DNA from: Zwartia hollandica | GTDB taxonomy: Bacteria; Pseudomonadota; Gammaproteobacteria; Burkholderiales; Burkholderiaceae_B | Length of the DNA stretch: 64,000 bases | Assembly (NCBI RefSeq): GCF_019923725.1 | Contig: NZ_JAHXRI010000007.1 | Coordinates: forward strand, 186,001-250,000 | Direction: 5' to 3' | In this document: positions 1 to 64,000 of the stretch, piece after piece | How the letters are laid out: each line of letters begins with the position of its first letter | How positions within the stretch are numbered: the first letter of the stretch is position 1 | Notes under the pieces: model-generated | Databases searched by the model: none | Seen by the model: only the letters and a program-made list of their open reading frames with translations | Told to the model about the DNA's origin: nothing | Made by a program: the position numbers and the translations under genes

Positions 1-1269
1 TACGCGGGCGCGCTCTTCCCAGGTATCGGCTTAGCGTTGCTCTATGCAATCTATGTGATGATTGTGGCAAAAATCTGGCCAGAAATGGCGCCACCACTTC
101 CAGAAAAAGACCGCATCATTCCCTTGCCGGCGGGTTCAAAGTCTCTTCAAGCCCAAGGGTTCAAACTAGCCGCGCCCGGCTTGTTGTCGAACTTTTTCAA
201 GAGTAAGCGTGACCCCGCCGTTTCGCGTCAATACATGAATCGAAATGTTGTTTTAGTCATGTTGCCGCTCCTCGTTACCGTATTGCTCACATTGATTATT
301 TATCGGGTGGTGACAACACCAGAGGTGGTGTACGACATTCCAGCTGAGCTGAGCCTCTCGAACAATACGACAACGGACTCCGGGGGCGGGCTCGCTGAGC
401 CACCATCAGAATCGGCCCCTGAGCCTCTGGGTTCAGCAAAACTTGCACCCGCAGCACCGGCGGCGCCTGCAGCGGACGCTGTCGCAAAGGAGCCGCCCAA
501 ACAACTCGATCGTCTGAGCGCGCCGACTGGCTTCTGGATCTATGTTGCCGTCGCTGCCTTAATGATGGCCATTTTTTACGTGACGCTTACCTGGGCCAGA
601 CTAGAGGTGTTTCGGTTGCTGGCACAATCATTTTTCCCACTTGTGATTTTGATTGCAGCCGTTCTGGGATCGATTGGCTTTGGTCTCGCGACGCCTAGCG
701 AAGCTGCGGCGATGGGTGCCCTTGGCGGTGCGCTGCTGGCGCTAGCTTATCGACGGCTGACCTTTCCCGTCATCAAGGAGTCTGTGTTCCTCACCGCCAA
801 GACGAGCGCGATGGTGTGTTGGCTGTTTGTCGGGTCATCGATTTTTTCCGCTGCCTTTGCGCTGCTCGGTGGCCAACAAGTCATTGAGAAGTGGGTGCTA
901 TCGCTCGGGCTGACCCCCGTCGAATTCATGCTGCTGGCACAGATCATAATTTTCTTGCTAGGCTGGCCTCTCGAGTGGACAGAGATCATCGTGATCTTCA
1001 TGCCAATCTTTGTGCCGCTACTCGCACAGTTTGGCATTGACCCTCTGTTCTTTGGGTTACTCGTGGCGTTGAATTTACAAACAGCCTTCCTATCGCCCCC
1101 GGTCGCGATGGCTGCGTTCTATCTCAAAGGGGTTTCCCCTCCTCACGTCACGCTTAACCAGATTTTCATTGGCATGCTGCCGTTCATGGGCATACAAATC
1201 CTTGCGATCTTCTTGCTCTACATGTTCCCAGCAATTGGGCTCTGGTTACCCAGCGTTCTCTACAAGTAG
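1..1269 (+). CDS. TRAP transporter large permease, 5' truncated
   Basis: The reading frame is open from base 1 (YAGALFPG and onward), so the gene starts outside the window. The C-terminal part (from about base 600) matches the DctM family: repeated membrane segments with the ATPSEAAAMGALGG stretch and a late LNLQTAFLSPPVAMAAF segment typical of the conserved C-terminal module. An inserted region of about 150 residues precedes it, with two extra hydrophobic segments flanking a Pro/Ala/Ser-rich linker (bases about 360-510). That resembles the longer DctM subtype found in some Burkholderiales. It would carry an organic acid across the inner membrane with a periplasmic receptor and a small permease that must lie upstream. 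Six bases separate it from the next gene, so the two are probably co-transcribed. Confidence 0.88.
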   Translation, partial: YAGALFPGIGLALLYAIYVMIVAKIWPEMAPPLPEKDRIIPLPAGSKSLQAQGFKLAAPGLLSNFFKSKRDPAVSRQYMNRNVVLVMLPLLVTVLLTLIIYRVVTTPEVVYDIPAELSLSNNTTTDSGGGLAEPPSESAPEPLGSAKLAPAAPAAPAADAVAKEPPKQLDRLSAPTGFWIYVAVAALMMAIFYVTLTWARLEVFRLLAQSFFPLVILIAAVLGSIGFGLATPSEAAAMGALGGALLALAYRRLTFPVIKESVFLTAKTSAMVCWLFVGSSIFSAAFALLGGQQVIEKWVLSLGLTPVEFMLLAQIIIFLLGWPLEWTEIIVIFMPIFVPLLAQFGIDPLFFGLLVALNLQTAFLSPPVAMAAFYLKGVSPPHVTLNQIFIGMLPFMGIQILAIFLLYMFPAIGLWLPSVLYK

Positions 1270-1275
1270 CAACGT

Positions 1276-2073
1276 ATGCTCAAAACACTTGAAGTCGCTT
1301 ATGGCCCCGGTACCGCTGTTGTTTGGCTTAACCGGGTAGAAAAGCAAAATGCCATCAATGCGCTCATGGCGAATGAGCTCATTGAGGTGTTCGAGGGATT
1401 AGCAGACGATCCGGACGTTAATGCGATCGTTCTCGCATCCAAAGCGACTGCCTTTTGTTCCGGTGTGGATTTGGAATGGTTGCATCACGCATCGCAATCA
1501 GACGAAGCCCAACAACACGACGCGCTATCCTTAATTGAGCGTTTGCTCCAGACGGTTCACGCGTCTGCCAAGCCGGTTGTCGCCCGCGTCAATGGCGAAT
1601 GCGTCGGTCTTGGTGCGACGTTGGTCGCTTGCGCGGATGTTGCATTTGGGAGTCGCACTTCGACATTTTCGTATGCCGAAACAAGAATGGGGCTTGTTCC
1701 CACCTTATCAGCCCCTTACCTTATTCGGGCGATCGGTCAGCGCGCAGCGACTCGCTGGCTGCTTGCCGGGGAAACGTTCACCGCCTCTGAGGCGTGGCGC
1801 CAAGGTCTGTTACACGACGTATCCGAGGACTACGATTTAGACGGGAATGTGAATGCATTTCTTGGCGCGCTGACACTTACGCAAGCACCTTGCGTTCAAC
1901 AAACAAAAAAAACCATCCAAAGTCTCGACATAGCAGAACAACAGTCCGCTGCGAAAGAGTTGCTCGTACTGTCTTTGAATGCGCAGCGTAGCGAGCCTGC
2001 TCAGGAAGGAATGGTAGCGTTCCTCGAGAAACGCTTACCATCCTGGGCGCCGCCGCGGGACTTGGAGTCCTAG
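1276..2073 (+). CDS. Enoyl-CoA hydratase/isomerase family protein
   Basis: This 265-residue protein has the crotonase fold signatures: an oxyanion-hole segment FCSGVDLEWL near residues 60-70 and the second CoA-site block VNGECVGLGATLVACADVAF near residues 105-125. The YAETRMGLVP motif resembles methylglutaconyl-CoA hydratase (LiuC-like) and related hydratases, so leucine or branched acyl-CoA breakdown is possible, but the substrate cannot be read from sequence. The ATG lies six bases after the TRAP permease stop and has no strong ribosome site, which suggests translational coupling. It ends in a 4-bp convergent overlap with the TRAP operon on the other strand. Confidence 0.85.
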   Translation: MLKTLEVAYGPGTAVVWLNRVEKQNAINALMANELIEVFEGLADDPDVNAIVLASKATAFCSGVDLEWLHHASQSDEAQQHDALSLIERLLQTVHASAKPVVARVNGECVGLGATLVACADVAFGSRTSTFSYAETRMGLVPTLSAPYLIRAIGQRAATRWLLAGETFTASEAWRQGLLHDVSEDYDLDGNVNAFLGALTLTQAPCVQQTKKTIQSLDIAEQQSAAKELLVLSLNAQRSEPAQEGMVAFLEKRLPSWAPPRDLES

Positions 2074-3371
2074 AGCTTCATATGCTTGGGTAGGAAGGTT
2101 GCCAGTTCCGGCACAAAATATAGGAACATGACCGCTCCGACCATCAGTAAAAACAAGGGAAATGACACACGCGCGATGTAAGGAAGTTCGCGCCCAGTCA
2201 TTCCTGACAGCACAAAGAGGTTGAAGCCGACGGGCGGCGTAATCTGCGCCATTTCAACCACAAACACAATAAAGATACCGAACCAAATCAAATCAATCCC
2301 AGCTGCAGTGACGGTAGGCAAGAGAACCCCCATCGTCAATACAACCATCGAGATCCCATCAAGGAAGCAGCCTAGGATAATGAAGAAAACCATTAAAACT
2401 AGTATCAGTCCAAACTGGGACAAGCCGAGCGTTCCAATCCACTCCGCGAGCGCGCGTGGCAAACCAATGTATCCCATCGAAAGCGTCAGGAACTGAGCCC
2501 CGGCTAGGATCAACGCGATCATGCAGTACAAACGTGTTGCACCTAACAACGAGCCTTTGAATGTTTCCCAGGTCAAGGACCCTTGGGCGACAGAAACGAT
2601 AAGCGATCCGAGGACACCGATGGCGGCAGCCTCCGTTGCAGTCGCAACGCCACTGTATATTGAACCAAGCACCGCGGTGATGAGTAACAAGACAGGAATC
2701 AAGTGCCTTGATTGGTAAATTTTCTGCTTGAACGACATTTCGGCGTCTGCTAACGGTACTTTTTCTGGATTACGTACGGCCCAGAAAATGATGTAGCCCA
2801 TGAAGAGCAGAGCCAAAAATATTCCTGGCAGAACACCTGCAATGAATAGCTTCGCAATAGATACTTCAGCTGCCACCCCATAAACAATCATGATGATCGA
2901 TGGTGGAATAAGCAAACCTAAGGTGCCCGCTCCAGCCAAAGTGCCCATGACCATATCGTCAGGGTATCCGCGACGCTTGAGCTCCGGCAGGGTCATCTTG
3001 CCGATCGTGGCACATGTCGCGGCCGACGAACCAGAGACCGCAGCAAAAATCGCACAGCCGATGACATTTGTATGCAGCAAGCGCCCAGGCAGTTTATTTA
3101 ACCAGGGCGCCAAACCTTTAAACAAATCTTGCGAGAGGCGAGTACGAAAAAGAATCTCGCCCATCCACAGAAAGAGAGGTAACGCGGTGAGCGTCCAGCT
3201 CGAGGATGCGCCCCAGATCGTGATGGCCATCGCATCGCCTGCGGGTCGTGAGGAGAACAACTCCATTCCAATCCAAGCAGTACCGGCTAGCGTCAGACCG
3301 ACCCAAACTCCACCCGCCAAGAAACCGAAGAGGGAGACAATCAACAGCGTCACAATCAAAATATCATTCAT
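2070..3371 (-). CDS. dctM: TRAP transporter large permease DctM
   Basis: The protein of about 433 residues is hydrophobic throughout and carries DctM hallmarks: FAAVSGSSAATCATIG in the first half, GLLIPPSIIMIVYG, a GVATATEAAAIG block, and a final PPVGFNLFVLSG segment. It forms the main transport channel of a sodium-coupled TRAP uptake system in the inner membrane. I chose the ATG at 3371 rather than an upstream non-ATG codon because family members start with a short N-terminus. This start overlaps the DctQ stop by 8 bp, the usual arrangement for coupled translation in dctPQM operons. Confidence 0.92.
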   Translation of the reverse strand: MNDILIVTLLIVSLFGFLAGGVWVGLTLAGTAWIGMELFSSRPAGDAMAITIWGASSSWTLTALPLFLWMGEILFRTRLSQDLFKGLAPWLNKLPGRLLHTNVIGCAIFAAVSGSSAATCATIGKMTLPELKRRGYPDDMVMGTLAGAGTLGLLIPPSIIMIVYGVAAEVSIAKLFIAGVLPGIFLALLFMGYIIFWAVRNPEKVPLADAEMSFKQKIYQSRHLIPVLLLITAVLGSIYSGVATATEAAAIGVLGSLIVSVAQGSLTWETFKGSLLGATRLYCMIALILAGAQFLTLSMGYIGLPRALAEWIGTLGLSQFGLILVLMVFFIILGCFLDGISMVVLTMGVLLPTVTAAGIDLIWFGIFIVFVVEMAQITPPVGFNLFVLSGMTGRELPYIARVSFPLFLLMVGAVMFLYFVPELATFLPKHMKL

Positions 3372-3873
3372 GGCGTTGTTGCTCCTCGGCATTCATGCCG
3401 GATTCATCGCCACGTATGCGGCTAACCAATAAATCAATGAAGGCGATCAGTAGCAAGATCGTGCCAACTGCCATCCCCAACTGAGGAATCCAGAGAGGCG
3501 TTGCATCGTTGCTCGTGGAAATATCGTTAAAAACATACGAGTCAATCACCAGTTTGGTACTGAAGACTGCGAGTGATAAAGCAATCGCGACCCCCACCGC
3601 TAACGCGGCAATATCCAAGCGTCGCTTACCGGCTGGGGCGAGCGCGTTCAAAATTAGGGTCACACGAATGTGCTCACCATGGCGCAAAGTCGAAGCCAGT
3701 GCCAAGAAGCCAGCCGACGCCATGAAGTATCCCGCATAGGCATCGAGTCCCGACACATGAAACTCGAGCTGACGGCTCAGGATACTAGTCAGCACGGCAA
3801 GTAAAACACCCACCATACAAACCGCCGCCAAAACTTCGGCGGCGGAGTACAACTGATTTAGCAATTTACGCAT
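3364..3873 (-). CDS. dctQ: TRAP transporter small permease DctQ
   Basis: This 169-residue protein has four hydrophobic segments, the standard DctQ layout. A family-like ILSRQLEFHVSGLDAYAGYF segment near residues 30-50 is followed by FLALASTLRHGEHIRVTLI, a well conserved DctQ motif. It bridges receptor and large permease. It lies between dctP (3 bases upstream) and dctM (8-bp overlap), so the operon order is dctP-dctQ-dctM. Confidence 0.9.
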   Translation of the reverse strand: MRKLLNQLYSAAEVLAAVCMVGVLLAVLTSILSRQLEFHVSGLDAYAGYFMASAGFLALASTLRHGEHIRVTLILNALAPAGKRRLDIAALAVGVAIALSLAVFSTKLVIDSYVFNDISTSNDATPLWIPQLGMAVGTILLLIAFIDLLVSRIRGDESGMNAEEQQRHE

Positions 3874-3876
3874 TAT

Positions 3877-4848
3877 TTACTTTTTGAGTGCATCAACAAT
3901 AGCCTGACCATCTTTGCCCGCTTTCTTCAAGTAGTCTGCGAGCATTTTTTGACCGATCTCATTCAAGCCTTTGGTCAGTTCGGCGGAAGGCTGAATCACC
4001 TGTCCACCGTTCTTGGTCCATGCAGCCAAATATTCGTTCGTCTTGGCTTCAGAGGTCTTCCAACCGCGCGCTTCGGCTTTAGCAGCTTCGGCCAACAAGG
4101 CTTTACGTGTGGCTTCATCCAAGGCGTCGAAGGCCTTCTTGTTCATGATGACCGCGTTCTTGGGAATCCAAGCTTGGTTGTCATAAAACTTCTTGATGTA
4201 CTCGTAAGTCTTGGTGTCAACACCGGTCGCGCTCGATGAAATCATCGAATCCATCACGCCTGTTGCCATCGCTTGTGAAACTTCAGCCGCTTGAATCGTC
4301 ACGGGTTGCGCACCAACGAGCTCAGCAATTTTGGCAGTCGCTGGGCTGTATGAACGCCACTTCAAACCCTTCATATCCGCAACGCTCTTGAGGTCACGGT
4401 TAGAGAAGATGCCCTGTGGTGGCCATGGCACTGCAAACAACAGCATCATGCCCTGTGATGCCAATTTCTTCTCAAGATAAGGCTTTTGGATTTCAGCCAG
4501 TTTCTTCGCGCCTGCATAGCTGCTTACCAGGAAAGGCACGCCATCCAGCTCATAAATCGGATCTTCGTTGGCAAAGTTAACCAAAAGAATCTCACCGAGC
4601 TGTGCTTGGTTGCCTTGCACAGCGCGCTTAATCTCAGGCGCTTTGAAGAGCGAAGCGTTCGGATGCACAGTAATGTTCAGCTTGCCACCCGTCGCTTTCG
4701 CTACGTCTTTAGAAAACTCGACTAAGTTTTCAGTGTGAAAAATCGAAGGTGAGTAAGCTGTGGGCAAGTCCCACTTCGTCTGGCTTTGGGCCGAAAAGCC
4801 AACAGTTGCCAGCAAACCAGCGACAACGACCGATAAGGTTTTACGCAT
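3877..4848 (-). CDS. dctP: TRAP transporter substrate-binding protein DctP
   Basis: The 323-residue protein begins with a clear Sec signal peptide (MRKTLSVVVAGLL, cleavage near AQSQ). The mature part follows the DctP family: a ligand-binding arginine region around KWRSYSPATAKIAELVGAQP and the helix EVSQAMATGVMDSMISSS. It captures a carboxylate ligand in the periplasm for the DctQM channel. The ligand is unknown. It is the first gene of the operon, and a short dyad about 30 bases upstream may be an operator. Confidence 0.92.
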   Translation of the reverse strand: MRKTLSVVVAGLLATVGFSAQSQTKWDLPTAYSPSIFHTENLVEFSKDVAKATGGKLNITVHPNASLFKAPEIKRAVQGNQAQLGEILLVNFANEDPIYELDGVPFLVSSYAGAKKLAEIQKPYLEKKLASQGMMLLFAVPWPPQGIFSNRDLKSVADMKGLKWRSYSPATAKIAELVGAQPVTIQAAEVSQAMATGVMDSMISSSATGVDTKTYEYIKKFYDNQAWIPKNAVIMNKKAFDALDEATRKALLAEAAKAEARGWKTSEAKTNEYLAAWTKNGGQVIQPSAELTKGLNEIGQKMLADYLKKAGKDGQAIVDALKK

Positions 4849-4878
4849 GAGGAGATCCTTGAGCGAGAAAATGGGTAC

Positions 4879-4890
4879 CTAGCGAGCTAG
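4879..4890. promoter_or_regulatory. Short inverted repeat upstream of dctP
   Basis: CTAGC-ga-GCTAG is a perfect 5-bp dyad about 30 bases upstream of the dctP start. It could be part of an operator or the foot of a small hairpin in the leader. Its shortness makes chance occurrence quite possible. Confidence 0.25.
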
Positions 4891-5067
4891 GCTTTCTTTA
4901 AAAGTCTTCTGACTTGGTTCGTGAGTGTAGGCGGACAAGTCATTGATCACAACACACCAACGCTGAAATAAGGGTAAACACTAGAGTAGCCGTTTTTTGA
5001 CTGCTACGCACCAGAGTCTGTAGTATCCAATTTTTATGCTTTGCATCACAAAAAAGGAATTCGGGAT

Positions 5068-6072
5068 ATGTCTTCGCCGTTCGCCGTATACGTCACCGCA
5101 ATCGGCGGTCCAGAGGTGCTTAAGCCTCAAAATATTCCTATGCCCGTGCCCAAACCCAGTGAAGTAGTGATTGCGCATACGGCCGTCGCAGTCAATTTTG
5201 TCGACATCTATTTACGTGCCGGACAACCTCATTCGCACAACCCCACTCCGCCCTTTATTCCAGGTGTGAGTGCCATTGGACGCATCGTCGCGATTGGATC
5301 GGAGGTCAAGGACCTCACTGTTGGGCAAAAAGCCACCTACACAAATGCGGGGGTCGGAAGCTATTGCACGCACGTGGCACTCCCCGCTGAACGTGTCATC
5401 CCGGTTCCGGAATCGTTGGACGACGTACGCGTTGCCGCAGGACTTGTGCGCGCCCTCACCTCCCAATACCTGCTCAAGCAAATGCGCGAGCTCAAGCCTG
5501 GCACACGCGTTTTAGTGCATGCCGCGGCAGGTGGTGTTGGTCAAATTCTTGTCCAATGGGCCAAGCGCCTGGGGCTTATCGTCATTGCGACCGCTGGCAG
5601 TGATGCGAAGATTCGCACAGCGCTAGAACTTGGTGCTGATGAAGCAATTAACTACCGTACCCAAGACTTTGTGACCGAAGTGAATCGCATCACAAATGGC
5701 AAAGGCGTGAGTGTCGTCTTCGACTCCGTCGGCAAAGACACCTTCGAGGGATCACTAAAATGCCTCGAGCCCAAAGGCCTCGTCGTCAACTATGGGACGG
5801 CGTCTGGCCAGGTCGAAGGGTTTGCTCTGCAGGATCTCCACAGTAAATCGCTTTGGGTCTGTCGCCCCACACTGCGCACCTACGTGGCAGATCGTGACAA
5901 CATGCTCGCCATGAGCAAAGAGGCGTTTGAGATTCTTGGAGACCAAACCATACGACTCGACATTGAGAAGCTTTTACCACTCAGCCAAGCAAGCGAGTCA
6001 CATCGTCTCTTGGAAGGCCGGACCACACAGGGTGCCATTGTTTTAATCCCTGATGATTTATTTAAAAGTTAA
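5068..6072 (+). CDS. Quinone oxidoreductase-like MDR family protein
   Basis: The 334-residue protein belongs to the zinc-free medium-chain reductases (zeta-crystallin/QOR type). It has an N-terminal GroES-like domain (AIGGPEVLK, VNFVDIYLRAG), then the NADPH site VHAAAGGVGQILVQWAKRLG. The zinc-binding cysteines of alcohol dehydrogenases are absent. It probably reduces quinones or enones with NADPH in the cytoplasm. I use the ATG at 5068 because AGGAA lies 8 bases before it and the family begins directly with this segment. A Bug receptor gene follows after 16 bases, so the two may share a transcript. Confidence 0.88.
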   Translation: MSSPFAVYVTAIGGPEVLKPQNIPMPVPKPSEVVIAHTAVAVNFVDIYLRAGQPHSHNPTPPFIPGVSAIGRIVAIGSEVKDLTVGQKATYTNAGVGSYCTHVALPAERVIPVPESLDDVRVAAGLVRALTSQYLLKQMRELKPGTRVLVHAAAGGVGQILVQWAKRLGLIVIATAGSDAKIRTALELGADEAINYRTQDFVTEVNRITNGKGVSVVFDSVGKDTFEGSLKCLEPKGLVVNYGTASGQVEGFALQDLHSKSLWVCRPTLRTYVADRDNMLAMSKEAFEILGDQTIRLDIEKLLPLSQASESHRLLEGRTTQGAIVLIPDDLFKS

Positions 6073-6088
6073 CACCTAGGAGACTCAC

Positions 6089-7054
6089 ATGCGCTTGATA
6101 AAAACAATGTTGGCTGCAGCAATCACCCTTTCCGCGATCGGTACCACCGCTCACGCAGAGTATCCAGACAAGCCAATTAAGATGTTGGTTGGCTACGCAC
6201 CGGGCGGCGCTGCAGATAAACTGATTCGCCCGATCACAGATCGTCTGTCGAAAATACTCAAGCAGCCTATTGTGATCGACTACAAACCTGGTGCAGGTGC
6301 TTCACTTGCTGCAGATCTCACGTCCAAAGCTCCCGCTGACGGTTACACACTACACATTACAGACTCGGGTCCTATGACCATCTTGCCGCACATGCGTAAG
6401 CTCGGCTATGACCCCCTTACGAGCTTTACGCCAATCTCCATGGTGGGTGGTGGTGGGGTCGTGGTGGTCGTTCTTCCCACCTCGAAAGCTACTGACATCA
6501 AGACGCTGGTAGAGCTGGCCAAAAAAGATCCCAAGAACTGGAGCTACGGCACCTCGGGTATTGGTGGCGTCGGTCACCTGGCTGGGGAACAGTTCAAAGC
6601 TGCGGCGAAGTTAGATATTGCGCACATCCCCTACAAGGGCGGCAACCCTGCGCTCGCTGAGCTACTTGGCGGTCATGTTCCCGTACTCTTCTCTTCTCTA
6701 GGTGCCGCAGCGACCCAAATTCAGTCGGGTAAACTGCGCGCGCTCGCTGATACCTCAAGCAAGCGTAGCTCCATGTTCCCAGATGTCCCAACAATGGCCG
6801 AAGCAGGCTTTCCCGGCTTTGATGCAACAATTTGGTTTGGGATTGTTGGGCCAGCCGGACTCCCCAAAGAAGTAATGAATAAGCTTGTACCTGCGCTTGC
6901 CTCTATCATGAAAGATCCCGAAGTGATTGCTGCGATCAAACGCGAAGGCTATGAGCCGATGCCCTTTACGCCGCAACAAACTGCAGACCGTATCAAGTCT
7001 GACTTTGCACTGTGGGGCAAAACAGTAAAAGACTCAAACATCAAAGCGGATTAA
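6089..7054 (+). CDS. Bug/TctC-type tripartite tricarboxylate transporter receptor
   Basis: The 321-residue protein has a Sec signal peptide (cleavage near AHAEYP) followed by the Bug signature YPDKPIKMLVGYAPGGAADK. The family-typical IPYKGGNPALAELLGGHVP and FPDVPTMAEAGFPGF blocks follow. These periplasmic receptors bind carboxylates. No TctA or TctB membrane partner is nearby, as is usual for the expanded Bug families of Alcaligenaceae. A good ribosome site (AGGAG) precedes the ATG. The next gene, a deacylase, begins 2 bases after the stop, which hints that the ligand is an N-acyl or related compound. Confidence 0.92.
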   Translation: MRLIKTMLAAAITLSAIGTTAHAEYPDKPIKMLVGYAPGGAADKLIRPITDRLSKILKQPIVIDYKPGAGASLAADLTSKAPADGYTLHITDSGPMTILPHMRKLGYDPLTSFTPISMVGGGGVVVVVLPTSKATDIKTLVELAKKDPKNWSYGTSGIGGVGHLAGEQFKAAAKLDIAHIPYKGGNPALAELLGGHVPVLFSSLGAAATQIQSGKLRALADTSSKRSSMFPDVPTMAEAGFPGFDATIWFGIVGPAGLPKEVMNKLVPALASIMKDPEVIAAIKREGYEPMPFTPQQTADRIKSDFALWGKTVKDSNIKAD

Positions 7055-7056
7055 AC

Positions 7057-8079
7057 ATGGCATTACCCTCAACACTGCTGACCGATCTCCCAGAGCAGAT
7101 TCCACTGGATCAGGAACGACCGTTTCAGACAACCAGAATCCGCAGCCCGATCGCAGGGCCTAAGCTGATTGTCACCGCTGCGGTCCATGGCAATGAGACA
7201 TGCGGAACCTTTGCAATCGAGAGATTGGTAAAGCAGTTTGAGTCAGGTGAGCTAAAGCTGCTCAAGGGATTCGTAACTTTTGTACCTGTTACGAATCCAA
7301 AAGCATATCGACTTAAACGACGTGCAGGCGACCGGAACCTAAATCGTCGTTTAATGCCGACTGAGTCGCCACTGCAGTACGAAGATCACATCGCCAACTG
7401 GTTGTGTCCACTTCTGGCAGAACATGATGGCCTGCTTGATCTTCACTCTTTTCAGAGTGGTGATACGGCCTTCGCACTCTTTGGCCCGCCAAACAACAGT
7501 AATGCCCTTGAGCCCTTTTCGCATGCACAGATAGAAGAGGAGCTCATTACGCGGCTCGGTTGCAAGCGATTTGTTTATGGCTGGTTAAGCACCTATGCCA
7601 AGGGAATCGAGCGACGCGCTGCAGAAGTCAAAGCGGGACGTTTCAACGCCCAGGATGTGGATGTCGATACGCGCTACGGAATCGGCACCACCGAATATAT
7701 GCGCTCTGCGGGCGGCTGGTCGCTCACGCTAGAGTGCAGTCAGCATGATGATGTCGGTGGACGCGACGTGGCCTACCACGCAATTGTGAATACCCTGACC
7801 TATCTCGGCATGATCGCTGGAGCACCGCCCGCTGCAGCAAAAGAGTTTGAAGTGCTCGGTCTTTATGACGTATTTGATCGCTTTGATATGAACGATCAGT
7901 TTGCCAAGCCCTGGAAGAGCTTTGATCAAATCAAACAGGGCGAATGCATCGGCACCCGTGCCGATGGCACGCAAATTATTGCAGAGCGAGACTGCTTCAT
8001 TGTGTTTCCAAACATAAAGTCCCAACCCGGCCAAGAGTGGTTTTATCTTGCTCACGCAGGGGGTCGTTTGGGACGTTGA
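7057..8079 (+). CDS. Succinylglutamate desuccinylase/aspartoacylase family hydrolase
   Basis: The 340-residue protein carries the zinc ligands of the AstE/AspA carboxypeptidase-like family: HGNE (HxxE) near residue 34 and LLDLHSF near residue 125, with RAGDRNLNRR between them. It probably removes an acyl group from an N-acyl amino acid or a related compound. The ATG at 7057 follows the Bug stop by 2 bases, so earlier in-frame starts inside the Bug gene are unlikely. Adjacency to a solute receptor suggests import followed by hydrolysis, but the substrate is not evident. Confidence 0.85.
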   Translation: MALPSTLLTDLPEQIPLDQERPFQTTRIRSPIAGPKLIVTAAVHGNETCGTFAIERLVKQFESGELKLLKGFVTFVPVTNPKAYRLKRRAGDRNLNRRLMPTESPLQYEDHIANWLCPLLAEHDGLLDLHSFQSGDTAFALFGPPNNSNALEPFSHAQIEEELITRLGCKRFVYGWLSTYAKGIERRAAEVKAGRFNAQDVDVDTRYGIGTTEYMRSAGGWSLTLECSQHDDVGGRDVAYHAIVNTLTYLGMIAGAPPAAAKEFEVLGLYDVFDRFDMNDQFAKPWKSFDQIKQGECIGTRADGTQIIAERDCFIVFPNIKSQPGQEWFYLAHAGGRLGR

Positions 8080-8082
8080 GTG

Positions 8083-8319
8083 CTAATAGACACTCACGTT
8101 TTTTGCGATAAAGTAAACCGCAGTGACTAACGCTGACGCGCCGCCAAGTAGCTTCCACGTCATCCCGTGGAGCTCCTTGTGCAGTTCTTTATACAAATCA
8201 GCCTTGAGCGCGTTCAAATCAGATTTTGTAGCAAACATATCCAAGCGTGTCTCAATGCGTGCTAAGCGGTCCCGCGTATCAATCTCAAACTTCTCGAAGC
8301 GCGCGAGCCTTTCCTGCAT
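8083..8319 (-). CDS. Small coiled-coil protein with C-terminal membrane segment
   Basis: This 78-residue protein has a charged amphipathic N-terminal part (residues about 1-50, with repeated RLARIETRLD and KADLYKELHKEL), likely a coiled coil. One hydrophobic segment lies near the C-terminus (LLGGASALVTAVYFIAKNV). The layout resembles DUF1640/CCDC90-like small membrane proteins. The ATG at 8319 has AGGA about 7 bases upstream. It ends 3 bases from the convergent deacylase stop. No function is assignable. Confidence 0.72.
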   Translation of the reverse strand: MQERLARFEKFEIDTRDRLARIETRLDMFATKSDLNALKADLYKELHKELHGMTWKLLGGASALVTAVYFIAKNVSVY

Positions 8320-8377
8320 TTGCAATCCTAATCATTCTGAAAGCAAAATTATCCTGTAGCGCTGCAACTCAGGCAAA

Positions 8378-9670
8378 CTAATTTTTGCAACAATGTGTAA
8401 CTAGCCATTGCGTCAGCACCGAGGTTGCCATGAGAAAGTCGTCTACCGACATCTCCTCATCGGGATGGTGACTACCGTTAGGATTACGGATAAACAAGAA
8501 GCCGAAAGGTATACCGGCAGCATAAAACGCTGCCGAATCATGCGAAGCAGGACTCGGCAGGTCAGGCGCTCGCAAGCCTAATTCTTTTGCGCATGCACGC
8601 AACTGGGAGGTGATCAGTGGATCAGCGGGGGCAACACCGGCCGAGGCTTCTGGCCCAAGCTCGATTTTGACGCGACGCTTGGTAGCCACGTCCTTGACCA
8701 ACGCTAAAAACTTCTCCTTCAGTTCAGCAAGATCTGCACTGTCATAGGCGCGCACATCCAGGCTTAAGCCAAACTCTCCAGGCACGATGGTCAGTCCATG
8801 GCGCGCGCTGTTTGTCTGAAACTCGCCAATCGTACAGGCCATCAAACGACCTGCTTGCTCCCACTCCGCCCAGATCTTGTCGAGTCCGAGTGCAATATCG
8901 GCACCCGCAAGCGAGGCATCATGACGATAACGACGACCTAGACCAACATGACCGTACTCGCCCGTGATCTTGATCTTTGGGTAACGAAAGTTTCCCGGCA
9001 CTCCCGAGCCTATCGCGATCGCATGTCCGTCTATGGCAAGGCTAGGAGCCTGCTCAATATGCACTTCCATGAAGGCTTTGACATTTTGCGGTGTGAGATA
9101 CGCCGCGCTTCGCTCAACGGCAGTGGGGTCACCACCGGCCTCTAACAGGTGCTCCGCTAGGGTGCGTCCTGTATCAATACGCTTGGCCTGCAGCGCCGTT
9201 GCTTGCAACGACCCCAGCGCACCGCGACTACCGATATACGATACTTGAAACCAAATGCTTTCCTCCGCACGCACACCCATCACCACAATGTCGCATTCCG
9301 GTTGAAGACCAGACTCTCGTATCGCCTCCACCGCAATCAAACCCGCCACGACGCCAGCCGCACCGTCATAATTACCACCCGCCGCGACTGAGTCAAGGTG
9401 CGACCCAATGACAACGGCTGGGGCCGCGCGGTCTAGGCCTGGCAACACCATGTACGTGTTACGCATATGGTCATGCCGGATTTCCAGACCAAGATCAGCT
9501 GCATACTTTGCAACTAAGTCATGCGCGAACTGCTCGCCAGGGCCGTAGGTATCGCGCGTCACGCCACCTCGGGCCGCATCAGCGCTGCCTTCACGCAATT
9601 GATCAAAAAGCCACTGCGCTTCCGGATAGAGGCTCATGACAAGAGAGTCGACCTTCAGGCCAGCGTTCAT
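8378..9670 (-). CDS. M20-family N-carbamoyl/allantoate amidohydrolase
   Basis: The 430-residue protein matches the hydantoinase/carbamoylase (allantoate amidohydrolase, beta-ureidopropionase) branch of M20 metallohydrolases. Metal ligands are visible in GSHLDSVAAGGNYDGAAGV (His, Asp), RAEES, VHIEQAP and the final NGSHHPDEEMS. SHDSAAFYAAGIP is the C-terminal family block. It should hydrolyse an N-carbamoyl amino acid or ureide with two divalent metals in the cytoplasm. It stands alone and is divergent from an MFS transporter gene 61 bases away, a possible transport-and-hydrolysis pair. Confidence 0.87.
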   Translation of the reverse strand: MNAGLKVDSLVMSLYPEAQWLFDQLREGSADAARGGVTRDTYGPGEQFAHDLVAKYAADLGLEIRHDHMRNTYMVLPGLDRAAPAVVIGSHLDSVAAGGNYDGAAGVVAGLIAVEAIRESGLQPECDIVVMGVRAEESIWFQVSYIGSRGALGSLQATALQAKRIDTGRTLAEHLLEAGGDPTAVERSAAYLTPQNVKAFMEVHIEQAPSLAIDGHAIAIGSGVPGNFRYPKIKITGEYGHVGLGRRYRHDASLAGADIALGLDKIWAEWEQAGRLMACTIGEFQTNSARHGLTIVPGEFGLSLDVRAYDSADLAELKEKFLALVKDVATKRRVKIELGPEASAGVAPADPLITSQLRACAKELGLRAPDLPSPASHDSAAFYAAGIPFGFLFIRNPNGSHHPDEEMSVDDFLMATSVLTQWLVTHCCKN

Positions 9671-9731
9671 ACAAAGGAATCCTATGGCTATCTAGCTGTT
9701 AGCAACACAACGACGATTAAAAATTGTATCG

Positions 9732-11045
9732 ATGGTATTGGTGTTTAATGATACAGAATACTTTTTATTGCGACACGTCCTTTTGAATATCATCGCTTTG
9801 TTCGTCATTGGGTTAGGGGCTTCCATTGCCCCGCTGGATTTCTCTGTGAACGTCGCCTTTCCTGCGATCTCAGAGGCCTTCTCGCTTCCCACACAAAGCA
9901 TTCTCTGGATTCCGTTTTCTTACGTCCTGACATACGGCGTCCTCGTCATCGGGTTTGGTGCGTTGGGCGATCGGCTAGGACATCTGCGCGTGTTTAGGGC
10001 TGGTCTCGTACTCGCAATTATTGCGCTAACACTTTGCGCCTTGGCTCCCACCTACCCTTGGCTGATCGCCGCACGTGTGTTGCAAGGGGTGGCAATGGCC
10101 CTAACATTGTCCTGCGCGCCCGCCATTGTCACCTTTCTCTACGACGAGACACAACGCACCCGAGCATTATCTCTGTACGGAAGTATGACGGCGATAGCCA
10201 GCGTGGCGGCGCCACTAATTGGTGGCCTCATGGTGGCCTGGATGGACTGGCCAGGCGTTTACTGGTTTAGAGTCCCGATCGCGATTATTGCGCTTGCCTT
10301 TTTGCCCTTACTAGCGCCACGACTCAAGGCCAACGCGCTAAACCGCGGGATGTCTACCGCACAAACGAAACCTTCAACGTTGAGGCTGTTATTTCACACA
10401 AGCCGTGAAGACAAACGCTTCCTTTGGATAAACATCGTGAGCGCCGTCTTGCAACTCTCTACCTTTGCAATCCCTTTATTAGTTCCCTACTACCTTTCCA
10501 CGGTCGCGGCCTGGCCAGCCGAACGCATTGGAATGGTCTTAGGCTGTTGGGCGAGTGGCACACTGCTTGGCTCTATGCTCACAGGGATTGTTTCTAAACG
10601 CTGGCCATCCAACTTGATTGCCTATGGAGCCGCCTGGATATGTACCAGCGGCTTAATTTGCGTGATGTTGTGGTCTGATGTTCCAAACTGGAGTCTCATT
10701 TTCTTTTCAATGATCCTTCATGGCTTAGGCTTGGGGCTATTTCAAGTGGCGTACGCAGACTGGATTGTTGCGTGTCTTCCTCGCCAAGCGCGTGGCGTTG
10801 CGGGGGGCATCACTGTTTTTACGCGTACGGTGGGTGTGGTCACCGGAGCAATGTTTTGGCTTTGGGTACTACAACTGGCAGAGTCCTCTTCTTACGTCGA
10901 AGCAATGACAACCAAGCAAGTCTTCATCAGCGGCTTTAAAAATGTTTTTTTGTGCGCCGCCAGCTTAATCGCGGCCTGCTTGATATTTACGGCACTGCGC
11001 ACAAATTTGTGGCAGCGCACTCCGCAAGAAAATCGCGATCTCTGA
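9732..11045 (+). CDS. MFS transporter
   Basis: The 437-residue protein has 12-14 hydrophobic segments and the MFS A-motif-like GFGALGDRLGHLRVFRAG between segments 2 and 3. It looks like the DHA2/EmrB-type drug or metabolite exporters: LDFSVNVAFPAI is the early helix-1 motif, and APLIGGLMVAW is in helix 5. Substrate and direction are unknown. It is divergent from the amidohydrolase and convergent with the polyamine-type receptor gene. Confidence 0.88.
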   Translation: MVLVFNDTEYFLLRHVLLNIIALFVIGLGASIAPLDFSVNVAFPAISEAFSLPTQSILWIPFSYVLTYGVLVIGFGALGDRLGHLRVFRAGLVLAIIALTLCALAPTYPWLIAARVLQGVAMALTLSCAPAIVTFLYDETQRTRALSLYGSMTAIASVAAPLIGGLMVAWMDWPGVYWFRVPIAIIALAFLPLLAPRLKANALNRGMSTAQTKPSTLRLLFHTSREDKRFLWINIVSAVLQLSTFAIPLLVPYYLSTVAAWPAERIGMVLGCWASGTLLGSMLTGIVSKRWPSNLIAYGAAWICTSGLICVMLWSDVPNWSLIFFSMILHGLGLGLFQVAYADWIVACLPRQARGVAGGITVFTRTVGVVTGAMFWLWVLQLAESSSYVEAMTTKQVFISGFKNVFLCAASLIAACLIFTALRTNLWQRTPQENRDL

Positions 11046-11076
11046 TCAGCACCCCTTATCGAGATGCTGATTCAGA
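11041..11076. terminator. Inverted repeat between convergent genes
   Basis: TCTGATCAGCA and TGCTGATTCAGA are inverted copies with one extra base in the second arm and a 13-base loop. The structure sits between the convergent stops of the MFS and receptor genes. No T-run follows, so a role as a terminator is plausible but unproven. Confidence 0.4.
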
Positions 11077-11085
11077 CTTCGACAA

Positions 11086-12132
11086 TTAAGCGCCTGCCTT
11101 AAAAAACTTATTCCAATACTCAAGAACCTGCGTTTTTTCAGAGACCAAAGACTTGGAGTCGTAGGGTAGTACACGCTTGATTTCGCTATCGCTAAAACTG
11201 ACTCGCGCCTTAACATCGGCCGGCAAGTCTGCATTACGAACTGTAGGCGCATAACCCATCGCTTTAGCAAATTCAACCTGCCCTTTCGGATCCATCATTG
11301 CGTTCAAAAATTTCCAAGCACCTGGCTTGTTGCGCGAGTTCTTAGGCACCGCACCCTCAAAAGTCACGGCAACAGCACCCTCTTTGGGCACAACAAAACC
11401 CAGAGGTAGACCAGCGTCCTGCCACTGTAATGCGCGCGCCTTCCACATACAGGTCATCCAAATCTCACCCGACTTGAGCGCAGCAGCCACCGCTTCGTTG
11501 GAGGGGAAGACCTTAGGATCATTCTTCTTGATGTTTGCCAACATATCCATACCCGCTTTGAATGTCGACATATTGCCGCCATTCGCTAAGCCTACGAACA
11601 GCGTATTGGCCACATGCAAAATATCCGAAAAGCCAACACGACCGCGATACTTCGGGTCAGTCGCTGCAGCAAACGAGTCCGGAGGTGTCGGAATTTTTTC
11701 CTTGTTGTAGACCAACACCATCGCACTAAAGATATGGGGGATCGAGTATGGCGTGCGGAACTGCTCGTACGTATTCGCAAAATTAGGCGTGTTAGCTACG
11801 CTGACGGCTTCAAACGGATCGACCAGTGACAGGTCGTACATGTCAACATCTTGCAATAAAGCAACATCCATCGAACCACGACGAGACTTTGTTTCTGCGC
11901 GAATTTTTGTTGCACGTGCCACCGCGTTACCCGTATCAAACACCACCGGCGCACCAGCTAGGGGATTCACAATCTTCTGAAGCAGGTTTTGGTAGTCTCC
12001 ACCCCACGTGCCGACAATAACGTTTGCGTCCTGCGCAAAGGCCTCGCGACCAAAGATCGGCAGTGCAGAAGCCAACAGCAGTCCAGAGGACGATTTTAAA
12101 AACGTACGTCGTTTAAAGGTCGTTGCTTGCAT
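11086..12132 (-). CDS. Tat-exported ABC transporter substrate-binding protein (spermidine/putrescine type)
   Basis: From the ATG at 12132 the protein has 348 residues and starts with a twin-arginine signal (KRRTFLKSSSGLLLASALP). The start is supported by an AAGGAG-type site just upstream. The mature protein resembles the PotD/SBP_bac_8 group: NVIVGTWGGDYQ at the mature N-terminus and WMTCMWKARALQWQDAGLP later. It would deliver a cationic or amino compound to the PotABC-like complex encoded by the same operon. Unusually the receptor is the last gene of the operon, after the enzymes. Its start overlaps the CobW gene end by 20 bp. Confidence 0.88.
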   Translation of the reverse strand: MQATTFKRRTFLKSSSGLLLASALPIFGREAFAQDANVIVGTWGGDYQNLLQKIVNPLAGAPVVFDTGNAVARATKIRAETKSRRGSMDVALLQDVDMYDLSLVDPFEAVSVANTPNFANTYEQFRTPYSIPHIFSAMVLVYNKEKIPTPPDSFAAATDPKYRGRVGFSDILHVANTLFVGLANGGNMSTFKAGMDMLANIKKNDPKVFPSNEAVAAALKSGEIWMTCMWKARALQWQDAGLPLGFVVPKEGAVAVTFEGAVPKNSRNKPGAWKFLNAMMDPKGQVEFAKAMGYAPTVRNADLPADVKARVSFSDSEIKRVLPYDSKSLVSEKTQVLEYWNKFFKAGA

Positions 12133-13189
12133 AAAAACTCCTTGAAGACAAAGAAATTTGACTGGAATGGCCCAACCGCGATGATGCCACACCGGCCATC
12201 GGATACAGCTTAACTGCTGACTGCGCAAAATGCTCGGAAATTTCGGCGGCACTGAGATCGCGAGTAATGACGATAATCACATCAGGACGATTTTTTTGCG
12301 TCAACATTCGACGTGGCATGCCATAGGTAGTACCTACCCCTTGAATGAGAATCGGCTCTTCGCAGTCCGTTACCGTCACCAGCGCTTTAACACGCAACAG
12401 CTTTTCACCCGCCAAACCTGCAAGGTCATCCAACCACCAAGACAAGTTTTCCCAGGAGATGCCAGGAGCTGCCTCACCGCACAGCACATGTATGCGATGG
12501 TGCTCAAACCCTGACCCTGAATAGCTCAAATTAGCCGCAGCCACTTCAGCAATGGGGAGAGTGTTTTCGTTAGCCGGGGCGAATGCTGCATCAACTAATG
12601 CAGCCCGCTCACGTCCAAATAAGATTTCGGCCAGCGGATTGATCGCCTGTGCTTGTCGTACGCGCTCAGCGAGTGTCGCATCATCGACTAGATCAATCTT
12701 TGTAAGCACAATTTTTTGTGCTGCCGCAAGTTGAGCAGCCGCATCTTCAAACTGCTCGGTACGTAGCCCGCCCGATTGCGCATCGAGCGTAGAGATTACC
12801 GAGACGCGTAACCCACGGCTCGACAGCTCGGGATCTGCTAAAGACGCCAAAATGGGCCCCGGACGAGACAATCCACTGGTCTCCAGGATGACACGACGCA
12901 GGGCAGGAGCACCCACTGGACGGGGAGCATCTAGCAGATCCGCGACCGTCGTCACTAGACTGCTACGCAAGGAACAACAAACGCATCCGTTAGCAAGCAT
13001 GCGTAAATCCAGCGCTTCCTGATCTTCGGCGACCAAGACACCATCAATGCCAATCTCACCCGCTTCATTGACAATGACAGCGGTGTCACGCAGCTGCGTT
13101 TGACGCAAAAACTCTGACAGCAATGTTGTCTTTCCGCTGCCTAGAAAGCCACACAGAACAACGAGTTCAACGGGCTGGTGGTCTGTCAT
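12113..13189 (-). CDS. CobW/G3E-family GTPase (metallochaperone-like)
   Basis: The 358-residue protein has the P-loop GFLGSGKTT (residues 14-22), a VIVNEAGEIGIDG switch segment, the metal-binding NGCVCC motif, and TKIDLVDDA as the base-specificity motif. These place it in the COG0523/CobW group of GTPases that deliver Zn, Co or other metals to client enzymes. It lies downstream of two metal-dependent amidohydrolases, with 23-bp and 20-bp overlaps to its neighbours. The most direct reading is that it loads metal into those enzymes; this is inference. Confidence 0.9.
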   Translation of the reverse strand: MTDHQPVELVVLCGFLGSGKTTLLSEFLRQTQLRDTAVIVNEAGEIGIDGVLVAEDQEALDLRMLANGCVCCSLRSSLVTTVADLLDAPRPVGAPALRRVILETSGLSRPGPILASLADPELSSRGLRVSVISTLDAQSGGLRTEQFEDAAAQLAAAQKIVLTKIDLVDDATLAERVRQAQAINPLAEILFGRERAALVDAAFAPANENTLPIAEVAAANLSYSGSGFEHHRIHVLCGEAAPGISWENLSWWLDDLAGLAGEKLLRVKALVTVTDCEEPILIQGVGTTYGMPRRMLTQKNRPDVIIVITRDLSAAEISEHFAQSAVKLYPMAGVASSRLGHSSQISLSSRSFYASNDL

Positions 13190-14777
13190 CTTCGCTACCT
13201 ACCCAGCTCTGATTCACGATATCCCGCACTTCAGCTAATAATTGCTCGGTGTCGTACACCACACCAGCGCGGATCGTATAACGCAACGAACGTTTCCATT
13301 CTGCCTTCGATGTTTCGTCATTCAGGCGTATGGCCCCGGTACCATACATGAGTTTGAAATCTTCCAAAGGATTCAGATCGTGAACAAGCAAATCGGCACG
13401 TTTACCAACATCGATAGAGCCGGTATCATCTTCCAGACCTAATAGCTCGGCACCAAGCGATGTTGCGGCACGCAACACTTCAAGAGGATGGAAGCCAGCT
13501 TCTTGAAGCAACTCCAGCTCACGGATTAGTCCAAAACCATAGATTTGATAGATAAAGCCTGAATCGCTACCTGCGCAGACACGTCCACCAAGGTTCTTGT
13601 ATTCGTTTACAAACTGCATCCACAACTGATAGTTCTGCTTCCACTCGACTTCATTCGTCGTACTCCAACGATACCAGTACGCACCATGGCCACCGCGCTG
13701 GGGCTGGAAGTACTTCCAGATTGTTTTGACCGTGTAATCGCCATGCCAGTCAGCCCTGCGTGCGCGCATTAGGTCTCGATTCGCGTCATAGATATTGAAA
13801 GTCGGCACGAACGTATGACCAACCTCGAGAAACTGCTCAAGAACGTCATTCCACTTTCTACTACCGGGCTGAGCCGCCTGCATAAACATCTGACCGGACA
13901 CGGAGAACCGGAAATATTCATCACCGTAGTTATAGTCCGCCGGGAAATTCTGAACAGTACGGTTTTCAAAGAGCGCCTCAGGAATGCCGTAATAATGCTC
14001 GGAGCTCGTCAGCCCCCATTTCGCGGAACTCAATGCGTTTACACGGGTGACGGCCATCTGCGCATGGTGGCAGCCACTACGCAGTCCCTGTTTACTTGCC
14101 TCATCAAGTGCTGCCTGCATGATGGTAGGTGGCGCACCAAAGAACTTGATGCCATCAGCACCTCGTGCTTTTACGCGCTTGACCCAGTCACGTGCTTGTT
14201 CAGGGGTAAATATCGTCTTAATACGCTCATTCACGGCAGGAAAATAAGCATGCAAACTCATTCGCGGCGCCGCGATTTGATTCGCCTCTGCGGCATCGCG
14301 CTGTTGCAGCATGTAATTCAAACCATTCATCGAGCCCATTTCGCGCACGGTTGTCACGCCGTGTGCGAGCCACAGCTTATACACATAGTCTGCCGTCGGC
14401 ACCTCACCACTCATCGCGTGCCAAGGCGTACCCACGTGTGCATGGCAATCAATTAATCCAGGTGTGACAAACTTTCCATGACAATCGATTTCATGATCGC
14501 CCGCGGCGGGACGATTACCGGGGTTGATAGGTTTGAGTGGCGTACCCACGTTCTTTAGTTCGGTAATGCGACCGTTTTCAACAACGATATCAACCGGGCC
14601 TGATGGAGGCGCGCCAGTGCCATCGATGACTGTCGCACCACGCAGCACGAGCCGCTTAAAAGGGCCGACACCACTCGTGCGTCCTGTCGCAGGTACAGCT
14701 GGATGCATGCCCTTAGGCTCAAACATCAAACGAGGCTCTTCCCCGGCCAAAACATCCACAGCTTTAATATCTGCCAT
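13167..14777 (-). CDS. Amidohydrolase family protein (first of two)
   Basis: The 536-residue protein carries the amidohydrolase pattern: VTPGLIDCHAHVG (HxH metal site), a distal SGCHHAQM histidine region, CAGSDSGF (catalytic Asp), and a C-terminal GSIDVGKRADLLVHDLNP block. The ATG at 14777 has GGAG close upstream, and the family N-terminus fits this start. It is longer than most relatives (about 400-480 residues), with an insert rich in Tyr/Trp between the two metal sites (residues about 270-400). The substrate is likely an imported amide or cyclic compound. Confidence 0.85.
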   Translation of the reverse strand: MADIKAVDVLAGEEPRLMFEPKGMHPAVPATGRTSGVGPFKRLVLRGATVIDGTGAPPSGPVDIVVENGRITELKNVGTPLKPINPGNRPAAGDHEIDCHGKFVTPGLIDCHAHVGTPWHAMSGEVPTADYVYKLWLAHGVTTVREMGSMNGLNYMLQQRDAAEANQIAAPRMSLHAYFPAVNERIKTIFTPEQARDWVKRVKARGADGIKFFGAPPTIMQAALDEASKQGLRSGCHHAQMAVTRVNALSSAKWGLTSSEHYYGIPEALFENRTVQNFPADYNYGDEYFRFSVSGQMFMQAAQPGSRKWNDVLEQFLEVGHTFVPTFNIYDANRDLMRARRADWHGDYTVKTIWKYFQPQRGGHGAYWYRWSTTNEVEWKQNYQLWMQFVNEYKNLGGRVCAGSDSGFIYQIYGFGLIRELELLQEAGFHPLEVLRAATSLGAELLGLEDDTGSIDVGKRADLLVHDLNPLEDFKLMYGTGAIRLNDETSKAEWKRSLRYTIRAGVVYDTEQLLAEVRDIVNQSWVGSEDDRPPAR

Positions 14778-14812
14778 CACGACTCCACATGCAGTAAAAA
14801 ACGATCCGCGTC

Positions 14813-16057
14813 CTAAAGACGATTCACATACACAACACCTTCTTTCATGACCAACGGAATGTGGTCCCCCTGCCCCAGCAGACAAGACACGTCGCGCAAC
14901 GGATCACCCTCAACAATTAGGACATCTCCCAAGGCCCCTGGCGTCAGCCGTCCAAGTTTGCCCGTCATATTCAATACTTCCGCGGCGGTGGTCGTCGCGC
15001 TGCGTAACACCTCAGCGATCGGCAGGACCTCAGCGCGAATCCGGAATTCCTCGCTCTGCAACCGATGGGATGGGCCCAACAAATCACTTCCATAACCCAT
15101 CTTGACTCCCGCGTTGCGGTAGATCTCAAGTGAGGCAAGACCCGCTGTGCGAACCTCGTCAATTTTTGCAACGCTATCGGCCGGCAGTCCGTATTGCGCA
15201 CCCTCTTTGGCGAGTGCTTCGAAGGTAATTAAGGTGGGGACCACATAGGCGTTGTGTGCTTGCATGAGCTTAGCAGTCGCTTGGTCGACTAAATTGCCAT
15301 GTTCGATCGTGCGCACGCCTAAGCGAACCGCACGCGCGATGGCCTCAGGCGTGTAGGAATGTGCCATAACATAGGTTTGACGCGCTTTCGCCTCGTGAAC
15401 GATCGCTGCGATTTCCTCGTCGGAGTACCCCCAAGAGGCGATGGGATCGGTGGGCGATGCAACGCCACCTGACGCCATAATTTTGATCTGATCTGCACCC
15501 ATCTGAAACTCTTGGCGGACTGCTTCCCGCAAAGCGTCAACACCATCCACAACTCGCCCGATATCACCAGCGCGAAAGCAACAACCGCAAAAACTCATCG
15601 GACGCAAATGGTCTGACCGAGGCCGAGGATCGCCATGCCCACCAGTTTGGCTTAGTGCACGGCCAGCGATAAAGAGACGTGGCCCATCGATCGTTCCCTC
15701 ATTGATTGCGCACTTCAGGCCCCAGCCAGCACCAGCGGCATCGCGTACGGTGGTGAACCCACGCTGCAGCATGCCCTTGATAATGGGTACCGAGCGCATC
15801 ATCACCAAAGCATCCGGCAATGCGCCCTGAGTACTCAAATTTAGCTGAGTCGCGGTCACATGCACATGCAAATCAATCAAGCCAGGCATGATTGTCTTGC
15901 CAGCCACATCGATCACTCGAGCCGTTTTGCTACTCAGCGGGTTATCCGACACCTCTTTGATCAACCCATTTTCAATCAAAATGTCGTGAGGCCCTAGCAG
16001 TGCATCATGCAGCGGATCGAGCAAATTTCCATTTTTGAAGAGAACAGTTTCTTGCAT
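14813..16057 (-). CDS. Amidohydrolase family protein, imidazolonepropionase-like (second of two)
   Basis: The 414-residue protein matches the imidazolonepropionase-like/Xaa-Pro amidohydrolase group: TIMPGLIDLHVHVTA (HxH), GADQIKIMASGGVASP (Lys region), YVMAHSYTPEA and RTIEHGN (His ligands), and GYGSDLLGP (Asp). The ATG at 16057 is preferred over GTG at 16063 because GAGG lies about 5 bases before it. It sits between the ABC permease and the first amidohydrolase. Two related hydrolases in one operon suggest sequential or overlapping action on the imported substrate. Confidence 0.87.
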   Translation of the reverse strand: MQETVLFKNGNLLDPLHDALLGPHDILIENGLIKEVSDNPLSSKTARVIDVAGKTIMPGLIDLHVHVTATQLNLSTQGALPDALVMMRSVPIIKGMLQRGFTTVRDAAGAGWGLKCAINEGTIDGPRLFIAGRALSQTGGHGDPRPRSDHLRPMSFCGCCFRAGDIGRVVDGVDALREAVRQEFQMGADQIKIMASGGVASPTDPIASWGYSDEEIAAIVHEAKARQTYVMAHSYTPEAIARAVRLGVRTIEHGNLVDQATAKLMQAHNAYVVPTLITFEALAKEGAQYGLPADSVAKIDEVRTAGLASLEIYRNAGVKMGYGSDLLGPSHRLQSEEFRIRAEVLPIAEVLRSATTTAAEVLNMTGKLGRLTPGALGDVLIVEGDPLRDVSCLLGQGDHIPLVMKEGVVYVNRL

Positions 16058-16087
16058 AGACACCTCAAAATTTCGTTAAGCAGGAAC

Positions 16088-16969
16088 TTACGACGCCATT
16101 GTTCTGACGTACCTGCGATGGATCAACCAATTTGCACTCAACGCAATTAGCATGGTGGCAATCACCAGAATAAGTGCCATGCTCGAGCCAAAGGTCCAGT
16201 TAGACGCTTTGGCTATTTGGCCGTACAAAGAAGGCGCCATCATTGTGATTCCGCTCCCACCAAGCAAAACAGGGGTAGCGTAAGCATTCATGCACAAAAT
16301 AAATACCAGCATCGTTCCCGCGGCAACACCGGGAGCTGCGATTGGCAGCACAACGCGCCAAAAGGTCGTAAACATGTTGGCACCGAGATTCTGTGCTGCC
16401 TCTTCTACGGCGAAATCGATTCCCTCCAATACACTCTGGAGCGTCAGTATCATGTACGGCAATACAACGGCTGTGGTGCCAATTACCACTGCCAGGGGTG
16501 TGTACAGCAACTTAATTGGTTGCGCGATCACACCGAGCCAGACCAGCAAGGCATTGACTGCGCCGGCATTACCAAGCACCACCATCCACCCCGCGGCTCG
16601 GACAACGTTGCCGACCATCAGGGGAAAGACCAGCAGAATAATTAACAGGCTCTTGTGCCGAGACTGTGTCTTAGCCAAAAAATACGCAACGGGAAAACCA
16701 AACAGAAGCGCAAGCAAGGTGCAGGTCGCAGCGACTTTTATCGTGTCAAAAAACACCCCACGGTAATACGAATCGCTAAAAAATTTTACGTAGTTTTCAA
16801 AGGTAAAACCTTCCCGCATGATGTGCACAGGATCATGAAAGTTAAAGCTATAACGAAACATCAAGACGATGGGCACCATGATGATGCAAAACACCACCAA
16901 AGAGGATGGGAAGGCCAAACAGGCGCCGAGTCGCGCTTGGCGAGCGCCCCCCTGGGGTACCGCGCTCAC
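16088..16969 (-). CDS. ABC transporter permease, PotB type
   Basis: The 293-residue inner-membrane protein has about six hydrophobic segments. The binding-protein-dependent transport loop VEEAAQNLGANMFTTFWRVV (EAA motif) is near residue 190. It pairs with the PotC-like permease at 18040-18870. Its start overlaps the ATPase stop by 4 bp. Confidence 0.9.
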   Translation of the reverse strand: MSAVPQGGARQARLGACLAFPSSLVVFCIIMVPIVLMFRYSFNFHDPVHIMREGFTFENYVKFFSDSYYRGVFFDTIKVAATCTLLALLFGFPVAYFLAKTQSRHKSLLIILLVFPLMVGNVVRAAGWMVVLGNAGAVNALLVWLGVIAQPIKLLYTPLAVVIGTTAVVLPYMILTLQSVLEGIDFAVEEAAQNLGANMFTTFWRVVLPIAAPGVAAGTMLVFILCMNAYATPVLLGGSGITMMAPSLYGQIAKASNWTFGSSMALILVIATMLIALSANWLIHRRYVRTMAS

Positions 16970-18033
16970 GCGCCCCCCTCCTCATTAAAGACCACACAAT
17001 CAGACGCCTTAAAGTTCATGACCAACCCTCGTCCGGTCGTGAATGCATCAGCGGGAGACACTGTTGCCGTATTAGGCACTTGGCACGATAGGCGTTGCTG
17101 ATTCGGACCGGCCAACACCACGTCGACGAAGGATCCTAAATATGCCGATGACTGTACCGTCACAGGTATATTGTTTCCGCTTGTGGCGACAGCCACCAAT
17201 TCAACCCGCTCTGGCCGCACACCCACTCGCTTCGTGCTCTGAGTCACAGCATCCACGTTGAGCAGCAATCCGTCTGTAGTCTTAAACTGACCTGGCCCCA
17301 CACACGTGCCGGAAAAAAAGTTCATTTTTCCAAGAAACTCGGCAACGAAAAAATTCTCAGGTTGCTCATACAGAACATCTGGGCGACCGACTTGCTGGAC
17401 TTTGCCGTCATGCATGATCGCCATTCGATCCGATATTGCGAGAGCCTCTTCCTGGTCGTGGGTGACGAAGATGGTCGTCAAACCCAACCGTTGCTGCAAC
17501 GCACGGATTTCCTCCCGCACCTCAAGTCGTAGCTTTGCATCCAAATTAGACAATGGCTCGTCAAGAAGAAACACTTTAGGCTCAATCGCTAGCGCACGCG
17601 CAATAGCCACCCGTTGTTGCTGTCCACCCGAGAGCTGACGTGGGTAACGATCTTTGTACTCGGTCATTCGCACCATATCAAGGGCCAACTCAATGCGACG
17701 ATCTCGCTCATGGGCCGAGACCTTCCGCATTTCAAGTCCAAACGAAACGTTTTGCGCAACGGTCATGTGCGGAAAGAGCGCGTAGCGTTGAAACACCATC
17801 CCCGTATTGCGTTGATGAACAGGCAATGCAGTGACATCCGTGCCACCAATCAAAATTCGGCCTGCGGTCGGGTCAATAAATCCCGCAATCATGCGTAGCG
17901 TCGTCGTCTTTCCACAACCGCTCGGCCCTAAGAATGACACTAATTCGCCATCCGCAATTTCGAGAGAAAAGTCTGAGACGGCGACAGATTGCCCAAACTG
18001 CTTTTTAAGATGAATAAGAGAAACATTAGCCAT
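16966..18033 (-). CDS. ABC transporter ATP-binding protein, PotA type
   Basis: The 355-residue ATPase has Walker A GPSGCGKTT, Q-loop, signature LSGGQQQR, Walker B VFLLDEPLSNLD and the switch histidine in FVTHDQEEA. A C-terminal TOBE-like regulatory region (from residue about 240) is typical of the spermidine/putrescine and iron importers. It drives the flanking permeases. Spacing is 6 bases from the upstream permease and a 4-bp overlap downstream. Confidence 0.93.
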   Translation of the reverse strand: MANVSLIHLKKQFGQSVAVSDFSLEIADGELVSFLGPSGCGKTTTLRMIAGFIDPTAGRILIGGTDVTALPVHQRNTGMVFQRYALFPHMTVAQNVSFGLEMRKVSAHERDRRIELALDMVRMTEYKDRYPRQLSGGQQQRVAIARALAIEPKVFLLDEPLSNLDAKLRLEVREEIRALQQRLGLTTIFVTHDQEEALAISDRMAIMHDGKVQQVGRPDVLYEQPENFFVAEFLGKMNFFSGTCVGPGQFKTTDGLLLNVDAVTQSTKRVGVRPERVELVAVATSGNNIPVTVQSSAYLGSFVDVVLAGPNQQRLSCQVPNTATVSPADAFTTGRGLVMNFKASDCVVFNEEGGA

Positions 18034-18039
18034 ATGAGA

Positions 18040-18870
18040 TCACACCACTTGACTGAGTTTGACGAAACGGTCAGTCACCAACATGATGATACCGAGCAAA
18101 AGGATTTGAACCGACGATACCGCTGCGATAGTCGGGTCCAGATTGAATTCGAGATATTGCATGATCGCGATAGGTAGTGTGGTGCTCCCAGGTCCAACAA
18201 GGGACAGCGAGACCTCGAGATTTTCGAACGAAACGATAAAACTAAACAATGCAGCGGCTACGATTGCAGGACGTAGCATTGGCAGAGTGATGCGCCAGAA
18301 AGCAACACGTCCGTTCGCACCCAAATTGCGCGCGGCCTCCTCTATCGAGGGATCTAAGCCGTGCATGCTTGCAGAAACAAGCCGCACCGTCCAGGGAATA
18401 GTCAGACAAATATGTGCCAGCACCAACCCACCCAGAGTGCCTACGATATCGCGATCTAAAAAGTTTTCCGTCCTTAAATAAAACAAATAAATCGCTATTC
18501 CAGCAACAATTCCAGGCATCAATAACGGCGACAACAAAAGGGTATTCACATATTTTGCACCTCTGAAGCGATATCGAATCAAGCCTAGCGCCGCTACAAC
18601 GCCCATCGAAACGCCAATCAGTGCCGAAACAATGGCCAACTGCAAACTGAACATAAACCCATTAACAAAAGACTGATTGTCCCAGGCATTCTTGTACCAG
18701 GACAACGTATACCCCGAGGGTGGAAAATAAAGAATCGAATCCTTGAAAAAGCTTAGCCAGATCACAAAGACTAAGGGGCACAACATAATTGCGTAAACCA
18801 AGAATACAAATGCCCGCAAAAGCCATTTGCCGAGGTGAAAACGTCTAATTGGAGCGATGCTTGCTAACAC
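18040..18870 (-). CDS. ABC transporter permease, PotC type (first gene of operon)
   Basis: The 276-residue membrane protein has six predicted segments and an EAA loop (IEEAARNLGANGRVAFWRI). It is the promoter-proximal gene of the unit that runs permease, ATPase, permease, amidohydrolase, amidohydrolase, CobW, receptor. The promoter should lie in 18871-19000, a region shared with the divergent CbiM-like gene. I see no recognisable regulator site there. Confidence 0.9.
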   Translation of the reverse strand: MLASIAPIRRFHLGKWLLRAFVFLVYAIMLCPLVFVIWLSFFKDSILYFPPSGYTLSWYKNAWDNQSFVNGFMFSLQLAIVSALIGVSMGVVAALGLIRYRFRGAKYVNTLLLSPLLMPGIVAGIAIYLFYLRTENFLDRDIVGTLGGLVLAHICLTIPWTVRLVSASMHGLDPSIEEAARNLGANGRVAFWRITLPMLRPAIVAAALFSFIVSFENLEVSLSLVGPGSTTLPIAIMQYLEFNLDPTIAAVSSVQILLLGIIMLVTDRFVKLSQVV

Positions 18871-19004
18871 TCAATACACTCTTAGTAACTAATTCAATGG
18901 ATGCTAGGGGTTCGGTGGTCGTTACATTACCGGTATTTACCCTGAGCTTAAACCAGAATTTACCTAGTCGGGTTCGATTTTGCATCAGAGTCTAGAAAAC
19001 AGAG

Positions 19005-19033
19005 TTGACCTGACTCAACCCTCGCGATACTTT
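19005..19033 (+). promoter_or_regulatory. Candidate sigma-70 promoter for the CbiM-like gene
   Basis: TTGACC at 19005-19010 is close to the -35 consensus. Seventeen bases later TACTTT at 19028-19033 is a weak -10. Transcription would start near 19040, about 45 bases before the ATG at 19086. The weak -10 makes this tentative. Confidence 0.35.
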
Positions 19034-19085
19034 ATAGTTGCTAACTCGCAACCTCTTGTTCCAACTTCTTTTGGGTGTCCGCATC

Positions 19086-19775
19086 ATGCATATCGAGCCA
19101 GGCGTAGTAGACGGCGCAAAAATACTTCTGAGCATCGGTACAGCTAGCGTGGCGTTTACGCTCACCGCCAAGGCTGCCATCGAAATGCTTCGATCTGATG
19201 GCCTTTCTGCACTCGTGACACGCTCGATCATTGCGACCTTTTTGGTATTTTGCTCTTTTGAAGTGCTCTGGCACCACCCGGTCGGGGTCTCGGAAGTGCA
19301 CCTGATTATGGGAAGCACACTGTTTCTTTTGTTTGGCGCAGCACCAACCGCGCTTGGTCTCGCACTTGGTTTACTCATACAAGGTGTATTTTTCGCCCCG
19401 ACTGATTTGCCACAGCTCGGTATGAATCTGACCTCCTTGCTGCTTCCGCTATTTGCGATGGGCGCTATTGCAAAGCGTGTCATCGCGCCGTCTACGCCGT
19501 ATGTCGATCTGACGTATCGCCAAACCCTTAAACTGTCACTCGCATTTCAAGGTGGAGTCGTCGCCTGGGTGGCCTTCTGGTCGGTTTACGGCCAAGGCTT
19601 AAGTATCCCAACGATGGCCAGTATCCTTAGCTTTGGCAGCGCCTATGCTGGTGTGATTGTGTTGGAGTCGTGTCTTGACGTCTGCTTGCTAGCGGGCGCT
19701 AAACGGATCCGTCAGGTACAAGACGTAAATTTTTTTAATTCACGGCTGCTTAGCGCAAGGCCTAGGCTCGGTTAG
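19086..19775 (+). CDS. CbiM-like energy-coupling factor permease
   Basis: The 229-residue hydrophobic protein starts MHIEPGVVDGAKI, like the CbiM/NikM S-components. In those, the N-terminal Met-His pair forms the Co/Ni site and must be at the true N-terminus. That is why I choose the ATG at 19086 over an earlier TTG. HHPVGVSEVHLIMGST contains the internal histidines of the family. No CbiN, CbiQ or CbiO gene follows, so it is a solitary component; solitary CbiM-like proteins occur in other Burkholderiales. It may move cobalt or nickel, or may have diverged. A 22-base gap separates it from the next gene. Confidence 0.82.
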   Translation: MHIEPGVVDGAKILLSIGTASVAFTLTAKAAIEMLRSDGLSALVTRSIIATFLVFCSFEVLWHHPVGVSEVHLIMGSTLFLLFGAAPTALGLALGLLIQGVFFAPTDLPQLGMNLTSLLLPLFAMGAIAKRVIAPSTPYVDLTYRQTLKLSLAFQGGVVAWVAFWSVYGQGLSIPTMASILSFGSAYAGVIVLESCLDVCLLAGAKRIRQVQDVNFFNSRLLSARPRLG

Positions 19776-19797
19776 TTTCTAGCCAAGGACGAGAGAT

Positions 19798-20418
19798 ATG
19801 CCTGAACTAACCGACGCAAGAAAAGCAGAAATCGCGCTAGAGGAAATTTATCGCGCAGAGATACAACCTATAAAAAAAATCGGTACGCTTGCTGCAGATG
19901 CCGACAGCGTTGGGCGCCGATTTATAAAGTTTTTCAATTCCAATCTTGGTATTTGGCTACTGTCTTCAGTTATCCTTTCCGGCATGGCTACATTTTTGCA
20001 GCGAGAGCATGCAAAGTCTGTTGCTAAGGCGGTAAATCGCCTACAAATCGAAAGCACAAAATTCAATGTGTCAGACAGGGTTGAGGAGTTACGCTTTTTT
20101 CTTAGAAACGCAAATACGAATGCAGAGTGCGCGAAGGCCTTAGAGACTCTTTTCAGGACGGGCTACCCTAACCCCGGCCATACGGGTGGGTCCTCAGTCT
20201 ACAGTTTGGTCTATGCCATTTACCCCTTGCTTGCCAATCCGCACGACGAGGTCATCAAGGACGCCCTTGAAACCATTCGCAAAATGGAGCACAAGTATAT
20301 GGAGCTCAAGGGGCTCGAGGCCGGCGCAAGCCCGCCTGCGAATACAAAAGAAGGCCTCTATGCGCAACTAGACCACCTACAAAGCTTGCAACTCGTGCCA
20401 GCAAAACTCAAGGACTAG
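19798..20418 (+). CDS. Unknown single-pass membrane protein
   Basis: I do not recognise this 206-residue protein. A charged N-terminal part (residues 1-55) is followed by one hydrophobic segment (about 58-72, LGIWLLSSVILSGMA). A mostly helical polar region then runs to the end, with a VYSLVYAIYPLLANP stretch near residue 145. AGAGAG-type ribosome bases precede the ATG. It lies between a CbiM-like permease and a lipoprotein gene whose start is 2 bases after this stop, so the three probably form a unit. Confidence 0.7.
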   Translation: MPELTDARKAEIALEEIYRAEIQPIKKIGTLAADADSVGRRFIKFFNSNLGIWLLSSVILSGMATFLQREHAKSVAKAVNRLQIESTKFNVSDRVEELRFFLRNANTNAECAKALETLFRTGYPNPGHTGGSSVYSLVYAIYPLLANPHDEVIKDALETIRKMEHKYMELKGLEAGASPPANTKEGLYAQLDHLQSLQLVPAKLKD

Positions 20419-20419
20419 C

Positions 20420-21658
20420 ATGCCCTCGACAAAAGATGCGTGGCATCGTCTGAAGTGGCTCACCGCTCGCGTTGCTGCCTCCTTGCTAGCCATCAGTCTT
20501 TCATCATGCTCGTTACTCAGACCCGAATTTAGTGAGATGTCGGCAACGTATGGCGAAGTAGTCGAAAAGTATCAAGTCAATAATATCCTGGTCAATATTG
20601 TTCGCGCCTCCCAACAGCGCCCCTTGAGCTTTCTGGATATTCCGACAGTCATTGGCTCTGGATCCGTAACGGTTAGCGCCGCACTACTGTCTAAAGGTCT
20701 CGCCGACGGCGGGCTTGCCGCTGGTCTGTCTACCGGCAACTCTTTTAGCTTTACCCAAGCGTCTTTAGACAATTCATCATTTATGTCTGGATTTTTGAGT
20801 CAAATTCCAGTCGAAGCCGTCCATTACTTTTCAGCGGACCACATACCGAAAGAGATATTGCTGACGCTCGTGGTTGACTCCATCGAGATCATAGACACTA
20901 AGGGACGCAAAGAGATATTTCTAAATAACCCCACGCTACCAAATTACGCAGAGTTTCAGAAACACCTATATCACCTCATTCGATGGGACATTACGACGGA
21001 GCAAATCGAAGAGGAAGTCGCAATCGGCATACCGATGCGTCGTGAGGAAATTGAAAAAAGCATTACCCATAATCTAGCCGCCGTCAAAAATCTGAAACTG
21101 CGCGCCAAGAAGGTGTCGAGCCTAGATCAAAATCTGTATCAGCTAACGCAAGTCAAGAAAGTGACACGCTTGTGCATTAACAAAGATCGCTTTTCAAACT
21201 ATCAATTGCCCGGTGTGAGTGGAGAGGCGCTATTTTGCAAGGGATCTCTGGCCAAACATATTGAAACCGACTCCTCAAGATTACCTGCGATCAAGCCACA
21301 AGATAATCAAAAGGAGTTGGTGATCCGCTTACGCTCAACTAGAAACATTTTTGATTTTCTTGGACAACTGCTAAGAGTGCAGACACAGGAGCCACCCTAT
21401 TATGTTTCGGTCCCTCCTATTTCCAAATTTTCCGAACTAAATACGAGTCAGCCGAACCCCTACTCATTACTTATCATCCAGAAAAATTCTACAACTCAAC
21501 AGCCGTTATACCAGGCTACCGCGGATGGAGAGCGCTATTCAATCCCAAAAACACATGCGGGATACTCTGGGATTGTTATTGACTTGCTGTCTCAGTTCAT
21601 TACGTTGAATAAGATTCCCGGCAGCATCCCCGCATCACCGTCTGTGCTGGTTCGCTAA
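20420..21658 (+). CDS. Lipoprotein of unknown family (paralogue of 56320-57576)
   Basis: The 412-residue protein has an extended N-terminus and a lipobox ending in Cys30 (ISLSSC). It shares whole-length similarity with the lipoprotein at 56320-57576: VRASQQRPLSFLDIPTVIGSG against VRASQKMPVSFLDIP, LRSTRNIFDFLGQLL against LRSTRNVFDFLGQVV, and a C-terminal LLSQFITLNKIPGSIPASP against LLSQLLTLNKISGSIPPSP. No known domain is evident to me. It should be anchored in the outer or inner membrane. Start is ATG, 2 bases after the preceding stop. Confidence 0.82.
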   Translation: MPSTKDAWHRLKWLTARVAASLLAISLSSCSLLRPEFSEMSATYGEVVEKYQVNNILVNIVRASQQRPLSFLDIPTVIGSGSVTVSAALLSKGLADGGLAAGLSTGNSFSFTQASLDNSSFMSGFLSQIPVEAVHYFSADHIPKEILLTLVVDSIEIIDTKGRKEIFLNNPTLPNYAEFQKHLYHLIRWDITTEQIEEEVAIGIPMRREEIEKSITHNLAAVKNLKLRAKKVSSLDQNLYQLTQVKKVTRLCINKDRFSNYQLPGVSGEALFCKGSLAKHIETDSSRLPAIKPQDNQKELVIRLRSTRNIFDFLGQLLRVQTQEPPYYVSVPPISKFSELNTSQPNPYSLLIIQKNSTTQQPLYQATADGERYSIPKTHAGYSGIVIDLLSQFITLNKIPGSIPASPSVLVR

Positions 21659-21702
21659 AAAGTATTAACTGCCTTCTGAGCCATGACGGTATCTAAACGC
21701 AC

Positions 21703-23010
21703 CTAAGTGCCAACAACGTCCAAGCGCTCCGGTGCGAAGCGTAAGGTGAACGTACTTCCTTTCCCTAGCGTACTCACAATTTGTAACTGGGCATGATGCC
21801 TACTTGCAATGTGCTTGACGATGGCAAGCCCAAGGCCAGTCCCACCCGTGTCGCGTGAGCGGCTACCATCGACCCGATAAAATCTCTCGGTCAAGCGTGC
21901 GATGTGCGCTGCATCAATACCTGGTCCGGTGTCAGTCACGGCGAACTCACCGTAACCGTCCTCTGCCACCGACCACTTCACTTGAATAGAGCCGCCTTCG
22001 GGCGTGTAGCGAATCGCGTTCGATATGAGATTACTAAAAGCAGACTGCAACTCACGCTGCTCTCCCATCAACGCATGCGCTGACTCTACCGAAAAATCAA
22101 TACGATGTTTACCTTTAGAAAGCGCCTCGGCGTCAGAGCGCAATGCGCCCATTTCCGCCATCACACTAAAAGGCGTGGAGGGTGCGACCTTAGAATTTGC
22201 CTCAAGCTTTGCAAGCGTCAATAAATCTTCAACAAGATTTTTCATTCGACGCGATTGTGTCATCATCAAATCTAAATATCGACTTTGCTGATCCGGAGCC
22301 AATTCAATCGATTGCATGGTTTCCAAAAAACCAATCAACACCGTAAGCGGCGTGCGTATCTCGTGCGAGACGTTTGCTACAAAGTCTCGACGCATTGCTT
22401 CCGTACGCTGCAGTTCGGTAATATCTTGCGCTAACAACAAGGACTGGTCATCCGCAAAGGGAAATACCTGCACCACTACTGTGAGGCTTGCCGCGACACC
22501 CAGGCGTTCAATCACAATGGGATTATCAAAATCTCCGGCATTCAGATAACCCACAAACTCCGGATTACGCACAAGATGTGCGATGCTCTGATTTGCATCC
22601 CTTTTAAAATCTAAACCAAAAAAACGCTCGGCACTGGCATTACACCATTCAACCTGGTTCTTCTCATCAAGCATGATGACACCGTTTGGCGATGCCTGAA
22701 ACCCTTGAATGAACCGATCGTGTTGTTGTTCGATTGCTTGGATCCGTGCTCGCAGTTCTGTCAACATGCGCTGACGCTGCGTAAACACCTCACCCCACAG
22801 ACCAACAGCGAGTAACGACGAATCGTCGGCTGTAGCAGTGTTTTTCTGCAACCGTTGTAAGTTGTAGTAGGAATATAGCAAGGGGATAATCAGCGGCACT
22901 ACACCGAAGAGATAAGTACCCCACACACCCATCACTTCGTACCCCAATATCGCCAAAGCGAGTGAGGTAAGTACGATTAGCATGAAACGCCCTGCGGCTG
23001 CCGACATCAA
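21703..23010 (-). CDS. phoR: Phosphate regulon sensor histidine kinase PhoR
   Basis: The 435-residue kinase has two N-terminal membrane segments (about residues 8-47) and a PAS domain (about 100-200, GVIMLDEKNQVEWCN). The phosphoacceptor H216 is in FVANVSHEIRTPLT. The ATP site follows, with N-box NLISNAIRYTPEGG, DTGPGIDAAH and GGTGLGLAIVKHIASRH. This is the PhoR layout. It phosphorylates PhoB when phosphate is low and lies 24 bases downstream of phoB. Confidence 0.95.
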   Translation of the reverse strand: MMSAAAGRFMLIVLTSLALAILGYEVMGVWGTYLFGVVPLIIPLLYSYYNLQRLQKNTATADDSSLLAVGLWGEVFTQRQRMLTELRARIQAIEQQHDRFIQGFQASPNGVIMLDEKNQVEWCNASAERFFGLDFKRDANQSIAHLVRNPEFVGYLNAGDFDNPIVIERLGVAASLTVVVQVFPFADDQSLLLAQDITELQRTEAMRRDFVANVSHEIRTPLTVLIGFLETMQSIELAPDQQSRYLDLMMTQSRRMKNLVEDLLTLAKLEANSKVAPSTPFSVMAEMGALRSDAEALSKGKHRIDFSVESAHALMGEQRELQSAFSNLISNAIRYTPEGGSIQVKWSVAEDGYGEFAVTDTGPGIDAAHIARLTERFYRVDGSRSRDTGGTGLGLAIVKHIASRHHAQLQIVSTLGKGSTFTLRFAPERLDVVGT

Positions 23011-23034
23011 TCAAAAAGCTCCGAGCGACTGTAT

Positions 23035-23769
23035 CTAAGACTTATCACCGTCCGCATTTGGGCTCGGTGTTCTCGTGGCACGATAACCGACTCCTCGCAC
23101 GGTTTCAATGTAGGCATCACATTTCGCGACGGCGAGCGCGACTCTTAATCTGCGAATATGTACATCGACAGTTCGCTCTTCGATGAATACCTCATTGCCC
23201 CACACCTGATCTAACAGTTGAGCCCGGGAATGCACCCGCTCTGGAGCGCTCATTAAGAACTGTAGTAAACGAAACTCGGTAGGTCCAACCACGATTTCGC
23301 GACGAGTAGCATTAGGCCACTCGGCTGTAACGCGATGTGTGACCGGGTCTAACCGCATCGCGCCAAGTACCATCAATTCATCTTGGGATGGCGCCCGACT
23401 ATGGCGACGCAGAAGCGCCTTGACGCGCGCCATGAGCTCCTTCGTTGAGAAGGGCTTGGTCATGTAGTCATCCGCTCCGGAATCCAGACCCAGCACCTTG
23501 TCTGCCTCCTCGCTCTTTGCGGTGAGCATCAAAATAGGAACCATTGCCGTAGCTTCGTTGGCTCGCAACTCTTTCGCAAACTGAACGCCTGACTTTCCAG
23601 GAAGCATCCAATCAAGAATGATTAGATCTGGCATGGTCTGACGTATCAACTGGGTCGCCTCATCGGCCTGAAAAGCGCGATCGACAACATACGCGCCGTG
23701 AAGTAGATTGATCGCAATCAGTTCAGATATTGAGGGCTCGTCTTCAACAATCAGAATACGTTGACTCAT
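23035..23769 (-). CDS. phoB: Phosphate regulon response regulator PhoB
   Basis: The 244-residue regulator has a receiver domain with phospho-acceptor D53 (LIILDWMLPG), acidic pair E9-D10 and a TAKSEE threonine. A winged-helix DNA-binding domain follows (RHSRAPSQDELMVLG onward, with VDVHIRRLRVAL as the recognition region). The length and GATEFR-like PTEFRLLQFLM segment match PhoB. It should bind the Pho boxes listed elsewhere in this window. The phoU-phoB-phoR order is usual in Burkholderiales. Confidence 0.96.
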   Translation of the reverse strand: MSQRILIVEDEPSISELIAINLLHGAYVVDRAFQADEATQLIRQTMPDLIILDWMLPGKSGVQFAKELRANEATAMVPILMLTAKSEEADKVLGLDSGADDYMTKPFSTKELMARVKALLRRHSRAPSQDELMVLGAMRLDPVTHRVTAEWPNATRREIVVGPTEFRLLQFLMSAPERVHSRAQLLDQVWGNEVFIEERTVDVHIRRLRVALAVAKCDAYIETVRGVGYRATRTPSPNADGDKS

Positions 23770-23779
23770 GATCCAATCC

Positions 23780-24484
23780 CTATTCCGTCGCGCGTTGCAT
23801 TAACTCTTTCTTGGGAGTGTGTCTGAGATCATCACCACCCACGACATAAATAACGAACTCCGCAATGTTCTTTGCATGATCACCAATGCGCTCGACAGAC
23901 TTCGCGATGGTTAGAATATCCAAGCCAGTCGCAATGGTGTGCGGATCTTCAGCAAGATAGGACGTCAGCTTACGCACAAAGGCACGAAACTCTTCGTCAA
24001 TCTGTTTATCATCCAGAACGATCGCGGCAGCTGCCGCAGCGTCTTGCCTTGCAAAGGCATCTAGGCTTTGACGCAGCTGTTTAAGGGCCATTTGTCCCGA
24101 GATGATTATCTCTGCAACGTTGATATTGTTCTCAACACCTTTGCGGATAATCTTTCTCGTGCGTTTCGCAACCTTCTCGGCTTCGTCGCCCGCACGCTCT
24201 AGGTTTGTATTGGCTTTGGAGATCGCCATAATCAGACGCAGATCGCGTGCAGTGGGCTGCCGCTTTGCAATAATCTCAGTGCAGCCCGAGTCAATTTCGA
24301 TCTCTTTTGCGTTGATGATTTTTTCTCGAGCGATCACAGCCTCGCAACGCTCCAGATCCATTTCGGTAAACGCAGCCATCGCCTCTTGCGTCTGCGACTC
24401 TACGAGCCCACCCATTTCAAGCAAGCTACTACAAAGAGCGTTCAACTCAAGGTCGAACTGCGACGAGATGTGTTTATCAGGCAT
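23780..24484 (-). CDS. phoU: Phosphate signalling protein PhoU
   Basis: The 234-residue all-helical protein begins HISSQFDLELNALCSSLLEMGG, a PhoU hallmark. It has the two metal-binding repeats (RAGDEAEKVAKR in the first half, ERIGDHAKNIAEFV in the second). It restrains PhoR through the Pst transporter when phosphate is sufficient. It is the first gene here; pst genes are not in the window. No Pho box was evident just upstream (24485-24580). Confidence 0.95.
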   Translation of the reverse strand: MPDKHISSQFDLELNALCSSLLEMGGLVESQTQEAMAAFTEMDLERCEAVIAREKIINAKEIEIDSGCTEIIAKRQPTARDLRLIMAISKANTNLERAGDEAEKVAKRTRKIIRKGVENNINVAEIIISGQMALKQLRQSLDAFARQDAAAAAAIVLDDKQIDEEFRAFVRKLTSYLAEDPHTIATGLDILTIAKSVERIGDHAKNIAEFVIYVVGGDDLRHTPKKELMQRATE

Positions 24485-24581
24485 ATTAATTCCTATAGAC
24501 CAGCTTAATCGGTAGACGATACAACATCATATCTACACTAAGGCGCTACCTTAACTAGCAAATATTTCATTTTGATTACGA

Positions 24582-24601
24582 CCCCGCCAGGCACGGCGGG
24601 G
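24582..24601 (-). terminator. GC hairpin downstream of phoX
   Basis: CCCCGCC, a 6-base loop and GGCGGGG form a perfect 7-bp GC stem about 10 bases after the phoX stop. No strong T-run follows, so it may be an imperfect intrinsic terminator or an RNA-stabilising hairpin between phoX and the phoU upstream region. Confidence 0.5.
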
Positions 24602-24611
24602 CCGATCCTCT

Positions 24612-26846
24612 CTACAGTCCGATTAAACCACCATCGTCCCGAGTGATGACGATCGTCGCAGATCGCGGACGGCCCGGCTTTCCATAGCCCATATTCCCCG
24701 GCCAACTGCTTTCCAGTTTAAACCCCTCCGCGACCCCTAATGCGGGCGTTTTCTCCCCAGGATGTTGGATATTCACAAACAGCGTCTTGCCGTCCGGCGT
24801 CTCTGTCACGCCAGTTACCTCGGCGCCCTTGGGCGCCACCAAAAACCGCTTCAAACGCCCCTCGCCGAGAACCGCACCCACAAAGGTCTCCTGAGTCCCG
24901 GTTTGCTCGACACCGGCGATCGTGAGCTTGTTCTCGATCGTGCGCTTACCTCCGTCCCCGACTTTACCGGGAATGGCGGCGAGCATCATGCAATTCGTCT
25001 CATCCGTCATCGCACCATCGTCAGTTTGGATCCAGCAAATTCCAGTTGCCTTACTGAACCAAAGGCCGTCGGGCGAAGAGAAGTCATTCGCGGCAGTCAA
25101 CCCAGATAGATTCGCGGGTCCAGCATCATCTTCGGCACCAAACAGAAAGATATCCCAAGCGAAGTTGGCCGCAGTGGATAGCCCACCGTCTTCGCGAAAA
25201 CGAATGATATGACCATTGGGATTACCCATTGACTTACGGCCATCCGGATCCGCGTAACTGCGTGGATTAACAGCATTGACTTTTGCCGGTGTGCGGTGTG
25301 TCACGTTGTTATTTGTTAGAGCAAAATATATTTCTCCATTCACATGATTCACAGCCCCCCACTCGGGGCGATCCATTGGCGTGGCGCCCACCGCGTCAGC
25401 AGCCAAACGGGCGTTGACCCACACGTCCGCCTGATTAGCGAAACGATAGGTTGCAAAATTTGCGATCGCTGGGTTTTTAAACGTCAGTTCCAACCAGCGC
25501 CCTGTGCCATCGGCATCAAATCGCGCGACATACAAAGCGCCCTCGTTTAAGTATTTATCGCCGGCTGCCAACCCTCCACCAACATCCTTCGGATCCCAAA
25601 GTTCCTTACTCACGAACTTGTAAATATATTCGTTGACTGAATCGCAACCCATATAGAAAGCCAAAGGCTTGCCTGCCACCGGAATGCCGCAAACAGCAGC
25701 TTCATGGGCGAAGCGCCCCATGGTGACGCGCTTGACCGGTGTAGAGCGGGGATTGAGCGGATCAATTTCTACGTTGTAGCCAAAGGTATAGGCTTCATTA
25801 CGGAAATCGGCCGTTGGCTCAGCGGCCAAGACGGCAAGATTCCATCGAGAAAAACGGCTGTCGGAGCTCGATACGGTATGCCAACCTTGGCTAGAGGCCC
25901 GAGGAGCCTTTGGATCTAAGGGCGCAGAAGCAACGCCGTAGCGCTTAAGCGAAGCCACGTGATTGACGTCGCCAGGATTCGCACCAGGAGCGATCTGAAA
26001 ATACCGTGCCCAGTTTTCCTCACATGCCAGGTAAGTCCCCCAGGGGGTCATCCCGTGTCCGCAATTGTTGAGTGTGCCCCGCGAGGTCGCACCAGTGGCA
26101 TCAAAGGCCGTGCGCATCATTTTTTGGATATCGGCTAGTTGGTCGCGGGGGCCCGCAATCCGCATCGGCGTCTCTGGCGTGATACGACGATTCAATGTCG
26201 AGTCAATTTTATAAGAAAACTCTCTGCCGGTCTGCTGCAATTCAACCACTGACACGCCATGCAAGTTAATTTCTTTCAACACCTCGAGCTCAGGACGCAC
26301 GCCTAAGTCCCAAAAACCAAACTGATCAAACTTTTTGCGAGACTGCCCATTTGAAGTCTGTCCCTCAGGGTGCAGGAAATGAGAGTCAGCCGAACTCTCG
26401 TGATTGACGCAAAGCACCGCTCTAGACGTCGCGGTCGTTGAATAGCGTCCAGCATCGTCGATGTAATAGAGTTCCATCCCGTCATGATGATCACCGATGC
26501 GATGAGACCAGTCGTCCTTTTCCAAGCCGGCGTTTGTGTACGCGGGAACGGTAGTATCAATCGGATCACCTGCTGCATGCAGAATACTAAAGCTATAACC
26601 AGGAGGTAGCACCACCTGGTCAAACACACTTTTTGCAACTGACGGAAAGGTAAGAGAGGATGGTAACGCTTGGGGAACGGCCCTAGAAGCATGCGCTAGA
26701 CCAGGCAACGCAGCAAGCGTCGCCAAACCGAGTCCGCCTTTAATGATATTTCGGCGACCACGATTTTGTACCGCCAAGGACAACACGTCCTGAAAACTAG
26801 CATTACCGGAAAGATTTACATTTTGGTCATCTAAATCATGTGACAT
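24612..26846 (-). CDS. phoX: Alkaline phosphatase PhoX
   Basis: The 744-residue protein belongs to the DUF839/PhoX family of Ca/Fe-dependent phosphatases exported by Tat. NRGRRNIIKGGLGLATLAAL near residues 29-48 is the twin-arginine signal. Family blocks include CVNHESS, NNCGHGMTPWGTYLACEENW, and a C-terminal LFVNIQHPGE. It releases phosphate from phosphoesters in the periplasm or medium. The ATG at 26846, with GGGAG upstream, fits the Tat signal length better than the upstream start. A near-perfect Pho box lies 40 bases upstream. Confidence 0.95.
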   Translation of the reverse strand: MSHDLDDQNVNLSGNASFQDVLSLAVQNRGRRNIIKGGLGLATLAALPGLAHASRAVPQALPSSLTFPSVAKSVFDQVVLPPGYSFSILHAAGDPIDTTVPAYTNAGLEKDDWSHRIGDHHDGMELYYIDDAGRYSTTATSRAVLCVNHESSADSHFLHPEGQTSNGQSRKKFDQFGFWDLGVRPELEVLKEINLHGVSVVELQQTGREFSYKIDSTLNRRITPETPMRIAGPRDQLADIQKMMRTAFDATGATSRGTLNNCGHGMTPWGTYLACEENWARYFQIAPGANPGDVNHVASLKRYGVASAPLDPKAPRASSQGWHTVSSSDSRFSRWNLAVLAAEPTADFRNEAYTFGYNVEIDPLNPRSTPVKRVTMGRFAHEAAVCGIPVAGKPLAFYMGCDSVNEYIYKFVSKELWDPKDVGGGLAAGDKYLNEGALYVARFDADGTGRWLELTFKNPAIANFATYRFANQADVWVNARLAADAVGATPMDRPEWGAVNHVNGEIYFALTNNNVTHRTPAKVNAVNPRSYADPDGRKSMGNPNGHIIRFREDGGLSTAANFAWDIFLFGAEDDAGPANLSGLTAANDFSSPDGLWFSKATGICWIQTDDGAMTDETNCMMLAAIPGKVGDGGKRTIENKLTIAGVEQTGTQETFVGAVLGEGRLKRFLVAPKGAEVTGVTETPDGKTLFVNIQHPGEKTPALGVAEGFKLESSWPGNMGYGKPGRPRSATIVITRDDGGLIGL

Positions 26847-26869
26847 AGCAGCTCCCTTTTGAAGCCACG

Positions 26870-26903
26870 ATTGCAGCAAAATCACATGACAACTGAATGA
26901 CAA
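26870..26903 (-). promoter_or_regulatory. Pho box and -10 of the phoX promoter
   Basis: Read on the minus strand, 26903-26886 is TTGTCAT-tcag-TTGTCAT, two 7-base repeats with a 4-base spacer, each 6/7 to the CTGTCAT Pho consensus. Exactly 10 bases later TGCAAT (26875-26870) serves as a -10. This is the standard geometry of a PhoB-activated promoter and sits 40 bases before the phoX ATG. Confidence 0.88.
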
Positions 26904-26939
26904 ATATAACCACAACATACAAGGATATGAATCACAAAT

Positions 26940-26973
26940 ATTTCATCAAATCGTCACTTTTTTGAAATATCTC
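26940..26973 (+). promoter_or_regulatory. Candidate Pho box and -10 of the olsB promoter
   Basis: ATTTCAT-caaa-TCGTCAC (26940-26957) is a 7-4-7 repeat, with a further GAATCAC half-site 11 bases upstream at 26929. TATCTC follows 10 bases downstream (26968-26973). It is divergent from the phoX Pho box about 36 bases away. Half-sites are weaker than at phoX (5/7 each). Confidence 0.6.
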
Positions 26974-27010
26974 TTTCGCACAATGACGGGCATCTCAGGA
27001 GACTGTCTAG

Positions 27011-27790
27011 ATGCTTGAACTTGTACACAACGCCCCAAGTTTTATCAATCCTCCGAGCACGTCAACAACCCGCAGTGGCTTGGTGGTCGGTCTCGCTCAA
27101 ACCACTCAAGAACTAGACCTCATCCAGCGATTACGTTACGACACTTTTAAAAGCGAGTATGGCGCTGAATTCAACCCCAATACTCCCGGATTAGATAGCG
27201 ATGCGTTTGATCGCTGGTGCGAGCACTTGATGGTGAGGGATCTGGAAACAGATGAAGTCGTCGGAACCTACCGTGTACTCACTCCACAAAATGCGTCACG
27301 GGCCGGTGGTTACTATTCCGAATCCGAATTTGATCTCTCTGGCCTAGGGGATCTCCGCCTCGAGCTTGTCGAGTTTGGACGAGCTTGCATACATGAATCC
27401 TACAGGCAAGGCGGAGCGCTCATGATGCTCTGGTCCGGCTTAGCTGAAATTTTGAAGAGAGGCAACCATCAATATGTATTTGGTTGCGCGAGTGTGAGCT
27501 TGCGCGATGACGGCGTAACGGCTGCAAAAGTCTGGCGTGACGTACGCGATGCAGTCATACAACCCGATACTCTGCGTGTCACGCCGCACAACCGCTACCC
27601 CGTTGAACGTCTCGACAGCTCCCTTCCTGCCAAAGCGCCAGCCTTGCTGGCCGGCTACCAAAAGCTTGGCGCGCAGATCTGTGGCCAGCCAGCCTGGGAT
27701 CCAGATTTCAATACCGCAGACTTTCCCATGCTCTTATCTATCTCCAACATGGGCGCGAGGTATCGGCGTCACTTTGGCTTCGAAAAATAA
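27011..27790 (+). CDS. olsB: L-ornithine N-alpha-acyltransferase OlsB
   Basis: The 259-residue GNAT-like acyltransferase has the OlsB family blocks LRYDTFKSEYG, FDRWCEHLMVRD, GTYRVLTP, LELVEFGRACIHESYR and a C-terminal LLSISNMGARYRRHFGF. It transfers a 3-hydroxyacyl chain from acyl-ACP to ornithine, the first step of ornithine lipid synthesis at the inner membrane. OlsA is not in the window. AGGAG sits 9 bases before the ATG. Ornithine lipids replace phospholipids under phosphate limitation in many proteobacteria, which fits the Pho box and the neighbours. Confidence 0.9.
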   Translation: MLELVHNAPSFINPPSTSTTRSGLVVGLAQTTQELDLIQRLRYDTFKSEYGAEFNPNTPGLDSDAFDRWCEHLMVRDLETDEVVGTYRVLTPQNASRAGGYYSESEFDLSGLGDLRLELVEFGRACIHESYRQGGALMMLWSGLAEILKRGNHQYVFGCASVSLRDDGVTAAKVWRDVRDAVIQPDTLRVTPHNRYPVERLDSSLPAKAPALLAGYQKLGAQICGQPAWDPDFNTADFPMLLSISNMGARYRRHFGFEK

Positions 27791-27806
27791 CCCTCGGCAA
27801 ACAGAC

Positions 27807-29108
27807 TCACAAAGACCGCCCGTGCCCTGAATCGCCAATCTGTTGAGGCAGCGCAGGGTTCTGTTTGTGATTCACATTATTCCATCGAATAATTAGCGTC
27901 ATAAGTGCTGCAACCATCACGCCAAATGCGACGATGATGACGTTAATCGGTATCTCTAACCAGAGCATGACTGTATAAAGAGACACCATTGCCAGAATGT
28001 TAAGTTGCTCGTTAAAATTCTGGACAGCGATTGAGTGTCCCGCCGACAGCAACACATGCCCTCGATGCTGCAACAACGCGTTCATCGGCACCACAAAATA
28101 GCCAGATAATCCGCCAATTAACAGCAATAAGGCATACACAGACAGCGTTGACTGCACAAGAGGCATCGCCAGTACAACTAGCCCCATACCGACGCCAACC
28201 GGCAGCACCGAGAGGGATCGCTGAATAGTGACCTTGGAGGCTGCAATCGCACCGAATATAGTGCCAAGTGCTGCAACACCCATCAAAATGCTCGCTTGAT
28301 CTAGGCGGTAGTTAAGCTGAACCCGTCCCCATTCAATCACCACGAGCTGCAATGTCGCGCCGGCTCCCCAAAATAGCGTTGTGACCGCCAACGATATCTG
28401 CCCGAGCTTGTCACGCCACAACACCGATACGTACCGAAAAAAAACACGGTTTAAGGTCATAAGGTTGTTCGACTGCCGAGGATAGCGCACGCCCGTATCG
28501 GGAATGCGAAAATTCAACCACGCAGCGATTGCATAGAGAAATGCGATCACAACAATTGCGGCCTCTGCTGGCGTTGTGGCAAGCGCCCCAATGGCTGGCT
28601 GTAAAAGGAGCCAGGAAGCAACGGTGGGCGATACCAATAGACCACCTAATACGGCTCCAAGAATGATGGAGAGGACCGTCATTCCTTCTATCCAACTGTT
28701 ACCTTTGACAAGGTCTTCCGGCGCAAGCATCTCAGTAATAATGCCGTACTTCGCTGGGGAGTACGCCGCTGCACCGACACCGACAATTGCAAAAGCCGCG
28801 CAGACTAAAGCGATCTGACCCTCGCCACTTAAGTGGAATGCACTATGAAAATACATCAGGACACAACCACACACTTTGAGCGAGTTTGTCCACAACATGA
28901 CCCGTCCTTTGGGATAGGTGTCTGCAAATGCACCGACGTAAGCGGCCAGAACAACATAGCCGACGGCGACCCACCACTTCATAATAGATGCCATCCAGTC
29001 TGGGCCTGAAAGCTGTTGAATCAGTGCAATCGCTGCAATAAAAAGCGCATTGTCCGCGAGGGCGGAAAACGTTTGTGCCCCAATGACGTAATAAAAACCG
29101 CGGGTCAT
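27807..29108 (-). CDS. lplT: Lysophospholipid transporter LplT (MFS)
   Basis: The 433-residue MFS protein with about 12 membrane segments begins FYYVIGAQTFSALADNALFIAA. AAYVGAFADTYPKGRVMLWTN and YSPAKYGIITEMLAPEDLVKGNSW follow; these are hallmark LplT segments. It flips lysophospholipids inward across the inner membrane for re-acylation. It overlaps the upstream decarboxylase gene by 1 bp, so the two are co-transcribed. The usual acyltransferase partner (Aas/PlsC) is not adjacent. Confidence 0.92.
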   Translation of the reverse strand: MTRGFYYVIGAQTFSALADNALFIAAIALIQQLSGPDWMASIMKWWVAVGYVVLAAYVGAFADTYPKGRVMLWTNSLKVCGCVLMYFHSAFHLSGEGQIALVCAAFAIVGVGAAAYSPAKYGIITEMLAPEDLVKGNSWIEGMTVLSIILGAVLGGLLVSPTVASWLLLQPAIGALATTPAEAAIVVIAFLYAIAAWLNFRIPDTGVRYPRQSNNLMTLNRVFFRYVSVLWRDKLGQISLAVTTLFWGAGATLQLVVIEWGRVQLNYRLDQASILMGVAALGTIFGAIAASKVTIQRSLSVLPVGVGMGLVVLAMPLVQSTLSVYALLLLIGGLSGYFVVPMNALLQHRGHVLLSAGHSIAVQNFNEQLNILAMVSLYTVMLWLEIPINVIIVAFGVMVAALMTLIIRWNNVNHKQNPALPQQIGDSGHGRSL

Positions 29109-30028
29109 CAGAGCCCTCCTTGAGCGGACATGGCGCCGTTGTGGTGCGCTATACCCTCTTGCGGCATGTTCATTAACGGCTGCCCCATGCGTAGTCGTGC
29201 ACCAGACATAATCCCAGGGCTCAGCGAGAAACCCTTTGGCGCAAATACGATGATCGTTGAGCCATGCTCAAACCAGCCGAGCTCTTGTCCCTTCTCGAAC
29301 CTATGCTCACACAGCATTGTCGTCTCGCCCTGATAGCTCGCACCGAAGATCGTATCGAGCGCATGCAAACGAATACTCGCCACCAGAATCGCCGCGACGG
29401 GAACGAGTGCGACGGCATACTCCCCAGCTCCGACGTTCATAGCGAGCATGGCTCGCTCATTTTTACAAAAGAGCTTCTCTACACGTTTAAGTGCGATCGG
29501 ATTGACGTTCCAGGTATCCCCTGACATGTAGACCACTCGACGCAACACGCCATCGTGAGGGGCATGAAAACGGTGATACATGGCAGAGGTCAGTCTCAAG
29601 GTTACATAGCAACCATCCCTCCACGCGCTAACGTCCTCTGATCGACCAAAGAGCTCTTCTATCGCGTAAGGGAATCCCTTAGCCTGAAATACCTGACCAT
29701 CAACCACGTAGCCGCATTCACCGACAATTGCATCACAGGGGCTGACGAATACCTCTGGATTCCGGTCAATGACTCGCGCACCGTCTCGAAGCTCTCGGGT
29801 GAAGCACTCGTGAAGACTATCAAACTGTTGCTTTTTTGCGTCGGACAAATCCAGGTCGGTAAATACACGCCAGACCGAGATCGACAGCCTGGAGACCCAC
29901 CGATTACGCAGCTTGCTGAACCACCCCATAAAGTGCGTAACGGCTTTGCGTGGGATCCGGTTCGTCAGAAGGAAGTTGATATCCTCGTTCAAGACAATGT
30001 TTCTAACTTGTTTACTAAAAGTCATCAT
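29108..30028 (-). CDS. psd: Phosphatidylserine decarboxylase-family enzyme
   Basis: The 306-residue protein matches type I phosphatidylserine decarboxylase proenzymes: FTRELRDGARVID, the His-rich MYHRFHAPHDGVLRR block, GDTWNVNPIAL, and the self-cleavage GST in WFEHGSTIIVFAP. Cleavage would give a pyruvoyl-bearing alpha chain. It normally converts phosphatidylserine to phosphatidylethanolamine in the membrane. Its place in a phosphate-starvation island, with a transporter and an aminotransferase rather than PssA, leaves room for another aminolipid substrate. Two adjacent ATGs (30028, 30025) are possible starts. Confidence 0.85.
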   Translation of the reverse strand: MMTFSKQVRNIVLNEDINFLLTNRIPRKAVTHFMGWFSKLRNRWVSRLSISVWRVFTDLDLSDAKKQQFDSLHECFTRELRDGARVIDRNPEVFVSPCDAIVGECGYVVDGQVFQAKGFPYAIEELFGRSEDVSAWRDGCYVTLRLTSAMYHRFHAPHDGVLRRVVYMSGDTWNVNPIALKRVEKLFCKNERAMLAMNVGAGEYAVALVPVAAILVASIRLHALDTIFGASYQGETTMLCEHRFEKGQELGWFEHGSTIIVFAPKGFSLSPGIMSGARLRMGQPLMNMPQEGIAHHNGAMSAQGGL

Positions 30029-30063
30029 TTAGTCATCCAATTTTCATAAAAAGGAGCTTTTAC
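30019..30063 (+). promoter_or_regulatory. Candidate triple Pho box upstream of the aminotransferase
   Basis: AAGTCAT-catt-TAGTCAT-ccaa-TTTTCAT (30019-30047) gives three half-sites at exact 11-bp spacing, each 5/7 to CTGTCAT. TTTTAC lies 10 bases after (30058-30063). The array occupies the 46-bp gap between the divergent decarboxylase and aminotransferase genes and reaches into the decarboxylase start. The implied transcription start is only a few bases before the ATG at 30075. Confidence 0.5.
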
Positions 30064-30074
30064 GGTGAGGCTCC

Positions 30075-31754
30075 ATGAACGAATATCCTCTAGATACATT
30101 ACAAATTGCGCAGTACGTTCTCATACTCGTCGCGCTCTGGGTGATCGCCAAAAAACTTTGGCAACGACTTCAACTGTCTCTTGCGAAATCTCCCTCTCTC
30201 GGAGGACATCTGCGATGGGCAAAACGCATCACTCGTTTGATACCCGGCTATTCCTACAACCGAGATAAATGGCTTGCCTGTGATAACGCGCCACCAGAGG
30301 TCGTAGCGCGTCGCTCGACTGCGCTGATTGCACTCAGCAACAACCTCAAGAACCACTCGCCCCAAACCCTCGCGCACACTGTGCAAGTCAAACCGATGAT
30401 CTCGGATCTTCAGTTGATCAGCCAATACCGCGTTCCCTTTCAGTTTCGATCCTTCCTCCAAGAGCATCTCGTGCTGGGTAGCTTTTGGAGTGAAAGCCAA
30501 GGGGTGCATCTGACCGATCTTGATGGCAATGCATTCATCGACGTTACCGGGTCCTATGGCGTCAATCTTTTCGGTCAAGACTTTTACAAGTCGTGCATCG
30601 ACGAGGGTATTGCCATGGTCAGAGACCTGGGGCCCGTGCTGGGCTCGTATCATCCCTGCGTGCTCGATAACGTAGAGCGTCTGTGCAAAATAGCCGACAA
30701 GGACGAAGTCTCCTTTCATATGTCTGGGACCGAAGCCGTCATGCAGGCCGTGCGAGTCGCACGCTACAGCACCGGAAAAACCAAACTGGTGCGCTTCACC
30801 TCTGCCTACCACGGCTGGTGGGATGATGTACAGCCTGGACCTGGCAACCCGATGCCACCCTCGCCCCACACCCTGACACTTCATGAGATGCATGCCAACA
30901 CCTTGCGAGTACTGCGCAACAGAAAGGATATCGCTTGCGTGCTGGTGAATCCGATCCAGGCGATGCATCCGAATCAGAGTGCACCCACTGATTCGACTTT
31001 GCTGAGTGGTAGTCGCCGCGCCCACTTTGACCGAGTCGCCTATACGACATGGCTTCACGAGTTGCGAAGCGTATGCACCGAGCGTGGGATTGTCCTGATT
31101 CTGGACGAGGTGTTTCTTGGCTTTAGGCTTGCACACGGAGGTGCGCAAGAGTACTTCGATATAAAAGCAGACCTTGTGACCTACGGTAAGACGCTGGGAG
31201 GAGGCCTTCCGATTGGCGTCGTGTGTGGCTCGCATGCACTGATGAAGCGATACAAAGAGGCGAGACCTGCAGACCTTTGTTTTGCCCGAGGCACATTCAA
31301 CGCAAACCCCTACGTGATGGGAGCGATGAATGCTTTTCTCCATCGCATCGAAACCGAGCCCGTGCGTAAGTTGTATGAACGTTTGAATGACACATGGAGC
31401 GCGAGGGCGATCCAACTCAACACGCAACTTTCTGAAGCGAATCTGCCCGTTCGGGTCGAAGCAATGTCTACTGTGTGGACCGTTCTCTATCACTGCCCGA
31501 GTCGGTATAACTGGATGCTCCAGTTCTACCTTAGGCAAGAGGGCATCGCGCTGAGCTGGGTCGGTACAGGAAGAATGATTTTTAGTTTGAACTTTAGCGA
31601 CGATGATTTTGAATCTTTCGCTATGCGCTTTGTGCGGGCCGCTCAGAAAATGCATAAAGACGCTTGGTGGTGGACACCGGATGGGCAAACAAATCAGACC
31701 ATCCAGCGTCAACTATTGAGGGAACTGATTACACACAGACTCTCACCGAACTGA
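30075..31754 (+). CDS. Membrane-anchored class III aminotransferase
   Basis: The 559-residue protein has one N-terminal membrane segment (about residues 9-25) and then a fold-type I PLP enzyme related to glutamate-1-semialdehyde aminotransferases. Visible are GSYGVNLFG, the PLP-phosphate loop MSGTEAVMQAVRVAR, AYHGWWDD, the cofactor Asp in LILDEVFLGFR, and the Schiff-base lysine in TYGKTLGGGLPIG. It is about 130 residues longer than usual, with an N-terminal extension of about 110 residues and a C-terminal tail. The membrane anchor and location between lipid genes suggest an amino-group transfer on a lipid or lipid head group. The substrate is unknown. Confidence 0.82.
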   Translation: MNEYPLDTLQIAQYVLILVALWVIAKKLWQRLQLSLAKSPSLGGHLRWAKRITRLIPGYSYNRDKWLACDNAPPEVVARRSTALIALSNNLKNHSPQTLAHTVQVKPMISDLQLISQYRVPFQFRSFLQEHLVLGSFWSESQGVHLTDLDGNAFIDVTGSYGVNLFGQDFYKSCIDEGIAMVRDLGPVLGSYHPCVLDNVERLCKIADKDEVSFHMSGTEAVMQAVRVARYSTGKTKLVRFTSAYHGWWDDVQPGPGNPMPPSPHTLTLHEMHANTLRVLRNRKDIACVLVNPIQAMHPNQSAPTDSTLLSGSRRAHFDRVAYTTWLHELRSVCTERGIVLILDEVFLGFRLAHGGAQEYFDIKADLVTYGKTLGGGLPIGVVCGSHALMKRYKEARPADLCFARGTFNANPYVMGAMNAFLHRIETEPVRKLYERLNDTWSARAIQLNTQLSEANLPVRVEAMSTVWTVLYHCPSRYNWMLQFYLRQEGIALSWVGTGRMIFSLNFSDDDFESFAMRFVRAAQKMHKDAWWWTPDGQTNQTIQRQLLRELITHRLSPN

Positions 31755-31758
31755 TTGC

Positions 31759-32370
31759 TTACTTGGAGTGCTGGATGTGGGGCATCGGGTCAATCAGCTC
31801 GCCGCGCAGCAGATATATCGGCGAGCGGTAATACAGTTTGATGTCATGAAACGGATCCGTAATGATCTTGATCGCCCAGGCGAAGGCGGCTTGGGCGCTA
31901 TCAATGATGCACAACTGTCCCACACGAAACACTAGCCCTGCGACTCCAAGCATCAACCAAGACATCCCAACAAGTCGCAAAAACGTATCTTCATAAGCCT
32001 GTGGCACCATCCAAGTCACGTACTGCGGCGCAAAGTACGCGACAACCGGAATCATCGCCCAAATAGCAAGCAACACAATCTTGCGGTGCAAGTTGTAACC
32101 AACCTTGATCTCTTCCTTATGCGCATGCGTCGCTTGGTTTACATGATCATAACCCTTGGGTTCAAAGAAAAAGTGCCCTGACTGTCGTGTCGTCATAGCG
32201 ATCAACCACGCAACAAAGGAGGCCGCGACCGGATTGATAAACAACAAGACATAGGAGACCAAAAATGAAATCGCACTGACAAAGTGAAGACTTTGATTGA
32301 TACGACTATGGTGGTAATAGCGATGGTCATCCCATCTCTGTACGCTTAACGTTTTCAGAAGCTCTTTCAT
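31759..32370 (-). CDS. DUF962/Mpo1-like membrane protein
   Basis: The 203-residue protein has about four to five hydrophobic segments. It carries the DUF962-like signatures HHSRINQSLHFVSAI in the first third and QSGHFFFEPKGYDH, with histidines that in the yeast relative Mpo1 bind iron for fatty-acid alpha-oxidation. I propose a role in lipid metabolism, on this similarity and on context. The ATG at 32370 has AAGGA about 7 bases upstream and is preferred over a TTG at 32388. It is convergent with the aminotransferase (4-base gap) and divergent from the glycosyltransferase. Confidence 0.7.
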   Translation of the reverse strand: MKELLKTLSVQRWDDHRYYHHSRINQSLHFVSAISFLVSYVLLFINPVAASFVAWLIAMTTRQSGHFFFEPKGYDHVNQATHAHKEEIKVGYNLHRKIVLLAIWAMIPVVAYFAPQYVTWMVPQAYEDTFLRLVGMSWLMLGVAGLVFRVGQLCIIDSAQAAFAWAIKIITDPFHDIKLYYRSPIYLLRGELIDPMPHIQHSK

Positions 32371-32502
32371 CTTTGATCCTTTGTTCAAAATTGTGTGATC
32401 AGAGTCATTGATCTAGTGAGCGGATTATTTCAGATGACGGCTACGGAATGATGAATATTGTGTGACAGTGATATTAAGTTTTCATGTCAGAAGGAATGTT
32501 TC

Positions 32503-32536
32503 CTGTCATCGAATCGTTATATTGATTCAGTACATT
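32503..32536 (+). promoter_or_regulatory. Candidate Pho box and -10 of the agt-plcP promoter
   Basis: CTGTCAT-cgaa-TCGTTAT (32503-32520) has a perfect first half-site and a 4/7 second. TACATT (32531-32536) lies exactly 10 bases downstream and matches the -10 consensus at 4 of 6. The predicted start is about 20 bases before the ATG at 32565. Confidence 0.68.
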
Positions 32537-32564
32537 GCGTGCATCCTGTCAAAATAGGTCGGCA

Positions 32565-33761
32565 ATGAAAGAGCCGCTTTCGATAGAAGTAGAGCGCATT
32601 GTTCCAGACAAGCCCAGCCTACGCATGGCTGTGGTGACAGAGACATACCCTCCAGATGTTAACGGCGTTGCGCACACCATTTCGATTATCGTTAAGGGAC
32701 TACGCGAGCGTGGGCATGAAATTACGCTCATTCGTCCACGTCGCCAGGAAGAGCCGATACATAGCGCGATGCCTGATGAACTGCTCGTGCGGGGCGCCCC
32801 AATCCCTATGTACAAGCAGCTCAGAATGGGGTTGCCCGCCTTAGGCAGCTTACGTAAGCTCTGGACGGCGAACCGCCCTGATCTTGTACATATCGCGACG
32901 CAAGGGCCACTCGGATGGTCCGCCGCCCGCGCGGCACACAAGCTTGGTATCCCTGTCAGTTCGGACTTCAGAACAAATTTTCACGCTTACAGCCAGCTTT
33001 ATGGATTGGGCTGGCTAAAGAGCACCATCGTGTCCTATCTGCGCAAGTTCCATAACGCTGCCCGTTGCACAATGGTGCCCACACAACGCTTGAAGGACGA
33101 GTTAGTCATTGGTGGCTTTGAGCGGCTTATCGTTGTGCCACGAGGCGTAGACACAGAAAAGTTTTCGCCAGATTACCGAAATAACCAGTTACGCGAAACT
33201 TGGGGCGCCGACCCCAAAACGACTGTTTTACTCTCGGTTGGTCGCCTTGCAGTTGAGAAGAATCTTAGCCTTGTAATCAACACCTACACTCGACTAATAC
33301 ACGCAGGTGCTAAGGCAAAACTCGTCTTCGTAGGCGATGGTCCAGAAGCAAACACACTGCAAAGACTCTGCCCAGATGCAATCTTCGCAGGCACGAGACG
33401 TGGGCAGGAACTAGCGGAGCACTATGCGAGCGCCGATTTGTTTGTGTTTCCTAGTTTGACAGAGACCTTCGGTAACGTAACGCTCGAGGCAATGGCCAGC
33501 GGCCTTTGCGTGGTGGCCTACGATCATGCCGCAGCCGGCCAGCTCATCGTCTCAGAGAAGAATGGACTCCTTTTGACACCGAATGACGAAGAAGGATTTA
33601 TCGCTGCTACGCAGGCGGTCACAAACAATGCGATCCATCGTAACGAAATTCGTCTGCAAGCAAGACAGACCGCACAAAACAATAGCTGGAACATCATTTT
33701 GTCTCGCACTGAAGAAATTTTTCGCTCGCTCGTAACGCTCAACAACTCCAAACAATCCTAG
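32565..33761 (+). CDS. agt: Glycosyltransferase family 4, Agt-like diacylglycerol glycosyltransferase
   Basis: The 398-residue GT-B enzyme has an N-terminal acceptor domain (VTETYPPDVNGVAHTIS). The C-terminal donor site has LLSVGRLAVEKNL, VGDGPE and the EX7E-type stretch FPSLTETFGNVTLEAMASGL. It resembles SqdX/MgtA-type lipid glycosyltransferases. Pairing with PlcP defines the Agt type, which glycosylates diacylglycerol to phosphorus-free glycolipid during phosphate limitation. The upstream TTG at 32535 lies inside the predicted -10, so the ATG at 32565 is the likely start. plcP follows after 22 bases. Confidence 0.82.
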   Translation: MKEPLSIEVERIVPDKPSLRMAVVTETYPPDVNGVAHTISIIVKGLRERGHEITLIRPRRQEEPIHSAMPDELLVRGAPIPMYKQLRMGLPALGSLRKLWTANRPDLVHIATQGPLGWSAARAAHKLGIPVSSDFRTNFHAYSQLYGLGWLKSTIVSYLRKFHNAARCTMVPTQRLKDELVIGGFERLIVVPRGVDTEKFSPDYRNNQLRETWGADPKTTVLLSVGRLAVEKNLSLVINTYTRLIHAGAKAKLVFVGDGPEANTLQRLCPDAIFAGTRRGQELAEHYASADLFVFPSLTETFGNVTLEAMASGLCVVAYDHAAAGQLIVSEKNGLLLTPNDEEGFIAATQAVTNNAIHRNEIRLQARQTAQNNSWNIILSRTEEIFRSLVTLNNSKQS

Positions 33762-33783
33762 CCGTTTGAGGAAATCGATTCCT

Positions 33784-34599
33784 ATGCCTCCTCCCGAGTA
33801 TTTCATCCCAGAGCAGCGTCCAGAGAAATATCGCGCGATTTGGATTTCGGATATTCATCTTGGAACGCCCGGCTGTAAGGCAGAGTACCTGCTAGATTTC
33901 TTAAAGTGGAATGAGTCCGAGCAACTTTACTTAGTCGGCGACATTATTGACGGCTGGCAATTAAAAAAGGGGTGGTACTGGCGTCAAAGTCACAACGATG
34001 TTGTACAGAAGATCCTACGCAAATCTCGAAAAGGTACGCGCGTGACCTACATTGCTGGAAATCATGACGAGGTGCTTCGTCAGTTCCTCGGTATGGCCTT
34101 CGGTGATATCGAAATACTAGACGAAGCCACGCACGAACTTATGGATGGACGTCGTCTCTGGATCACACACGGAGACCTCTTTGACGGGATCATCCAGCAC
34201 GCCAAATGGCTGGCTTACCTGGGAGACTCCCTCTACTCCCTCGTTCTTAGACTAAACAATTCCTTCAACCACGCACGTCACAAGCTTGGGCTTTCGTACT
34301 GGTCACTATCCCAATACCTGAAGCACAAGGTCAAGAACGCAGTCTCGTTTATTACTGAGTTCGAAACGGTCATAACAGACGAAGCCAGACGTCGCGGCTA
34401 TGACGGCGTGCTTTGCGGGCATATCCATCGTCCCGAGATACGCGAAATCAATGGAATCTTGTACTGCAATGACGGTGATTGGGTTGAGAGCCTCTCGGCC
34501 ATAGTAGAAACCTACACCGGCGAGCTAAGAGTCATTCACTGGCCCTATCGCGGCGCTGCGCAAGAGGCCGAGTCGCACGATCCAGTCGTTGCTGTTTAG
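33784..34599 (+). CDS. plcP: PlcP phospholipase C-type metallophosphoesterase
   Basis: The 271-residue protein belongs to the UDP-2,3-diacylglucosamine hydrolase-like calcineurin phosphoesterases. Metal-site motifs in order are DIHLG, GDIIDGW, GNHD, THGD and GHIHRPE. PlcP relatives remove the phosphate head group from membrane phospholipids, leaving diacylglycerol for the adjacent glycosyltransferase and recycling phosphorus. The ATG at 33784 follows GAGGA by 11 bases. A TTG at 33766 overlaps that site and is unlikely. Confidence 0.87.
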   Translation: MPPPEYFIPEQRPEKYRAIWISDIHLGTPGCKAEYLLDFLKWNESEQLYLVGDIIDGWQLKKGWYWRQSHNDVVQKILRKSRKGTRVTYIAGNHDEVLRQFLGMAFGDIEILDEATHELMDGRRLWITHGDLFDGIIQHAKWLAYLGDSLYSLVLRLNNSFNHARHKLGLSYWSLSQYLKHKVKNAVSFITEFETVITDEARRRGYDGVLCGHIHRPEIREINGILYCNDGDWVESLSAIVETYTGELRVIHWPYRGAAQEAESHDPVVAV

Positions 34600-34622
34600 C
34601 GACGAGCAAATTTTATTTCAGG

Positions 34623-34656
34623 GATTCATCGACTTGTAACAATCGGCATTTACAGT
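34623..34656 (+). promoter_or_regulatory. Candidate Pho box and -10 of the phnC promoter
   Basis: GATTCAT-cgac-TTGTAAC (34623-34640) has a 4/7 first half and a second half 6/7 to the CTGTAAC variant. TACAGT (34651-34656) lies exactly 10 bases later. Transcription would start around the ATG at 34664, so either that start is leaderless or the internal ATG at 34706 is used. Confidence 0.58.
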
Positions 34657-34663
34657 TCTTTGC

Positions 34664-35554
34664 ATGATTCCATCCGACATAATTCCAACGCAGTCTGCGC
34701 ACCCAATGATTGTTGCAGAGAATGTGTCTAAAACATTCCCTGCATTAGCCCACGGCCAGCAAAGTCACTTCAAAGCGCTCGATAGGATTTCATTCTCGAT
34801 TGCGGCAGGGGAATGCGTCGCACTTCTGGGCGCATCCGGATCCGGTAAATCTACTCTGATTCGAATGATGTGCGGCTTAGCCCGAATGGATGCGGGTAGC
34901 GGTCATATTGCAATCGGCTCAAAGCTTGCGCTTCAAGGTAATCGATTTAGTGACGAGATCGCTCAAACGCGCAAGATAACTGGAGTTATCTTCCAGCAGT
35001 TCAATCTTGTCGGTCAACTTGATGTGTTAACCAACGTATTGGTTGGTTGCCTGCACACAAAAAGCACTTTCGATGTGTTGTTCCGTCGATTTACAGAAGC
35101 TGAACGTGTCCAGGCGCTTGAATGTCTCGACATGGTAGGACTTGGTCCGCAAGCCTATCAGCGCGCCTCAACACTTTCAGGCGGTCAGCAGCAACGCGTC
35201 GCCGTGGCCAGAGCACTGCTCAAGGGAGCGAAAGTCCTGTTAGCGGATGAGCCTGTCGCATCTCTGGATCCAGAGTCGGCACGAAAAGTCATGGATGTAC
35301 TTTTTGGACTGACAAAAGAATTGGGTATGACGCTTGTAGTGAGTTTGCATCAAATCTCAATTGCTAGAACCTATTGCCAGCGGGCCTTAGGGATGAGTCG
35401 TGGTCGCCTTGTGTTTGACGGACCCATTGCAGATCTCACGGAACAACGTCTGAATCAGTTGTACGGGGCTGATGCCCAAGAACTTTTGATGAACGAGCCC
35501 CCTGCCGTACTGCACGTCAACGAAAGTCAAAGCCATTCACTTGTCAGCGCTTAA
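34664..35554 (+). CDS. phnC: Phosphonate ABC transporter ATPase PhnC
   Basis: The 296-residue ATPase has Walker A GASGSGKST, Q-loop FQQFNLVGQLDVLTNVL, signature LSGGQQQR, Walker B VLLADEPVASLDPE and the switch region VVSLHQ, all PhnC-like. It powers uptake of phosphonates. Two starts are possible. The ATG at 34664 adds 14 residues before the family-typical MIVAENVSKTFP, while the ATG at 34706 gives the usual N-terminus and a leader of about 40 bases from the predicted promoter. Neither has a strong ribosome site. It leads the phnC-phnD-phnE unit and the catabolic genes that follow. Confidence 0.93.
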   Translation: MIPSDIIPTQSAHPMIVAENVSKTFPALAHGQQSHFKALDRISFSIAAGECVALLGASGSGKSTLIRMMCGLARMDAGSGHIAIGSKLALQGNRFSDEIAQTRKITGVIFQQFNLVGQLDVLTNVLVGCLHTKSTFDVLFRRFTEAERVQALECLDMVGLGPQAYQRASTLSGGQQQRVAVARALLKGAKVLLADEPVASLDPESARKVMDVLFGLTKELGMTLVVSLHQISIARTYCQRALGMSRGRLVFDGPIADLTEQRLNQLYGADAQELLMNEPPAVLHVNESQSHSLVSA

Positions 35555-35575
35555 ATCATTTAACTGGAGAATTAC

Positions 35576-36523
35576 ATGAAGCTTAAACATTTGGTGCTGG
35601 GTGCTTGCCTAGCCGTCAGCAGTGCGATTGCCTTCGCGCAAGAGGTGTCATTCGGTATTATCGCAACGGACTCAGCCTCTGCACAACGTGAAAAATGGGA
35701 ACCATTCTTCAAAGATATGGAGAAGAAGACTGGTTTGAAGATCAAGTCCTTTTACGCAACAGACTATGCCGGCGTGATTGAAGCGATGCGCTTCAATAAG
35801 GTCCAAGTTGCTTGGTACGGCAATAAAGCTGCGATGGAAGCGGTAGATCGCGCAAATGGTGAAATCTTCGCGCAGCTGATGTACGCCGACGGAAGCTTTG
35901 GCTACGAGGCACTTTTAATTACACACAAAGACTCGCCCTACAAAACTTTAGACGATGTGTTCAAGAATCCGAAGGCTGTGAATTTCGGCATCGGTGATCC
36001 AAACTCAACATCGGGATTCTTGGTGCCGACTTACTACGTGTTCGCAGCACGCAAGGTCGATCCACGTGCCATCTTTAAAACTGTCCGCAACGGCAGCCAT
36101 GGCAACAACATTCAAGCGATCCTTGCCAAGCAACTCGACGTTGCTACAAACAACACAGAAGATATGGGTCGCTTACAGACTACCCGCCCTGATTTGTACG
36201 ATCAGCTGCGTATTATCTGGAAGAGCCCATTAATCCCTAGCGATCCGTTTGTGTGGCGCAAGGATCTGGACCCCGCCATCAAAGAGAAGATTCGTACATT
36301 TGTTTTGAACTACGCCAAGACAGACGAGGCGGAAAAACTGATCTTAAAGAACATCTATAACTATGGTGGCTTCCGGGCTTCGACAAATGACCAACTCAAG
36401 CCAATTCGCCAGCTCGAACTGTTCAAAGATCGCGTGAAGTTTGAAACGGCACAGGGCCTCAGTGACGCCGAGCGTGCAGCAAAGCTTGCTGAAATTGATC
36501 AGGCGCTCGCAAAGCTTAACTAA
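35576..36523 (+). CDS. phnD: Phosphonate ABC transporter receptor PhnD
   Basis: The 315-residue periplasmic protein has a Sec signal peptide (cleavage near AFAQEV). PhnD blocks include [52 protein letters not shown] and the [12 protein letters not shown] binding loop. It binds phosphonates such as 2-aminoethylphosphonate. The ribosome site TGGAGA precedes the ATG, and its stop overlaps the phnE start. Confidence 0.94.
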
Positions 36524-37335
36524 TGGCCTCAACATACCAAATCGACGCGCTCGAACGCATTCGAGCGCACGCGCAGTCTAATCGCCGTGGCCCAATGTAT
36601 TATGCCGGCTGGGTCATTGCAATCCTTGTTGCAGGCTGGGCGTGGCAGGGGGCAGAAATTCGCCCCTTGGATTTGGTACAGCATTCGGGAAACATCGTCA
36701 CGCTTGGACGTGACTTTTTCCCACCGAATTTTATGGATTGGCGCATCTACATCAAAGAGATGATTGTGACGATCCATATTGCATTATGGGGGACGCTTTT
36801 AGCGATTGTTGCATCTATCCCTCTCGGATTTTTGTGCGCCTCCAACGTCGTCAGCCCTGTTATATATCAACCGACCCGCAGACTGATGGATGCGTTGCGA
36901 GCCGTCAATGAGATGGTATTCGCCCTCCTCTTTATCGTGGCGGTTGGGCTCGGCCCGTTTGCAGGCGTCCTCGCACTTTTTGTTCATACGACTGGCACGC
37001 TCACCAAGCTTTTTTCTGAAGCGGTTGAAGCCATTGATCCACGACCTGTTGAAGGAATCCGGGCGGCTGGGGGCTCTCGCTTAGCGGAAATCGTGTTTGG
37101 CATCGTTCCCCAAGTTCTGCCAATGTGGATTTCCTTCTGTCTTTATCGCTTCGAGTCCAATGTGCGTTCAGCCTCGGTGGTTGGTATGGTTGGCGCAGGC
37201 GGTATTGGTGTCATTTTGTATGAGGTTATTCGTAGTTTTCAATACGCGCAAACTTGCGCTGTCTTATTAATTCTGATCGCCTCGGTCACTGTTATCGATG
37301 TCATCTCGGCGTATCTTCGCAAACAGGTTACTTGA
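36523..37335 (+). CDS. phnE: Phosphonate ABC transporter permease PhnE
   Basis: The 270-residue permease has a charged N-terminus and about six hydrophobic segments. Its late region [22 protein letters not shown] is the permease-ATPase coupling loop, and [18 protein letters not shown] is a PhnE hallmark. Its start shares a base with the phnD stop (TAATG), and its stop shares a base with the next gene (TGATG), so translation is coupled across the cluster. Confidence 0.93.
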
Positions 37336-38420
37336 TGCTAACCAAACCAGAGATCATCATCTCCACTGGGGCACGGCATAAGTTGCCTCAACTCGTAAAG
37401 CAACATCCTGTCGTTGCGTTGATTTATCATCATGCTTCGGAGACGCTAGTCGATGAGCTACAAACCCTTCTTGGACCAAACCTCTTGAAGGTTATCCGTT
37501 GTCCTGACGGACTGCCGACCGTCGAGCTTGCGGATAGCCTGAGACGAGACTTTTGGGGCATACACACTAGACGCGACTTACCGATCATCGTTGCAATCGG
37601 CGGAGGCAGTACGCTCGATCTAGCTAAATCACTTCGGCTGAACATACCCCACCCAGCCTCGATCACCTCGGTTCTCGATCGCAAAATCGAAGTCGGTGAA
37701 TTCGAGAGCTGCTCAATGATCCTGATGCCAACCACGGCAGGCACGGGCAGTGAGGTATCCTCAACCGCTACCATTTGGGATATCGAGAATAGAACCAAGC
37801 ACTCTCTTTTTGGTCCTGCCGTCGTGGCCGACTGGGCAGTCATTGACCCAGAGCTTGCCTTGACCTCACCCTGGCTAGTGACGCGAGACAGCGGCATCGA
37901 TGCCCTATCTCATGCGCTTGAAACGATTTGGAATCGTAACCGTGTGCCAAAGGCATTCGCTTACGCGATGTCTGCAGCGCAACAGATCGTAAAAGTATTG
38001 CCGCGGATTATAGATAACCCCGAGGATGTTTCGTATCGCTTCGAGATGGCTAGCGCAGCGCTCTGGGCAGGTCAGGCGATGGCGCTAACTGAAACTGCCC
38101 TCGTTCACGCGCTTTCGTATGACGATACGACCGGGCTCGGGTTGTCGCACGGACAAGCTTGCGGCCGCTGGTTGCCCAAGGTCTACCAACTAGCCAGTCA
38201 AAGCTCCGAGGAAATGGAGATCTTCTTACGCGCGGCAATGCAACCTGTGATTTCTGATGAGTACCAGTTGGAGGCTTGGGTCAATGCTCTTGGTTGCCCG
38301 ACTGTCTCCCTCGATGATCACAGCATCGAGACCGAACGCCGTATTGCCTGCGCTTTACACACAAAGCGTGGACGTAACTTCATTGAATTATCCCCACAAC
38401 ATGCACTTCAAAAAGTATGA
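37335..38420 (+). CDS. Iron-containing alcohol dehydrogenase of the phosphonate cluster
   Basis: The 361-residue enzyme has the group III alcohol dehydrogenase motifs IVAIGGGSTLDLAK (NAD site), TTAGTGSEVS, and metal ligands in DSGIDALSHALE and a later SHGQACG. Relatives in phosphonate clusters reduce phosphonoacetaldehyde to 2-hydroxyethylphosphonate or act in the reverse direction. This function is inferred from context. The ATG at 37335 overlaps the phnE stop. Its 3' end overlaps the next gene by 20 bp. Confidence 0.83.
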   Translation: MLTKPEIIISTGARHKLPQLVKQHPVVALIYHHASETLVDELQTLLGPNLLKVIRCPDGLPTVELADSLRRDFWGIHTRRDLPIIVAIGGGSTLDLAKSLRLNIPHPASITSVLDRKIEVGEFESCSMILMPTTAGTGSEVSSTATIWDIENRTKHSLFGPAVVADWAVIDPELALTSPWLVTRDSGIDALSHALETIWNRNRVPKAFAYAMSAAQQIVKVLPRIIDNPEDVSYRFEMASAALWAGQAMALTETALVHALSYDDTTGLGLSHGQACGRWLPKVYQLASQSSEEMEIFLRAAMQPVISDEYQLEAWVNALGCPTVSLDDHSIETERRIACALHTKRGRNFIELSPQHALQKV

Positions 38421-39531
38421 TCTCGCCGTTGTTGGCGCAGGAATCGTCGGTCTAGCGCACGCTTGGATGGCCGCCAAGTCAGGCCTAAGCGTTGTGGTCT
38501 TGGACAAGGATCCGCGCTGTGTAGGCGCCTCCATCCGAAACTTTGGCTTCATCACGGTGACAGGGCAACGAGACGGCGACACTTGGCGTCGGGCAAGACG
38601 CTCACGCGATTTATGGCAAGAACTTGCACGAGCCGCAGCGATCCCGATTTGCCACAACGGGCTTACCCTTGTGGCGCAGCGGCCAGAGGCCTTAGCCTTG
38701 CTAGAAGCCTTCAAAGACACACAAATGGGCGAGGAGTGCTCGTTACTCACACAAGACATGTTGGCAAAAACATGCGGCGCTGTGCGCAACGAGTCCTGTG
38801 TAGGGGGTATGTACAGCCCACACGAACTTCGCGTCGAGTCACGCGATGCCATTCCCCAAATTGCCGCGTGGCTTGCGAAAACGCACAATGTTGAGTTTTT
38901 GTATAACTGCGAAGTCCTAGATTTTGCATTGCCGCAAATTCAAACGTCGTCAGGCACTCTGCTGGCCCAGCGTATCGTCTTGTGTCCGGGCACCGAACTC
39001 AATGGCATTGCAAAACGCTATCTTCAAGACTATCAACTCACCCTGACGCAGTTACAAATGCTCCGAGTCAAGCCTCCGGCCAACTTCAAACTTAGCTCCG
39101 CCGTCATGAGCGACTTAAGCTTTGTGCGCTATGCCGGGTACACGGGGCTTGGCTGTCATCAGGAATTATTGCAGCGACTTGAGAAAGAGACACCTGATTC
39201 ACTTGCAGCCGGTATCCATCTGATCGTTGTTCAAAGCGAAGACGGCAGCCTTGTCGTTGGCGACTCACATCATCCTGCCAATCTATTCGAACCCTATGCA
39301 ATCGAATCGGTGGATGACTTAATTTTGAAGCACCTTGAAGAAGCGCTCTTACTCACCAACTACGACGTCACGCATCGCTGGACCGGTCGCTATCCTGTTG
39401 GAGCCGGCGATCAAGATGCGCTAATCCTGGCACCACACGCTGATGTCCGCGTCGTAAGTGTCACAAGTGGGACCGGCGCTAGCACTTCCTTTGCACTGGC
39501 CGAAGAAGTTATGCAATCCTGGGGAATCTAA
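38401..39531 (+). CDS. FAD-dependent amine oxidoreductase of the phosphonate cluster
   Basis: The 376-residue flavoenzyme has a Rossmann FAD site YDLAVVGAGIVGLAHAWMA and the D-amino-acid-oxidase/glycine-oxidase-like fold, with a C-terminal RWTGRYPVGAGDQDALI block. It fits the HpnW/TIGR03364 group found in phosphonate operons. Members of such flavoenzyme families act on 2-aminoethylphosphonate derivatives. Here it could supply phosphonoacetaldehyde in place of a PhnW transaminase, which is absent nearby; that step is inference. The start overlaps the dehydrogenase gene by 20 bp. Confidence 0.85.
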   Translation: MHFKKYDLAVVGAGIVGLAHAWMAAKSGLSVVVLDKDPRCVGASIRNFGFITVTGQRDGDTWRRARRSRDLWQELARAAAIPICHNGLTLVAQRPEALALLEAFKDTQMGEECSLLTQDMLAKTCGAVRNESCVGGMYSPHELRVESRDAIPQIAAWLAKTHNVEFLYNCEVLDFALPQIQTSSGTLLAQRIVLCPGTELNGIAKRYLQDYQLTLTQLQMLRVKPPANFKLSSAVMSDLSFVRYAGYTGLGCHQELLQRLEKETPDSLAAGIHLIVVQSEDGSLVVGDSHHPANLFEPYAIESVDDLILKHLEEALLLTNYDVTHRWTGRYPVGAGDQDALILAPHADVRVVSVTSGTGASTSFALAEEVMQSWGI

Positions 39532-39532
39532 C

Positions 39533-40351
39533 GTGCTGATGTTTGACGAGGGCAGTAACTCAATTCGAGCAGTCGTGTTTGACTGGGCAGGCACCATCTT
39601 TGACTTTGGTAGTCACGCACCGATGGGTGCTTTTGTTAAATTATTTGAGCAGGAAGGCATTCGCATCTCGATTGAAGACGCCCGCGGTCCGATGGGTATG
39701 CCAAAGTGGGATCATATTCACACCCTTGGCCAACTGGAGCATATTCAGGCGCAATGGCTAGCTAAATTCGGGCGTCTGTTTTCTGAACGCGACACTGACC
39801 GCTTGTACGATATTTTTACACCCATGAACGCCGCGTCGGTTGTAGAACATGCAGCGCTCATTCCGGGCTTCTTGGAACTAGCTTCTGACTTGCGTGCAAC
39901 TGGGATCAAAATCGGCACGACGACTGGCTACAACCGCCAGATTATGAACGTGGTGCTTCCTCTCGTGAAAGCCCAAGGCTTTGTTCCCGATAATCTAGTT
40001 TGCGCCGATGATCTCCCGACGTCGCGCCCAACTCCGATGGGGATGTACAAGTGCTTTTTAGATCTTGATGTGTGGCCGAGCAGGTCGGTGGTGAAAGTAG
40101 ATGACACGGTACCTGGCCTACTTGAGGGTTATCACAGTGACTGCTGGACAGTGGGCGTCATTGCAAGCGGCAATGAAGCCGGTCTCACCCATTCTCAATG
40201 GAAGAGTCTCTCAGAGGCTGAAAAGGTAACCTTAAGGGAGCGCGTGGCGAAACGCCTAGCAGCTGGGCATCCAGATTTCCTGATCGATACCGTGGCTGAC
40301 TTACCCCAGACCTTGCAGAAAATTCAACAACTGCTGAATCAGAGAAAATGA
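39533..40351 (+). CDS. phnX: Phosphonoacetaldehyde hydrolase PhnX (phosphonatase)
   Basis: The enzyme of about 272 residues is a HAD hydrolase with the PhnX signature VVFDWAGTIFDFG (nucleophile Asp), the Schiff-base lysine in GPMGMPKWDH, and VVKVDDTVPGLLEG. It cleaves phosphonoacetaldehyde to acetaldehyde and phosphate. A GTG at 39533 lies 7 bases after GGGGA, while an ATG two codons later (39539) is 13 bases away; I list the former. The start is 1 base after the preceding stop, and the end overlaps the next gene by 4 bp. Confidence 0.93.
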   Translation: MLMFDEGSNSIRAVVFDWAGTIFDFGSHAPMGAFVKLFEQEGIRISIEDARGPMGMPKWDHIHTLGQLEHIQAQWLAKFGRLFSERDTDRLYDIFTPMNAASVVEHAALIPGFLELASDLRATGIKIGTTTGYNRQIMNVVLPLVKAQGFVPDNLVCADDLPTSRPTPMGMYKCFLDLDVWPSRSVVKVDDTVPGLLEGYHSDCWTVGVIASGNEAGLTHSQWKSLSEAEKVTLRERVAKRLAAGHPDFLIDTVADLPQTLQKIQQLLNQRK

Positions 40352-40917
40352 AGATTCACTCCATTGAAGATATCGAGCAATTATTTCTTGATGCAGGTCA
40401 CGTTGCTTACGCTGGCGAGGGAATCAATCAACTCGAACACGCGCTGCAGTGCGGTCAACTCGCAGAGCAAGCAGGCGCTAGCGCCTCGCTGATTACGGCA
40501 GCCTTCCTACATGACATCGGACACATGCTTAACCCCAAAGGCGATACACCTTCGGCACGAGGCATCGATGATCAACATCAGTTCATCGCGAGCCATCAGC
40601 TAAAGTCGCTATTCCGACAGGATGTTGTTGCTCCCGTGCACCTTCACGTGCTGGGTAAACGTGCCCTCTGTGCAATCGAAGTCGAGTACTACGGCTCACT
40701 ATCCCCAGACTCCAAGCGCAGCATGGCTCTTCAGGGCGGCCCTCTGAGCACCCGTGAGCTCGAGAAATTTTTAGCTATGCCTTATGCCGATGATGCCATG
40801 GCACTGAGGCGCTGGGATGATCTTGCCAAAACACCCAATCGTCAAACCCCCGCTCTAGATCACTTCCTACAGATCGCAAGATCCGTTTGCGTTACGCATT
40901 CTGGTTTGAATCAATAA
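40348..40917 (+). CDS. PhnZ-like HD-domain protein
   Basis: The 189-residue protein has HD-domain metal ligands H31 (QLEHALQ), H55-D56 (FLHDIGH) and a later His (HLHVLGKR), plus Y21-x-x-E24. That pair recalls the lid residues of PhnZ, the mixed-valence di-iron oxygenase that splits 2-amino-1-hydroxyethylphosphonate into glycine and phosphate. The family is often annotated as phosphonate-operon-associated HDIG protein. No PhnY hydroxylase is nearby, so its substrate must be made by another route or imported. It overlaps the convergent glycosyltransferase gene by 26 bp. Confidence 0.82.
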   Translation: MKIHSIEDIEQLFLDAGHVAYAGEGINQLEHALQCGQLAEQAGASASLITAAFLHDIGHMLNPKGDTPSARGIDDQHQFIASHQLKSLFRQDVVAPVHLHVLGKRALCAIEVEYYGSLSPDSKRSMALQGGPLSTRELEKFLAMPYADDAMALRRWDDLAKTPNRQTPALDHFLQIARSVCVTHSGLNQ

Positions 40918-42022
40918 TTTTTTCAAGCGCAGTCACTACCTCAAACACTGCTCGATTCTGCACACGGCCCACCGCTTCTTGAAACACCGGCAGCTTAGCT
41001 AAGAGCTCTTGGGTCGCACCCTTTATCTCGCGCACTTGCGAGACCACGATCCCAAACTGATTCTCACGTATCCAGGTTGCGTTATAACGCTCTTGAGGCA
41101 TGGTTAATGAGTTTCTAAAGGTCAAGACTGGCAAACCCATGTGAACGGCCTCGCTCAAACTACCTGGACCAGGCTTACCGATCAGGAAGTCGCTCAAACG
41201 CATGACCTGAGCCATATCGCTCGTGAAACCTAACACGACATGTTTGACCGAAGGCGTCAATGCTTCTATTTTTTTCGCTAAGAGATCATTGTGGCCGCAA
41301 ACCAAAATGAGTTGTGTCTCCGAAAGATCTTTCGCGATGCGCACCATCTGATTCGAGCCATTGCCACCGAACATCACCAGACCTATCGGCTTCGTCGAAT
41401 CCAGACCAAGCCGTGCGCACTCTTGAGCTCGATCCAACTTGGCGGTTTGATAAAAACCTGGGCGCAAAATCATGCCTGATGTTTGGGTAAGCTGATGACT
41501 TTGGTACCCGGCCGCCCTCGCCTGCGTCATTGCGCGGGCTGATCCGCAAACTAAATGTTGCTCTTGCCCTGCTTCTATCCAGAAATGGGGAGGATGGTCA
41601 GCAATATCTGTCATCACGGTCACATAGGGCACGGTCGGACACTCTTGATAAAGAGCATCCCACATCACTTTATTGAAATTCGGCACTAGCGACACAACCA
41701 TATCGGGCCGTGTCGCTCTCCAGTGCTGCTGTAACTTTCGCTTAAGCTTTGCGTGACTCAAGCGAATAAGCGCCTGCAAAACCTTAAGTTCTGTTGCCAA
41801 GCCAAGCGTCCAGCCCTTCTTCAGTCTCAAATTGTAGAGGTCTTCGGGTGCAAAGCCCGTTAGCTTTTGAAAATAACGTTCTGTGTCAATCACCTCAAAG
41901 AGATTGACAAGACTGACCTCCCAATCAGAATGTTCGGTCGCAATGACTTCTTTAAGTGCAAGCGCAGCGGCACGATGGCCGCCACCCGCATTGAAGTAAA
42001 TAAGTTGGATTTTTTTTTGCAT
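40892..42022 (-). CDS. MGDG synthase-like family 28 glycosyltransferase
   Basis: The 376-residue GT-B enzyme begins IYFNAGGGHRAAALALKEVI, the MGDG synthase/processive diacylglycerol glucosyltransferase N-terminal loop. The donor-site blocks are VMFGGNGSNQM, VLGFTSDMAQVMRLSDFLIGKPGPGSLSEA and PVLTF. It likely adds a hexose to diacylglycerol or to a monoglycosyl lipid. With the Agt-like enzyme 8 kb away, the island holds two unrelated glycolipid synthases. A candidate Pho box lies just upstream, between it and the Bug gene. Confidence 0.83.
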   Translation of the reverse strand: MQKKIQLIYFNAGGGHRAAALALKEVIATEHSDWEVSLVNLFEVIDTERYFQKLTGFAPEDLYNLRLKKGWTLGLATELKVLQALIRLSHAKLKRKLQQHWRATRPDMVVSLVPNFNKVMWDALYQECPTVPYVTVMTDIADHPPHFWIEAGQEQHLVCGSARAMTQARAAGYQSHQLTQTSGMILRPGFYQTAKLDRAQECARLGLDSTKPIGLVMFGGNGSNQMVRIAKDLSETQLILVCGHNDLLAKKIEALTPSVKHVVLGFTSDMAQVMRLSDFLIGKPGPGSLSEAVHMGLPVLTFRNSLTMPQERYNATWIRENQFGIVVSQVREIKGATQELLAKLPVFQEAVGRVQNRAVFEVVTALEKIIDSNQNA

Positions 42023-42046
42023 GTCTCCATAGCATGCGACCGATAC

Positions 42047-42064
42047 ATTTCAAGCGTATGACAA
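42047..42064 (-). promoter_or_regulatory. Candidate Pho box upstream of the MGDG synthase-like gene
   Basis: On the minus strand 42064-42047 reads TTGTCAT-acgc-TTGAAAT. The first half is 6/7 to CTGTCAT and the second about 4/7. A weak CATGCT follows 10 bases downstream. It starts 25 bases before the ATG at 42022. Confidence 0.5.
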
Positions 42065-42065
42065 A

Positions 42066-43046
42066 TTAATCCGGCTTAATCCCGTTTTCCTTGATCACCT
42101 TCGCCCAGCGATCCATCTCAGTAACCGTCCATTTCTGAAGTTCTTGCGGGCTACTCAGCTTGAGGTCGATACCCAAGGTCTCGGTCAACTGCTTGTTCAC
42201 AGCAGGATCCTTCGCAATTTTCGCCATTTCTGCATTGAGCTTGTCAATGATTGGTTGAGGCGTGCCCGCCGGTGCAAAAACTGCCCACCATGCTACAGCG
42301 GAGAAGCCAGGAAAGCCTTGCTCTGCCATTGTGGGTACATCAGGCATCGAAGTAGAACGGGTCTCACCAGTCACGGCAAGCGCGCGCATCTTTCCGCCTT
42401 TGATGTGATTTGCCAGGACTGCAACCGAGCCGATACCCGACTCAATCTGACCACCTAAAATATCAGCAGACATCGGGCCACCCCCTTTGTAAGGGATATG
42501 AATCACTTTGAAGTTACCCGCCTTTTGAACCAACGTCATGGTGAGGTGACCCAAACTACCGCTACCGACTGACCCATAACTTAAAGAGTCCGGCTTGGCT
42601 TTCGCAGCTGCGACAAACTCACTGAAGTTTTTGTAAGGTTTGTTTGCCGCCGTTCCTAACGCCATTGGCGCTGTGCCCACCAACATGACTGGCGACAAGT
42701 CCTTCAATGTGTCAAACGTCATCTTAGGCAGCAGTGAAGGATTCACTGCATGTGTGTCAAACACAAACACAAAGGTATAGCCGTCAGGCGCCGCCTTGGC
42801 GACATATCCCGTTCCGATAGAGCCTGACGCACCTGTGCGATTTTCAACGATGAACTGTTGACCGAGCGCGTCCGACAACTTGGCTGCAAACAACCTCGCC
42901 AAAGGATCCACTGAGCCACCGGGTGGGAAGGGTGACACGAAAGTGACAGGCTTGGTGGGCCATTGCTGCGCCAACGTGACGCCCGGCGCTGCGACGCACA
43001 ATAAAGCTAGGGCCAAGGCCACTTGCTTGAAATGTTTCTGAATCAT
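42066..43046 (-). CDS. Bug/TctC-type solute receptor
   Basis: The 326-residue protein has a Sec signal (cleavage near TLAQQW) and the Bug family blocks WPTKPVTFVSPFPPGGSVD, IPYKGGGPMSADILGG and MPDVPTMAEQGFPGFS. It binds a small carboxylate in the periplasm. No TctAB genes are near. The ATG at 43046 has GGAGG 7 bases upstream and is preferred over a start 13 codons earlier. It is divergent from the serine hydrolase gene. Confidence 0.92.
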   Translation of the reverse strand: MIQKHFKQVALALALLCVAAPGVTLAQQWPTKPVTFVSPFPPGGSVDPLARLFAAKLSDALGQQFIVENRTGASGSIGTGYVAKAAPDGYTFVFVFDTHAVNPSLLPKMTFDTLKDLSPVMLVGTAPMALGTAANKPYKNFSEFVAAAKAKPDSLSYGSVGSGSLGHLTMTLVQKAGNFKVIHIPYKGGGPMSADILGGQIESGIGSVAVLANHIKGGKMRALAVTGETRSTSMPDVPTMAEQGFPGFSAVAWWAVFAPAGTPQPIIDKLNAEMAKIAKDPAVNKQLTETLGIDLKLSSPQELQKWTVTEMDRWAKVIKENGIKPD

Positions 43047-43146
43047 ATTCAAACCTCCACGATCTAATTGAGTGCTCAAGCACAATTGAGTGGTAAGTTT
43101 ATACCCAGATAAATAAAACTCAGCGATATTTCCCTAGGAGACACCC

Positions 43147-44421
43147 ATGAAACTCGTCAAGACAAGCCTTTTTAGTGCATTTACTCTTTGCGCGAGCGTA
43201 GTCTGCGCGCAACCAGCGCCGACGCCGTTGCCTCTGGCTGCACCTGAGTCTCAAGGCTTCTCTGCAGAGGGTGTTAAGCGTATCCACGCATTTTTTGCTC
43301 AAGAAGTCGCCAATAACCGTATGCCAGGCGCGGTTTTAGCGGTGACTAAAAATGGCAAATTGGTTATTTACGAAGCCTACGGCTATCGCAACAAGGCCAC
43401 GAATACACCAATGACAACAGACACCATCTTCCAACTCGCGTCGATGACGAAGGTGATGACGGCAGTCAGCGCTATGACGTTTTACGAAGAAGGCAAACTG
43501 CCCTTGACGATGTCCATTTCAAATTGGTTTCCTCAGTTCAAGGAACAAAAACTAGGAAAGCCCGGTGCCGACGGAACATTTTCAACGATGGCAAACAAGA
43601 CGCCCATCAGCGTCCAAGATTTAATGCGTCACACAAGTGGACTAACTTACGGTGGACGAGGTGCAACCCCAATACATAAAGAGTATCCGGCCGGCTCTGT
43701 CGTTTCTGCCGTGCAATACGACGGCACCGCATTGATCGACAAACTCGCTGCCGCTCCTCTGATGTACGAGCCTGGAACAACCTGGGACTACGGTTTCGGT
43801 TTGGACGTACTTGGACTGCTTCAAGAAAAAATGGCGAATAAGCGTCTCGAAGAAATTATGCGTGAACGTATCTGGAACAAAGTTGGCATGAAGGACACTG
43901 GCTTTTCAATGTCTACCAAAGATGCATCACGCTTTGCTCATCCCCTTGCAGTCGACCCCTTAACCAATAAACCACAATCGATACAGTTACTAACAACGCC
44001 GATCAAGTACGACTGCGGTGGAGGTTGCGCCTACGGTACTGCTGGCGATTACATTCGTTTCGGTCAGATGCTGCTTAATGGCGGCTCTATTGACGGCAAG
44101 CGTGTGCTGGGTCCGCAAACTGTCGCTCTGATGACCGCTGATCACCTCGGCACTCAAATCAAAAATCGCGTAGCCGTCACCGAGGCCTCTCGTGCAGAGT
44201 ACGGTTTTGGCTTAAGTGTCGCGGTTCGTAAGTACCGCGGTGTTTCCGCTATCAATGGAAACGTCGGCGATTACACATGGAACGGTGCCTATGGCACGAT
44301 GTATTTCGCAGACCCAAAAGAAAACATGGTTGTTGTCATGATGGCGGCCACCCCTGGGGATCTGCGTAAAGAATACCGTGAACGCGTCAATGCCTTGATT
44401 TACGCAGCACTAGAAAAATAA
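43147..44421 (+). CDS. Exported serine hydrolase, beta-lactamase/EstB family
   Basis: The 424-residue protein has a Sec signal (cleavage near VCAQPA) and the class C beta-lactamase-like fold. S99-x-x-K102 in QLASMTK is the nucleophile motif. A Tyr in TTWDYGFGLDVLG takes the place of YxN, and a glycine-rich NGAYGTMYF replaces the KTG region. Relatives hydrolyse esters or D-amino acid bonds in the periplasm; this is not necessarily a resistance enzyme. AGGAG precedes the ATG. Divergence from a Bug receptor gene suggests linked substrates. Confidence 0.87.
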   Translation: MKLVKTSLFSAFTLCASVVCAQPAPTPLPLAAPESQGFSAEGVKRIHAFFAQEVANNRMPGAVLAVTKNGKLVIYEAYGYRNKATNTPMTTDTIFQLASMTKVMTAVSAMTFYEEGKLPLTMSISNWFPQFKEQKLGKPGADGTFSTMANKTPISVQDLMRHTSGLTYGGRGATPIHKEYPAGSVVSAVQYDGTALIDKLAAAPLMYEPGTTWDYGFGLDVLGLLQEKMANKRLEEIMRERIWNKVGMKDTGFSMSTKDASRFAHPLAVDPLTNKPQSIQLLTTPIKYDCGGGCAYGTAGDYIRFGQMLLNGGSIDGKRVLGPQTVALMTADHLGTQIKNRVAVTEASRAEYGFGLSVAVRKYRGVSAINGNVGDYTWNGAYGTMYFADPKENMVVVMMAATPGDLRKEYRERVNALIYAALEK

Positions 44422-44520
44422 TTCATAAAAATCAATGACTTAAGTTGGAGTCGGTCGATATGCAATAAACTGTGCGATTATTTTTTTCACATTTATTGCT
44501 GTCGTACCGACATCTATCCC

Positions 44521-45654
44521 ATGCACACAACAACAATTCGATTCGCTGGCCTTTCTAAATTTGTCTGCGCAGCTGCATTGATTACAAGTTTTCAGATTAG
44601 CGCCCAAACGCAAAGCAATGCAACGACACCGACCACCAGCGGTTTATTAACCGCTGCACAATACGATGATGTCGCGACGTTGCTCATCGGAAAAACGCCG
44701 GCAAGCGGCTTGCCCGCCTCTGTCAACCAAAGTCAAAAATGGGCCACGTACACGCAGACCGTTGAAACGAACTGGGCGGAGTACACAGAAAAAATTGGTA
44801 CTCCGATGGTGGAGTGGGCAAAAACCGAGGTTCCCGCAGTTAGTGAAACCGTGTTCTACCCTTTTTCGGGACCGGACTTCACGACAGCCTACCGCATCTA
44901 TCCAAATGCAAAGCGATACATCATGATCGCCATGCAAAATGCAGAAAGACCGCTGAATCTGGGCTCGACCAATACGCAATTGACCGATCAAGCGTTAGAT
45001 ATTCTTATTTCGGCATGGCAACTCTACGGAACCCACGGTTTCTTCGTTACCGAGTATCTTGAGCGTTACTACTATGCAACCCAAGGACGTATAGGCTCCA
45101 GCACGTTCATTACAATTTTCATGAAATTGCAAGGGTTTGAACTTGATCGCATCGTGCCTATCAAGGTGAACTCAGAAGGCGATGTAGAGGAGATTCCCGC
45201 TGAAACACGGAATTGGCCCTCTGTTCGAATTTACGCAACCAAAGCGGGCAAGCCCATCGTGGTGGACTACCTGAAGATGGACTTATCCAACCCTGGATTA
45301 CAAGCCTCACCCGAGAATTTGAAGTTCGTTCAATTAGCGTCTGCGAATCCCACGATATTTAAAGCGGCCTCGCACCTTCCGCAAAATGCGAACTTCAATA
45401 TGATTGCCAGAGAAATTCTGGGGAAGGCACCGCTCGTGGTACAGGATGAAACCGCCCTGAACTACTCGGCACTGATTAAGTCGTTTGATGTGGCGCTCTA
45501 CGGTAAGTTTGTGATTGCCCACCACGCCTTCCAAAGCTACCACACAGATTTAGCGCTGGCGTTTACTCAACGGTCTGACATCAAACCACTGAACTACCGC
45601 TTTGGCTATTACAAAGACGGAAACTACGTGGTGCTGATCGCACGTCGTAAATAA
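44521..45654 (+). CDS. Exported protein of unknown family
   Basis: I do not recognise this 377-residue protein. It starts with a signal peptide (hydrophobic core FVCAAALITSFQ, cleavage near ISAQTQ). The mature part is acidic to neutral, with aromatic-rich stretches such as the region near residue 180 (TEYLERYYYATQG) and a C-terminal RFGYYKDGNYVVLIARRK. No membrane segment beyond the signal is evident, so it is probably periplasmic. It stands alone 99 bases after the serine hydrolase. Confidence 0.75.
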   Translation: MHTTTIRFAGLSKFVCAAALITSFQISAQTQSNATTPTTSGLLTAAQYDDVATLLIGKTPASGLPASVNQSQKWATYTQTVETNWAEYTEKIGTPMVEWAKTEVPAVSETVFYPFSGPDFTTAYRIYPNAKRYIMIAMQNAERPLNLGSTNTQLTDQALDILISAWQLYGTHGFFVTEYLERYYYATQGRIGSSTFITIFMKLQGFELDRIVPIKVNSEGDVEEIPAETRNWPSVRIYATKAGKPIVVDYLKMDLSNPGLQASPENLKFVQLASANPTIFKAASHLPQNANFNMIAREILGKAPLVVQDETALNYSALIKSFDVALYGKFVIAHHAFQSYHTDLALAFTQRSDIKPLNYRFGYYKDGNYVVLIARRK

Positions 45655-45708
45655 CAAAAAATCGATGGGTGGCCTGGGGGTGAGGTTACGCTCACTTGAC
45701 TAAACAAG

Positions 45709-46455
45709 TTACCTAGCCGGTTCATCCAAAAAACCGCCCGAGCGTAAGGTAACGACCAGCGTATCTCGCCACCCCCAATCCCCTTGCGGCTGAATGGGGG
45801 TCGTTTCATGAATGACTCGGGCGTCATCCAGCAACAGCAAAGACCAGGGCTCGCTCAAGGTGAACCGTTGTCCAACCGGGCTGTTCACATCAAAAACTCT
45901 TGTCTCACCGCCCTTAATATCGTGGCGACCAATCAAGAATACTGCCACTAAGTCGACACCATCACGATGCGCACCCTCTGGGGTGGGCCGACCAATCCCA
46001 TCGGTCGTATCGATACGAAACGGATGGGCTTCGACATACCACTTCTGCTCACCTCGCAAACTTGAGGCGACTCTCCCTAAAAAGGAGAGCAAGTGTGACC
46101 ATGCCATCGTCTGTGTCATGGCTACCTCGAGCGGCTCAAACCATCGGAGCATCCCACCATGCAGCGCATTGTAAGAAAGCGGCTGCCAATGTGCACGGTT
46201 CGCGTGCTGTGTAACGTCATCACCGAGCACTGTGAAGCTGCCATGCCGACGACGACGATATCGACCGCCGTCTTTCAAATACTGATCAGGAGGTAGATCG
46301 TTCCAGAAGCTGTTCAGACTTTCTAATACAGAGAGCGCAACGCCGCACAAGTCACTGACGGCGCGCGGACCGAGCACAGCAAATCCCTGCTCTTTTAACT
46401 TGAGGTGCAAGTCGGCGGGTGCTGTCAGAGGTGGTGCGAGCTGTGACGAAGTCAT
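45709..46455 (-). CDS. 2OG-Fe(II) dioxygenase-family protein
   Basis: The 248-residue protein fits the 2OG-Fe_Oxy_2 (PF10014) group: a YRRRRHGSF segment, the metal pair in PEGAHRDGVDLVAVF (His-x-Asp), GGETRVFDV, and a distal ARVIHETTPI histidine with WRDTLVVT. The group includes free amino-acid hydroxylases. The substrate is unknown. Its start overlaps the preceding small gene by 4 bp, making it the last gene of an Rrf2-TIGR03643-dioxygenase operon. Confidence 0.83.
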   Translation of the reverse strand: MTSSQLAPPLTAPADLHLKLKEQGFAVLGPRAVSDLCGVALSVLESLNSFWNDLPPDQYLKDGGRYRRRRHGSFTVLGDDVTQHANRAHWQPLSYNALHGGMLRWFEPLEVAMTQTMAWSHLLSFLGRVASSLRGEQKWYVEAHPFRIDTTDGIGRPTPEGAHRDGVDLVAVFLIGRHDIKGGETRVFDVNSPVGQRFTLSEPWSLLLLDDARVIHETTPIQPQGDWGWRDTLVVTLRSGGFLDEPAR

Positions 46456-46703
46456 CGGTTTCCTAAACGTGCGACGTGCCGGTATTCGTGCACCATAGAC
46501 GCCGGCTTCAGAGCCAAGTGTTTAGTGTGTCGACCCGATACACGTTCCCGCCAAAGTCGAAAAGACGAGCGCTTAAGCTCGCGACGCATCAACTTTATCA
46601 CCTCGGCCTCATTTAAGCCGAACTGGGTCGCAATCGCCTCAAAAGGCGTGCGATCTTCCCAGGCCATCTCGATAACTCTGGAAATGTGGCTCGATGTATT
46701 CAA
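46452..46703 (-). CDS. TIGR03643/DUF2805 family small protein, TTG start
   Basis: From a TTG at 46703 this frame gives 83 residues with the complete family core HISRVIEMAWEDRTPFEAI, FGLNEAEVIKLMRRELK and SSFRLWRERVSGRHTKH. The function is unknown. The family is frequently found near photolyase/cryptochrome genes in proteobacteria. The frame is open further upstream, but those codons lie inside the Rrf2 gene and show no family similarity. The gene overlaps the Rrf2 gene by 65 bases and the dioxygenase by 4. Confidence 0.8.
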   Translation of the reverse strand: MNTSSHISRVIEMAWEDRTPFEAIATQFGLNEAEVIKLMRRELKRSSFRLWRERVSGRHTKHLALKPASMVHEYRHVARLGNR

Positions 46704-47130
46704 AATGTGGGGCTTCTCGCTCAATCCGAACCTCGCTTTGCCATTCAGGTGTTTTCTCGGCCAACAAGTCGGCAAAGCGTTGCGATTTAAAGAATACGAT
46801 TCGCTCTTGCTCGTATTGCTGCTCGAGCCACCCCGTAAAATCCTCTCTTGAGCCACTATGCCGAAGCGGCGCGGGAGCGACATAGAACACAGACACGACA
46901 TCCCAGACCGAGAGCCGTGCAGGGGAACCAGCGAAAGAGTGACCACCCAGCGGTCCGCGGCGAGAAGCGACCAGCCCATGCGTACGGAGCACTTTGAGTA
47001 GATTCTCGACGTAGGACACGGACAAGCTGAGCCGTCTCGCAAGCTCCTGCGTCGTTAGCGTCGAGGATTTTGGTAGTTTAGCCAAAGAAACAACCAGATT
47101 TAATGCGTGCTTTGCTTCGTTTGCGCTCAT
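46639..47130 (-). CDS. Rrf2-family transcriptional regulator
   Basis: The 163-residue protein has an N-terminal winged helix (LTTQELARRLSLSVSYVENLLKVLRTHGLV) and the RGPLGGHSFAGSPARLSVWDVV wing typical of Rrf2 regulators. The cysteine cluster used by IscR/NsrR for an Fe-S cluster is absent, so it may sense something else. It leads a three-gene unit and is divergent from a MerR gene; both leaders carry CTACTCA motifs. Confidence 0.85.
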   Translation of the reverse strand: MSANEAKHALNLVVSLAKLPKSSTLTTQELARRLSLSVSYVENLLKVLRTHGLVASRRGPLGGHSFAGSPARLSVWDVVSVFYVAPAPLRHSGSREDFTGWLEQQYEQERIVFFKSQRFADLLAEKTPEWQSEVRIEREAPHFEYIEPHFQSYRDGLGRSHAF

Positions 47131-47144
47131 GGCATCACTCTTTT

Positions 47145-47152
47145 TGAGTAGG
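47145..47152 (-). promoter_or_regulatory. CCTACTCA motif in the rrf2 leader
   Basis: On the minus strand the bases read CCTACTCA, 14 bases before the Rrf2-family ATG. The same 8-mer occurs at 47240-47247 on the plus strand before the MerR gene, with a 7/8 copy at 47229-47236. The three copies may be a shared operator in the divergent region. Confidence 0.42.
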
Positions 47153-47200
47153 ATAAAACAGTTATGAGTCCGAATTATCTATCAAATATCTATTCAAATA

Positions 47201-47247
47201 ATGATAAATTCGTAAAAATAACCTACAATCTACTCAATACCTACTCA
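47201..47247 (+). promoter_or_regulatory. Candidate promoter and tandem operator of the MerR gene
   Basis: ATGATA (47201-47206), a 17-base spacer and TACAAT (47224-47229) form a good sigma-70 promoter. Immediately downstream CTACTCA repeats at 47230 and 47241, one helical turn apart, cover the expected transcription start. That position suits a repressor site, possibly autoregulation. Confidence 0.5.
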
Positions 47248-47260
47248 TACTAAATTTAAA

Positions 47261-48238
47261 TTGAAATCACTAAGCCAACAATATCGGATCGGCGCCATTG
47301 CAAAATTTGCGGGAGTACCTGTTACGACCTTGCGGGTGTGGGAAGCTCGGCACCAAGCATTTAGGCCCATTAAAACCGCCGGTCAGCATAGGCTTTACGG
47401 CGAAGAAGATCTCCTAAGAGCAACCCTCCTAAAGCAATTAAGCGATCAGGGTTACGCCATCAGCACAATCGCCTCGCTCGATATTGCGGCACTCAACGAC
47501 TTAATGCATAAACAGAGCGGCCAAAGTAGTGGCTTGGCAAAACTGGCAAGCAATCGAAATGTCTCGTTAGCCATCGTCGGCCTCGCACTTGCCGGGCAAG
47601 TCGAAAGCAAAGCGTTCTCCGCGCACCTGCAAAACATTCACCTTGTCACCACTGGCGTGTACCAAAGTTTAGAAATGGTTCGACAAACGCCACCGAACAC
47701 TGCGCCTGACATCTTTCTTCTGAAAATCAATACTCTGCACGAGATTGTGGTGCACGAGATTTTGCAAGCAGCGCGCGCTATGCGAGCAAGCAAAATTGTC
47801 GTGCTGTATAACTACGGCAGGGAGCAGGTCGTGCGCTCGATGCGCGACTACAGAATGATGGTACGCCGCGAGCCCTTGTCTGATTATGAACTTGCAGAGC
47901 TCATCAATTCGGTGCTTGTTGTGGACGCTAGCCAAGAATTGAGTGAAACCACAACAAGCGTAACGATACCTGCTCGCAAATACTCCGATTACGTTTTAAA
48001 AAAAATAAGTGGGATTTCAACAAACGTTCTATGCGAGTGCCCACGTCATGTGGCAGAGATCATTGCACAACTCGCCAGTTTTGAACAATATAGCCAGGAG
48101 TGTTTAAACAAAAGCGCCGAAGACGCGCACTTACACGCTTACTTATCATCGGTATCCGGATCAGCCCGCGCCCTTTTTGAACAAGCCTTAGAAAAAGTTG
48201 CCAGCCATGAAGGCATTGATCTGAATGCTCAAGAATAA
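47261..48238 (+). CDS. MerR-family transcriptional regulator, TTG start
   Basis: The 325-residue protein has an N-terminal MerR helix-turn-helix (YRIGAIAKFAGVPVTTLRVWEARH, then GQHRLYGEEDL). A C-terminal domain of about 220 residues is arranged like the B12-binding regulators CarH/LitR: SLAIVGLALAG, then DIFLLKINTL and KIVVLYNYG strands. The cobalamin-binding DxHxxG motif is not visible, so any ligand differs. The only start preceding the HTH is TTG at 47261, with no clear ribosome site. It precedes a channel and a GMC oxidoreductase on the same strand. Confidence 0.82.
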   Translation: MKSLSQQYRIGAIAKFAGVPVTTLRVWEARHQAFRPIKTAGQHRLYGEEDLLRATLLKQLSDQGYAISTIASLDIAALNDLMHKQSGQSSGLAKLASNRNVSLAIVGLALAGQVESKAFSAHLQNIHLVTTGVYQSLEMVRQTPPNTAPDIFLLKINTLHEIVVHEILQAARAMRASKIVVLYNYGREQVVRSMRDYRMMVRREPLSDYELAELINSVLVVDASQELSETTTSVTIPARKYSDYVLKKISGISTNVLCECPRHVAEIIAQLASFEQYSQECLNKSAEDAHLHAYLSSVSGSARALFEQALEKVASHEGIDLNAQE

Positions 48239-48288
48239 GCGCGATCGCTAGCAATTCTGATCAGCACAAAAAAACAGGAACCACTTAC

Positions 48289-48741
48289 ATGACTTTGGCT
48301 ATCGCGTTCCTCATCAACACAGCAGTGGTCATCGCAACGATGTTGATCCACTACGAAGCACTTTTCTGGCTCTCAAAAAAATTACCAACACTCTGTCAGA
48401 TTCGTCCCCGCTTTCAAGTGTTGGTTGGTGCTTTATGCATATTCCTTGTTCATGTACTTGAGATTTGGCTCTTTGCGCTCGCCTTCTACCTATCGAGCAA
48501 AATCGACGGAATGGGATCTTTGACGGGAAATCTAGTCGATGCGGGAGGGATTCTTGATTGCGTTTACTTATCTTTTGTCACCTTCACCACCGTGGGCTAC
48601 GGTGATGTCGTTGCGCAGGGGGAGTTGCGCTACCTTGGCGGTATCGAGTCACTAACCGGCATCATACTGATTACCTGGTCGGCCTCTTTTCTGTTTGTTG
48701 AGATGCAACGCAATTGGGCGGACCTACGTAAATTAAAATAG
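48289..48741 (+). CDS. Potassium-channel-type ion channel protein
   Basis: The 150-residue protein has about four hydrophobic segments and the selectivity filter TTVGYGD near residue 105, followed by a pore-lining helix (SLTGIILITWSASFLFVEM). It has no RCK or other regulatory domain. It should form a potassium-selective pore as a tetramer. A ribosome-like AGGA precedes the ATG. It lies between the MerR gene (50 bases) and the GMC gene (22 bases). Confidence 0.85.
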   Translation: MTLAIAFLINTAVVIATMLIHYEALFWLSKKLPTLCQIRPRFQVLVGALCIFLVHVLEIWLFALAFYLSSKIDGMGSLTGNLVDAGGILDCVYLSFVTFTTVGYGDVVAQGELRYLGGIESLTGIILITWSASFLFVEMQRNWADLRKLK

Positions 48742-48763
48742 AGAAAAATATAGAGACAAAACT

Positions 48764-50389
48764 ATGAAGAATACTTACGATTTTGTCATTATTGGCGCTG
48801 GCTCTGCTGGTTGCGTCTTGGCCAATCGACTGTCTGCCGACGGCTCAAAAACCGTACTCCTGCTTGAAGCAGGACCGTCAGACACGAACCCCTGGATAAA
48901 AATTCCTGCGGGAGTACCGCGTATCGTTGCGGACCCAACTATCACGTGGGGCTATCATTCAGAACCCGAGCCTGGTCTCAACGGCCGCAGGCTCCACTGG
49001 CCACGCGGCAAGACACTCGGAGGCTCAAGCAGCATTAACGGCCATGTCTATATGCGTGGTACGCCCGACGACTACAACGGGTGGCGCGATGCCGGCAATC
49101 CTGGCTGGGGCTGGGAAGATGTTTTGCCACACTTCAAGGCAACAGAGTGTCACTTCGCAGGCGAATCTGCCTTACACGGCTCACAGGGGGAGCTCAAGGT
49201 ATCAGCATTACAGGAGCCCCAACCTGCCTCCCAGGCTTTTGTCGCCTCAGCGGTAAATTGTGGCATTGAACCGAACGACGACTTCAATGGACTTGAACAA
49301 GCAGGTGTTGGATATGTACAACTGATGATTCATCGCGGCGTACGTTCTTCTGCAGCCCGGTCATTCCTAAAGCCCATTCGCAATAGAAAGAACCTCACCG
49401 TGGAGGTCAACGCCTTCGTCGAACGGATTGTGATAACTGGCAAGCGCGCAACAGGCGTGCGCTTCGAAAAAAACGGCGAGATAATTGAAGTTAATGCAGG
49501 AGAGGTGCTTCTTTCGGCGGGCGCAATCAATTCACCGCAAATATTAATGCTGTCAGGCATTGGGCCCGCAGATGAGTTAGTTAAACACGGCATCACGGTG
49601 ACGCACCCGCTACCTGGCGTCGGACAAAATTTGCACGACCATGTGTATGTGCATGCGATGGCAAAAGTAAAACCTGCGTTCTCAGTCAATCACAAGATTT
49701 GCAGCAATATTCGAATGATTCCTGATGTGTTGCGCTATTTAGTGAGCCGTAAAGGGCTCCTCAACTCTGCCGCAGCGCAGGTGGCGCTGTTTGCCAAATC
49801 AGGCGTGAATTCCGACAAAGTCGATCTACAAATGCAGATGCGTCCTTTCAGCATGCTGGGGGCGGGTGGTATGTTTCAGGCAGATAACTTCCCAGCAATC
49901 ACGGCATCTTGCGGCTTACTCCACGTGCACTCTGCGGGATCGGTGTCGTTGAAATCAGCTGACTTTCGTCAGGCGCCAAGCATGTTTGCAAGCTACCTTA
50001 CGGACCCAAGAGACACGGCACCCTTGGTATTCGGCTTACGGTTGATACGCCGTATCTTTTCCCAGGCGCCGTTCAGCGAGATCTGTACAGGGGAAGCCCT
50101 TCCAGGACCAGACCGTCACACCGACGAGGATTTGATTGCCTATTGCCGAGAGCAAGCACAAACCATGTACCACCCAGTGGGCACGTGTCGCATGGGTTCC
50201 GATCCGCTCGGCGTGGTCGATCATCGCTTGCGCGTCCATGGAATTCAGGGCTTGCGTGTAGTGGATGCATCCGTCATGCCCAAAGTCCCCTCGGGCAACA
50301 CGAGTGCACCCGTTATTATGGTTGCGGACAAGGCTGCGGGGATGATTCTGGAGGACTCTCGCAATTCCTCTCAAAACCTTGGGTATTGA
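48764..50389 (+). CDS. GMC-family oxidoreductase (choline dehydrogenase-like)
   Basis: The 541-residue flavoenzyme has the FAD site YDFVIIGAGSAGCVLANRLS and the GMC signatures GRRLHWPRGKTLGGSSSINGHVYMRG (first) and GAINSPQILMLSGIGP (second). The C-terminal catalytic block has MYHPVGTCRMGSDPLGVVD and SGNTSAPVIMVADKAA. It oxidises an alcohol to an aldehyde. BetA-like relatives have varied substrates, so choline is only one option. It ends the MerR-channel-GMC run. Confidence 0.9.
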   Translation: MKNTYDFVIIGAGSAGCVLANRLSADGSKTVLLLEAGPSDTNPWIKIPAGVPRIVADPTITWGYHSEPEPGLNGRRLHWPRGKTLGGSSSINGHVYMRGTPDDYNGWRDAGNPGWGWEDVLPHFKATECHFAGESALHGSQGELKVSALQEPQPASQAFVASAVNCGIEPNDDFNGLEQAGVGYVQLMIHRGVRSSAARSFLKPIRNRKNLTVEVNAFVERIVITGKRATGVRFEKNGEIIEVNAGEVLLSAGAINSPQILMLSGIGPADELVKHGITVTHPLPGVGQNLHDHVYVHAMAKVKPAFSVNHKICSNIRMIPDVLRYLVSRKGLLNSAAAQVALFAKSGVNSDKVDLQMQMRPFSMLGAGGMFQADNFPAITASCGLLHVHSAGSVSLKSADFRQAPSMFASYLTDPRDTAPLVFGLRLIRRIFSQAPFSEICTGEALPGPDRHTDEDLIAYCREQAQTMYHPVGTCRMGSDPLGVVDHRLRVHGIQGLRVVDASVMPKVPSGNTSAPVIMVADKAAGMILEDSRNSSQNLGY

Positions 50390-50544
50390 ATAGAAGTTAC
50401 CCAGACAACAACACCCTAGGCCATACACAAATCATTGATTTAAAAGGTATTTTTTATCACGCCTCTTAAATTAGATTAGAAATATTGTATTGTTGATGTC
50501 ACATTAACCTGTTATTCTCTGCTCTGTAAGCTATTCGGCTAACA

Positions 50545-50558
50545 CAGATATCTATCTG
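50545..50558. repeat. Small dyad in the AT-rich leader before the 50.6-kb gene
   Basis: CAGATA-tc-TATCTG is a perfect 6-bp dyad in the 222-base AT-rich stretch between the GMC gene and the small gene at 50612. I see no other gene or clear promoter in that stretch. The dyad may be an operator or a leader hairpin. Confidence 0.28.
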
Positions 50559-50611
50559 GTTAAGTTAAATTAGAAGCTCAGAATTTTTTGAATTTTGGAG
50601 AAATCGGAATC

Positions 50612-50923
50612 ATGCAAACGCAAGCAAACGACCTGAATGTACTAACTAACGGCGCGAAACTGGTGGGTGAATCCGTTCTCCCCGGCGCAAGCCTTTTGAT
50701 GGATGGTCAGTTTTTGAACGGCGCAGCACACGCTGCTGTCGGCATCGGCGCACGTCTCGCCCTTGGTCCTCTGGGTGTCGTGCTAGTCTGTGCTGATTCG
50801 TTCTCGAAGTCGGTCACCGACAAGTTCCTTTGGGATCACGTCAAGGATGGCATCGAGGCTCGCAAAGCTGCCAAGGCCGCCAAAGCTGCTGCTCAAGTTG
50901 AAGCAGAAGCTCAAGCTGCATAA
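50612..50923 (+). CDS. Small protein with hydrophobic core and Lys/Ala-rich tail (DUF6072-like)
   Basis: The 103-residue protein has GESVLPGASLLMDGQFLNGAA, a hydrophobic central stretch (about residues 35-65) and SFSKSVTDKFLWDHVKDG. It ends in an Ala/Lys/Glu tail (EARKAAKAAKAAAQVEAEA). I think it belongs to the DUF6072 group, whose function is unknown; the assignment is from memory. The glycine/alanine-rich core and charged alanine tail would suit a protein that coats or inserts into a membrane or granule. The ATG at 50612 is preferred over a TTG at 50588. A strong terminator follows directly. Confidence 0.75.
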   Translation: MQTQANDLNVLTNGAKLVGESVLPGASLLMDGQFLNGAAHAAVGIGARLALGPLGVVLVCADSFSKSVTDKFLWDHVKDGIEARKAAKAAKAAAQVEAEAQAA

Positions 50924-50940
50924 GCACCGAGACTGATGTA

Positions 50941-50973
50941 AAAAAGCGGATGACGATGTCATCCGCTTTTTTT
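50941..50973. terminator. Bidirectional intrinsic terminator
   Basis: GCGGATGAC-gat-GTCATCCGC is a perfect 9-bp stem flanked by AAAAA on the left and TTTTTTT on the right, so it can end transcription from both sides. It sits 17 bases after the small-protein stop and overlaps the last codons of the convergent ABC permease gene. Confidence 0.9.
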
Positions 50974-51573
50974 ATTAAGCTTACGAGTTAATAAAACGAT
51001 CAGATATTTAGCGATCGAGAAGAACACCACAAAGAACAGCAGCACCACCAAGACAAGCTCAATTTGATCCTGCCGTGAGCTCATTGCATCTCCGCGTGCA
51101 AGCGTAAGCGTGACTGCCTCACGCACGCCAATCGCCGCACCAACACTCGTCGACATGACCAGGATCACAAACGTTCGACTGTGTATGGGTATCGCCAACA
51201 TAATGGACTCGCGGGTCATAGCGCCATAGCGCTTGAACAAATCTAACCATGTATCAGCCACGACCGCAATCGAATAGCAGGACAAGGCGAGTATCAACGC
51301 GATCACTGGTGCAAAAATTGCCGTAGATGAACCGCCATCAATCATCTGCGTCAAAATGTTAAGGCATAGAAACATGAATACGAAAACCGGCGAGGCGCGC
51401 AGCAATCCAACAATTGCTCCAACCAAACTGGCAATCAAACCTCCAGAGTAGGCAGCGTATGCAAGAGGGATTCCTAGTGCTAACCCAACGAGCAACGAGG
51501 CAAATCCCACCAATATATTTACATAAAATGCCTGTATAAAATCAAAGGCAAACGCCATATCGATCGCGCTCAT
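50959..51573 (-). CDS. Amino-acid-type ABC transporter permease
   Basis: The 204-residue protein has about five hydrophobic segments and the polar amino acid permease layout (FYVNILVGFASLLVGLALG start, RASPVFVFMFLC, and a diverged coupling loop near TRESIMLAIPIHSRTFVIL). It overlaps the receptor-permease fusion gene by 4 bp and is probably its membrane partner. No ATPase gene is present in this cluster. Confidence 0.78.
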   Translation of the reverse strand: MSAIDMAFAFDFIQAFYVNILVGFASLLVGLALGIPLAYAAYSGGLIASLVGAIVGLLRASPVFVFMFLCLNILTQMIDGGSSTAIFAPVIALILALSCYSIAVVADTWLDLFKRYGAMTRESIMLAIPIHSRTFVILVMSTSVGAAIGVREAVTLTLARGDAMSSRQDQIELVLVVLLFFVVFFSIAKYLIVLLTRKLNKKSG

Positions 51574-53216
51574 CGGGGTGCCCTCCTATTAATGATAAAA
51601 GAGGAACCGATAACCACTGCTTGTACAACAAGAATATAAAAGATAGTGACAATCAGAAATGTCGTTGACCGTTCACCGGTAAAAGAAGAAATATGTACGA
51701 GCGCAGTTAATACGTCTGGGACACCAATAAATGCAGCAACTGGGCTAGCCTTTACGGCATTGATGACGCACGCTCGCAACTGAACCCCGCCGTGTGCCAC
51801 AACCTCGCTAAAGCGCGATTCTGCAGGCATAGTTTGAGCGATCTCGGCTAAGGCTACACCACCCGTCGAACCGTTGTTGAGTCCAATCATCAGGAGCCCG
51901 ACCGTACCCGCCAACCAATAGTTATAAGGAAGGAATGAGGTCACCACAAGATAACCAAGCACCAGCAACAGAATAACGGGACTATTCATCAGTGCAGTTG
52001 TGAGAAGACGCCCAAGTAGCCGGAAAAACTTATACCGCGCGTTTAATAGTAAAAAAAACAAGCCTGAGAGAAATAACGTTGCCAGGATTGTTGCCATGAC
52101 AAATGTCAACGAGACAGCTAATCCCGTCCCGAACAGCTTTGCGGAAGCCTGACTCGTTAACATTGGAAAAGTGATGTTTAACTGCGCGACCGACTGCAAC
52201 CACTTTTGTAATTCAATGACCAAGGGGGCGATCGAGGTGGCAGGCCCCTCAAGGTCTACTGCAGCCAATACACAACTTGGATTTATCTCATATGAGGAAG
52301 GATAAAAACACGAGGTGTCGTTCCACAGCCGATTTTGTTCAACTAAAAATTCGGTTTTGATCCCATGTTGGTTGGCTGCCTCAACTAAAAATCCGCTTTT
52401 ATGATAGTGAATCAATAACAATCTGAGCACTACACCAAGAGTCTCTTCTCCAACGGTCTCTCCATCGGAAAGACGCACGGCCATTCCCCAAGGCACGGTC
52501 GAGTACGAAAACTTTTGTTCAAACTTTTCACGAAGCTCGCGCGGCGCATTCGGCCCCGTTACGCCCGCATAGAGCAAGGGTTCATCATGCGCGATTATTG
52601 AACAGGCACCGAGCTTGAGCGCGCCGATCATCCGATCTGGCCGATCAAACAGGATTAACTTTGCGCCCGCTGCTGCAATCTCTGCATTTGAATAACTTCC
52701 AAGCGGTACACAAATCGACTTGCCGGAAAGGCTATTCAAGCCTGTCAACTGATTATCACGGGCCGCCACAACGGCAAACCCCGCCGCATAATAATGAGGC
52801 TCGATAAACTCGATAACCTTGGCCCGAGAGGCGATGTGGCCCATTGTGGCTAGGATGAGATCTACCTTCCCTTCCAGCAATAAGGCAATGCGATTCGCGG
52901 GACTAACGGGCACAAACACCGGGGAGACGCCAAGATCACGGGAAATTCTACGTGCTAGGTCAATCTCAAACCCTGTATGGACACCGTCAGCCAAGACGCC
53001 GAATTCGCTGTAATTAACACGTACACCAATGTCAAAACGACCAGAGCAAATAACTTGCGTGAAAGTATCTTGCTTTACATTAGCAAGACCACATTTTGAT
53101 TTTGCACTGTTGATGTGGGCTGCAACCTCTTGCATGACCGGCACGGTTTCTGCGCGCACATTAAAGTGGAAGATTTGCATCAGCACAACAAGACACAATA
53201 AACGCATAATCTTCAT
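51570..53216 (-). CDS. Receptor-permease fusion of an amino-acid ABC importer
   Basis: The 548-residue protein has a signal or anchor segment and then a solute-binding domain of the SBP_bac_3 type. That domain runs over about residues 50-285, with GFEIDLARRISRDLGVSPVF, IALLLEGKVDLILATMG and SGKSICVPLGSYSN. A linker follows, then a permease domain with about five membrane segments from residue about 340 (TGLAVSLTFVMATILATLF, TALMNSPVILLLVLGYL, and the coupling-loop-like AESRFSEVVAHGGVQLRAC). Such fusions tether the receptor to the channel. The ATPase must come from elsewhere. Confidence 0.82.
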   Translation of the reverse strand: MKIMRLLCLVVLMQIFHFNVRAETVPVMQEVAAHINSAKSKCGLANVKQDTFTQVICSGRFDIGVRVNYSEFGVLADGVHTGFEIDLARRISRDLGVSPVFVPVSPANRIALLLEGKVDLILATMGHIASRAKVIEFIEPHYYAAGFAVVAARDNQLTGLNSLSGKSICVPLGSYSNAEIAAAGAKLILFDRPDRMIGALKLGACSIIAHDEPLLYAGVTGPNAPRELREKFEQKFSYSTVPWGMAVRLSDGETVGEETLGVVLRLLLIHYHKSGFLVEAANQHGIKTEFLVEQNRLWNDTSCFYPSSYEINPSCVLAAVDLEGPATSIAPLVIELQKWLQSVAQLNITFPMLTSQASAKLFGTGLAVSLTFVMATILATLFLSGLFFLLLNARYKFFRLLGRLLTTALMNSPVILLLVLGYLVVTSFLPYNYWLAGTVGLLMIGLNNGSTGGVALAEIAQTMPAESRFSEVVAHGGVQLRACVINAVKASPVAAFIGVPDVLTALVHISSFTGERSTTFLIVTIFYILVVQAVVIGSSFIINRRAPR

Positions 53217-53230
53217 TAAAGCGACTCTGG

Positions 53231-53896
53231 TTAGCGTTTAACGCAGACTTCCAAAATACGTGAATTAGCAAAGACGTAATCGCCATATCTTCGAAGGCCC
53301 TGCCCATTCCTTAGCAGAACTTCTGGCGGCACAGCTGAAATGCGCTCGGGTGACTCAAAAACCGTCCATTCCAAGACCGAGCGATATTCAAGACCAAGCG
53401 ACTCTAACAGCCTGACCGTATCCGGATACCCAACGAGATCATGATGCGTAAAGTACGCAATCCCAGACCGCCCCAACCGTTTGGGTAACGCTCCGATAAA
53501 TCGATCAATTAAGAGTCGACCATCGCCTCCCGTCCATCCAGGTGGTCTATCTTTCTCAGATACCAGCGCAGGGAAATGAGGCAAATTCGCGAGGATGACA
53601 TCAAAGTCTTGCTCTACTGGCAACGGACTCCACATGTCACCAATTAACAAGCGGCGAGGAATATTTGGTTGCGTCGCTGCAAGCAAACGCTCAGAGGACT
53701 CAACCGCTGCCTCACTAATATCTACACCCCACAACTGCTGAGCACCGAGTTTTGCTAGCGCTGCCAAGAGCACTCCACTCCCTACCCCTATGTCCAGCAC
53801 GCTCGTCATTCTTCGACCTAAGCACTGCTGCTCAATTACCTGTAATAAAGTCGCTGTGTATTGGCTCGGTCGAAATTGATACACGTAGGTTGTCAT
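53231..53896 (-). CDS. SAM-dependent methyltransferase, small-MTS/PrmC-like
   Basis: The 221-residue class I methyltransferase has SAM motif I VLDIGVGSGVLLAALAKLG, motif II GVDIS, and DFDVILANLPHFP. There the NPPY motif of glutamine and nucleotide N-methylases has become NLPH. The substrate is therefore uncertain. It sits between two ABC importer genes with 3-base and 14-base gaps, so it is part of their operon; it could modify the imported compound or a product of the nearby peptide cluster. Confidence 0.78.
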   Translation of the reverse strand: MTTYVYQFRPSQYTATLLQVIEQQCLGRRMTSVLDIGVGSGVLLAALAKLGAQQLWGVDISEAAVESSERLLAATQPNIPRRLLIGDMWSPLPVEQDFDVILANLPHFPALVSEKDRPPGWTGGDGRLLIDRFIGALPKRLGRSGIAYFTHHDLVGYPDTVRLLESLGLEYRSVLEWTVFESPERISAVPPEVLLRNGQGLRRYGDYVFANSRILEVCVKR

Positions 53897-53899
53897 GCG

Positions 53900-54715
53900 C
53901 TACCGACTTGGTTTCGGTGGGGTAACAGCAGGGGCATTCTGACTCTCATTAAACAGCGTTCGATACTTTTTTGTTAGCAAATAAAATTCATTTCTTTTAT
54001 TGGCCTTCACAACTTCTAATTCCAGTTTTGGAATGAGCGCATTAGCGCATCTCGAGCGCTTAGAGAACGCAAAAAACGTATCTGCCCTGAACGGGTATGT
54101 GGGCAGAATATGTACTTTGTCACCCAAATCTCGTGTGTAGATTTCAGAATATGCCGAATTTTCATACGCTAAAACGTAATCGGCATTACCCGCCAAGAGT
54201 CTGTCGATCGATGCGCTAAGGTTAGGCGAGCGCTCTAGTTGAAGCTCTTTCTCCACAAACAAGCCGAATGTACTGTCTCCATAAGTTTCGCCTCGACCAG
54301 CGACACCGACCCGACCTTTGAGGTCTGCATAGGAATTAAGAGGAAATCCAGTGCCTTTGCGTACAATCACCTGCAAAAACTGATAGGCGTAGGCAGGATA
54401 TACATAGGTTAAATATCGGGCACGTTCGGAGGACCAACCCGCTGAAAGAATCAAATCTACATCGCCACGGCGAGTCGCTTCAAGAGCCTCCGGCCAAGAA
54501 GAAAACATCTTAATGTCTACTTTTTTAACGCCAGCGGCTCGCAACGTCATTTGCGCTAACTCGACTGATGCACCCACTAACGCACCGTTATACACCCAAG
54601 AAGATGGGGCACCAGACGGCGGTCCCGTCACAGTCACTGAATCACAGACCTGTGCCTGCACAGATCCCGTGATCAAAACACTCGCTATCGCAGATATAAA
54701 TGTAAATTTTTTCAT
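53900..54715 (-). CDS. Amino-acid-type solute-binding protein (SBP_bac_3)
   Basis: The 271-residue protein has a Sec signal (cleavage near SVQAQV) and the SBP_bac_3 fold: NGALVGASVELAQMTLRAAG, EATRRGDVDLILSAGWSSERARYLTY, and SYADLKGRVGVAGRGETYGD. It should bind an amino acid or a small polar compound. It is the first gene of a four-gene minus-strand unit (receptor, methyltransferase, receptor-permease fusion, permease), so the system has two receptors and no ATPase. Confidence 0.85.
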   Translation of the reverse strand: MKKFTFISAIASVLITGSVQAQVCDSVTVTGPPSGAPSSWVYNGALVGASVELAQMTLRAAGVKKVDIKMFSSWPEALEATRRGDVDLILSAGWSSERARYLTYVYPAYAYQFLQVIVRKGTGFPLNSYADLKGRVGVAGRGETYGDSTFGLFVEKELQLERSPNLSASIDRLLAGNADYVLAYENSAYSEIYTRDLGDKVHILPTYPFRADTFFAFSKRSRCANALIPKLELEVVKANKRNEFYLLTKKYRTLFNESQNAPAVTPPKPSR

Positions 54716-54892
54716 CGGGATAGTTTTTTTACTCGCACAGTGCTAAAAGGCAACAAAATCACAAATTAAGTATAGCCTAGGCGTACAGCGTAAACGCTTT
54801 CTGACAGTGCAAACTCACTCTGGTGCGAGATCATGAGAGGAATTACCAACCTAGCAGCTCCGCGCAGACTAGTCCGAAGCCCTACGCACGCT

Positions 54893-54898
54893 TATAAT
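54893..54898 (+). promoter_or_regulatory. Consensus -10 element just before the DUF697-like gene
   Basis: TATAAT lies 5 bases before the ATG at 54904. There is no ribosome site and no good -35 at 16-18 bases upstream (TAGTCC at 17). If used, transcription begins at or next to the start codon, giving a leaderless mRNA. Confidence 0.45.
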
Positions 54899-54903
54899 GA
54901 AAT

Positions 54904-55500
54904 ATGGCTAAAAATAAAACCACCCCGATACCCCGCGAGGTGCCAACTTGTAAAGTTGCACTTGCGACAGAGCTCTTTGCCAAAGAGTCGCATGTTGAAA
55001 AAACGTCGGACACTCAGGCACTGCCCACCTCCGACAAGAACTTCAGGCGCCTGTACGCAGACCAAACCGTCCACCACTGGTGTCAATGGGCAACGGTCGC
55101 TGGTTTTGTGCCAATTCCAGTCGTAGACATCCTATCAATCTCTGCCGCTCAAGCAAAGATGGTACACAGCCTGTGCAAAATCTACGATAAGCAATTCGAG
55201 CGCGAGGCGCTTTCGTCGATTATTTCAGGTCTTTTGGGCGGAAGCCTGACTGGCTTGCTATCAGCGAGCTTGGCATTTACGATGATTCGCAATATTCCTC
55301 TGGTCGGATCAACCCTGTCTTCGCTTACACAGCCAGCCGTCGCGTACGGTGCCACCTATGCGTTAGGCGCTGTTTTTATCCAACACTTCGAAAAAGGTCT
55401 GAATATGTCAGAGCTTTCTGTGAAAGAAGTGGAGCAATATTTTATAGATAAGTTCAAGCAGGGTCGCGCAGCCTTTAAAAAAACAGCGCCCGCGGCTTAA
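54904..55500 (+). CDS. DUF697-like membrane protein (paralogue of 61494-62102)
   Basis: The 198-residue protein has a polar N-terminal region and then the DUF697/YcjF-like core: NFRRLYADQTVHHWCQWATV, AGFVPIPVVDILSISAAQAKMVHSLC, and hydrophobic helices from about residue 110 to 165. The same core is in the gene at 61494-62102 (FRRLLADQTVKNWSQWATVA and AGFIPVPFLDLAAISGVQIKM). DUF697 domains are often attached to GTPases, but there is no GTPase domain here. The next gene, a thioesterase, starts 3 bases after its stop. Confidence 0.78.
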   Translation: MAKNKTTPIPREVPTCKVALATELFAKESHVEKTSDTQALPTSDKNFRRLYADQTVHHWCQWATVAGFVPIPVVDILSISAAQAKMVHSLCKIYDKQFEREALSSIISGLLGGSLTGLLSASLAFTMIRNIPLVGSTLSSLTQPAVAYGATYALGAVFIQHFEKGLNMSELSVKEVEQYFIDKFKQGRAAFKKTAPAA

Positions 55501-55503
55501 CAC

Positions 55504-56259
55504 GTGCCCGCAGTGTCACCCAACCTTTGGGTTACGCGCCCGTCTCCTAGTGCTCACGCAACGAAGCGCTTGTTTTGCCTACCCTTTGCAGGCGGAGGGG
55601 CCTCGGTCTACCGTTCCTGGGCTACACATTTTGGGCCAACGCTCGAGGTCTGCCCTATTCAGTTTCCCGGGCGCGAGGGACGAATCTTCGAACCGGCCTT
55701 CACCGGTGTGGACGCCTTGGTAGCAACGCTAAAGAAACACCTTAGTCCTTATTTAGATCGGCCCTATGCGATTTATGGACACAGCATGGGAGCGTTAGTC
55801 ACGTTTGAACTTGCCCAAGCGATCGCCAATGATGACAGTCTACCCAACCCCGAAAGGATTTTTGTCGCAGCACACCGTGCCCCGCACCTACCTTTGCAAC
55901 GTACCCCACTTAGTGACTTATCTACTGAGGCGTTTGTCGAGAAGTTAAAACAGTACGGTGGCTTCGACCAAGAGATTTTGAATAACATCGAAATGATGGA
56001 ACTCATCTTGCCGACACTTCGTGCCGATTTCACACTCTGCGAAAGCTATCAATACAAAACGAGTCCAAAATTAAAACATCCCATTCACGTATTCGCTGGG
56101 ACAGAAGATCAGCAAACAACAGTCGAAAGCACCTACGCGTGGGATCAACACAGTGATGTATCCGTCGACTCAACACTTTTTACGGGCGGACATTTTTTTT
56201 TAAATAGCTGCCAGCAAGATGTTCTAAAGAAAATCAGACAGACACTCTTATCAACGTAA
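55504..56259 (+). CDS. Type II thioesterase of nonribosomal peptide/polyketide synthesis
   Basis: The 251-residue alpha/beta hydrolase has the TEII features LFCLPFAGGGASVYRSWA, VCPIQFPGREGR, nucleophile S94 in YGHSMGALVTFELA, and the catalytic His in FTGGHFFLNS. Such enzymes clear wrongly loaded groups from carrier proteins of synthetases. No synthetase is in the window, but the MbtH gene at the right edge points to one nearby. GTG is the start, 3 bases after the DUF697-like gene, so these two are translationally linked. Confidence 0.88.
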   Translation: MPAVSPNLWVTRPSPSAHATKRLFCLPFAGGGASVYRSWATHFGPTLEVCPIQFPGREGRIFEPAFTGVDALVATLKKHLSPYLDRPYAIYGHSMGALVTFELAQAIANDDSLPNPERIFVAAHRAPHLPLQRTPLSDLSTEAFVEKLKQYGGFDQEILNNIEMMELILPTLRADFTLCESYQYKTSPKLKHPIHVFAGTEDQQTTVESTYAWDQHSDVSVDSTLFTGGHFFLNSCQQDVLKKIRQTLLST

Positions 56260-56270
56260 TAGCTCAGCCT

Positions 56271-56304
56271 AAAAAAAAGGCCACGATCAAATCGTGGCCT
56301 TTTT
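56271..56304. terminator. Bidirectional terminator between thioesterase and lipoprotein genes
   Basis: GGCCACGAT-caa-ATCGTGGCC is a perfect 9-bp stem with an A-run (56271-56278) before it and a T-run (56300-56304) after it. It ends both convergent units. Confidence 0.92.
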
Positions 56305-56319
56305 GCATCTCTCACCCGC

Positions 56320-57576
56320 TTACTTCACCAGTACGGCAGGTGAAGGTGGGATAGAGCCCGAGATCTTATTCAGAGTAAGCAGTTGAGATAACAACACCAT
56401 CACCTCTTTACTAAAACTATTCGAGTCATCCGGTATGCTGTAGGTGGCTCCTCGATACTCCAAAGCAGTCAACGTATTAGCGAGACGCTGGTTCTTGTGA
56501 ACAATGAACAAGGGCACTGGAGGAAAGTCTTCCGCCGTCGAGTTAGGCTTTGCTTCGAGTGCCTCAGGATTGAAGATCTTCACGATCGTTGGTTTTTCCG
56601 CATTCTGCATCGAGACGACCTGACCCAAGAAGTCGAAGACATTTCGCGTTGAGCGCAGTTTGATATTGATCGATAAATTTTTATAGGTTTGATTACCAAA
56701 ATCTGCCAGCAATTTACCAAGCTCAGTCGCCGTGCGACTCGGTGCGCGCGCCTTGAACGTTTGTGTACAGTACATCGACGGAGCTAGTGAGTCCCCAAAT
56801 AAAACCTGACCATCAGTGCGATTCAAACACATACGGAACTGAGGAACAAGTCGAACCAGTTGATACCTGTTAGGGCGGCCTGGCGTTGCAATCTCATCCA
56901 CGGTGACGCCGGAAGCCAGCGCTGCAGTGAACATCCCCATCGATGCTCTCATCGTAGCCTCGTCCATAACCGGCGACTGAGGGACTTTCATGAAAGTTGG
57001 CTCAACACTCAAACCAGCTGCCACCAGCACATACAACACCCTCTGAAAGCTCAAATAGTCTTCTTTGGAAGGGTCATTCACGAAACTGGCAATAACATCT
57101 TTCTTGTCCGTCACCACATCGATCGAGTCGATCACGAGCGAATACAACACAGATCTAGGCGCAGCTTGATTGGCCGACAAATAGCCTACGATCTCAGGCT
57201 GTATTGCTGACAAAAAAGGCTTCATGAAGGTCGCGTTGTCGAGAGACGACTGGGTAAACGTATATCCACCGCTGACCGTCAACCCTACAGTGGGTGTCAA
57301 GGTGTTAGACATTGTAGAGAGGCTGTTCGCAGTACCCGTTAACGACGCGTTGGCTGACACATTACCCGTGCCCATAATGGACGGAATATCCAAAAAACTC
57401 ACGGGCATTTTTTGCGATGCGCGCACGACGTTAATGAGAGTATTGTCATTACTGTAGGACTCTACGACGTCCCTGTAGGCTGCGGACATACTACGAAAGG
57501 TTGTGGAATTCGTAGAACCGCAACCGCTTAGCACAGCAACGACCACCGCCATGCCCAATAAAAAAAATTTACGCAT
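56320..57576 (-). CDS. Lipoprotein of unknown family (paralogue of 20420-21658)
   Basis: The 418-residue protein has a lipobox ending at Cys19 (VLSGCG). It shares the block order of the lipoprotein at 20420-21658, including SFLDIPSIMGTGNVS, SLDNATFMKPFLSAI, LRSTRNVFDFLGQVV and the C-terminal LLTLNKISGSIPPSPAVLVK. It is about as long as the other copy. The function is unknown. It stands apart from its neighbours (terminator after, 45 bases to the small gene before). Confidence 0.82.
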   Translation of the reverse strand: MRKFFLLGMAVVVAVLSGCGSTNSTTFRSMSAAYRDVVESYSNDNTLINVVRASQKMPVSFLDIPSIMGTGNVSANASLTGTANSLSTMSNTLTPTVGLTVSGGYTFTQSSLDNATFMKPFLSAIQPEIVGYLSANQAAPRSVLYSLVIDSIDVVTDKKDVIASFVNDPSKEDYLSFQRVLYVLVAAGLSVEPTFMKVPQSPVMDEATMRASMGMFTAALASGVTVDEIATPGRPNRYQLVRLVPQFRMCLNRTDGQVLFGDSLAPSMYCTQTFKARAPSRTATELGKLLADFGNQTYKNLSINIKLRSTRNVFDFLGQVVSMQNAEKPTIVKIFNPEALEAKPNSTAEDFPPVPLFIVHKNQRLANTLTALEYRGATYSIPDDSNSFSKEVMVLLSQLLTLNKISGSIPPSPAVLVK

Positions 57577-57621
57577 TGGAAAATACTCCGTATGTCAAAG
57601 GGAAACCATCGTCTACGCGAC

Positions 57622-57831
57622 TTAACCCAAAAACTTTGTGATGAACCAAAAGGAAGCGAAAGCGACTACGCCAATTAAAACGACACGGACAATGAAGTTT
57701 AATAACGTGGCGAAAATACCAATGGGTTTCCCGTCCGCACCAAACTGTTTACGGCGAAAAATCGAAAACATGATGAAGCCACCAAGCATGGCCCCGACCA
57801 ACAAAATCTTGATTACAACGATAGCAGTCAC
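57622..57831 (-). CDS. Small two-segment membrane protein, GTG start
   Basis: From a GTG at 57831 (GGAG 6 bases upstream) this gives 69 residues with two hydrophobic segments (TAIVVIKILLVGAMLGGFIM and IVRVVLIGVVAFASFWFI) and a short loop FRRKQFGADGKPIG. A longer reading from 57870 adds 13 residues but lacks a ribosome site. The gene is unrecognised. Confidence 0.6.
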   Translation of the reverse strand: MTAIVVIKILLVGAMLGGFIMFSIFRRKQFGADGKPIGIFATLLNFIVRVVLIGVVAFASFWFITKFLG

Positions 57832-57993
57832 AGTGGGCTCCAATAAAGGCCAAGATAATGATGCACACACTTGCTTGTGTGAGCGTTTAACAGCAGGGCT
57901 TTGCGAATTCTTTTGCTATCATACCGAAACAAGCTGTACTTTTCGATAATGCTCCATCGAAAAAATCTGGTTTTCAGATGTATTGGATAAATA

Positions 57994-58842
57994 ATGATAG
58001 CGGTGAAGAAAAGACTCAGAGCTGTCCTCACGTTGTGCCTAGCTTGCCTGGCCGCACCTGTTGCTGCACAGCCAGGCAACGCAACGCCCAATCCCGCGAC
58101 AACGGACAAGACGACAGCGGCTAGTGCACCTGACCGCGAGGGCCGTATCCCTAACGCAAAAATCTCGCAAAACCTCGCACAGCGACGGATAGGCTTAGTT
58201 TGTTCGATATTTGCCGGAAAATTTGACTGGTGGACACTGACTTTACGCATCAAGCAGTATTCCACAATGGGTCTTACTGAAAACTGTGATGAGCAGCACT
58301 ATGACAGCCTCACGCTTGCGTCAATGGAGGCACAACTTCGTGCCGTACAACAACCTCTTTTTGTTGTGCGCGGCGGTGCACATCGCTACTTAATGGATGT
58401 GAACTTAGCCACCCTACCCAATCCCTTTGTTCGAATCGGAGAGCTTATGTTTTCCGCAGTAGGTGAAGTGCGTATTGGTTTAGTGGATTTGATTAGGGCG
58501 GAGAACTATATACCGGACAACCTAATTGCCAGCAATTACAGGCCCTTCACTATGCACGGCAATATTCAGTACATCTGGAATATTGGCAAGCCTATCCACC
58601 GCCTCGTTGCGCCTAATGGCGATCGCTACATCATGTACGGTTACACAACACGTGTAATCAAACAACTCACACAAGCCAACCTCGCCGAGATGGGACCTTT
58701 ATTGAATAAACCGGAAGGCTGGAAGTACGAAAGTTTTTTATTAGACAAGACACTCACAATCAAAACAACGCCGTCCAATCGCTTTAAGGTAGATTTTTTG
58801 TTTGATGATGCCAACAATCTGTACATCAAACACGACGATTGA
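57994..58842 (+). CDS. Exported protein of unknown family
   Basis: I do not recognise this 282-residue protein. It has a signal peptide (VLTLCLACLAAPVAAQ), then a low-complexity Thr/Ala/Pro linker to about residue 55. A globular region follows, with two cysteines (CSIFAGKFDW, ENCDEQHYD) that may form a disulphide, and aromatic stretches such as HGNIQYIWNIGKP. The C-terminal VDFLFDDANNLYIKHDD ends the chain. It is on the opposite strand from the SPFH operon, ending 23 bases from it. Confidence 0.72.
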   Translation: MIAVKKRLRAVLTLCLACLAAPVAAQPGNATPNPATTDKTTAASAPDREGRIPNAKISQNLAQRRIGLVCSIFAGKFDWWTLTLRIKQYSTMGLTENCDEQHYDSLTLASMEAQLRAVQQPLFVVRGGAHRYLMDVNLATLPNPFVRIGELMFSAVGEVRIGLVDLIRAENYIPDNLIASNYRPFTMHGNIQYIWNIGKPIHRLVAPNGDRYIMYGYTTRVIKQLTQANLAEMGPLLNKPEGWKYESFLLDKTLTIKTTPSNRFKVDFLFDDANNLYIKHDD

Positions 58843-58865
58843 AGCACGCCACACAGCCCGATGCT

Positions 58866-59801
58866 TCAGCGAACACTCTTTAGAGGTGTGTCTCTAAGCA
58901 CTTCACTTCCACCCATGATCAGCGGCAAGCCAGAACTGCCCGATCCGAATATCAACACTTTGCTGTTTGGCGAGGCCGCGAGATTTGCGCTAGCTTCAAT
59001 GCCTTTGTAACGAAGGTAATTTTCAGTTAAAGCGTTATCTGCAATCGATTGAAAATCTCTGATACCAGCAGCTTCGATTCGCTTTCGCTCAGCCTCTAAC
59101 TTTTCGGTCACTAGACGATATTGATATGCCTCGGACTTCACGAGTTCGACCGCCTTTTGTTGCAACGCCGCCTCAAGGTCTCCAGGAAAGCTGAACTTCG
59201 TCACTTGCACGTCACTGATCGTCAGCAACCGCACATCGGTTAACCCGATCGGCGTGATCTTTTTCAGAATGACATCGCTGGTATCCAAGGAAATTGTTTG
59301 GCTAATTTTTTGTATATCTTTGGTAAAAGCATCGACAGATGAGTATTGCGCCACCGACTCACGCGCTTGCGCTTCTATGATGGGCAGAATAGTTTTTTCG
59401 TAATAGTCTGGCCCAACAAACTTGTGCAAGAGAGGAAGGTTGAAGGGATAGGCCACATACTGAAAAGAAATGGTCATTTTTGACTTCAACCGATCAGAAG
59501 TCAAAACCTCAATATCCGTTGTCTTTTGCTGCACTTGGGACGTATAGATTGTCATTTGGTTCCAAGGCAGGGTCAAGGTTAGGCCCTCTTGGTACACGTT
59601 ATCGAGATCCGTACCGCCCCCTAGGCGTTTGTATAGGACGCCTAAATGACCAGCCGGGATGATGTGTACCGAGTGAGGCCAAATCACAAGACCGCCACCC
59701 ATGAGCACCAAAACTATCACCACGATACTGACTGCGTGCAACCTCAGCCAATTGATGTAGTCGTGCACTAACTCGGAAAAATAAGAGCTTATTCGACTCA
59801 T
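58866..59801 (-). CDS. SPFH/prohibitin-family membrane protein
   Basis: The 311-residue protein has one N-terminal membrane segment (about residues 25-42). An SPFH (band 7) domain follows: IIPAGHLGVLYKRLGGG, EGLTLTLPWNQMTIY and TSDRLKSKMTISFQYVAYP. A helical coiled stretch (LEAALQQKAVELVKSEAYQYRLVTEKLEAERKRIEAA) and a hydrophobic tail come next. Such proteins build membrane scaffolds or cages around proteases or other assemblies. It is the last gene of the MbtH-ParA operon and starts 15 bases after the exporter stop. Confidence 0.86.
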   Translation of the reverse strand: MSRISSYFSELVHDYINWLRLHAVSIVVIVLVLMGGGLVIWPHSVHIIPAGHLGVLYKRLGGGTDLDNVYQEGLTLTLPWNQMTIYTSQVQQKTTDIEVLTSDRLKSKMTISFQYVAYPFNLPLLHKFVGPDYYEKTILPIIEAQARESVAQYSSVDAFTKDIQKISQTISLDTSDVILKKITPIGLTDVRLLTISDVQVTKFSFPGDLEAALQQKAVELVKSEAYQYRLVTEKLEAERKRIEAAGIRDFQSIADNALTENYLRYKGIEASANLAASPNSKVLIFGSGSSGLPLIMGGSEVLRDTPLKSVR

Positions 59802-59816
59802 GATATCTGGTGCCTA

Positions 59817-61454
59817 TTAATCAAATGCACGAAGCTTGCCATTTTGAATAAACAGCAGGTGGTCGGCTTCATGGAAATAATGATCATCGTGTGTAATCGC
59901 GATCACAATTTTATTCATCGCTCGTAACTCAGGAATAATTTTTTCGTAAAAGAACTTACGAAACTCAGGGTCTTGATCAGAAGCCCACTCGTCCAAAATA
60001 ATAATGGGTCGTTTCTCCAAGATTGAAACGATCAATGCAATTCTTTTCTTTTGGCCTGTCGACAAATTTAAATCACTAAAGGATCGACTTTGAAAGGTAA
60101 CGCGCTCTGGTAACTCTAGTTTTTTGAGCCACTTATCAACCTCTTCGTCAGGCGTATCGTACATGCCATACAATTTTTTAAACAGGTGAAAATCACTAAA
60201 AATTGTCGAGAACAGATCTCGATACGCTTGTGATTGTGCACTGTTGACTTCAACACCATTCAAAAGAATTCGCCCTGAGTCGGGTGCAATCAGGCCAGTC
60301 AAGATACGGATAAACGATGTTTTGCCCGACCCATTACCACCACGAACAAAATAGACCTTGCCTGCTTCAAAATCACAACTAATGGGGCCCAACACAAAAG
60401 GCGTCGCACCTGGCTTACTTTCAAAACGATAAGAAACGTTCTCGACAGAAATCCTCTCAACGACCTGATCAACGAAATCATCGGCGGCAGGAATTTCTTT
60501 TTTAATCGCCTCGAGCTGTGCCATAAAACGATTTACTTCTTCCGCGGCGGTATTAGCCTGCGAGAGAAGCGGCAGCGAGCTAATGATCCCGGTTAAGGAA
60601 CCCGCGATAAACAATACCGTCGTTGACACAGCAACCACGCTTTTATAAAACTCAGAAGAAATCACCGGGATCACGAAAATCGCTACGCCGACGAAAGCGT
60701 AAATCATCACCTGAATTGAGGCGAAACCATTAGACAAATAAATGAAGGTTCGTGCCTTGACATCAGCGACGTGGCGCGAGCTGTTGATGATGTCACTACT
60801 GATATCAAAAGCCCTCGCGGAGTTCATCTTGATCTCTTTGAAGCCAGTCAGGAAGTCAGATATTTGGGAATTTGCTTGTCCTTCCTCCATCCACGCATCT
60901 TCGAGCTTGTCGTGCATCGCCGTAAAATTCCCAGCAAAATACACGAGGATTGCACACCCAAACACCAGCGTAATCAGTCCGGCCGCAAAAGACAGATAAA
61001 ACAAATATCCAACTGCAAAGACAAGCATGGACATTGCTTGGCAGGTGGGGACAAACATCGTGGCCCCCTGACTGATCGTCAGCGTATCTCGGCTCAAGAT
61101 GGTCATGATGTGAGGGGGGCCAATTTTCTGCAGAGTCAACAGATCCGTCTTTAAGACCTCTCCCATCACACGCATCCGAATGCGATGGATCAGAATCTGA
61201 GTAGCGGTCATACTTTCTTTATTATTGATTCGTACCAACACTGTGTAGGAAATCAATAGGGGTATGAACAACGCGAACGCCCATAAAGGCGTGTCTTGCG
61301 CAGCCACTTGTGCGGCGGAGTAGTTCACGAGTGCAATCAAGGCCGTGCTGCATAGGCCGGCAAGACCAGCCACGTAAATAATACGACCCAAACTTAAGCC
61401 ACTGTATTCTTGGACTAACTTAATGAGCTCTGAAGCTTGTCGTGCACTACGCAT
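59817..61454 (-). CDS. Cyclic peptide/lipopeptide ABC exporter, SyrD/PvdE-like
   Basis: The 545-residue protein has an N-terminal membrane domain of six segments and a C-terminal ATPase: Walker A GGNGSGKTS, signature STGQKKR (LSTGQ instead of LSGGQ), Walker B PIIILDEWASDQDPEFR, and switch His in AITHDDHYF. The length, the LSTGQ-type signature and the DEWASDQDPEFR block are typical of the cyclic peptide exporters (SyrD, PvdE, YojI). It would carry a peptide or precursor out of the cytoplasm. Together with thioesterase and MbtH it marks a peptide synthesis cluster. Confidence 0.9.
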   Translation of the reverse strand: MRSARQASELIKLVQEYSGLSLGRIIYVAGLAGLCSTALIALVNYSAAQVAAQDTPLWAFALFIPLLISYTVLVRINNKESMTATQILIHRIRMRVMGEVLKTDLLTLQKIGPPHIMTILSRDTLTISQGATMFVPTCQAMSMLVFAVGYLFYLSFAAGLITLVFGCAILVYFAGNFTAMHDKLEDAWMEEGQANSQISDFLTGFKEIKMNSARAFDISSDIINSSRHVADVKARTFIYLSNGFASIQVMIYAFVGVAIFVIPVISSEFYKSVVAVSTTVLFIAGSLTGIISSLPLLSQANTAAEEVNRFMAQLEAIKKEIPAADDFVDQVVERISVENVSYRFESKPGATPFVLGPISCDFEAGKVYFVRGGNGSGKTSFIRILTGLIAPDSGRILLNGVEVNSAQSQAYRDLFSTIFSDFHLFKKLYGMYDTPDEEVDKWLKKLELPERVTFQSRSFSDLNLSTGQKKRIALIVSILEKRPIIILDEWASDQDPEFRKFFYEKIIPELRAMNKIVIAITHDDHYFHEADHLLFIQNGKLRAFD

Positions 61455-61493
61455 CTGTCCATTCCATTTAAGTCAGCACTGCGTTGGCCCAGT

Positions 61494-62102
61494 TTAAATG
61501 GGGGTCGCAGCTACATCGGCCGCTTTTTCTGCAGCACTTTTCTTTAGAAACATTTTTTTTGCATAAGCGACCTGCTCTTGATAAGTCGACTTTATTGCAT
61601 CAATCGACATAGACATAAGCGTCCCATTAGACTCAAAATGTCTGACGAATATCGTACCGACTGCATACGTGGTCGCGTAAGACATCACAGGCTGGGTTAC
61701 CGCAGCAAGTGTCGAGCCAATGATAGGCACACTCTTAATTAGCGTGCCAGATAGCGCCGTCGAAGCTACTGTCGTGATACCCCCTCCCGCCAAACCAGAC
61801 AAAATTGCGCGAACTTGTCGTTGCTCAAAGGGGATGTCATAGACCTTACACAAGTCATAAATCATCTTAATCTGCACACCAGAGATTGCGGCGAGATCAA
61901 GAAAAGGCACGGGTATAAAGCCCGCAACCGTTGCCCATTGAGACCAATTTTTGACAGTTTGATCCGCAAGCAAGCGACGAAAGTCTTTGACCATCAGCGG
62001 CTCCGCTAATGCTAAGTCCTCATCCCTGGAGTACTCCGCCTCAAACTGCTGCGCCGCAGCTTGCCCACGGACGTTACGGTCTGTTGGATCGGATTTTGTC
62101 AT
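61494..62102 (-). CDS. DUF697-like membrane protein (paralogue of 54904-55500)
   Basis: The 202-residue protein has an acidic N-terminus and the DUF697 core with three to four hydrophobic helices (KNWSQWATVA, AGFIPVPFLDLAAIS, GLAGGGITTVASTALSGTLI, MSYATTYAVGTIFVRHF). Its sister gene lies next to the thioesterase gene 6.5 kb away. It precedes the exporter by 39 bases and follows the Lys/Ala-rich gene by 60 bases. No GTPase domain is present. Confidence 0.78.
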   Translation of the reverse strand: MTKSDPTDRNVRGQAAAQQFEAEYSRDEDLALAEPLMVKDFRRLLADQTVKNWSQWATVAGFIPVPFLDLAAISGVQIKMIYDLCKVYDIPFEQRQVRAILSGLAGGGITTVASTALSGTLIKSVPIIGSTLAAVTQPVMSYATTYAVGTIFVRHFESNGTLMSMSIDAIKSTYQEQVAYAKKMFLKKSAAEKAADVAATPI

Positions 62103-62162
62103 GACAGTTACCTTTTCAAAATAATACCGGGGCAGTCTAAGTTGAGCTGCACCGTAGTCGAC

Positions 62163-62939
62163 TCAGCGACCAAGTTTAAACGCCATTCGCTTCAAATGAC
62201 TCAGTCCATTCCAGTCAAGCGAAACATACTTGTGCTGTCCATTCAATTGTCGAGCCAAGAAAATTGTGTTTTTGCGAATATTTAAGATGGACGCCGTCAC
62301 GAACCCTAACCCACCACCCATAACAAGCCCAGCAACAGCAAGAGGGAAAAACCCAGATCTCGATCGGTCGACCGGCCCCTCAAGATGCATGAGCGAAACG
62401 AACTCACCATTAGGCTCGTAGAAACCAAACTCGTCCGATTGTGGCCCTGGAACAATCTCTCGGACACTCAATACATCGCCATAGCGGACCTGCGCGACGG
62501 GGCGATTGCGCAAAACCGGGACCGCAACAACCTCAGCCTGCCCTTCCTTGCTTCTGCCGTACTCTTGTGACGCACTCACCTCCGGTGCCGCGTTGGCAAC
62601 GACAGCTTTACTCTTGTTTCTCGGGGTTTTTACACTCTTCTTTTTTTCTTCCAAAACACCGCTAGCTGCTACGGCCTTTTCAGGTGAGGCGGGCTTGACT
62701 TGCTTGATCGATTTGATGTCAGCCTTACTTGTCTTTTTCGCGACAGCTTTTCCAGTCCCTTTCACTGATGGCTTAGCTTTGGTCTTTTCTGGGCGCGCAG
62801 CAACGGACTTTGTCTTCGCCGTTCCCGTGCGCGCAGCCACTGGCGAATCAGACAACAATCCTGATCGGGGTGGGGCTGACTTCGTGTCTACCACCAGTGG
62901 GTTGAGACGAATCGTTTTTTTTGCTCGGGTCGTAGCCAT
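62163..62939 (-). CDS. Lys/Ala-rich protein with C-terminal membrane segment, probable ParA partner
   Basis: The 258-residue protein starts MATTRAKKTIRLNPLVVDTK. A long low-complexity Lys/Ala/Pro/Ser region (about residues 30-130, with KTKAKPSVKGTGKAVAKKTS) resembles histone H1-like tails. A globular region with VLRNRPVAQVRYGDVLSVRE and a hydrophobic segment near residue 200-220 (FPLAVAGLVMGGGLGFVTA) follow. Basic N-terminal segments often stimulate ParA-type ATPases or bind DNA. I use the ATG at 62939, which lies 11 bases after the ParA stop. This gene has no recognised family. Confidence 0.72.
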   Translation of the reverse strand: MATTRAKKTIRLNPLVVDTKSAPPRSGLLSDSPVAARTGTAKTKSVAARPEKTKAKPSVKGTGKAVAKKTSKADIKSIKQVKPASPEKAVAASGVLEEKKKSVKTPRNKSKAVVANAAPEVSASQEYGRSKEGQAEVVAVPVLRNRPVAQVRYGDVLSVREIVPGPQSDEFGFYEPNGEFVSLMHLEGPVDRSRSGFFPLAVAGLVMGGGLGFVTASILNIRKNTIFLARQLNGQHKYVSLDWNGLSHLKRMAFKLGR

Positions 62940-62950
62940 ATCTACCTTAT

Positions 62951-63703
62951 CTATCGTTGAGCAACTTCTGTTGCGAGCGCACGATAGTCGGCCGAGGCCG
63001 CGCACGAAGCGTCGTATTCAAGCACTGGCATTCCATAAGAAGGCGCTTCGGCCAGGCGAACATTCTCTCGAATCAGCGTCTGCAATACCTGGGCACCGAA
63101 ACGCTCTGTTAAAAGCTCAAGTACATCCTTCGAATGTCTCGTTCGCGCATCAACACGGGACGCTACAAAACCAAGTATTTCCAGGTCGGGATTCAGCACT
63201 TCTTTAATCTCGTCAACTAAAGACATCAGTTGGGCCACACCCGAGAGCGTAAGCACATGCGTCGTGACGGGGATCAACAGTTCTTTGGCAGCGACCAAAG
63301 CATTTAGCGTCACCACACCAAGAGTGGGTGGCGTATCAATCAAGATGTAATCCCACTTTGACGCATCAAGCTTGGCCAGTCGACGCTTCAATATTGAATC
63401 AATAGCAAGCTTGCCAGCAAGCGCCTTTTCTACATTTGCCAGATCTTGACTAGCGATAATCACGCCAATGTTTGGCGTGGCCGAGGCACTAATCAGCTTT
63501 TCAACAGCGCCGGCCTCCGTCAACAGCTTGAACGCACCATCCGCATGCTCGCCTGCGGCCAACCACTGACTGGCATTCGCCTGAGGATCTAGGTCGATCA
63601 CTAGCACCCGCTGCCCAGTTTCCGCCAGCGCTGCAGCCAAATTAACTACCGTGGTTGTCTTGGCACAGCCACCTTTCTGATTTGCAACCGCGATTGTTCG
63701 CAT
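62951..63703 (-). CDS. parA: ParA-family partition ATPase
   Basis: The 250-residue ATPase has the deviant Walker A KGGCAKTTT (signature Lys10 and Lys15), Walker A' LVIDLDPQANASQWL, and Walker B DYILIDTPPTLG. It has no N-terminal DNA-binding domain, so it is the small, cargo-positioning type of ParA (as with carboxysomes, chemoreceptors and granules). ParB is not in the window, and the Lys/Ala-rich protein immediately downstream is the obvious candidate partner. The ATP-bound form would bind the nucleoid and move or space cargo. Confidence 0.9.
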   Translation of the reverse strand: MRTIAVANQKGGCAKTTTVVNLAAALAETGQRVLVIDLDPQANASQWLAAGEHADGAFKLLTEAGAVEKLISASATPNIGVIIASQDLANVEKALAGKLAIDSILKRRLAKLDASKWDYILIDTPPTLGVVTLNALVAAKELLIPVTTHVLTLSGVAQLMSLVDEIKEVLNPDLEILGFVASRVDARTRHSKDVLELLTERFGAQVLQTLIRENVRLAEAPSYGMPVLEYDASCAASADYRALATEVAQR

Positions 63704-63729
63704 TGGACAACACCTAAGAAAAACAACTG

Positions 63730-63969
63730 CTATTTGGCTACTGCATCCATCGCTTTGCGTAGACTAGCAGGACGCATGTCGGTCCAATGCTGGTCGATAT
63801 ATTGTGTCACTTCATCTTTGGAACCAGCAAAACCTTTTTCATGCCATCCTGCTGGCACAGCTTTTTGCTCAGGCCAGATTGAGTATTGTTCCTCGTCGTT
63901 GATGATCACTTTGAAGCGATCACCATCAATCGTGTAGGCGTCTAGACGGACCGTTGCTTTTTCTACCAT
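63730..63969 (-). CDS. mbtH: MbtH-family protein
   Basis: The 79-residue protein has the full MbtH pattern: N24-D-E26-E-Q28-Y-S30-I-W32-P33, PAGW ending at W42, and WTDMRPASL at 62-70, with the three conserved tryptophans. MbtH proteins bind and activate adenylation domains of nonribosomal peptide synthetases. It is the first gene of the minus-strand operon MbtH, ParA, Lys/Ala-rich, DUF697, exporter, SPFH seen here. The synthetase probably lies just beyond the right end of the window. Confidence 0.93.
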   Translation of the reverse strand: MVEKATVRLDAYTIDGDRFKVIINDEEQYSIWPEQKAVPAGWHEKGFAGSKDEVTQYIDQHWTDMRPASLRKAMDAVAK

Positions 63970-64000
63970 GATTGATCACTTTTACTTAAGGGCTAAAGTT

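Follow-up and report, generated by a model that had tools for sequence, protein, structure and literature searches.

Results

The window, a 64,000-nucleotide stretch of the Zwartia hollandica genome, carries six closely packed ORFs on the minus strand, and the gaps of 26, 11, 60, 39 and 15 bases given for them in the original prediction were confirmed from the ORF coordinates. They code for an MbtH-like protein of 79 residues (63730-63969; Pfam MbtH, 3.4e-18), an operon-type ParA ATPase of 250 residues (62951-63703; Pfam AAA_31/ParA, 8e-50), a Lys/Ala-rich protein of 258 residues counted from an ATG start (62163-62939; defined by an alignment of 5 orthologues and by motif tests), an all-helical DUF697 protein of 202 residues (61494-62102; Pfam DUF697, 7e-12), a cyclic-peptide-type ABC exporter of 545 residues (59817-61454; Pfam ABC_tran, 5e-25, and TIGR01194) and a prohibitin-like SPFH membrane protein of 311 residues (58866-59801; Pfam Band_7, 1e-17). 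The mbtH gene is single copy in the genome, as assessed by protein search and with PF03621, which gave one match. Scanning the operon for promoters and terminators gave results close to the shuffled expectation, and no bacterial microcompartment shell proteins were found among its Pfam matches.

The exporter scored 315.8 bits against a cut-off of 286.2 for the NCBIfam model TIGR01194 ('cyclic peptide export ABC transporter') and also matched PRK10522, under that model's cut-off. In the SPFH protein, the Band_7 domain (residues 47-233) follows an N-terminal hydrophobic segment detected by hydropathy (residues 23-41), and its closest solved relatives in the PDB are prohibitins.

The conserved unit extends beyond the six genes first outlined. 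On the plus strand, 57994-58842 codes for a putative secreted protein of 282 residues with no Pfam match, which is 88, 52 and 56% identical to its counterparts in the congeneric loci L021, L022 and L023; a minus-strand gene (57622-57843) codes for a small protein of 73 residues with two hydrophobic segments by hydropathy (93, 70 and 60% in the same three loci). Next to it on the minus strand is a gene for a lipoprotein-like protein of 418 residues (56320-57576; 85 and 64% in L021 and L022), with an N-terminus that looks lipobox-like by eye and no Pfam match. The plus-strand genes for a type II thioesterase of 251 residues (55504-56259; Pfam Thioesterase, 6e-43), which is kept together with the module in relatives, and for a second DUF697 protein of 198 residues (54904-55500; Pfam DUF697, 8.5e-10) also belong to the unit, as does a minus-strand gene for a solute-binding-like protein of 271 residues (53900-54715), which has weak family matches and is linked in relatives (89 and 60% in L021 and L022). 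Homologues of the secreted, lipoprotein-like and solute-binding-like proteins also lie close to the module in further congeners.

The operon ParA has a deviant Walker A motif with the signature lysine (NQKGGCAKTT); K10, K15, D39 and the Walker B aspartate, D123, are invariant in all the operon ParAs aligned (n = 10). Solved ParA/Soj proteins align over its full length (profile positions 2-250), and the operon ParAs stop at, or a few residues from, the end of the family, with no C-terminal extension. A MinD-type membrane ATPase is disfavoured, as there is no MinD-like C-terminal membrane helix. In a phylogenetic tree, the operon ParAs (24 rows) fall on one side of a branch with a support of 100/100, apart from chromosomal ParA; the chromosomal ParA of the same genome has a separate neighbour that is ParB-like, as judged from its N-terminal sequence. 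Matches to plasmid-partition models and to BcsQ (9.8e-11) were detected, all of them under the cut-offs of the models. No ParB domain was found in the partner proteins of the window, the Lys/Ala-rich protein matching zero Pfam families and the other matching DUF697. An order search of 399 genomes, with a model made from the operon ParAs and at most six candidates scored per genome, revealed no operon-type ParA beyond the genus, the best other score being 249.9 bits vs 440.7 for the ParA of the window; in the nine best of these other loci (3.2-3.8 kb each), ParA was the only one of the module queries to be matched.

The gene order recurs in other genomes. All six genes are found in the same order in 4/4 named MAG loci, one contig ending within the SPFH gene. 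An operon-type ParA is present in 25 of 32 congeneric genomes, and the order ParA-partner-exporter-SPFH was seen in the 24 ParA loci fetched (from 24 genomes); ParA, DUF697, exporter and SPFH are all present in 18 of them, and the remaining six lie on short contigs, which break off ahead of or within one of the later genes. The core is found across the genus: SPFH and operon ParA occur together in 23 of the 32 genomes, SPFH alone in one, ParA alone in two and neither in six (Fisher, 2e-4, kinship ignored). Two congeneric loci (L071 and L073) have DUF697, exporter and SPFH without ParA, and no synthetase within 15-20 kb.

The partner of ParA is, in 17 loci, a single protein formed by a short basic N-terminus with the consensus MATRxRKTxxxNPLD, a variable linker and a DUF697 domain. 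The split form of the partner, found in the clade of the window, consists of two proteins: the Lys/Ala-rich protein, on which the motif is retained (MATTRAKKTIRLNPL), and a separate DUF697 protein, which shares 38-45% identity with the C-terminal portion of the 17 fused proteins (35-45% over all best rows). The original view of the two as separate proteins holds for this clade, but in most relatives they are one. The motif was found on all 23 partners (17/17 fused and 6/6 Lys/Ala-rich proteins) and on 0/27 DUF697 proteins not downstream of ParA, the second DUF697 protein of the window also being without it; the 27 include a chance-level 24-bit match (L025:7970-8392) and a start at a locus edge (L060:1-471), and kinship was ignored in the statistics of fused and split forms. 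Under a strict pattern, 23 of the 1681 ORFs in the fetched loci matched, exactly the 23 partners; because the pattern was derived from the proteins it matches, this speaks only to its specificity.

The C-terminal domain of the Lys/Ala-rich protein has one hydrophobic segment by hydropathy, at about residues 198-219. Its structural model has a mean pLDDT of 45.9, with a long linker of low confidence and every residue from 58 to 153 below 50, and that of the DUF697 protein is also of low confidence (mean pLDDT, 62.9); no PDB relatives of the fused partner were found at E 1. The N-terminus of the partner is basic by sequence and, if the low-confidence model is a guide, disordered, on what may be a cargo-type domain. 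The excerpts consulted of two papers on ParA/MinD systems describe partners that contact the ATPase through their N-terminus, which is basic and disordered and is attached to a cargo domain (PMC10241942; PMC7993993).

ParA could instead be a local switch for the assembly or activity of the exporter or synthase, the partner doing no more than recruiting or unloading it. ParA-family proteins tied to machines rather than to DNA are common and often obscure in role, a similar function is suspected for some ParA-like genes of secretion and cellulose operons, and the weak BcsQ match would fit. However, the anatomy of the partner is that of ParA/MinD activators, and the ParA itself is Soj-like throughout and lacks a MinD-like tail. 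We consider the switch unlikely.

Nor do we favor a stray plasmid-type partition pair lodged beside a biosynthetic locus, a very remote prospect even with the sub-threshold plasmid-partition scores of ParA. In the fetched loci of the genus the pair is flanked by mbtH or other biosynthetic genes on one side and by the exporter on the other, in the same orientation; moreover, the ParAs form one clade, and the partner, which has no ParB domain, carries the DUF697 domain of a core linked to non-ribosomal peptide synthetases (NRPS) and polyketide synthases (PKS).

That the gene set belongs to non-ribosomal peptide synthesis and export, as first proposed, is well supported by the NRPS/PKS genes found beside the modules of relatives and by the joint occurrence of module and Condensation domains across the genus. 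An NRPS/PKS ORF is present in 11/24 ParA loci, the nearest being 1.3-6.4 kb from ParA, and a twelfth genome (G864) shows the linkage by coordinates. None of the six split-type loci, the form of the clade of the window, has a synthetase near the module; seven fused-type loci also lack one, six of them being less than 16.1 kb long. The synthetase sought beyond position 64,000 does not adjoin the operon: dapA, a bamC-like gene and other housekeeping genes lie there, which rules out an NRPS just past the window edge, and no Condensation domain was matched on the 552-kb contig. Elsewhere in the genome there are 11 Condensation matches, on contigs C1, C5, C6, C12, C18 and C24, and the client of the module is likely to be an unlinked NRPS with fragments on other contigs. 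Across the genus, a Condensation domain was found in 25 of the 26 genomes with SPFH or the operon ParA, and in the sole exception (G858) a PKS lies beside the module; one of the six genomes with neither has a Condensation domain, a partial one (Fisher, 1.7e-4, 32 genomes, kinship ignored).

It had been proposed that the absence of both a nearby synthetase and a conserved order would reduce the operon to a chance neighbourhood of genes with no functional link. There is indeed no synthetase near the module in its own genome; the order, however, is conserved, and in many relatives it adjoins synthetases. With co-occurrence and synthetase linkage also against it, we reject a chance neighbourhood, to which we give next to no probability.

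Outside the genus, DUF697, exporter and SPFH genes lie beside NRPS/PKS genes, without ParA, in 7/7 fetched Burkholderiales loci. The link was seen in 3/3 loci of other families from a 300-genome order sample and in 4/4 loci of the stronger DUF697 matches in other genera of the family; in a sample of the class, just three of nine SPFH relatives have NRPS/PKS genes nearby. The core also adjoins NRPS/PKS genes, again without ParA, on plasmids of alphaproteobacteria: on pSM-2 of Skermanella mucosa the order is DUF697, hydrolase, cyclic peptide exporter, prohibitin, MbtH and NRPS, and Azospirillum argentinense has a similar arrangement. At the level of gene content, the DUF697, exporter and SPFH core travels with NRPS/PKS genes, and ParA and its partner are additions to it in this genus. 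Since the core occurs without ParA in most lineages, as well as in L071 and L073, ParA is not essential to it. The role of the three-gene core beside NRPS/PKS genes could be limited to export.

SPFH proteins can regulate proteases, and SPFH and DUF697 might form a quality-control or immunity shell of the HflKC/FtsH kind, which would keep the product from harming the membrane or the exporter, with ParA as a separate add-on for inheritance. That the ParA-less core beside NRPS/PKS genes is the widespread form agrees with such a shell, but none of the conserved genes was seen to code for a protease, and a shell would leave unexplained why the DUF697 protein carries the ParA-partner motif; we regard this reading as improbable.

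Discussion

We suggest that the operon is probably a ParA positioning system, the cargo of which would be a station made of exporter, prohibitin-type cage and megasynthase. The original proposal, that ParA, the basic membrane protein and SPFH may keep peptide synthesis or export at defined membrane sites, becomes more specific with the N-terminal motif of the basic protein, which among the proteins compared occurs on ParA partners alone. Under this proposal the operon would encode a module for both secretion and positioning, which serves an assembly line for a non-ribosomal peptide (for a polyketide in some congeners). In the inner membrane, a prohibitin-type SPFH cage would enclose or adjoin the exporter, a DUF697 protein would act as an adaptor to the membrane or the cargo, and the synthetase, MbtH and thioesterase would operate at this station. 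As an ATP dimer, ParA would bind the nucleoid; the basic N-terminus of the partner (MATRxRKTxxxNPLD), at the tip of its flexible linker, would touch ParA and stimulate its ATPase, and as a result the stations would spread along the nucleoid and be divided between daughter cells. Motif, linker and DUF697 would act on one chain in most congeners; in the clade of the window the motif would be presented by the Lys/Ala-rich protein, with its own hydrophobic segment, and DUF697 would act separately. We give about even chances to the more specific idea that the NRPS/PKS, together with the exporter and a prohibitin-type cage, makes up a discrete station in the membrane, and that this station is spaced on the nucleoid and inherited by means of a DUF697-based ParA partner.

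If the positioning reading is true, positioning by ParA/MinD proteins gains a class of cargo, the machinery for synthesis and export of secondary metabolites; DUF697 acquires a testable role, as cargo or membrane adaptor; and a short N-terminal motif can be named as the contact for ParA. If the station exists, the ParA-less DUF697-exporter-SPFH core would represent a type of membrane microdomain that proteobacteria use in general for the products of megasynthases. The operon would also give genetic access to a long-standing question, whether and in what way bacterial megasynthases are arranged on the membrane and distributed when the cell divides, and the DUF697, exporter and SPFH set is a possible genome-mining marker for exported NRPS/PKS products, even far from the synthetase, as in this genome.

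The exporter scores above the family cut-off for SyrD/PvdE-type exporters (TIGR01194); to our knowledge, the classical examples of these have no ParA, DUF697 or SPFH partner. The SPFH protein shares the Band_7 domain and an N-terminal hydrophobic segment with the proteins of prohibitin/SPFH cages, and prohibitins are its best solved sequence relatives. In contrast to the known cages, its gene is part of an export operon, and the cage here is a prediction. The original prediction knew of no described system with this gene set, and we found none, although part of it has been described: next to an NRPS/PKS cluster of Thalassobaculum sp. OXR-137 there are an exporter and a prohibitin gene, and, according to the excerpted text, the authors suggested the prohibitin as a possible interaction partner (PMC12016528). 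That text concerns a single cluster, and its consulted portion has no occurrence of ParA or DUF697. Our literature search, in which few subscription journals and little of bioRxiv were covered, returned no report of ParA joined to an NRPS/PKS exporter-prohibitin set and no description of a DUF697-based ParA partner.

The plan of a Soj-type ParA with a dedicated partner is the same as in ParABS, the McdAB system of carboxysomes, the PpfA/TlpT system of chemotaxis clusters and the PomXYZ system of the divisome. With these the module shares the basic N-terminal stretch of the partner, the linker and a cargo-type domain, and it stands apart from the chromosomal ParAB. A ParABS system would be expected to have a ParB domain, with parS on the cargo; the partner proteins of the window gave no ParB match. 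Unlike in the known ParA/MinD systems, the domain of the partner is DUF697 and the apparent cargo is a station of exporter, prohibitin and megasynthase, a cargo not named in the excerpts of PMC10241942 and PMC7993993. By analogy, cells may position assembly-and-export stations in the way that they position chromosomes and carboxysomes.

A conserved gene unit in the genus

The six minus-strand genes at 58866-63969, coding for MbtH, ParA, a Lys/Ala-rich protein, a DUF697 protein, a cyclic-peptide-type ABC exporter and an SPFH protein, were borne out as originally predicted by an ORF check and by family matches. The prediction had also looked to conservation of this order in other genomes. The four relatives found in a scan of named genomes are uncultured betaproteobacterial MAGs (one of them filed under the doubtful label Bordetella parapertussis), and the six genes occur in the same order in all four loci. 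In the two MAGs with enough sequence, the block extends on through a secreted, a small and a lipoprotein-like protein, a type II thioesterase, a second DUF697 protein and a solute-binding gene. Three minus-strand genes at 50959-53896 adjoin the solute-binding gene and code for a methyltransferase-like protein, a 548-residue protein with an SBP_bac_3 domain and a 204-residue protein without a Pfam match; their order is kept in relatives, with 28-35% identity in locus L022. The Lys/Ala-rich protein is the quickest-evolving part of the unit (identity from 81% down to 37%), and both its N- and C-terminal ends are conserved in an alignment of orthologues.

Among the 32 congeneric genomes searched, we found the SPFH gene in 24, the ParA of this module in 25 (at least 296 bits, the remaining ParA matches reaching at most 173 bits), MbtH in 23 and a Condensation domain in 26. 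SPFH and the operon-type ParA occur together in 23 genomes and are both missing from six, versus SPFH only in one (G868) and ParA only in two (G855 and G856), these three genomes being 65-86% complete. MbtH is absent from all six genomes without the pair; five of them are also without a Condensation domain and the other, G870, has a single partial match. Of 25 ParA loci, 24 were examined (G864 was left out): ParA, DUF697, exporter and SPFH are present in 18, and in the other six the contig stops within or ahead of a later gene. A same-genus variant without ParA was also seen (L071 and L073, on G857:C6 and G873:C59), in which two SPFH genes flank a secreted-protein-like gene, DUF697 and the exporter; no synthetase was found in the 15-20 kb covered at each locus.

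Linkage to synthetases

An NRPS or PKS ORF is present in 11/24 ParA loci, its nearest end 1.3-6.4 kb from ParA, and coordinates give a twelfth link in G864. The linked synthetases, classed by phmmer matches (with Pfam for the NRPS of L039 only), differ: some are NRPS that have MbtH, thioesterase or CmlA as a neighbor, others are type I PKS-like without MbtH. No such ORF was found in the other 13 loci, six of them of the split type described below and seven others, of which six are at most about 16 kb long. In five loci of one genus (L042, L065, L068, L070 and L072), the same ParA module is adjoined by PKS-like or by NRPS genes, depending on the species, as if the cargo synthase had been exchanged.

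The synthetase expected beyond the window edge did not materialize: upstream of MbtH are instead dapA, a bamC-like gene and other housekeeping genes. The window's contig is 552 kb long (the window spans bases 186001-250000) and belongs to a genome of 3.2 Mb in 25 contigs. None of the 11 Condensation matches of this genome is on this contig; they lie at the start of C1, at the end of C18 and on C5, C6, C12 and C24, four short contigs. The only MbtH gene found in a genome search is the operon's own. Thus, the MbtH, thioesterase and exporter of the operon probably serve an unlinked NRPS. Near the NRPS modules at the start of C1 are genes for a biopterin-dependent aromatic amino acid hydroxylase (L011:4101-5051) and, about 15 kb beyond, a CmlA-like beta-hydroxylase (L011:18799-19998), which suggests that the product contains a hydroxylated aromatic residue.

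ParA and its motif-bearing partner

The operon ParA is Soj-like, with the signature lysine and no MinD-type tail. In a tree of 39 rows, 24 operon ParAs fall on one side of a branch with 100/100 support; the other 15 rows consist of six chromosomal ParAs from congeners and the nine best non-genus matches. The genome that contains the window also encodes a second ParA, and a ParB-like protein comes after it. In most congeners the protein behind the operon ParA, its partner, is a single chain (fused type) with a basic N-terminus, a variable and often Lys/Ala-rich linker, and DUF697; an alignment of 11 shows no variation at M1, T8, N12, P13, L14 and D15. In the window's clade the partner is two genes (split type). 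The Lys/Ala-rich protein retains the N-terminus MATTRAKKTIRLNPL, and the window's stand-alone DUF697 protein has a match in the C-terminal region of 17/17 fused proteins; for the C-terminal domain of the Lys/Ala-rich protein, which has a hydrophobic segment, no match to the fused proteins was found. Because the ParAs of the six split-type loci group together with support (97/95), the split looks, by sequence, like one event.

The N-terminal motif is present in all 17 fused and all six Lys/Ala-rich proteins, in none of the six DUF697 proteins of split loci, and in 0/27 DUF697 proteins encoded elsewhere than downstream of ParA, a set that takes in the additional DUF697 genes of these loci. A strict pattern hit 23 of 1681 ORFs of at least 100 residues in these loci, exactly the 23 partners (the 24th ParA locus stops short of the partner gene); because the pattern was derived from those partners, this count tests specificity only. 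Extracts of PMC7993993 and PMC10241942 describe ParA/MinD partners in which a positively charged N-terminus, carried on varied cargo domains, stimulates the ATPase. By analogy, the Lys/Ala-rich protein of the window is likely to be the ParA contact, and DUF697 would be the cargo or membrane domain.

The core outside the genus

In an order-level sample of 300 genomes, SPFH was found in three other genomes, at loci that hold DUF697, the exporter, and NRPS or PKS. In a family sample of 200, the four genomes with the stronger non-genus DUF697 matches (G414, G372, G377 and G394; those under 34 bits were left out) all have the order DUF697, exporter, SPFH, synthetase. A class sample of 369 gave SPFH in nine others, adjoined by NRPS/PKS in three and not in six; at the threshold used, the exporter was found in 0/9. 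A Peripla_BP_6 gene follows SPFH in 5/5 loci tested from other genomes of the gammaproteobacterial class (L053, L054, L056, L057 and L060), and in three of these the two genes adjoin PKS or NRPS/PKS genes. L053 also codes (12007-13905) for a 633-residue protein with DUF697 at its C-terminal end only, two genes from a hybrid PKS/NRPS gene and SPFH. Relatives were found in 19 of 72,556 plasmid records; of seven plasmids examined, the trio of exporter, SPFH and DUF697 is present in six, and NRPS in five. ParA was not found in core loci outside the genus, in the three samples or the plasmids examined.

A possible positioning role and known systems

At the level of sequence, the comparison shows a conserved module tied to NRPS/PKS, whose ParA has a dedicated, motif-bearing partner. 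From the gene comparison, we moderately favor a role for ParA in placing exporter/prohibitin/synthase stations over the nucleoid. Counting against such positioning are the relatives without ParA, the same-genus loci L071 and L073 among them, and the unlinked synthetase of the window's clade. If positioning does occur, such stations would be a cargo of a kind new to ParA systems.

The literature searched, mostly outside subscription journals, did not report ParA or DUF697 with such NRPS/PKS clusters. The solved structures nearest the operon SPFH protein are prohibitins, and an extract of PMC12016528 describes, next to an NRPS/PKS cluster, genes for a cyclic peptide exporter and for a prohibitin, which its authors suggest may interact. 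Among the plasmids examined, Skermanella mucosa pSM-2 has a gene set close to the window's, with the order DUF697, hydrolase, cyclic peptide exporter, prohibitin, MbtH, NRPS.
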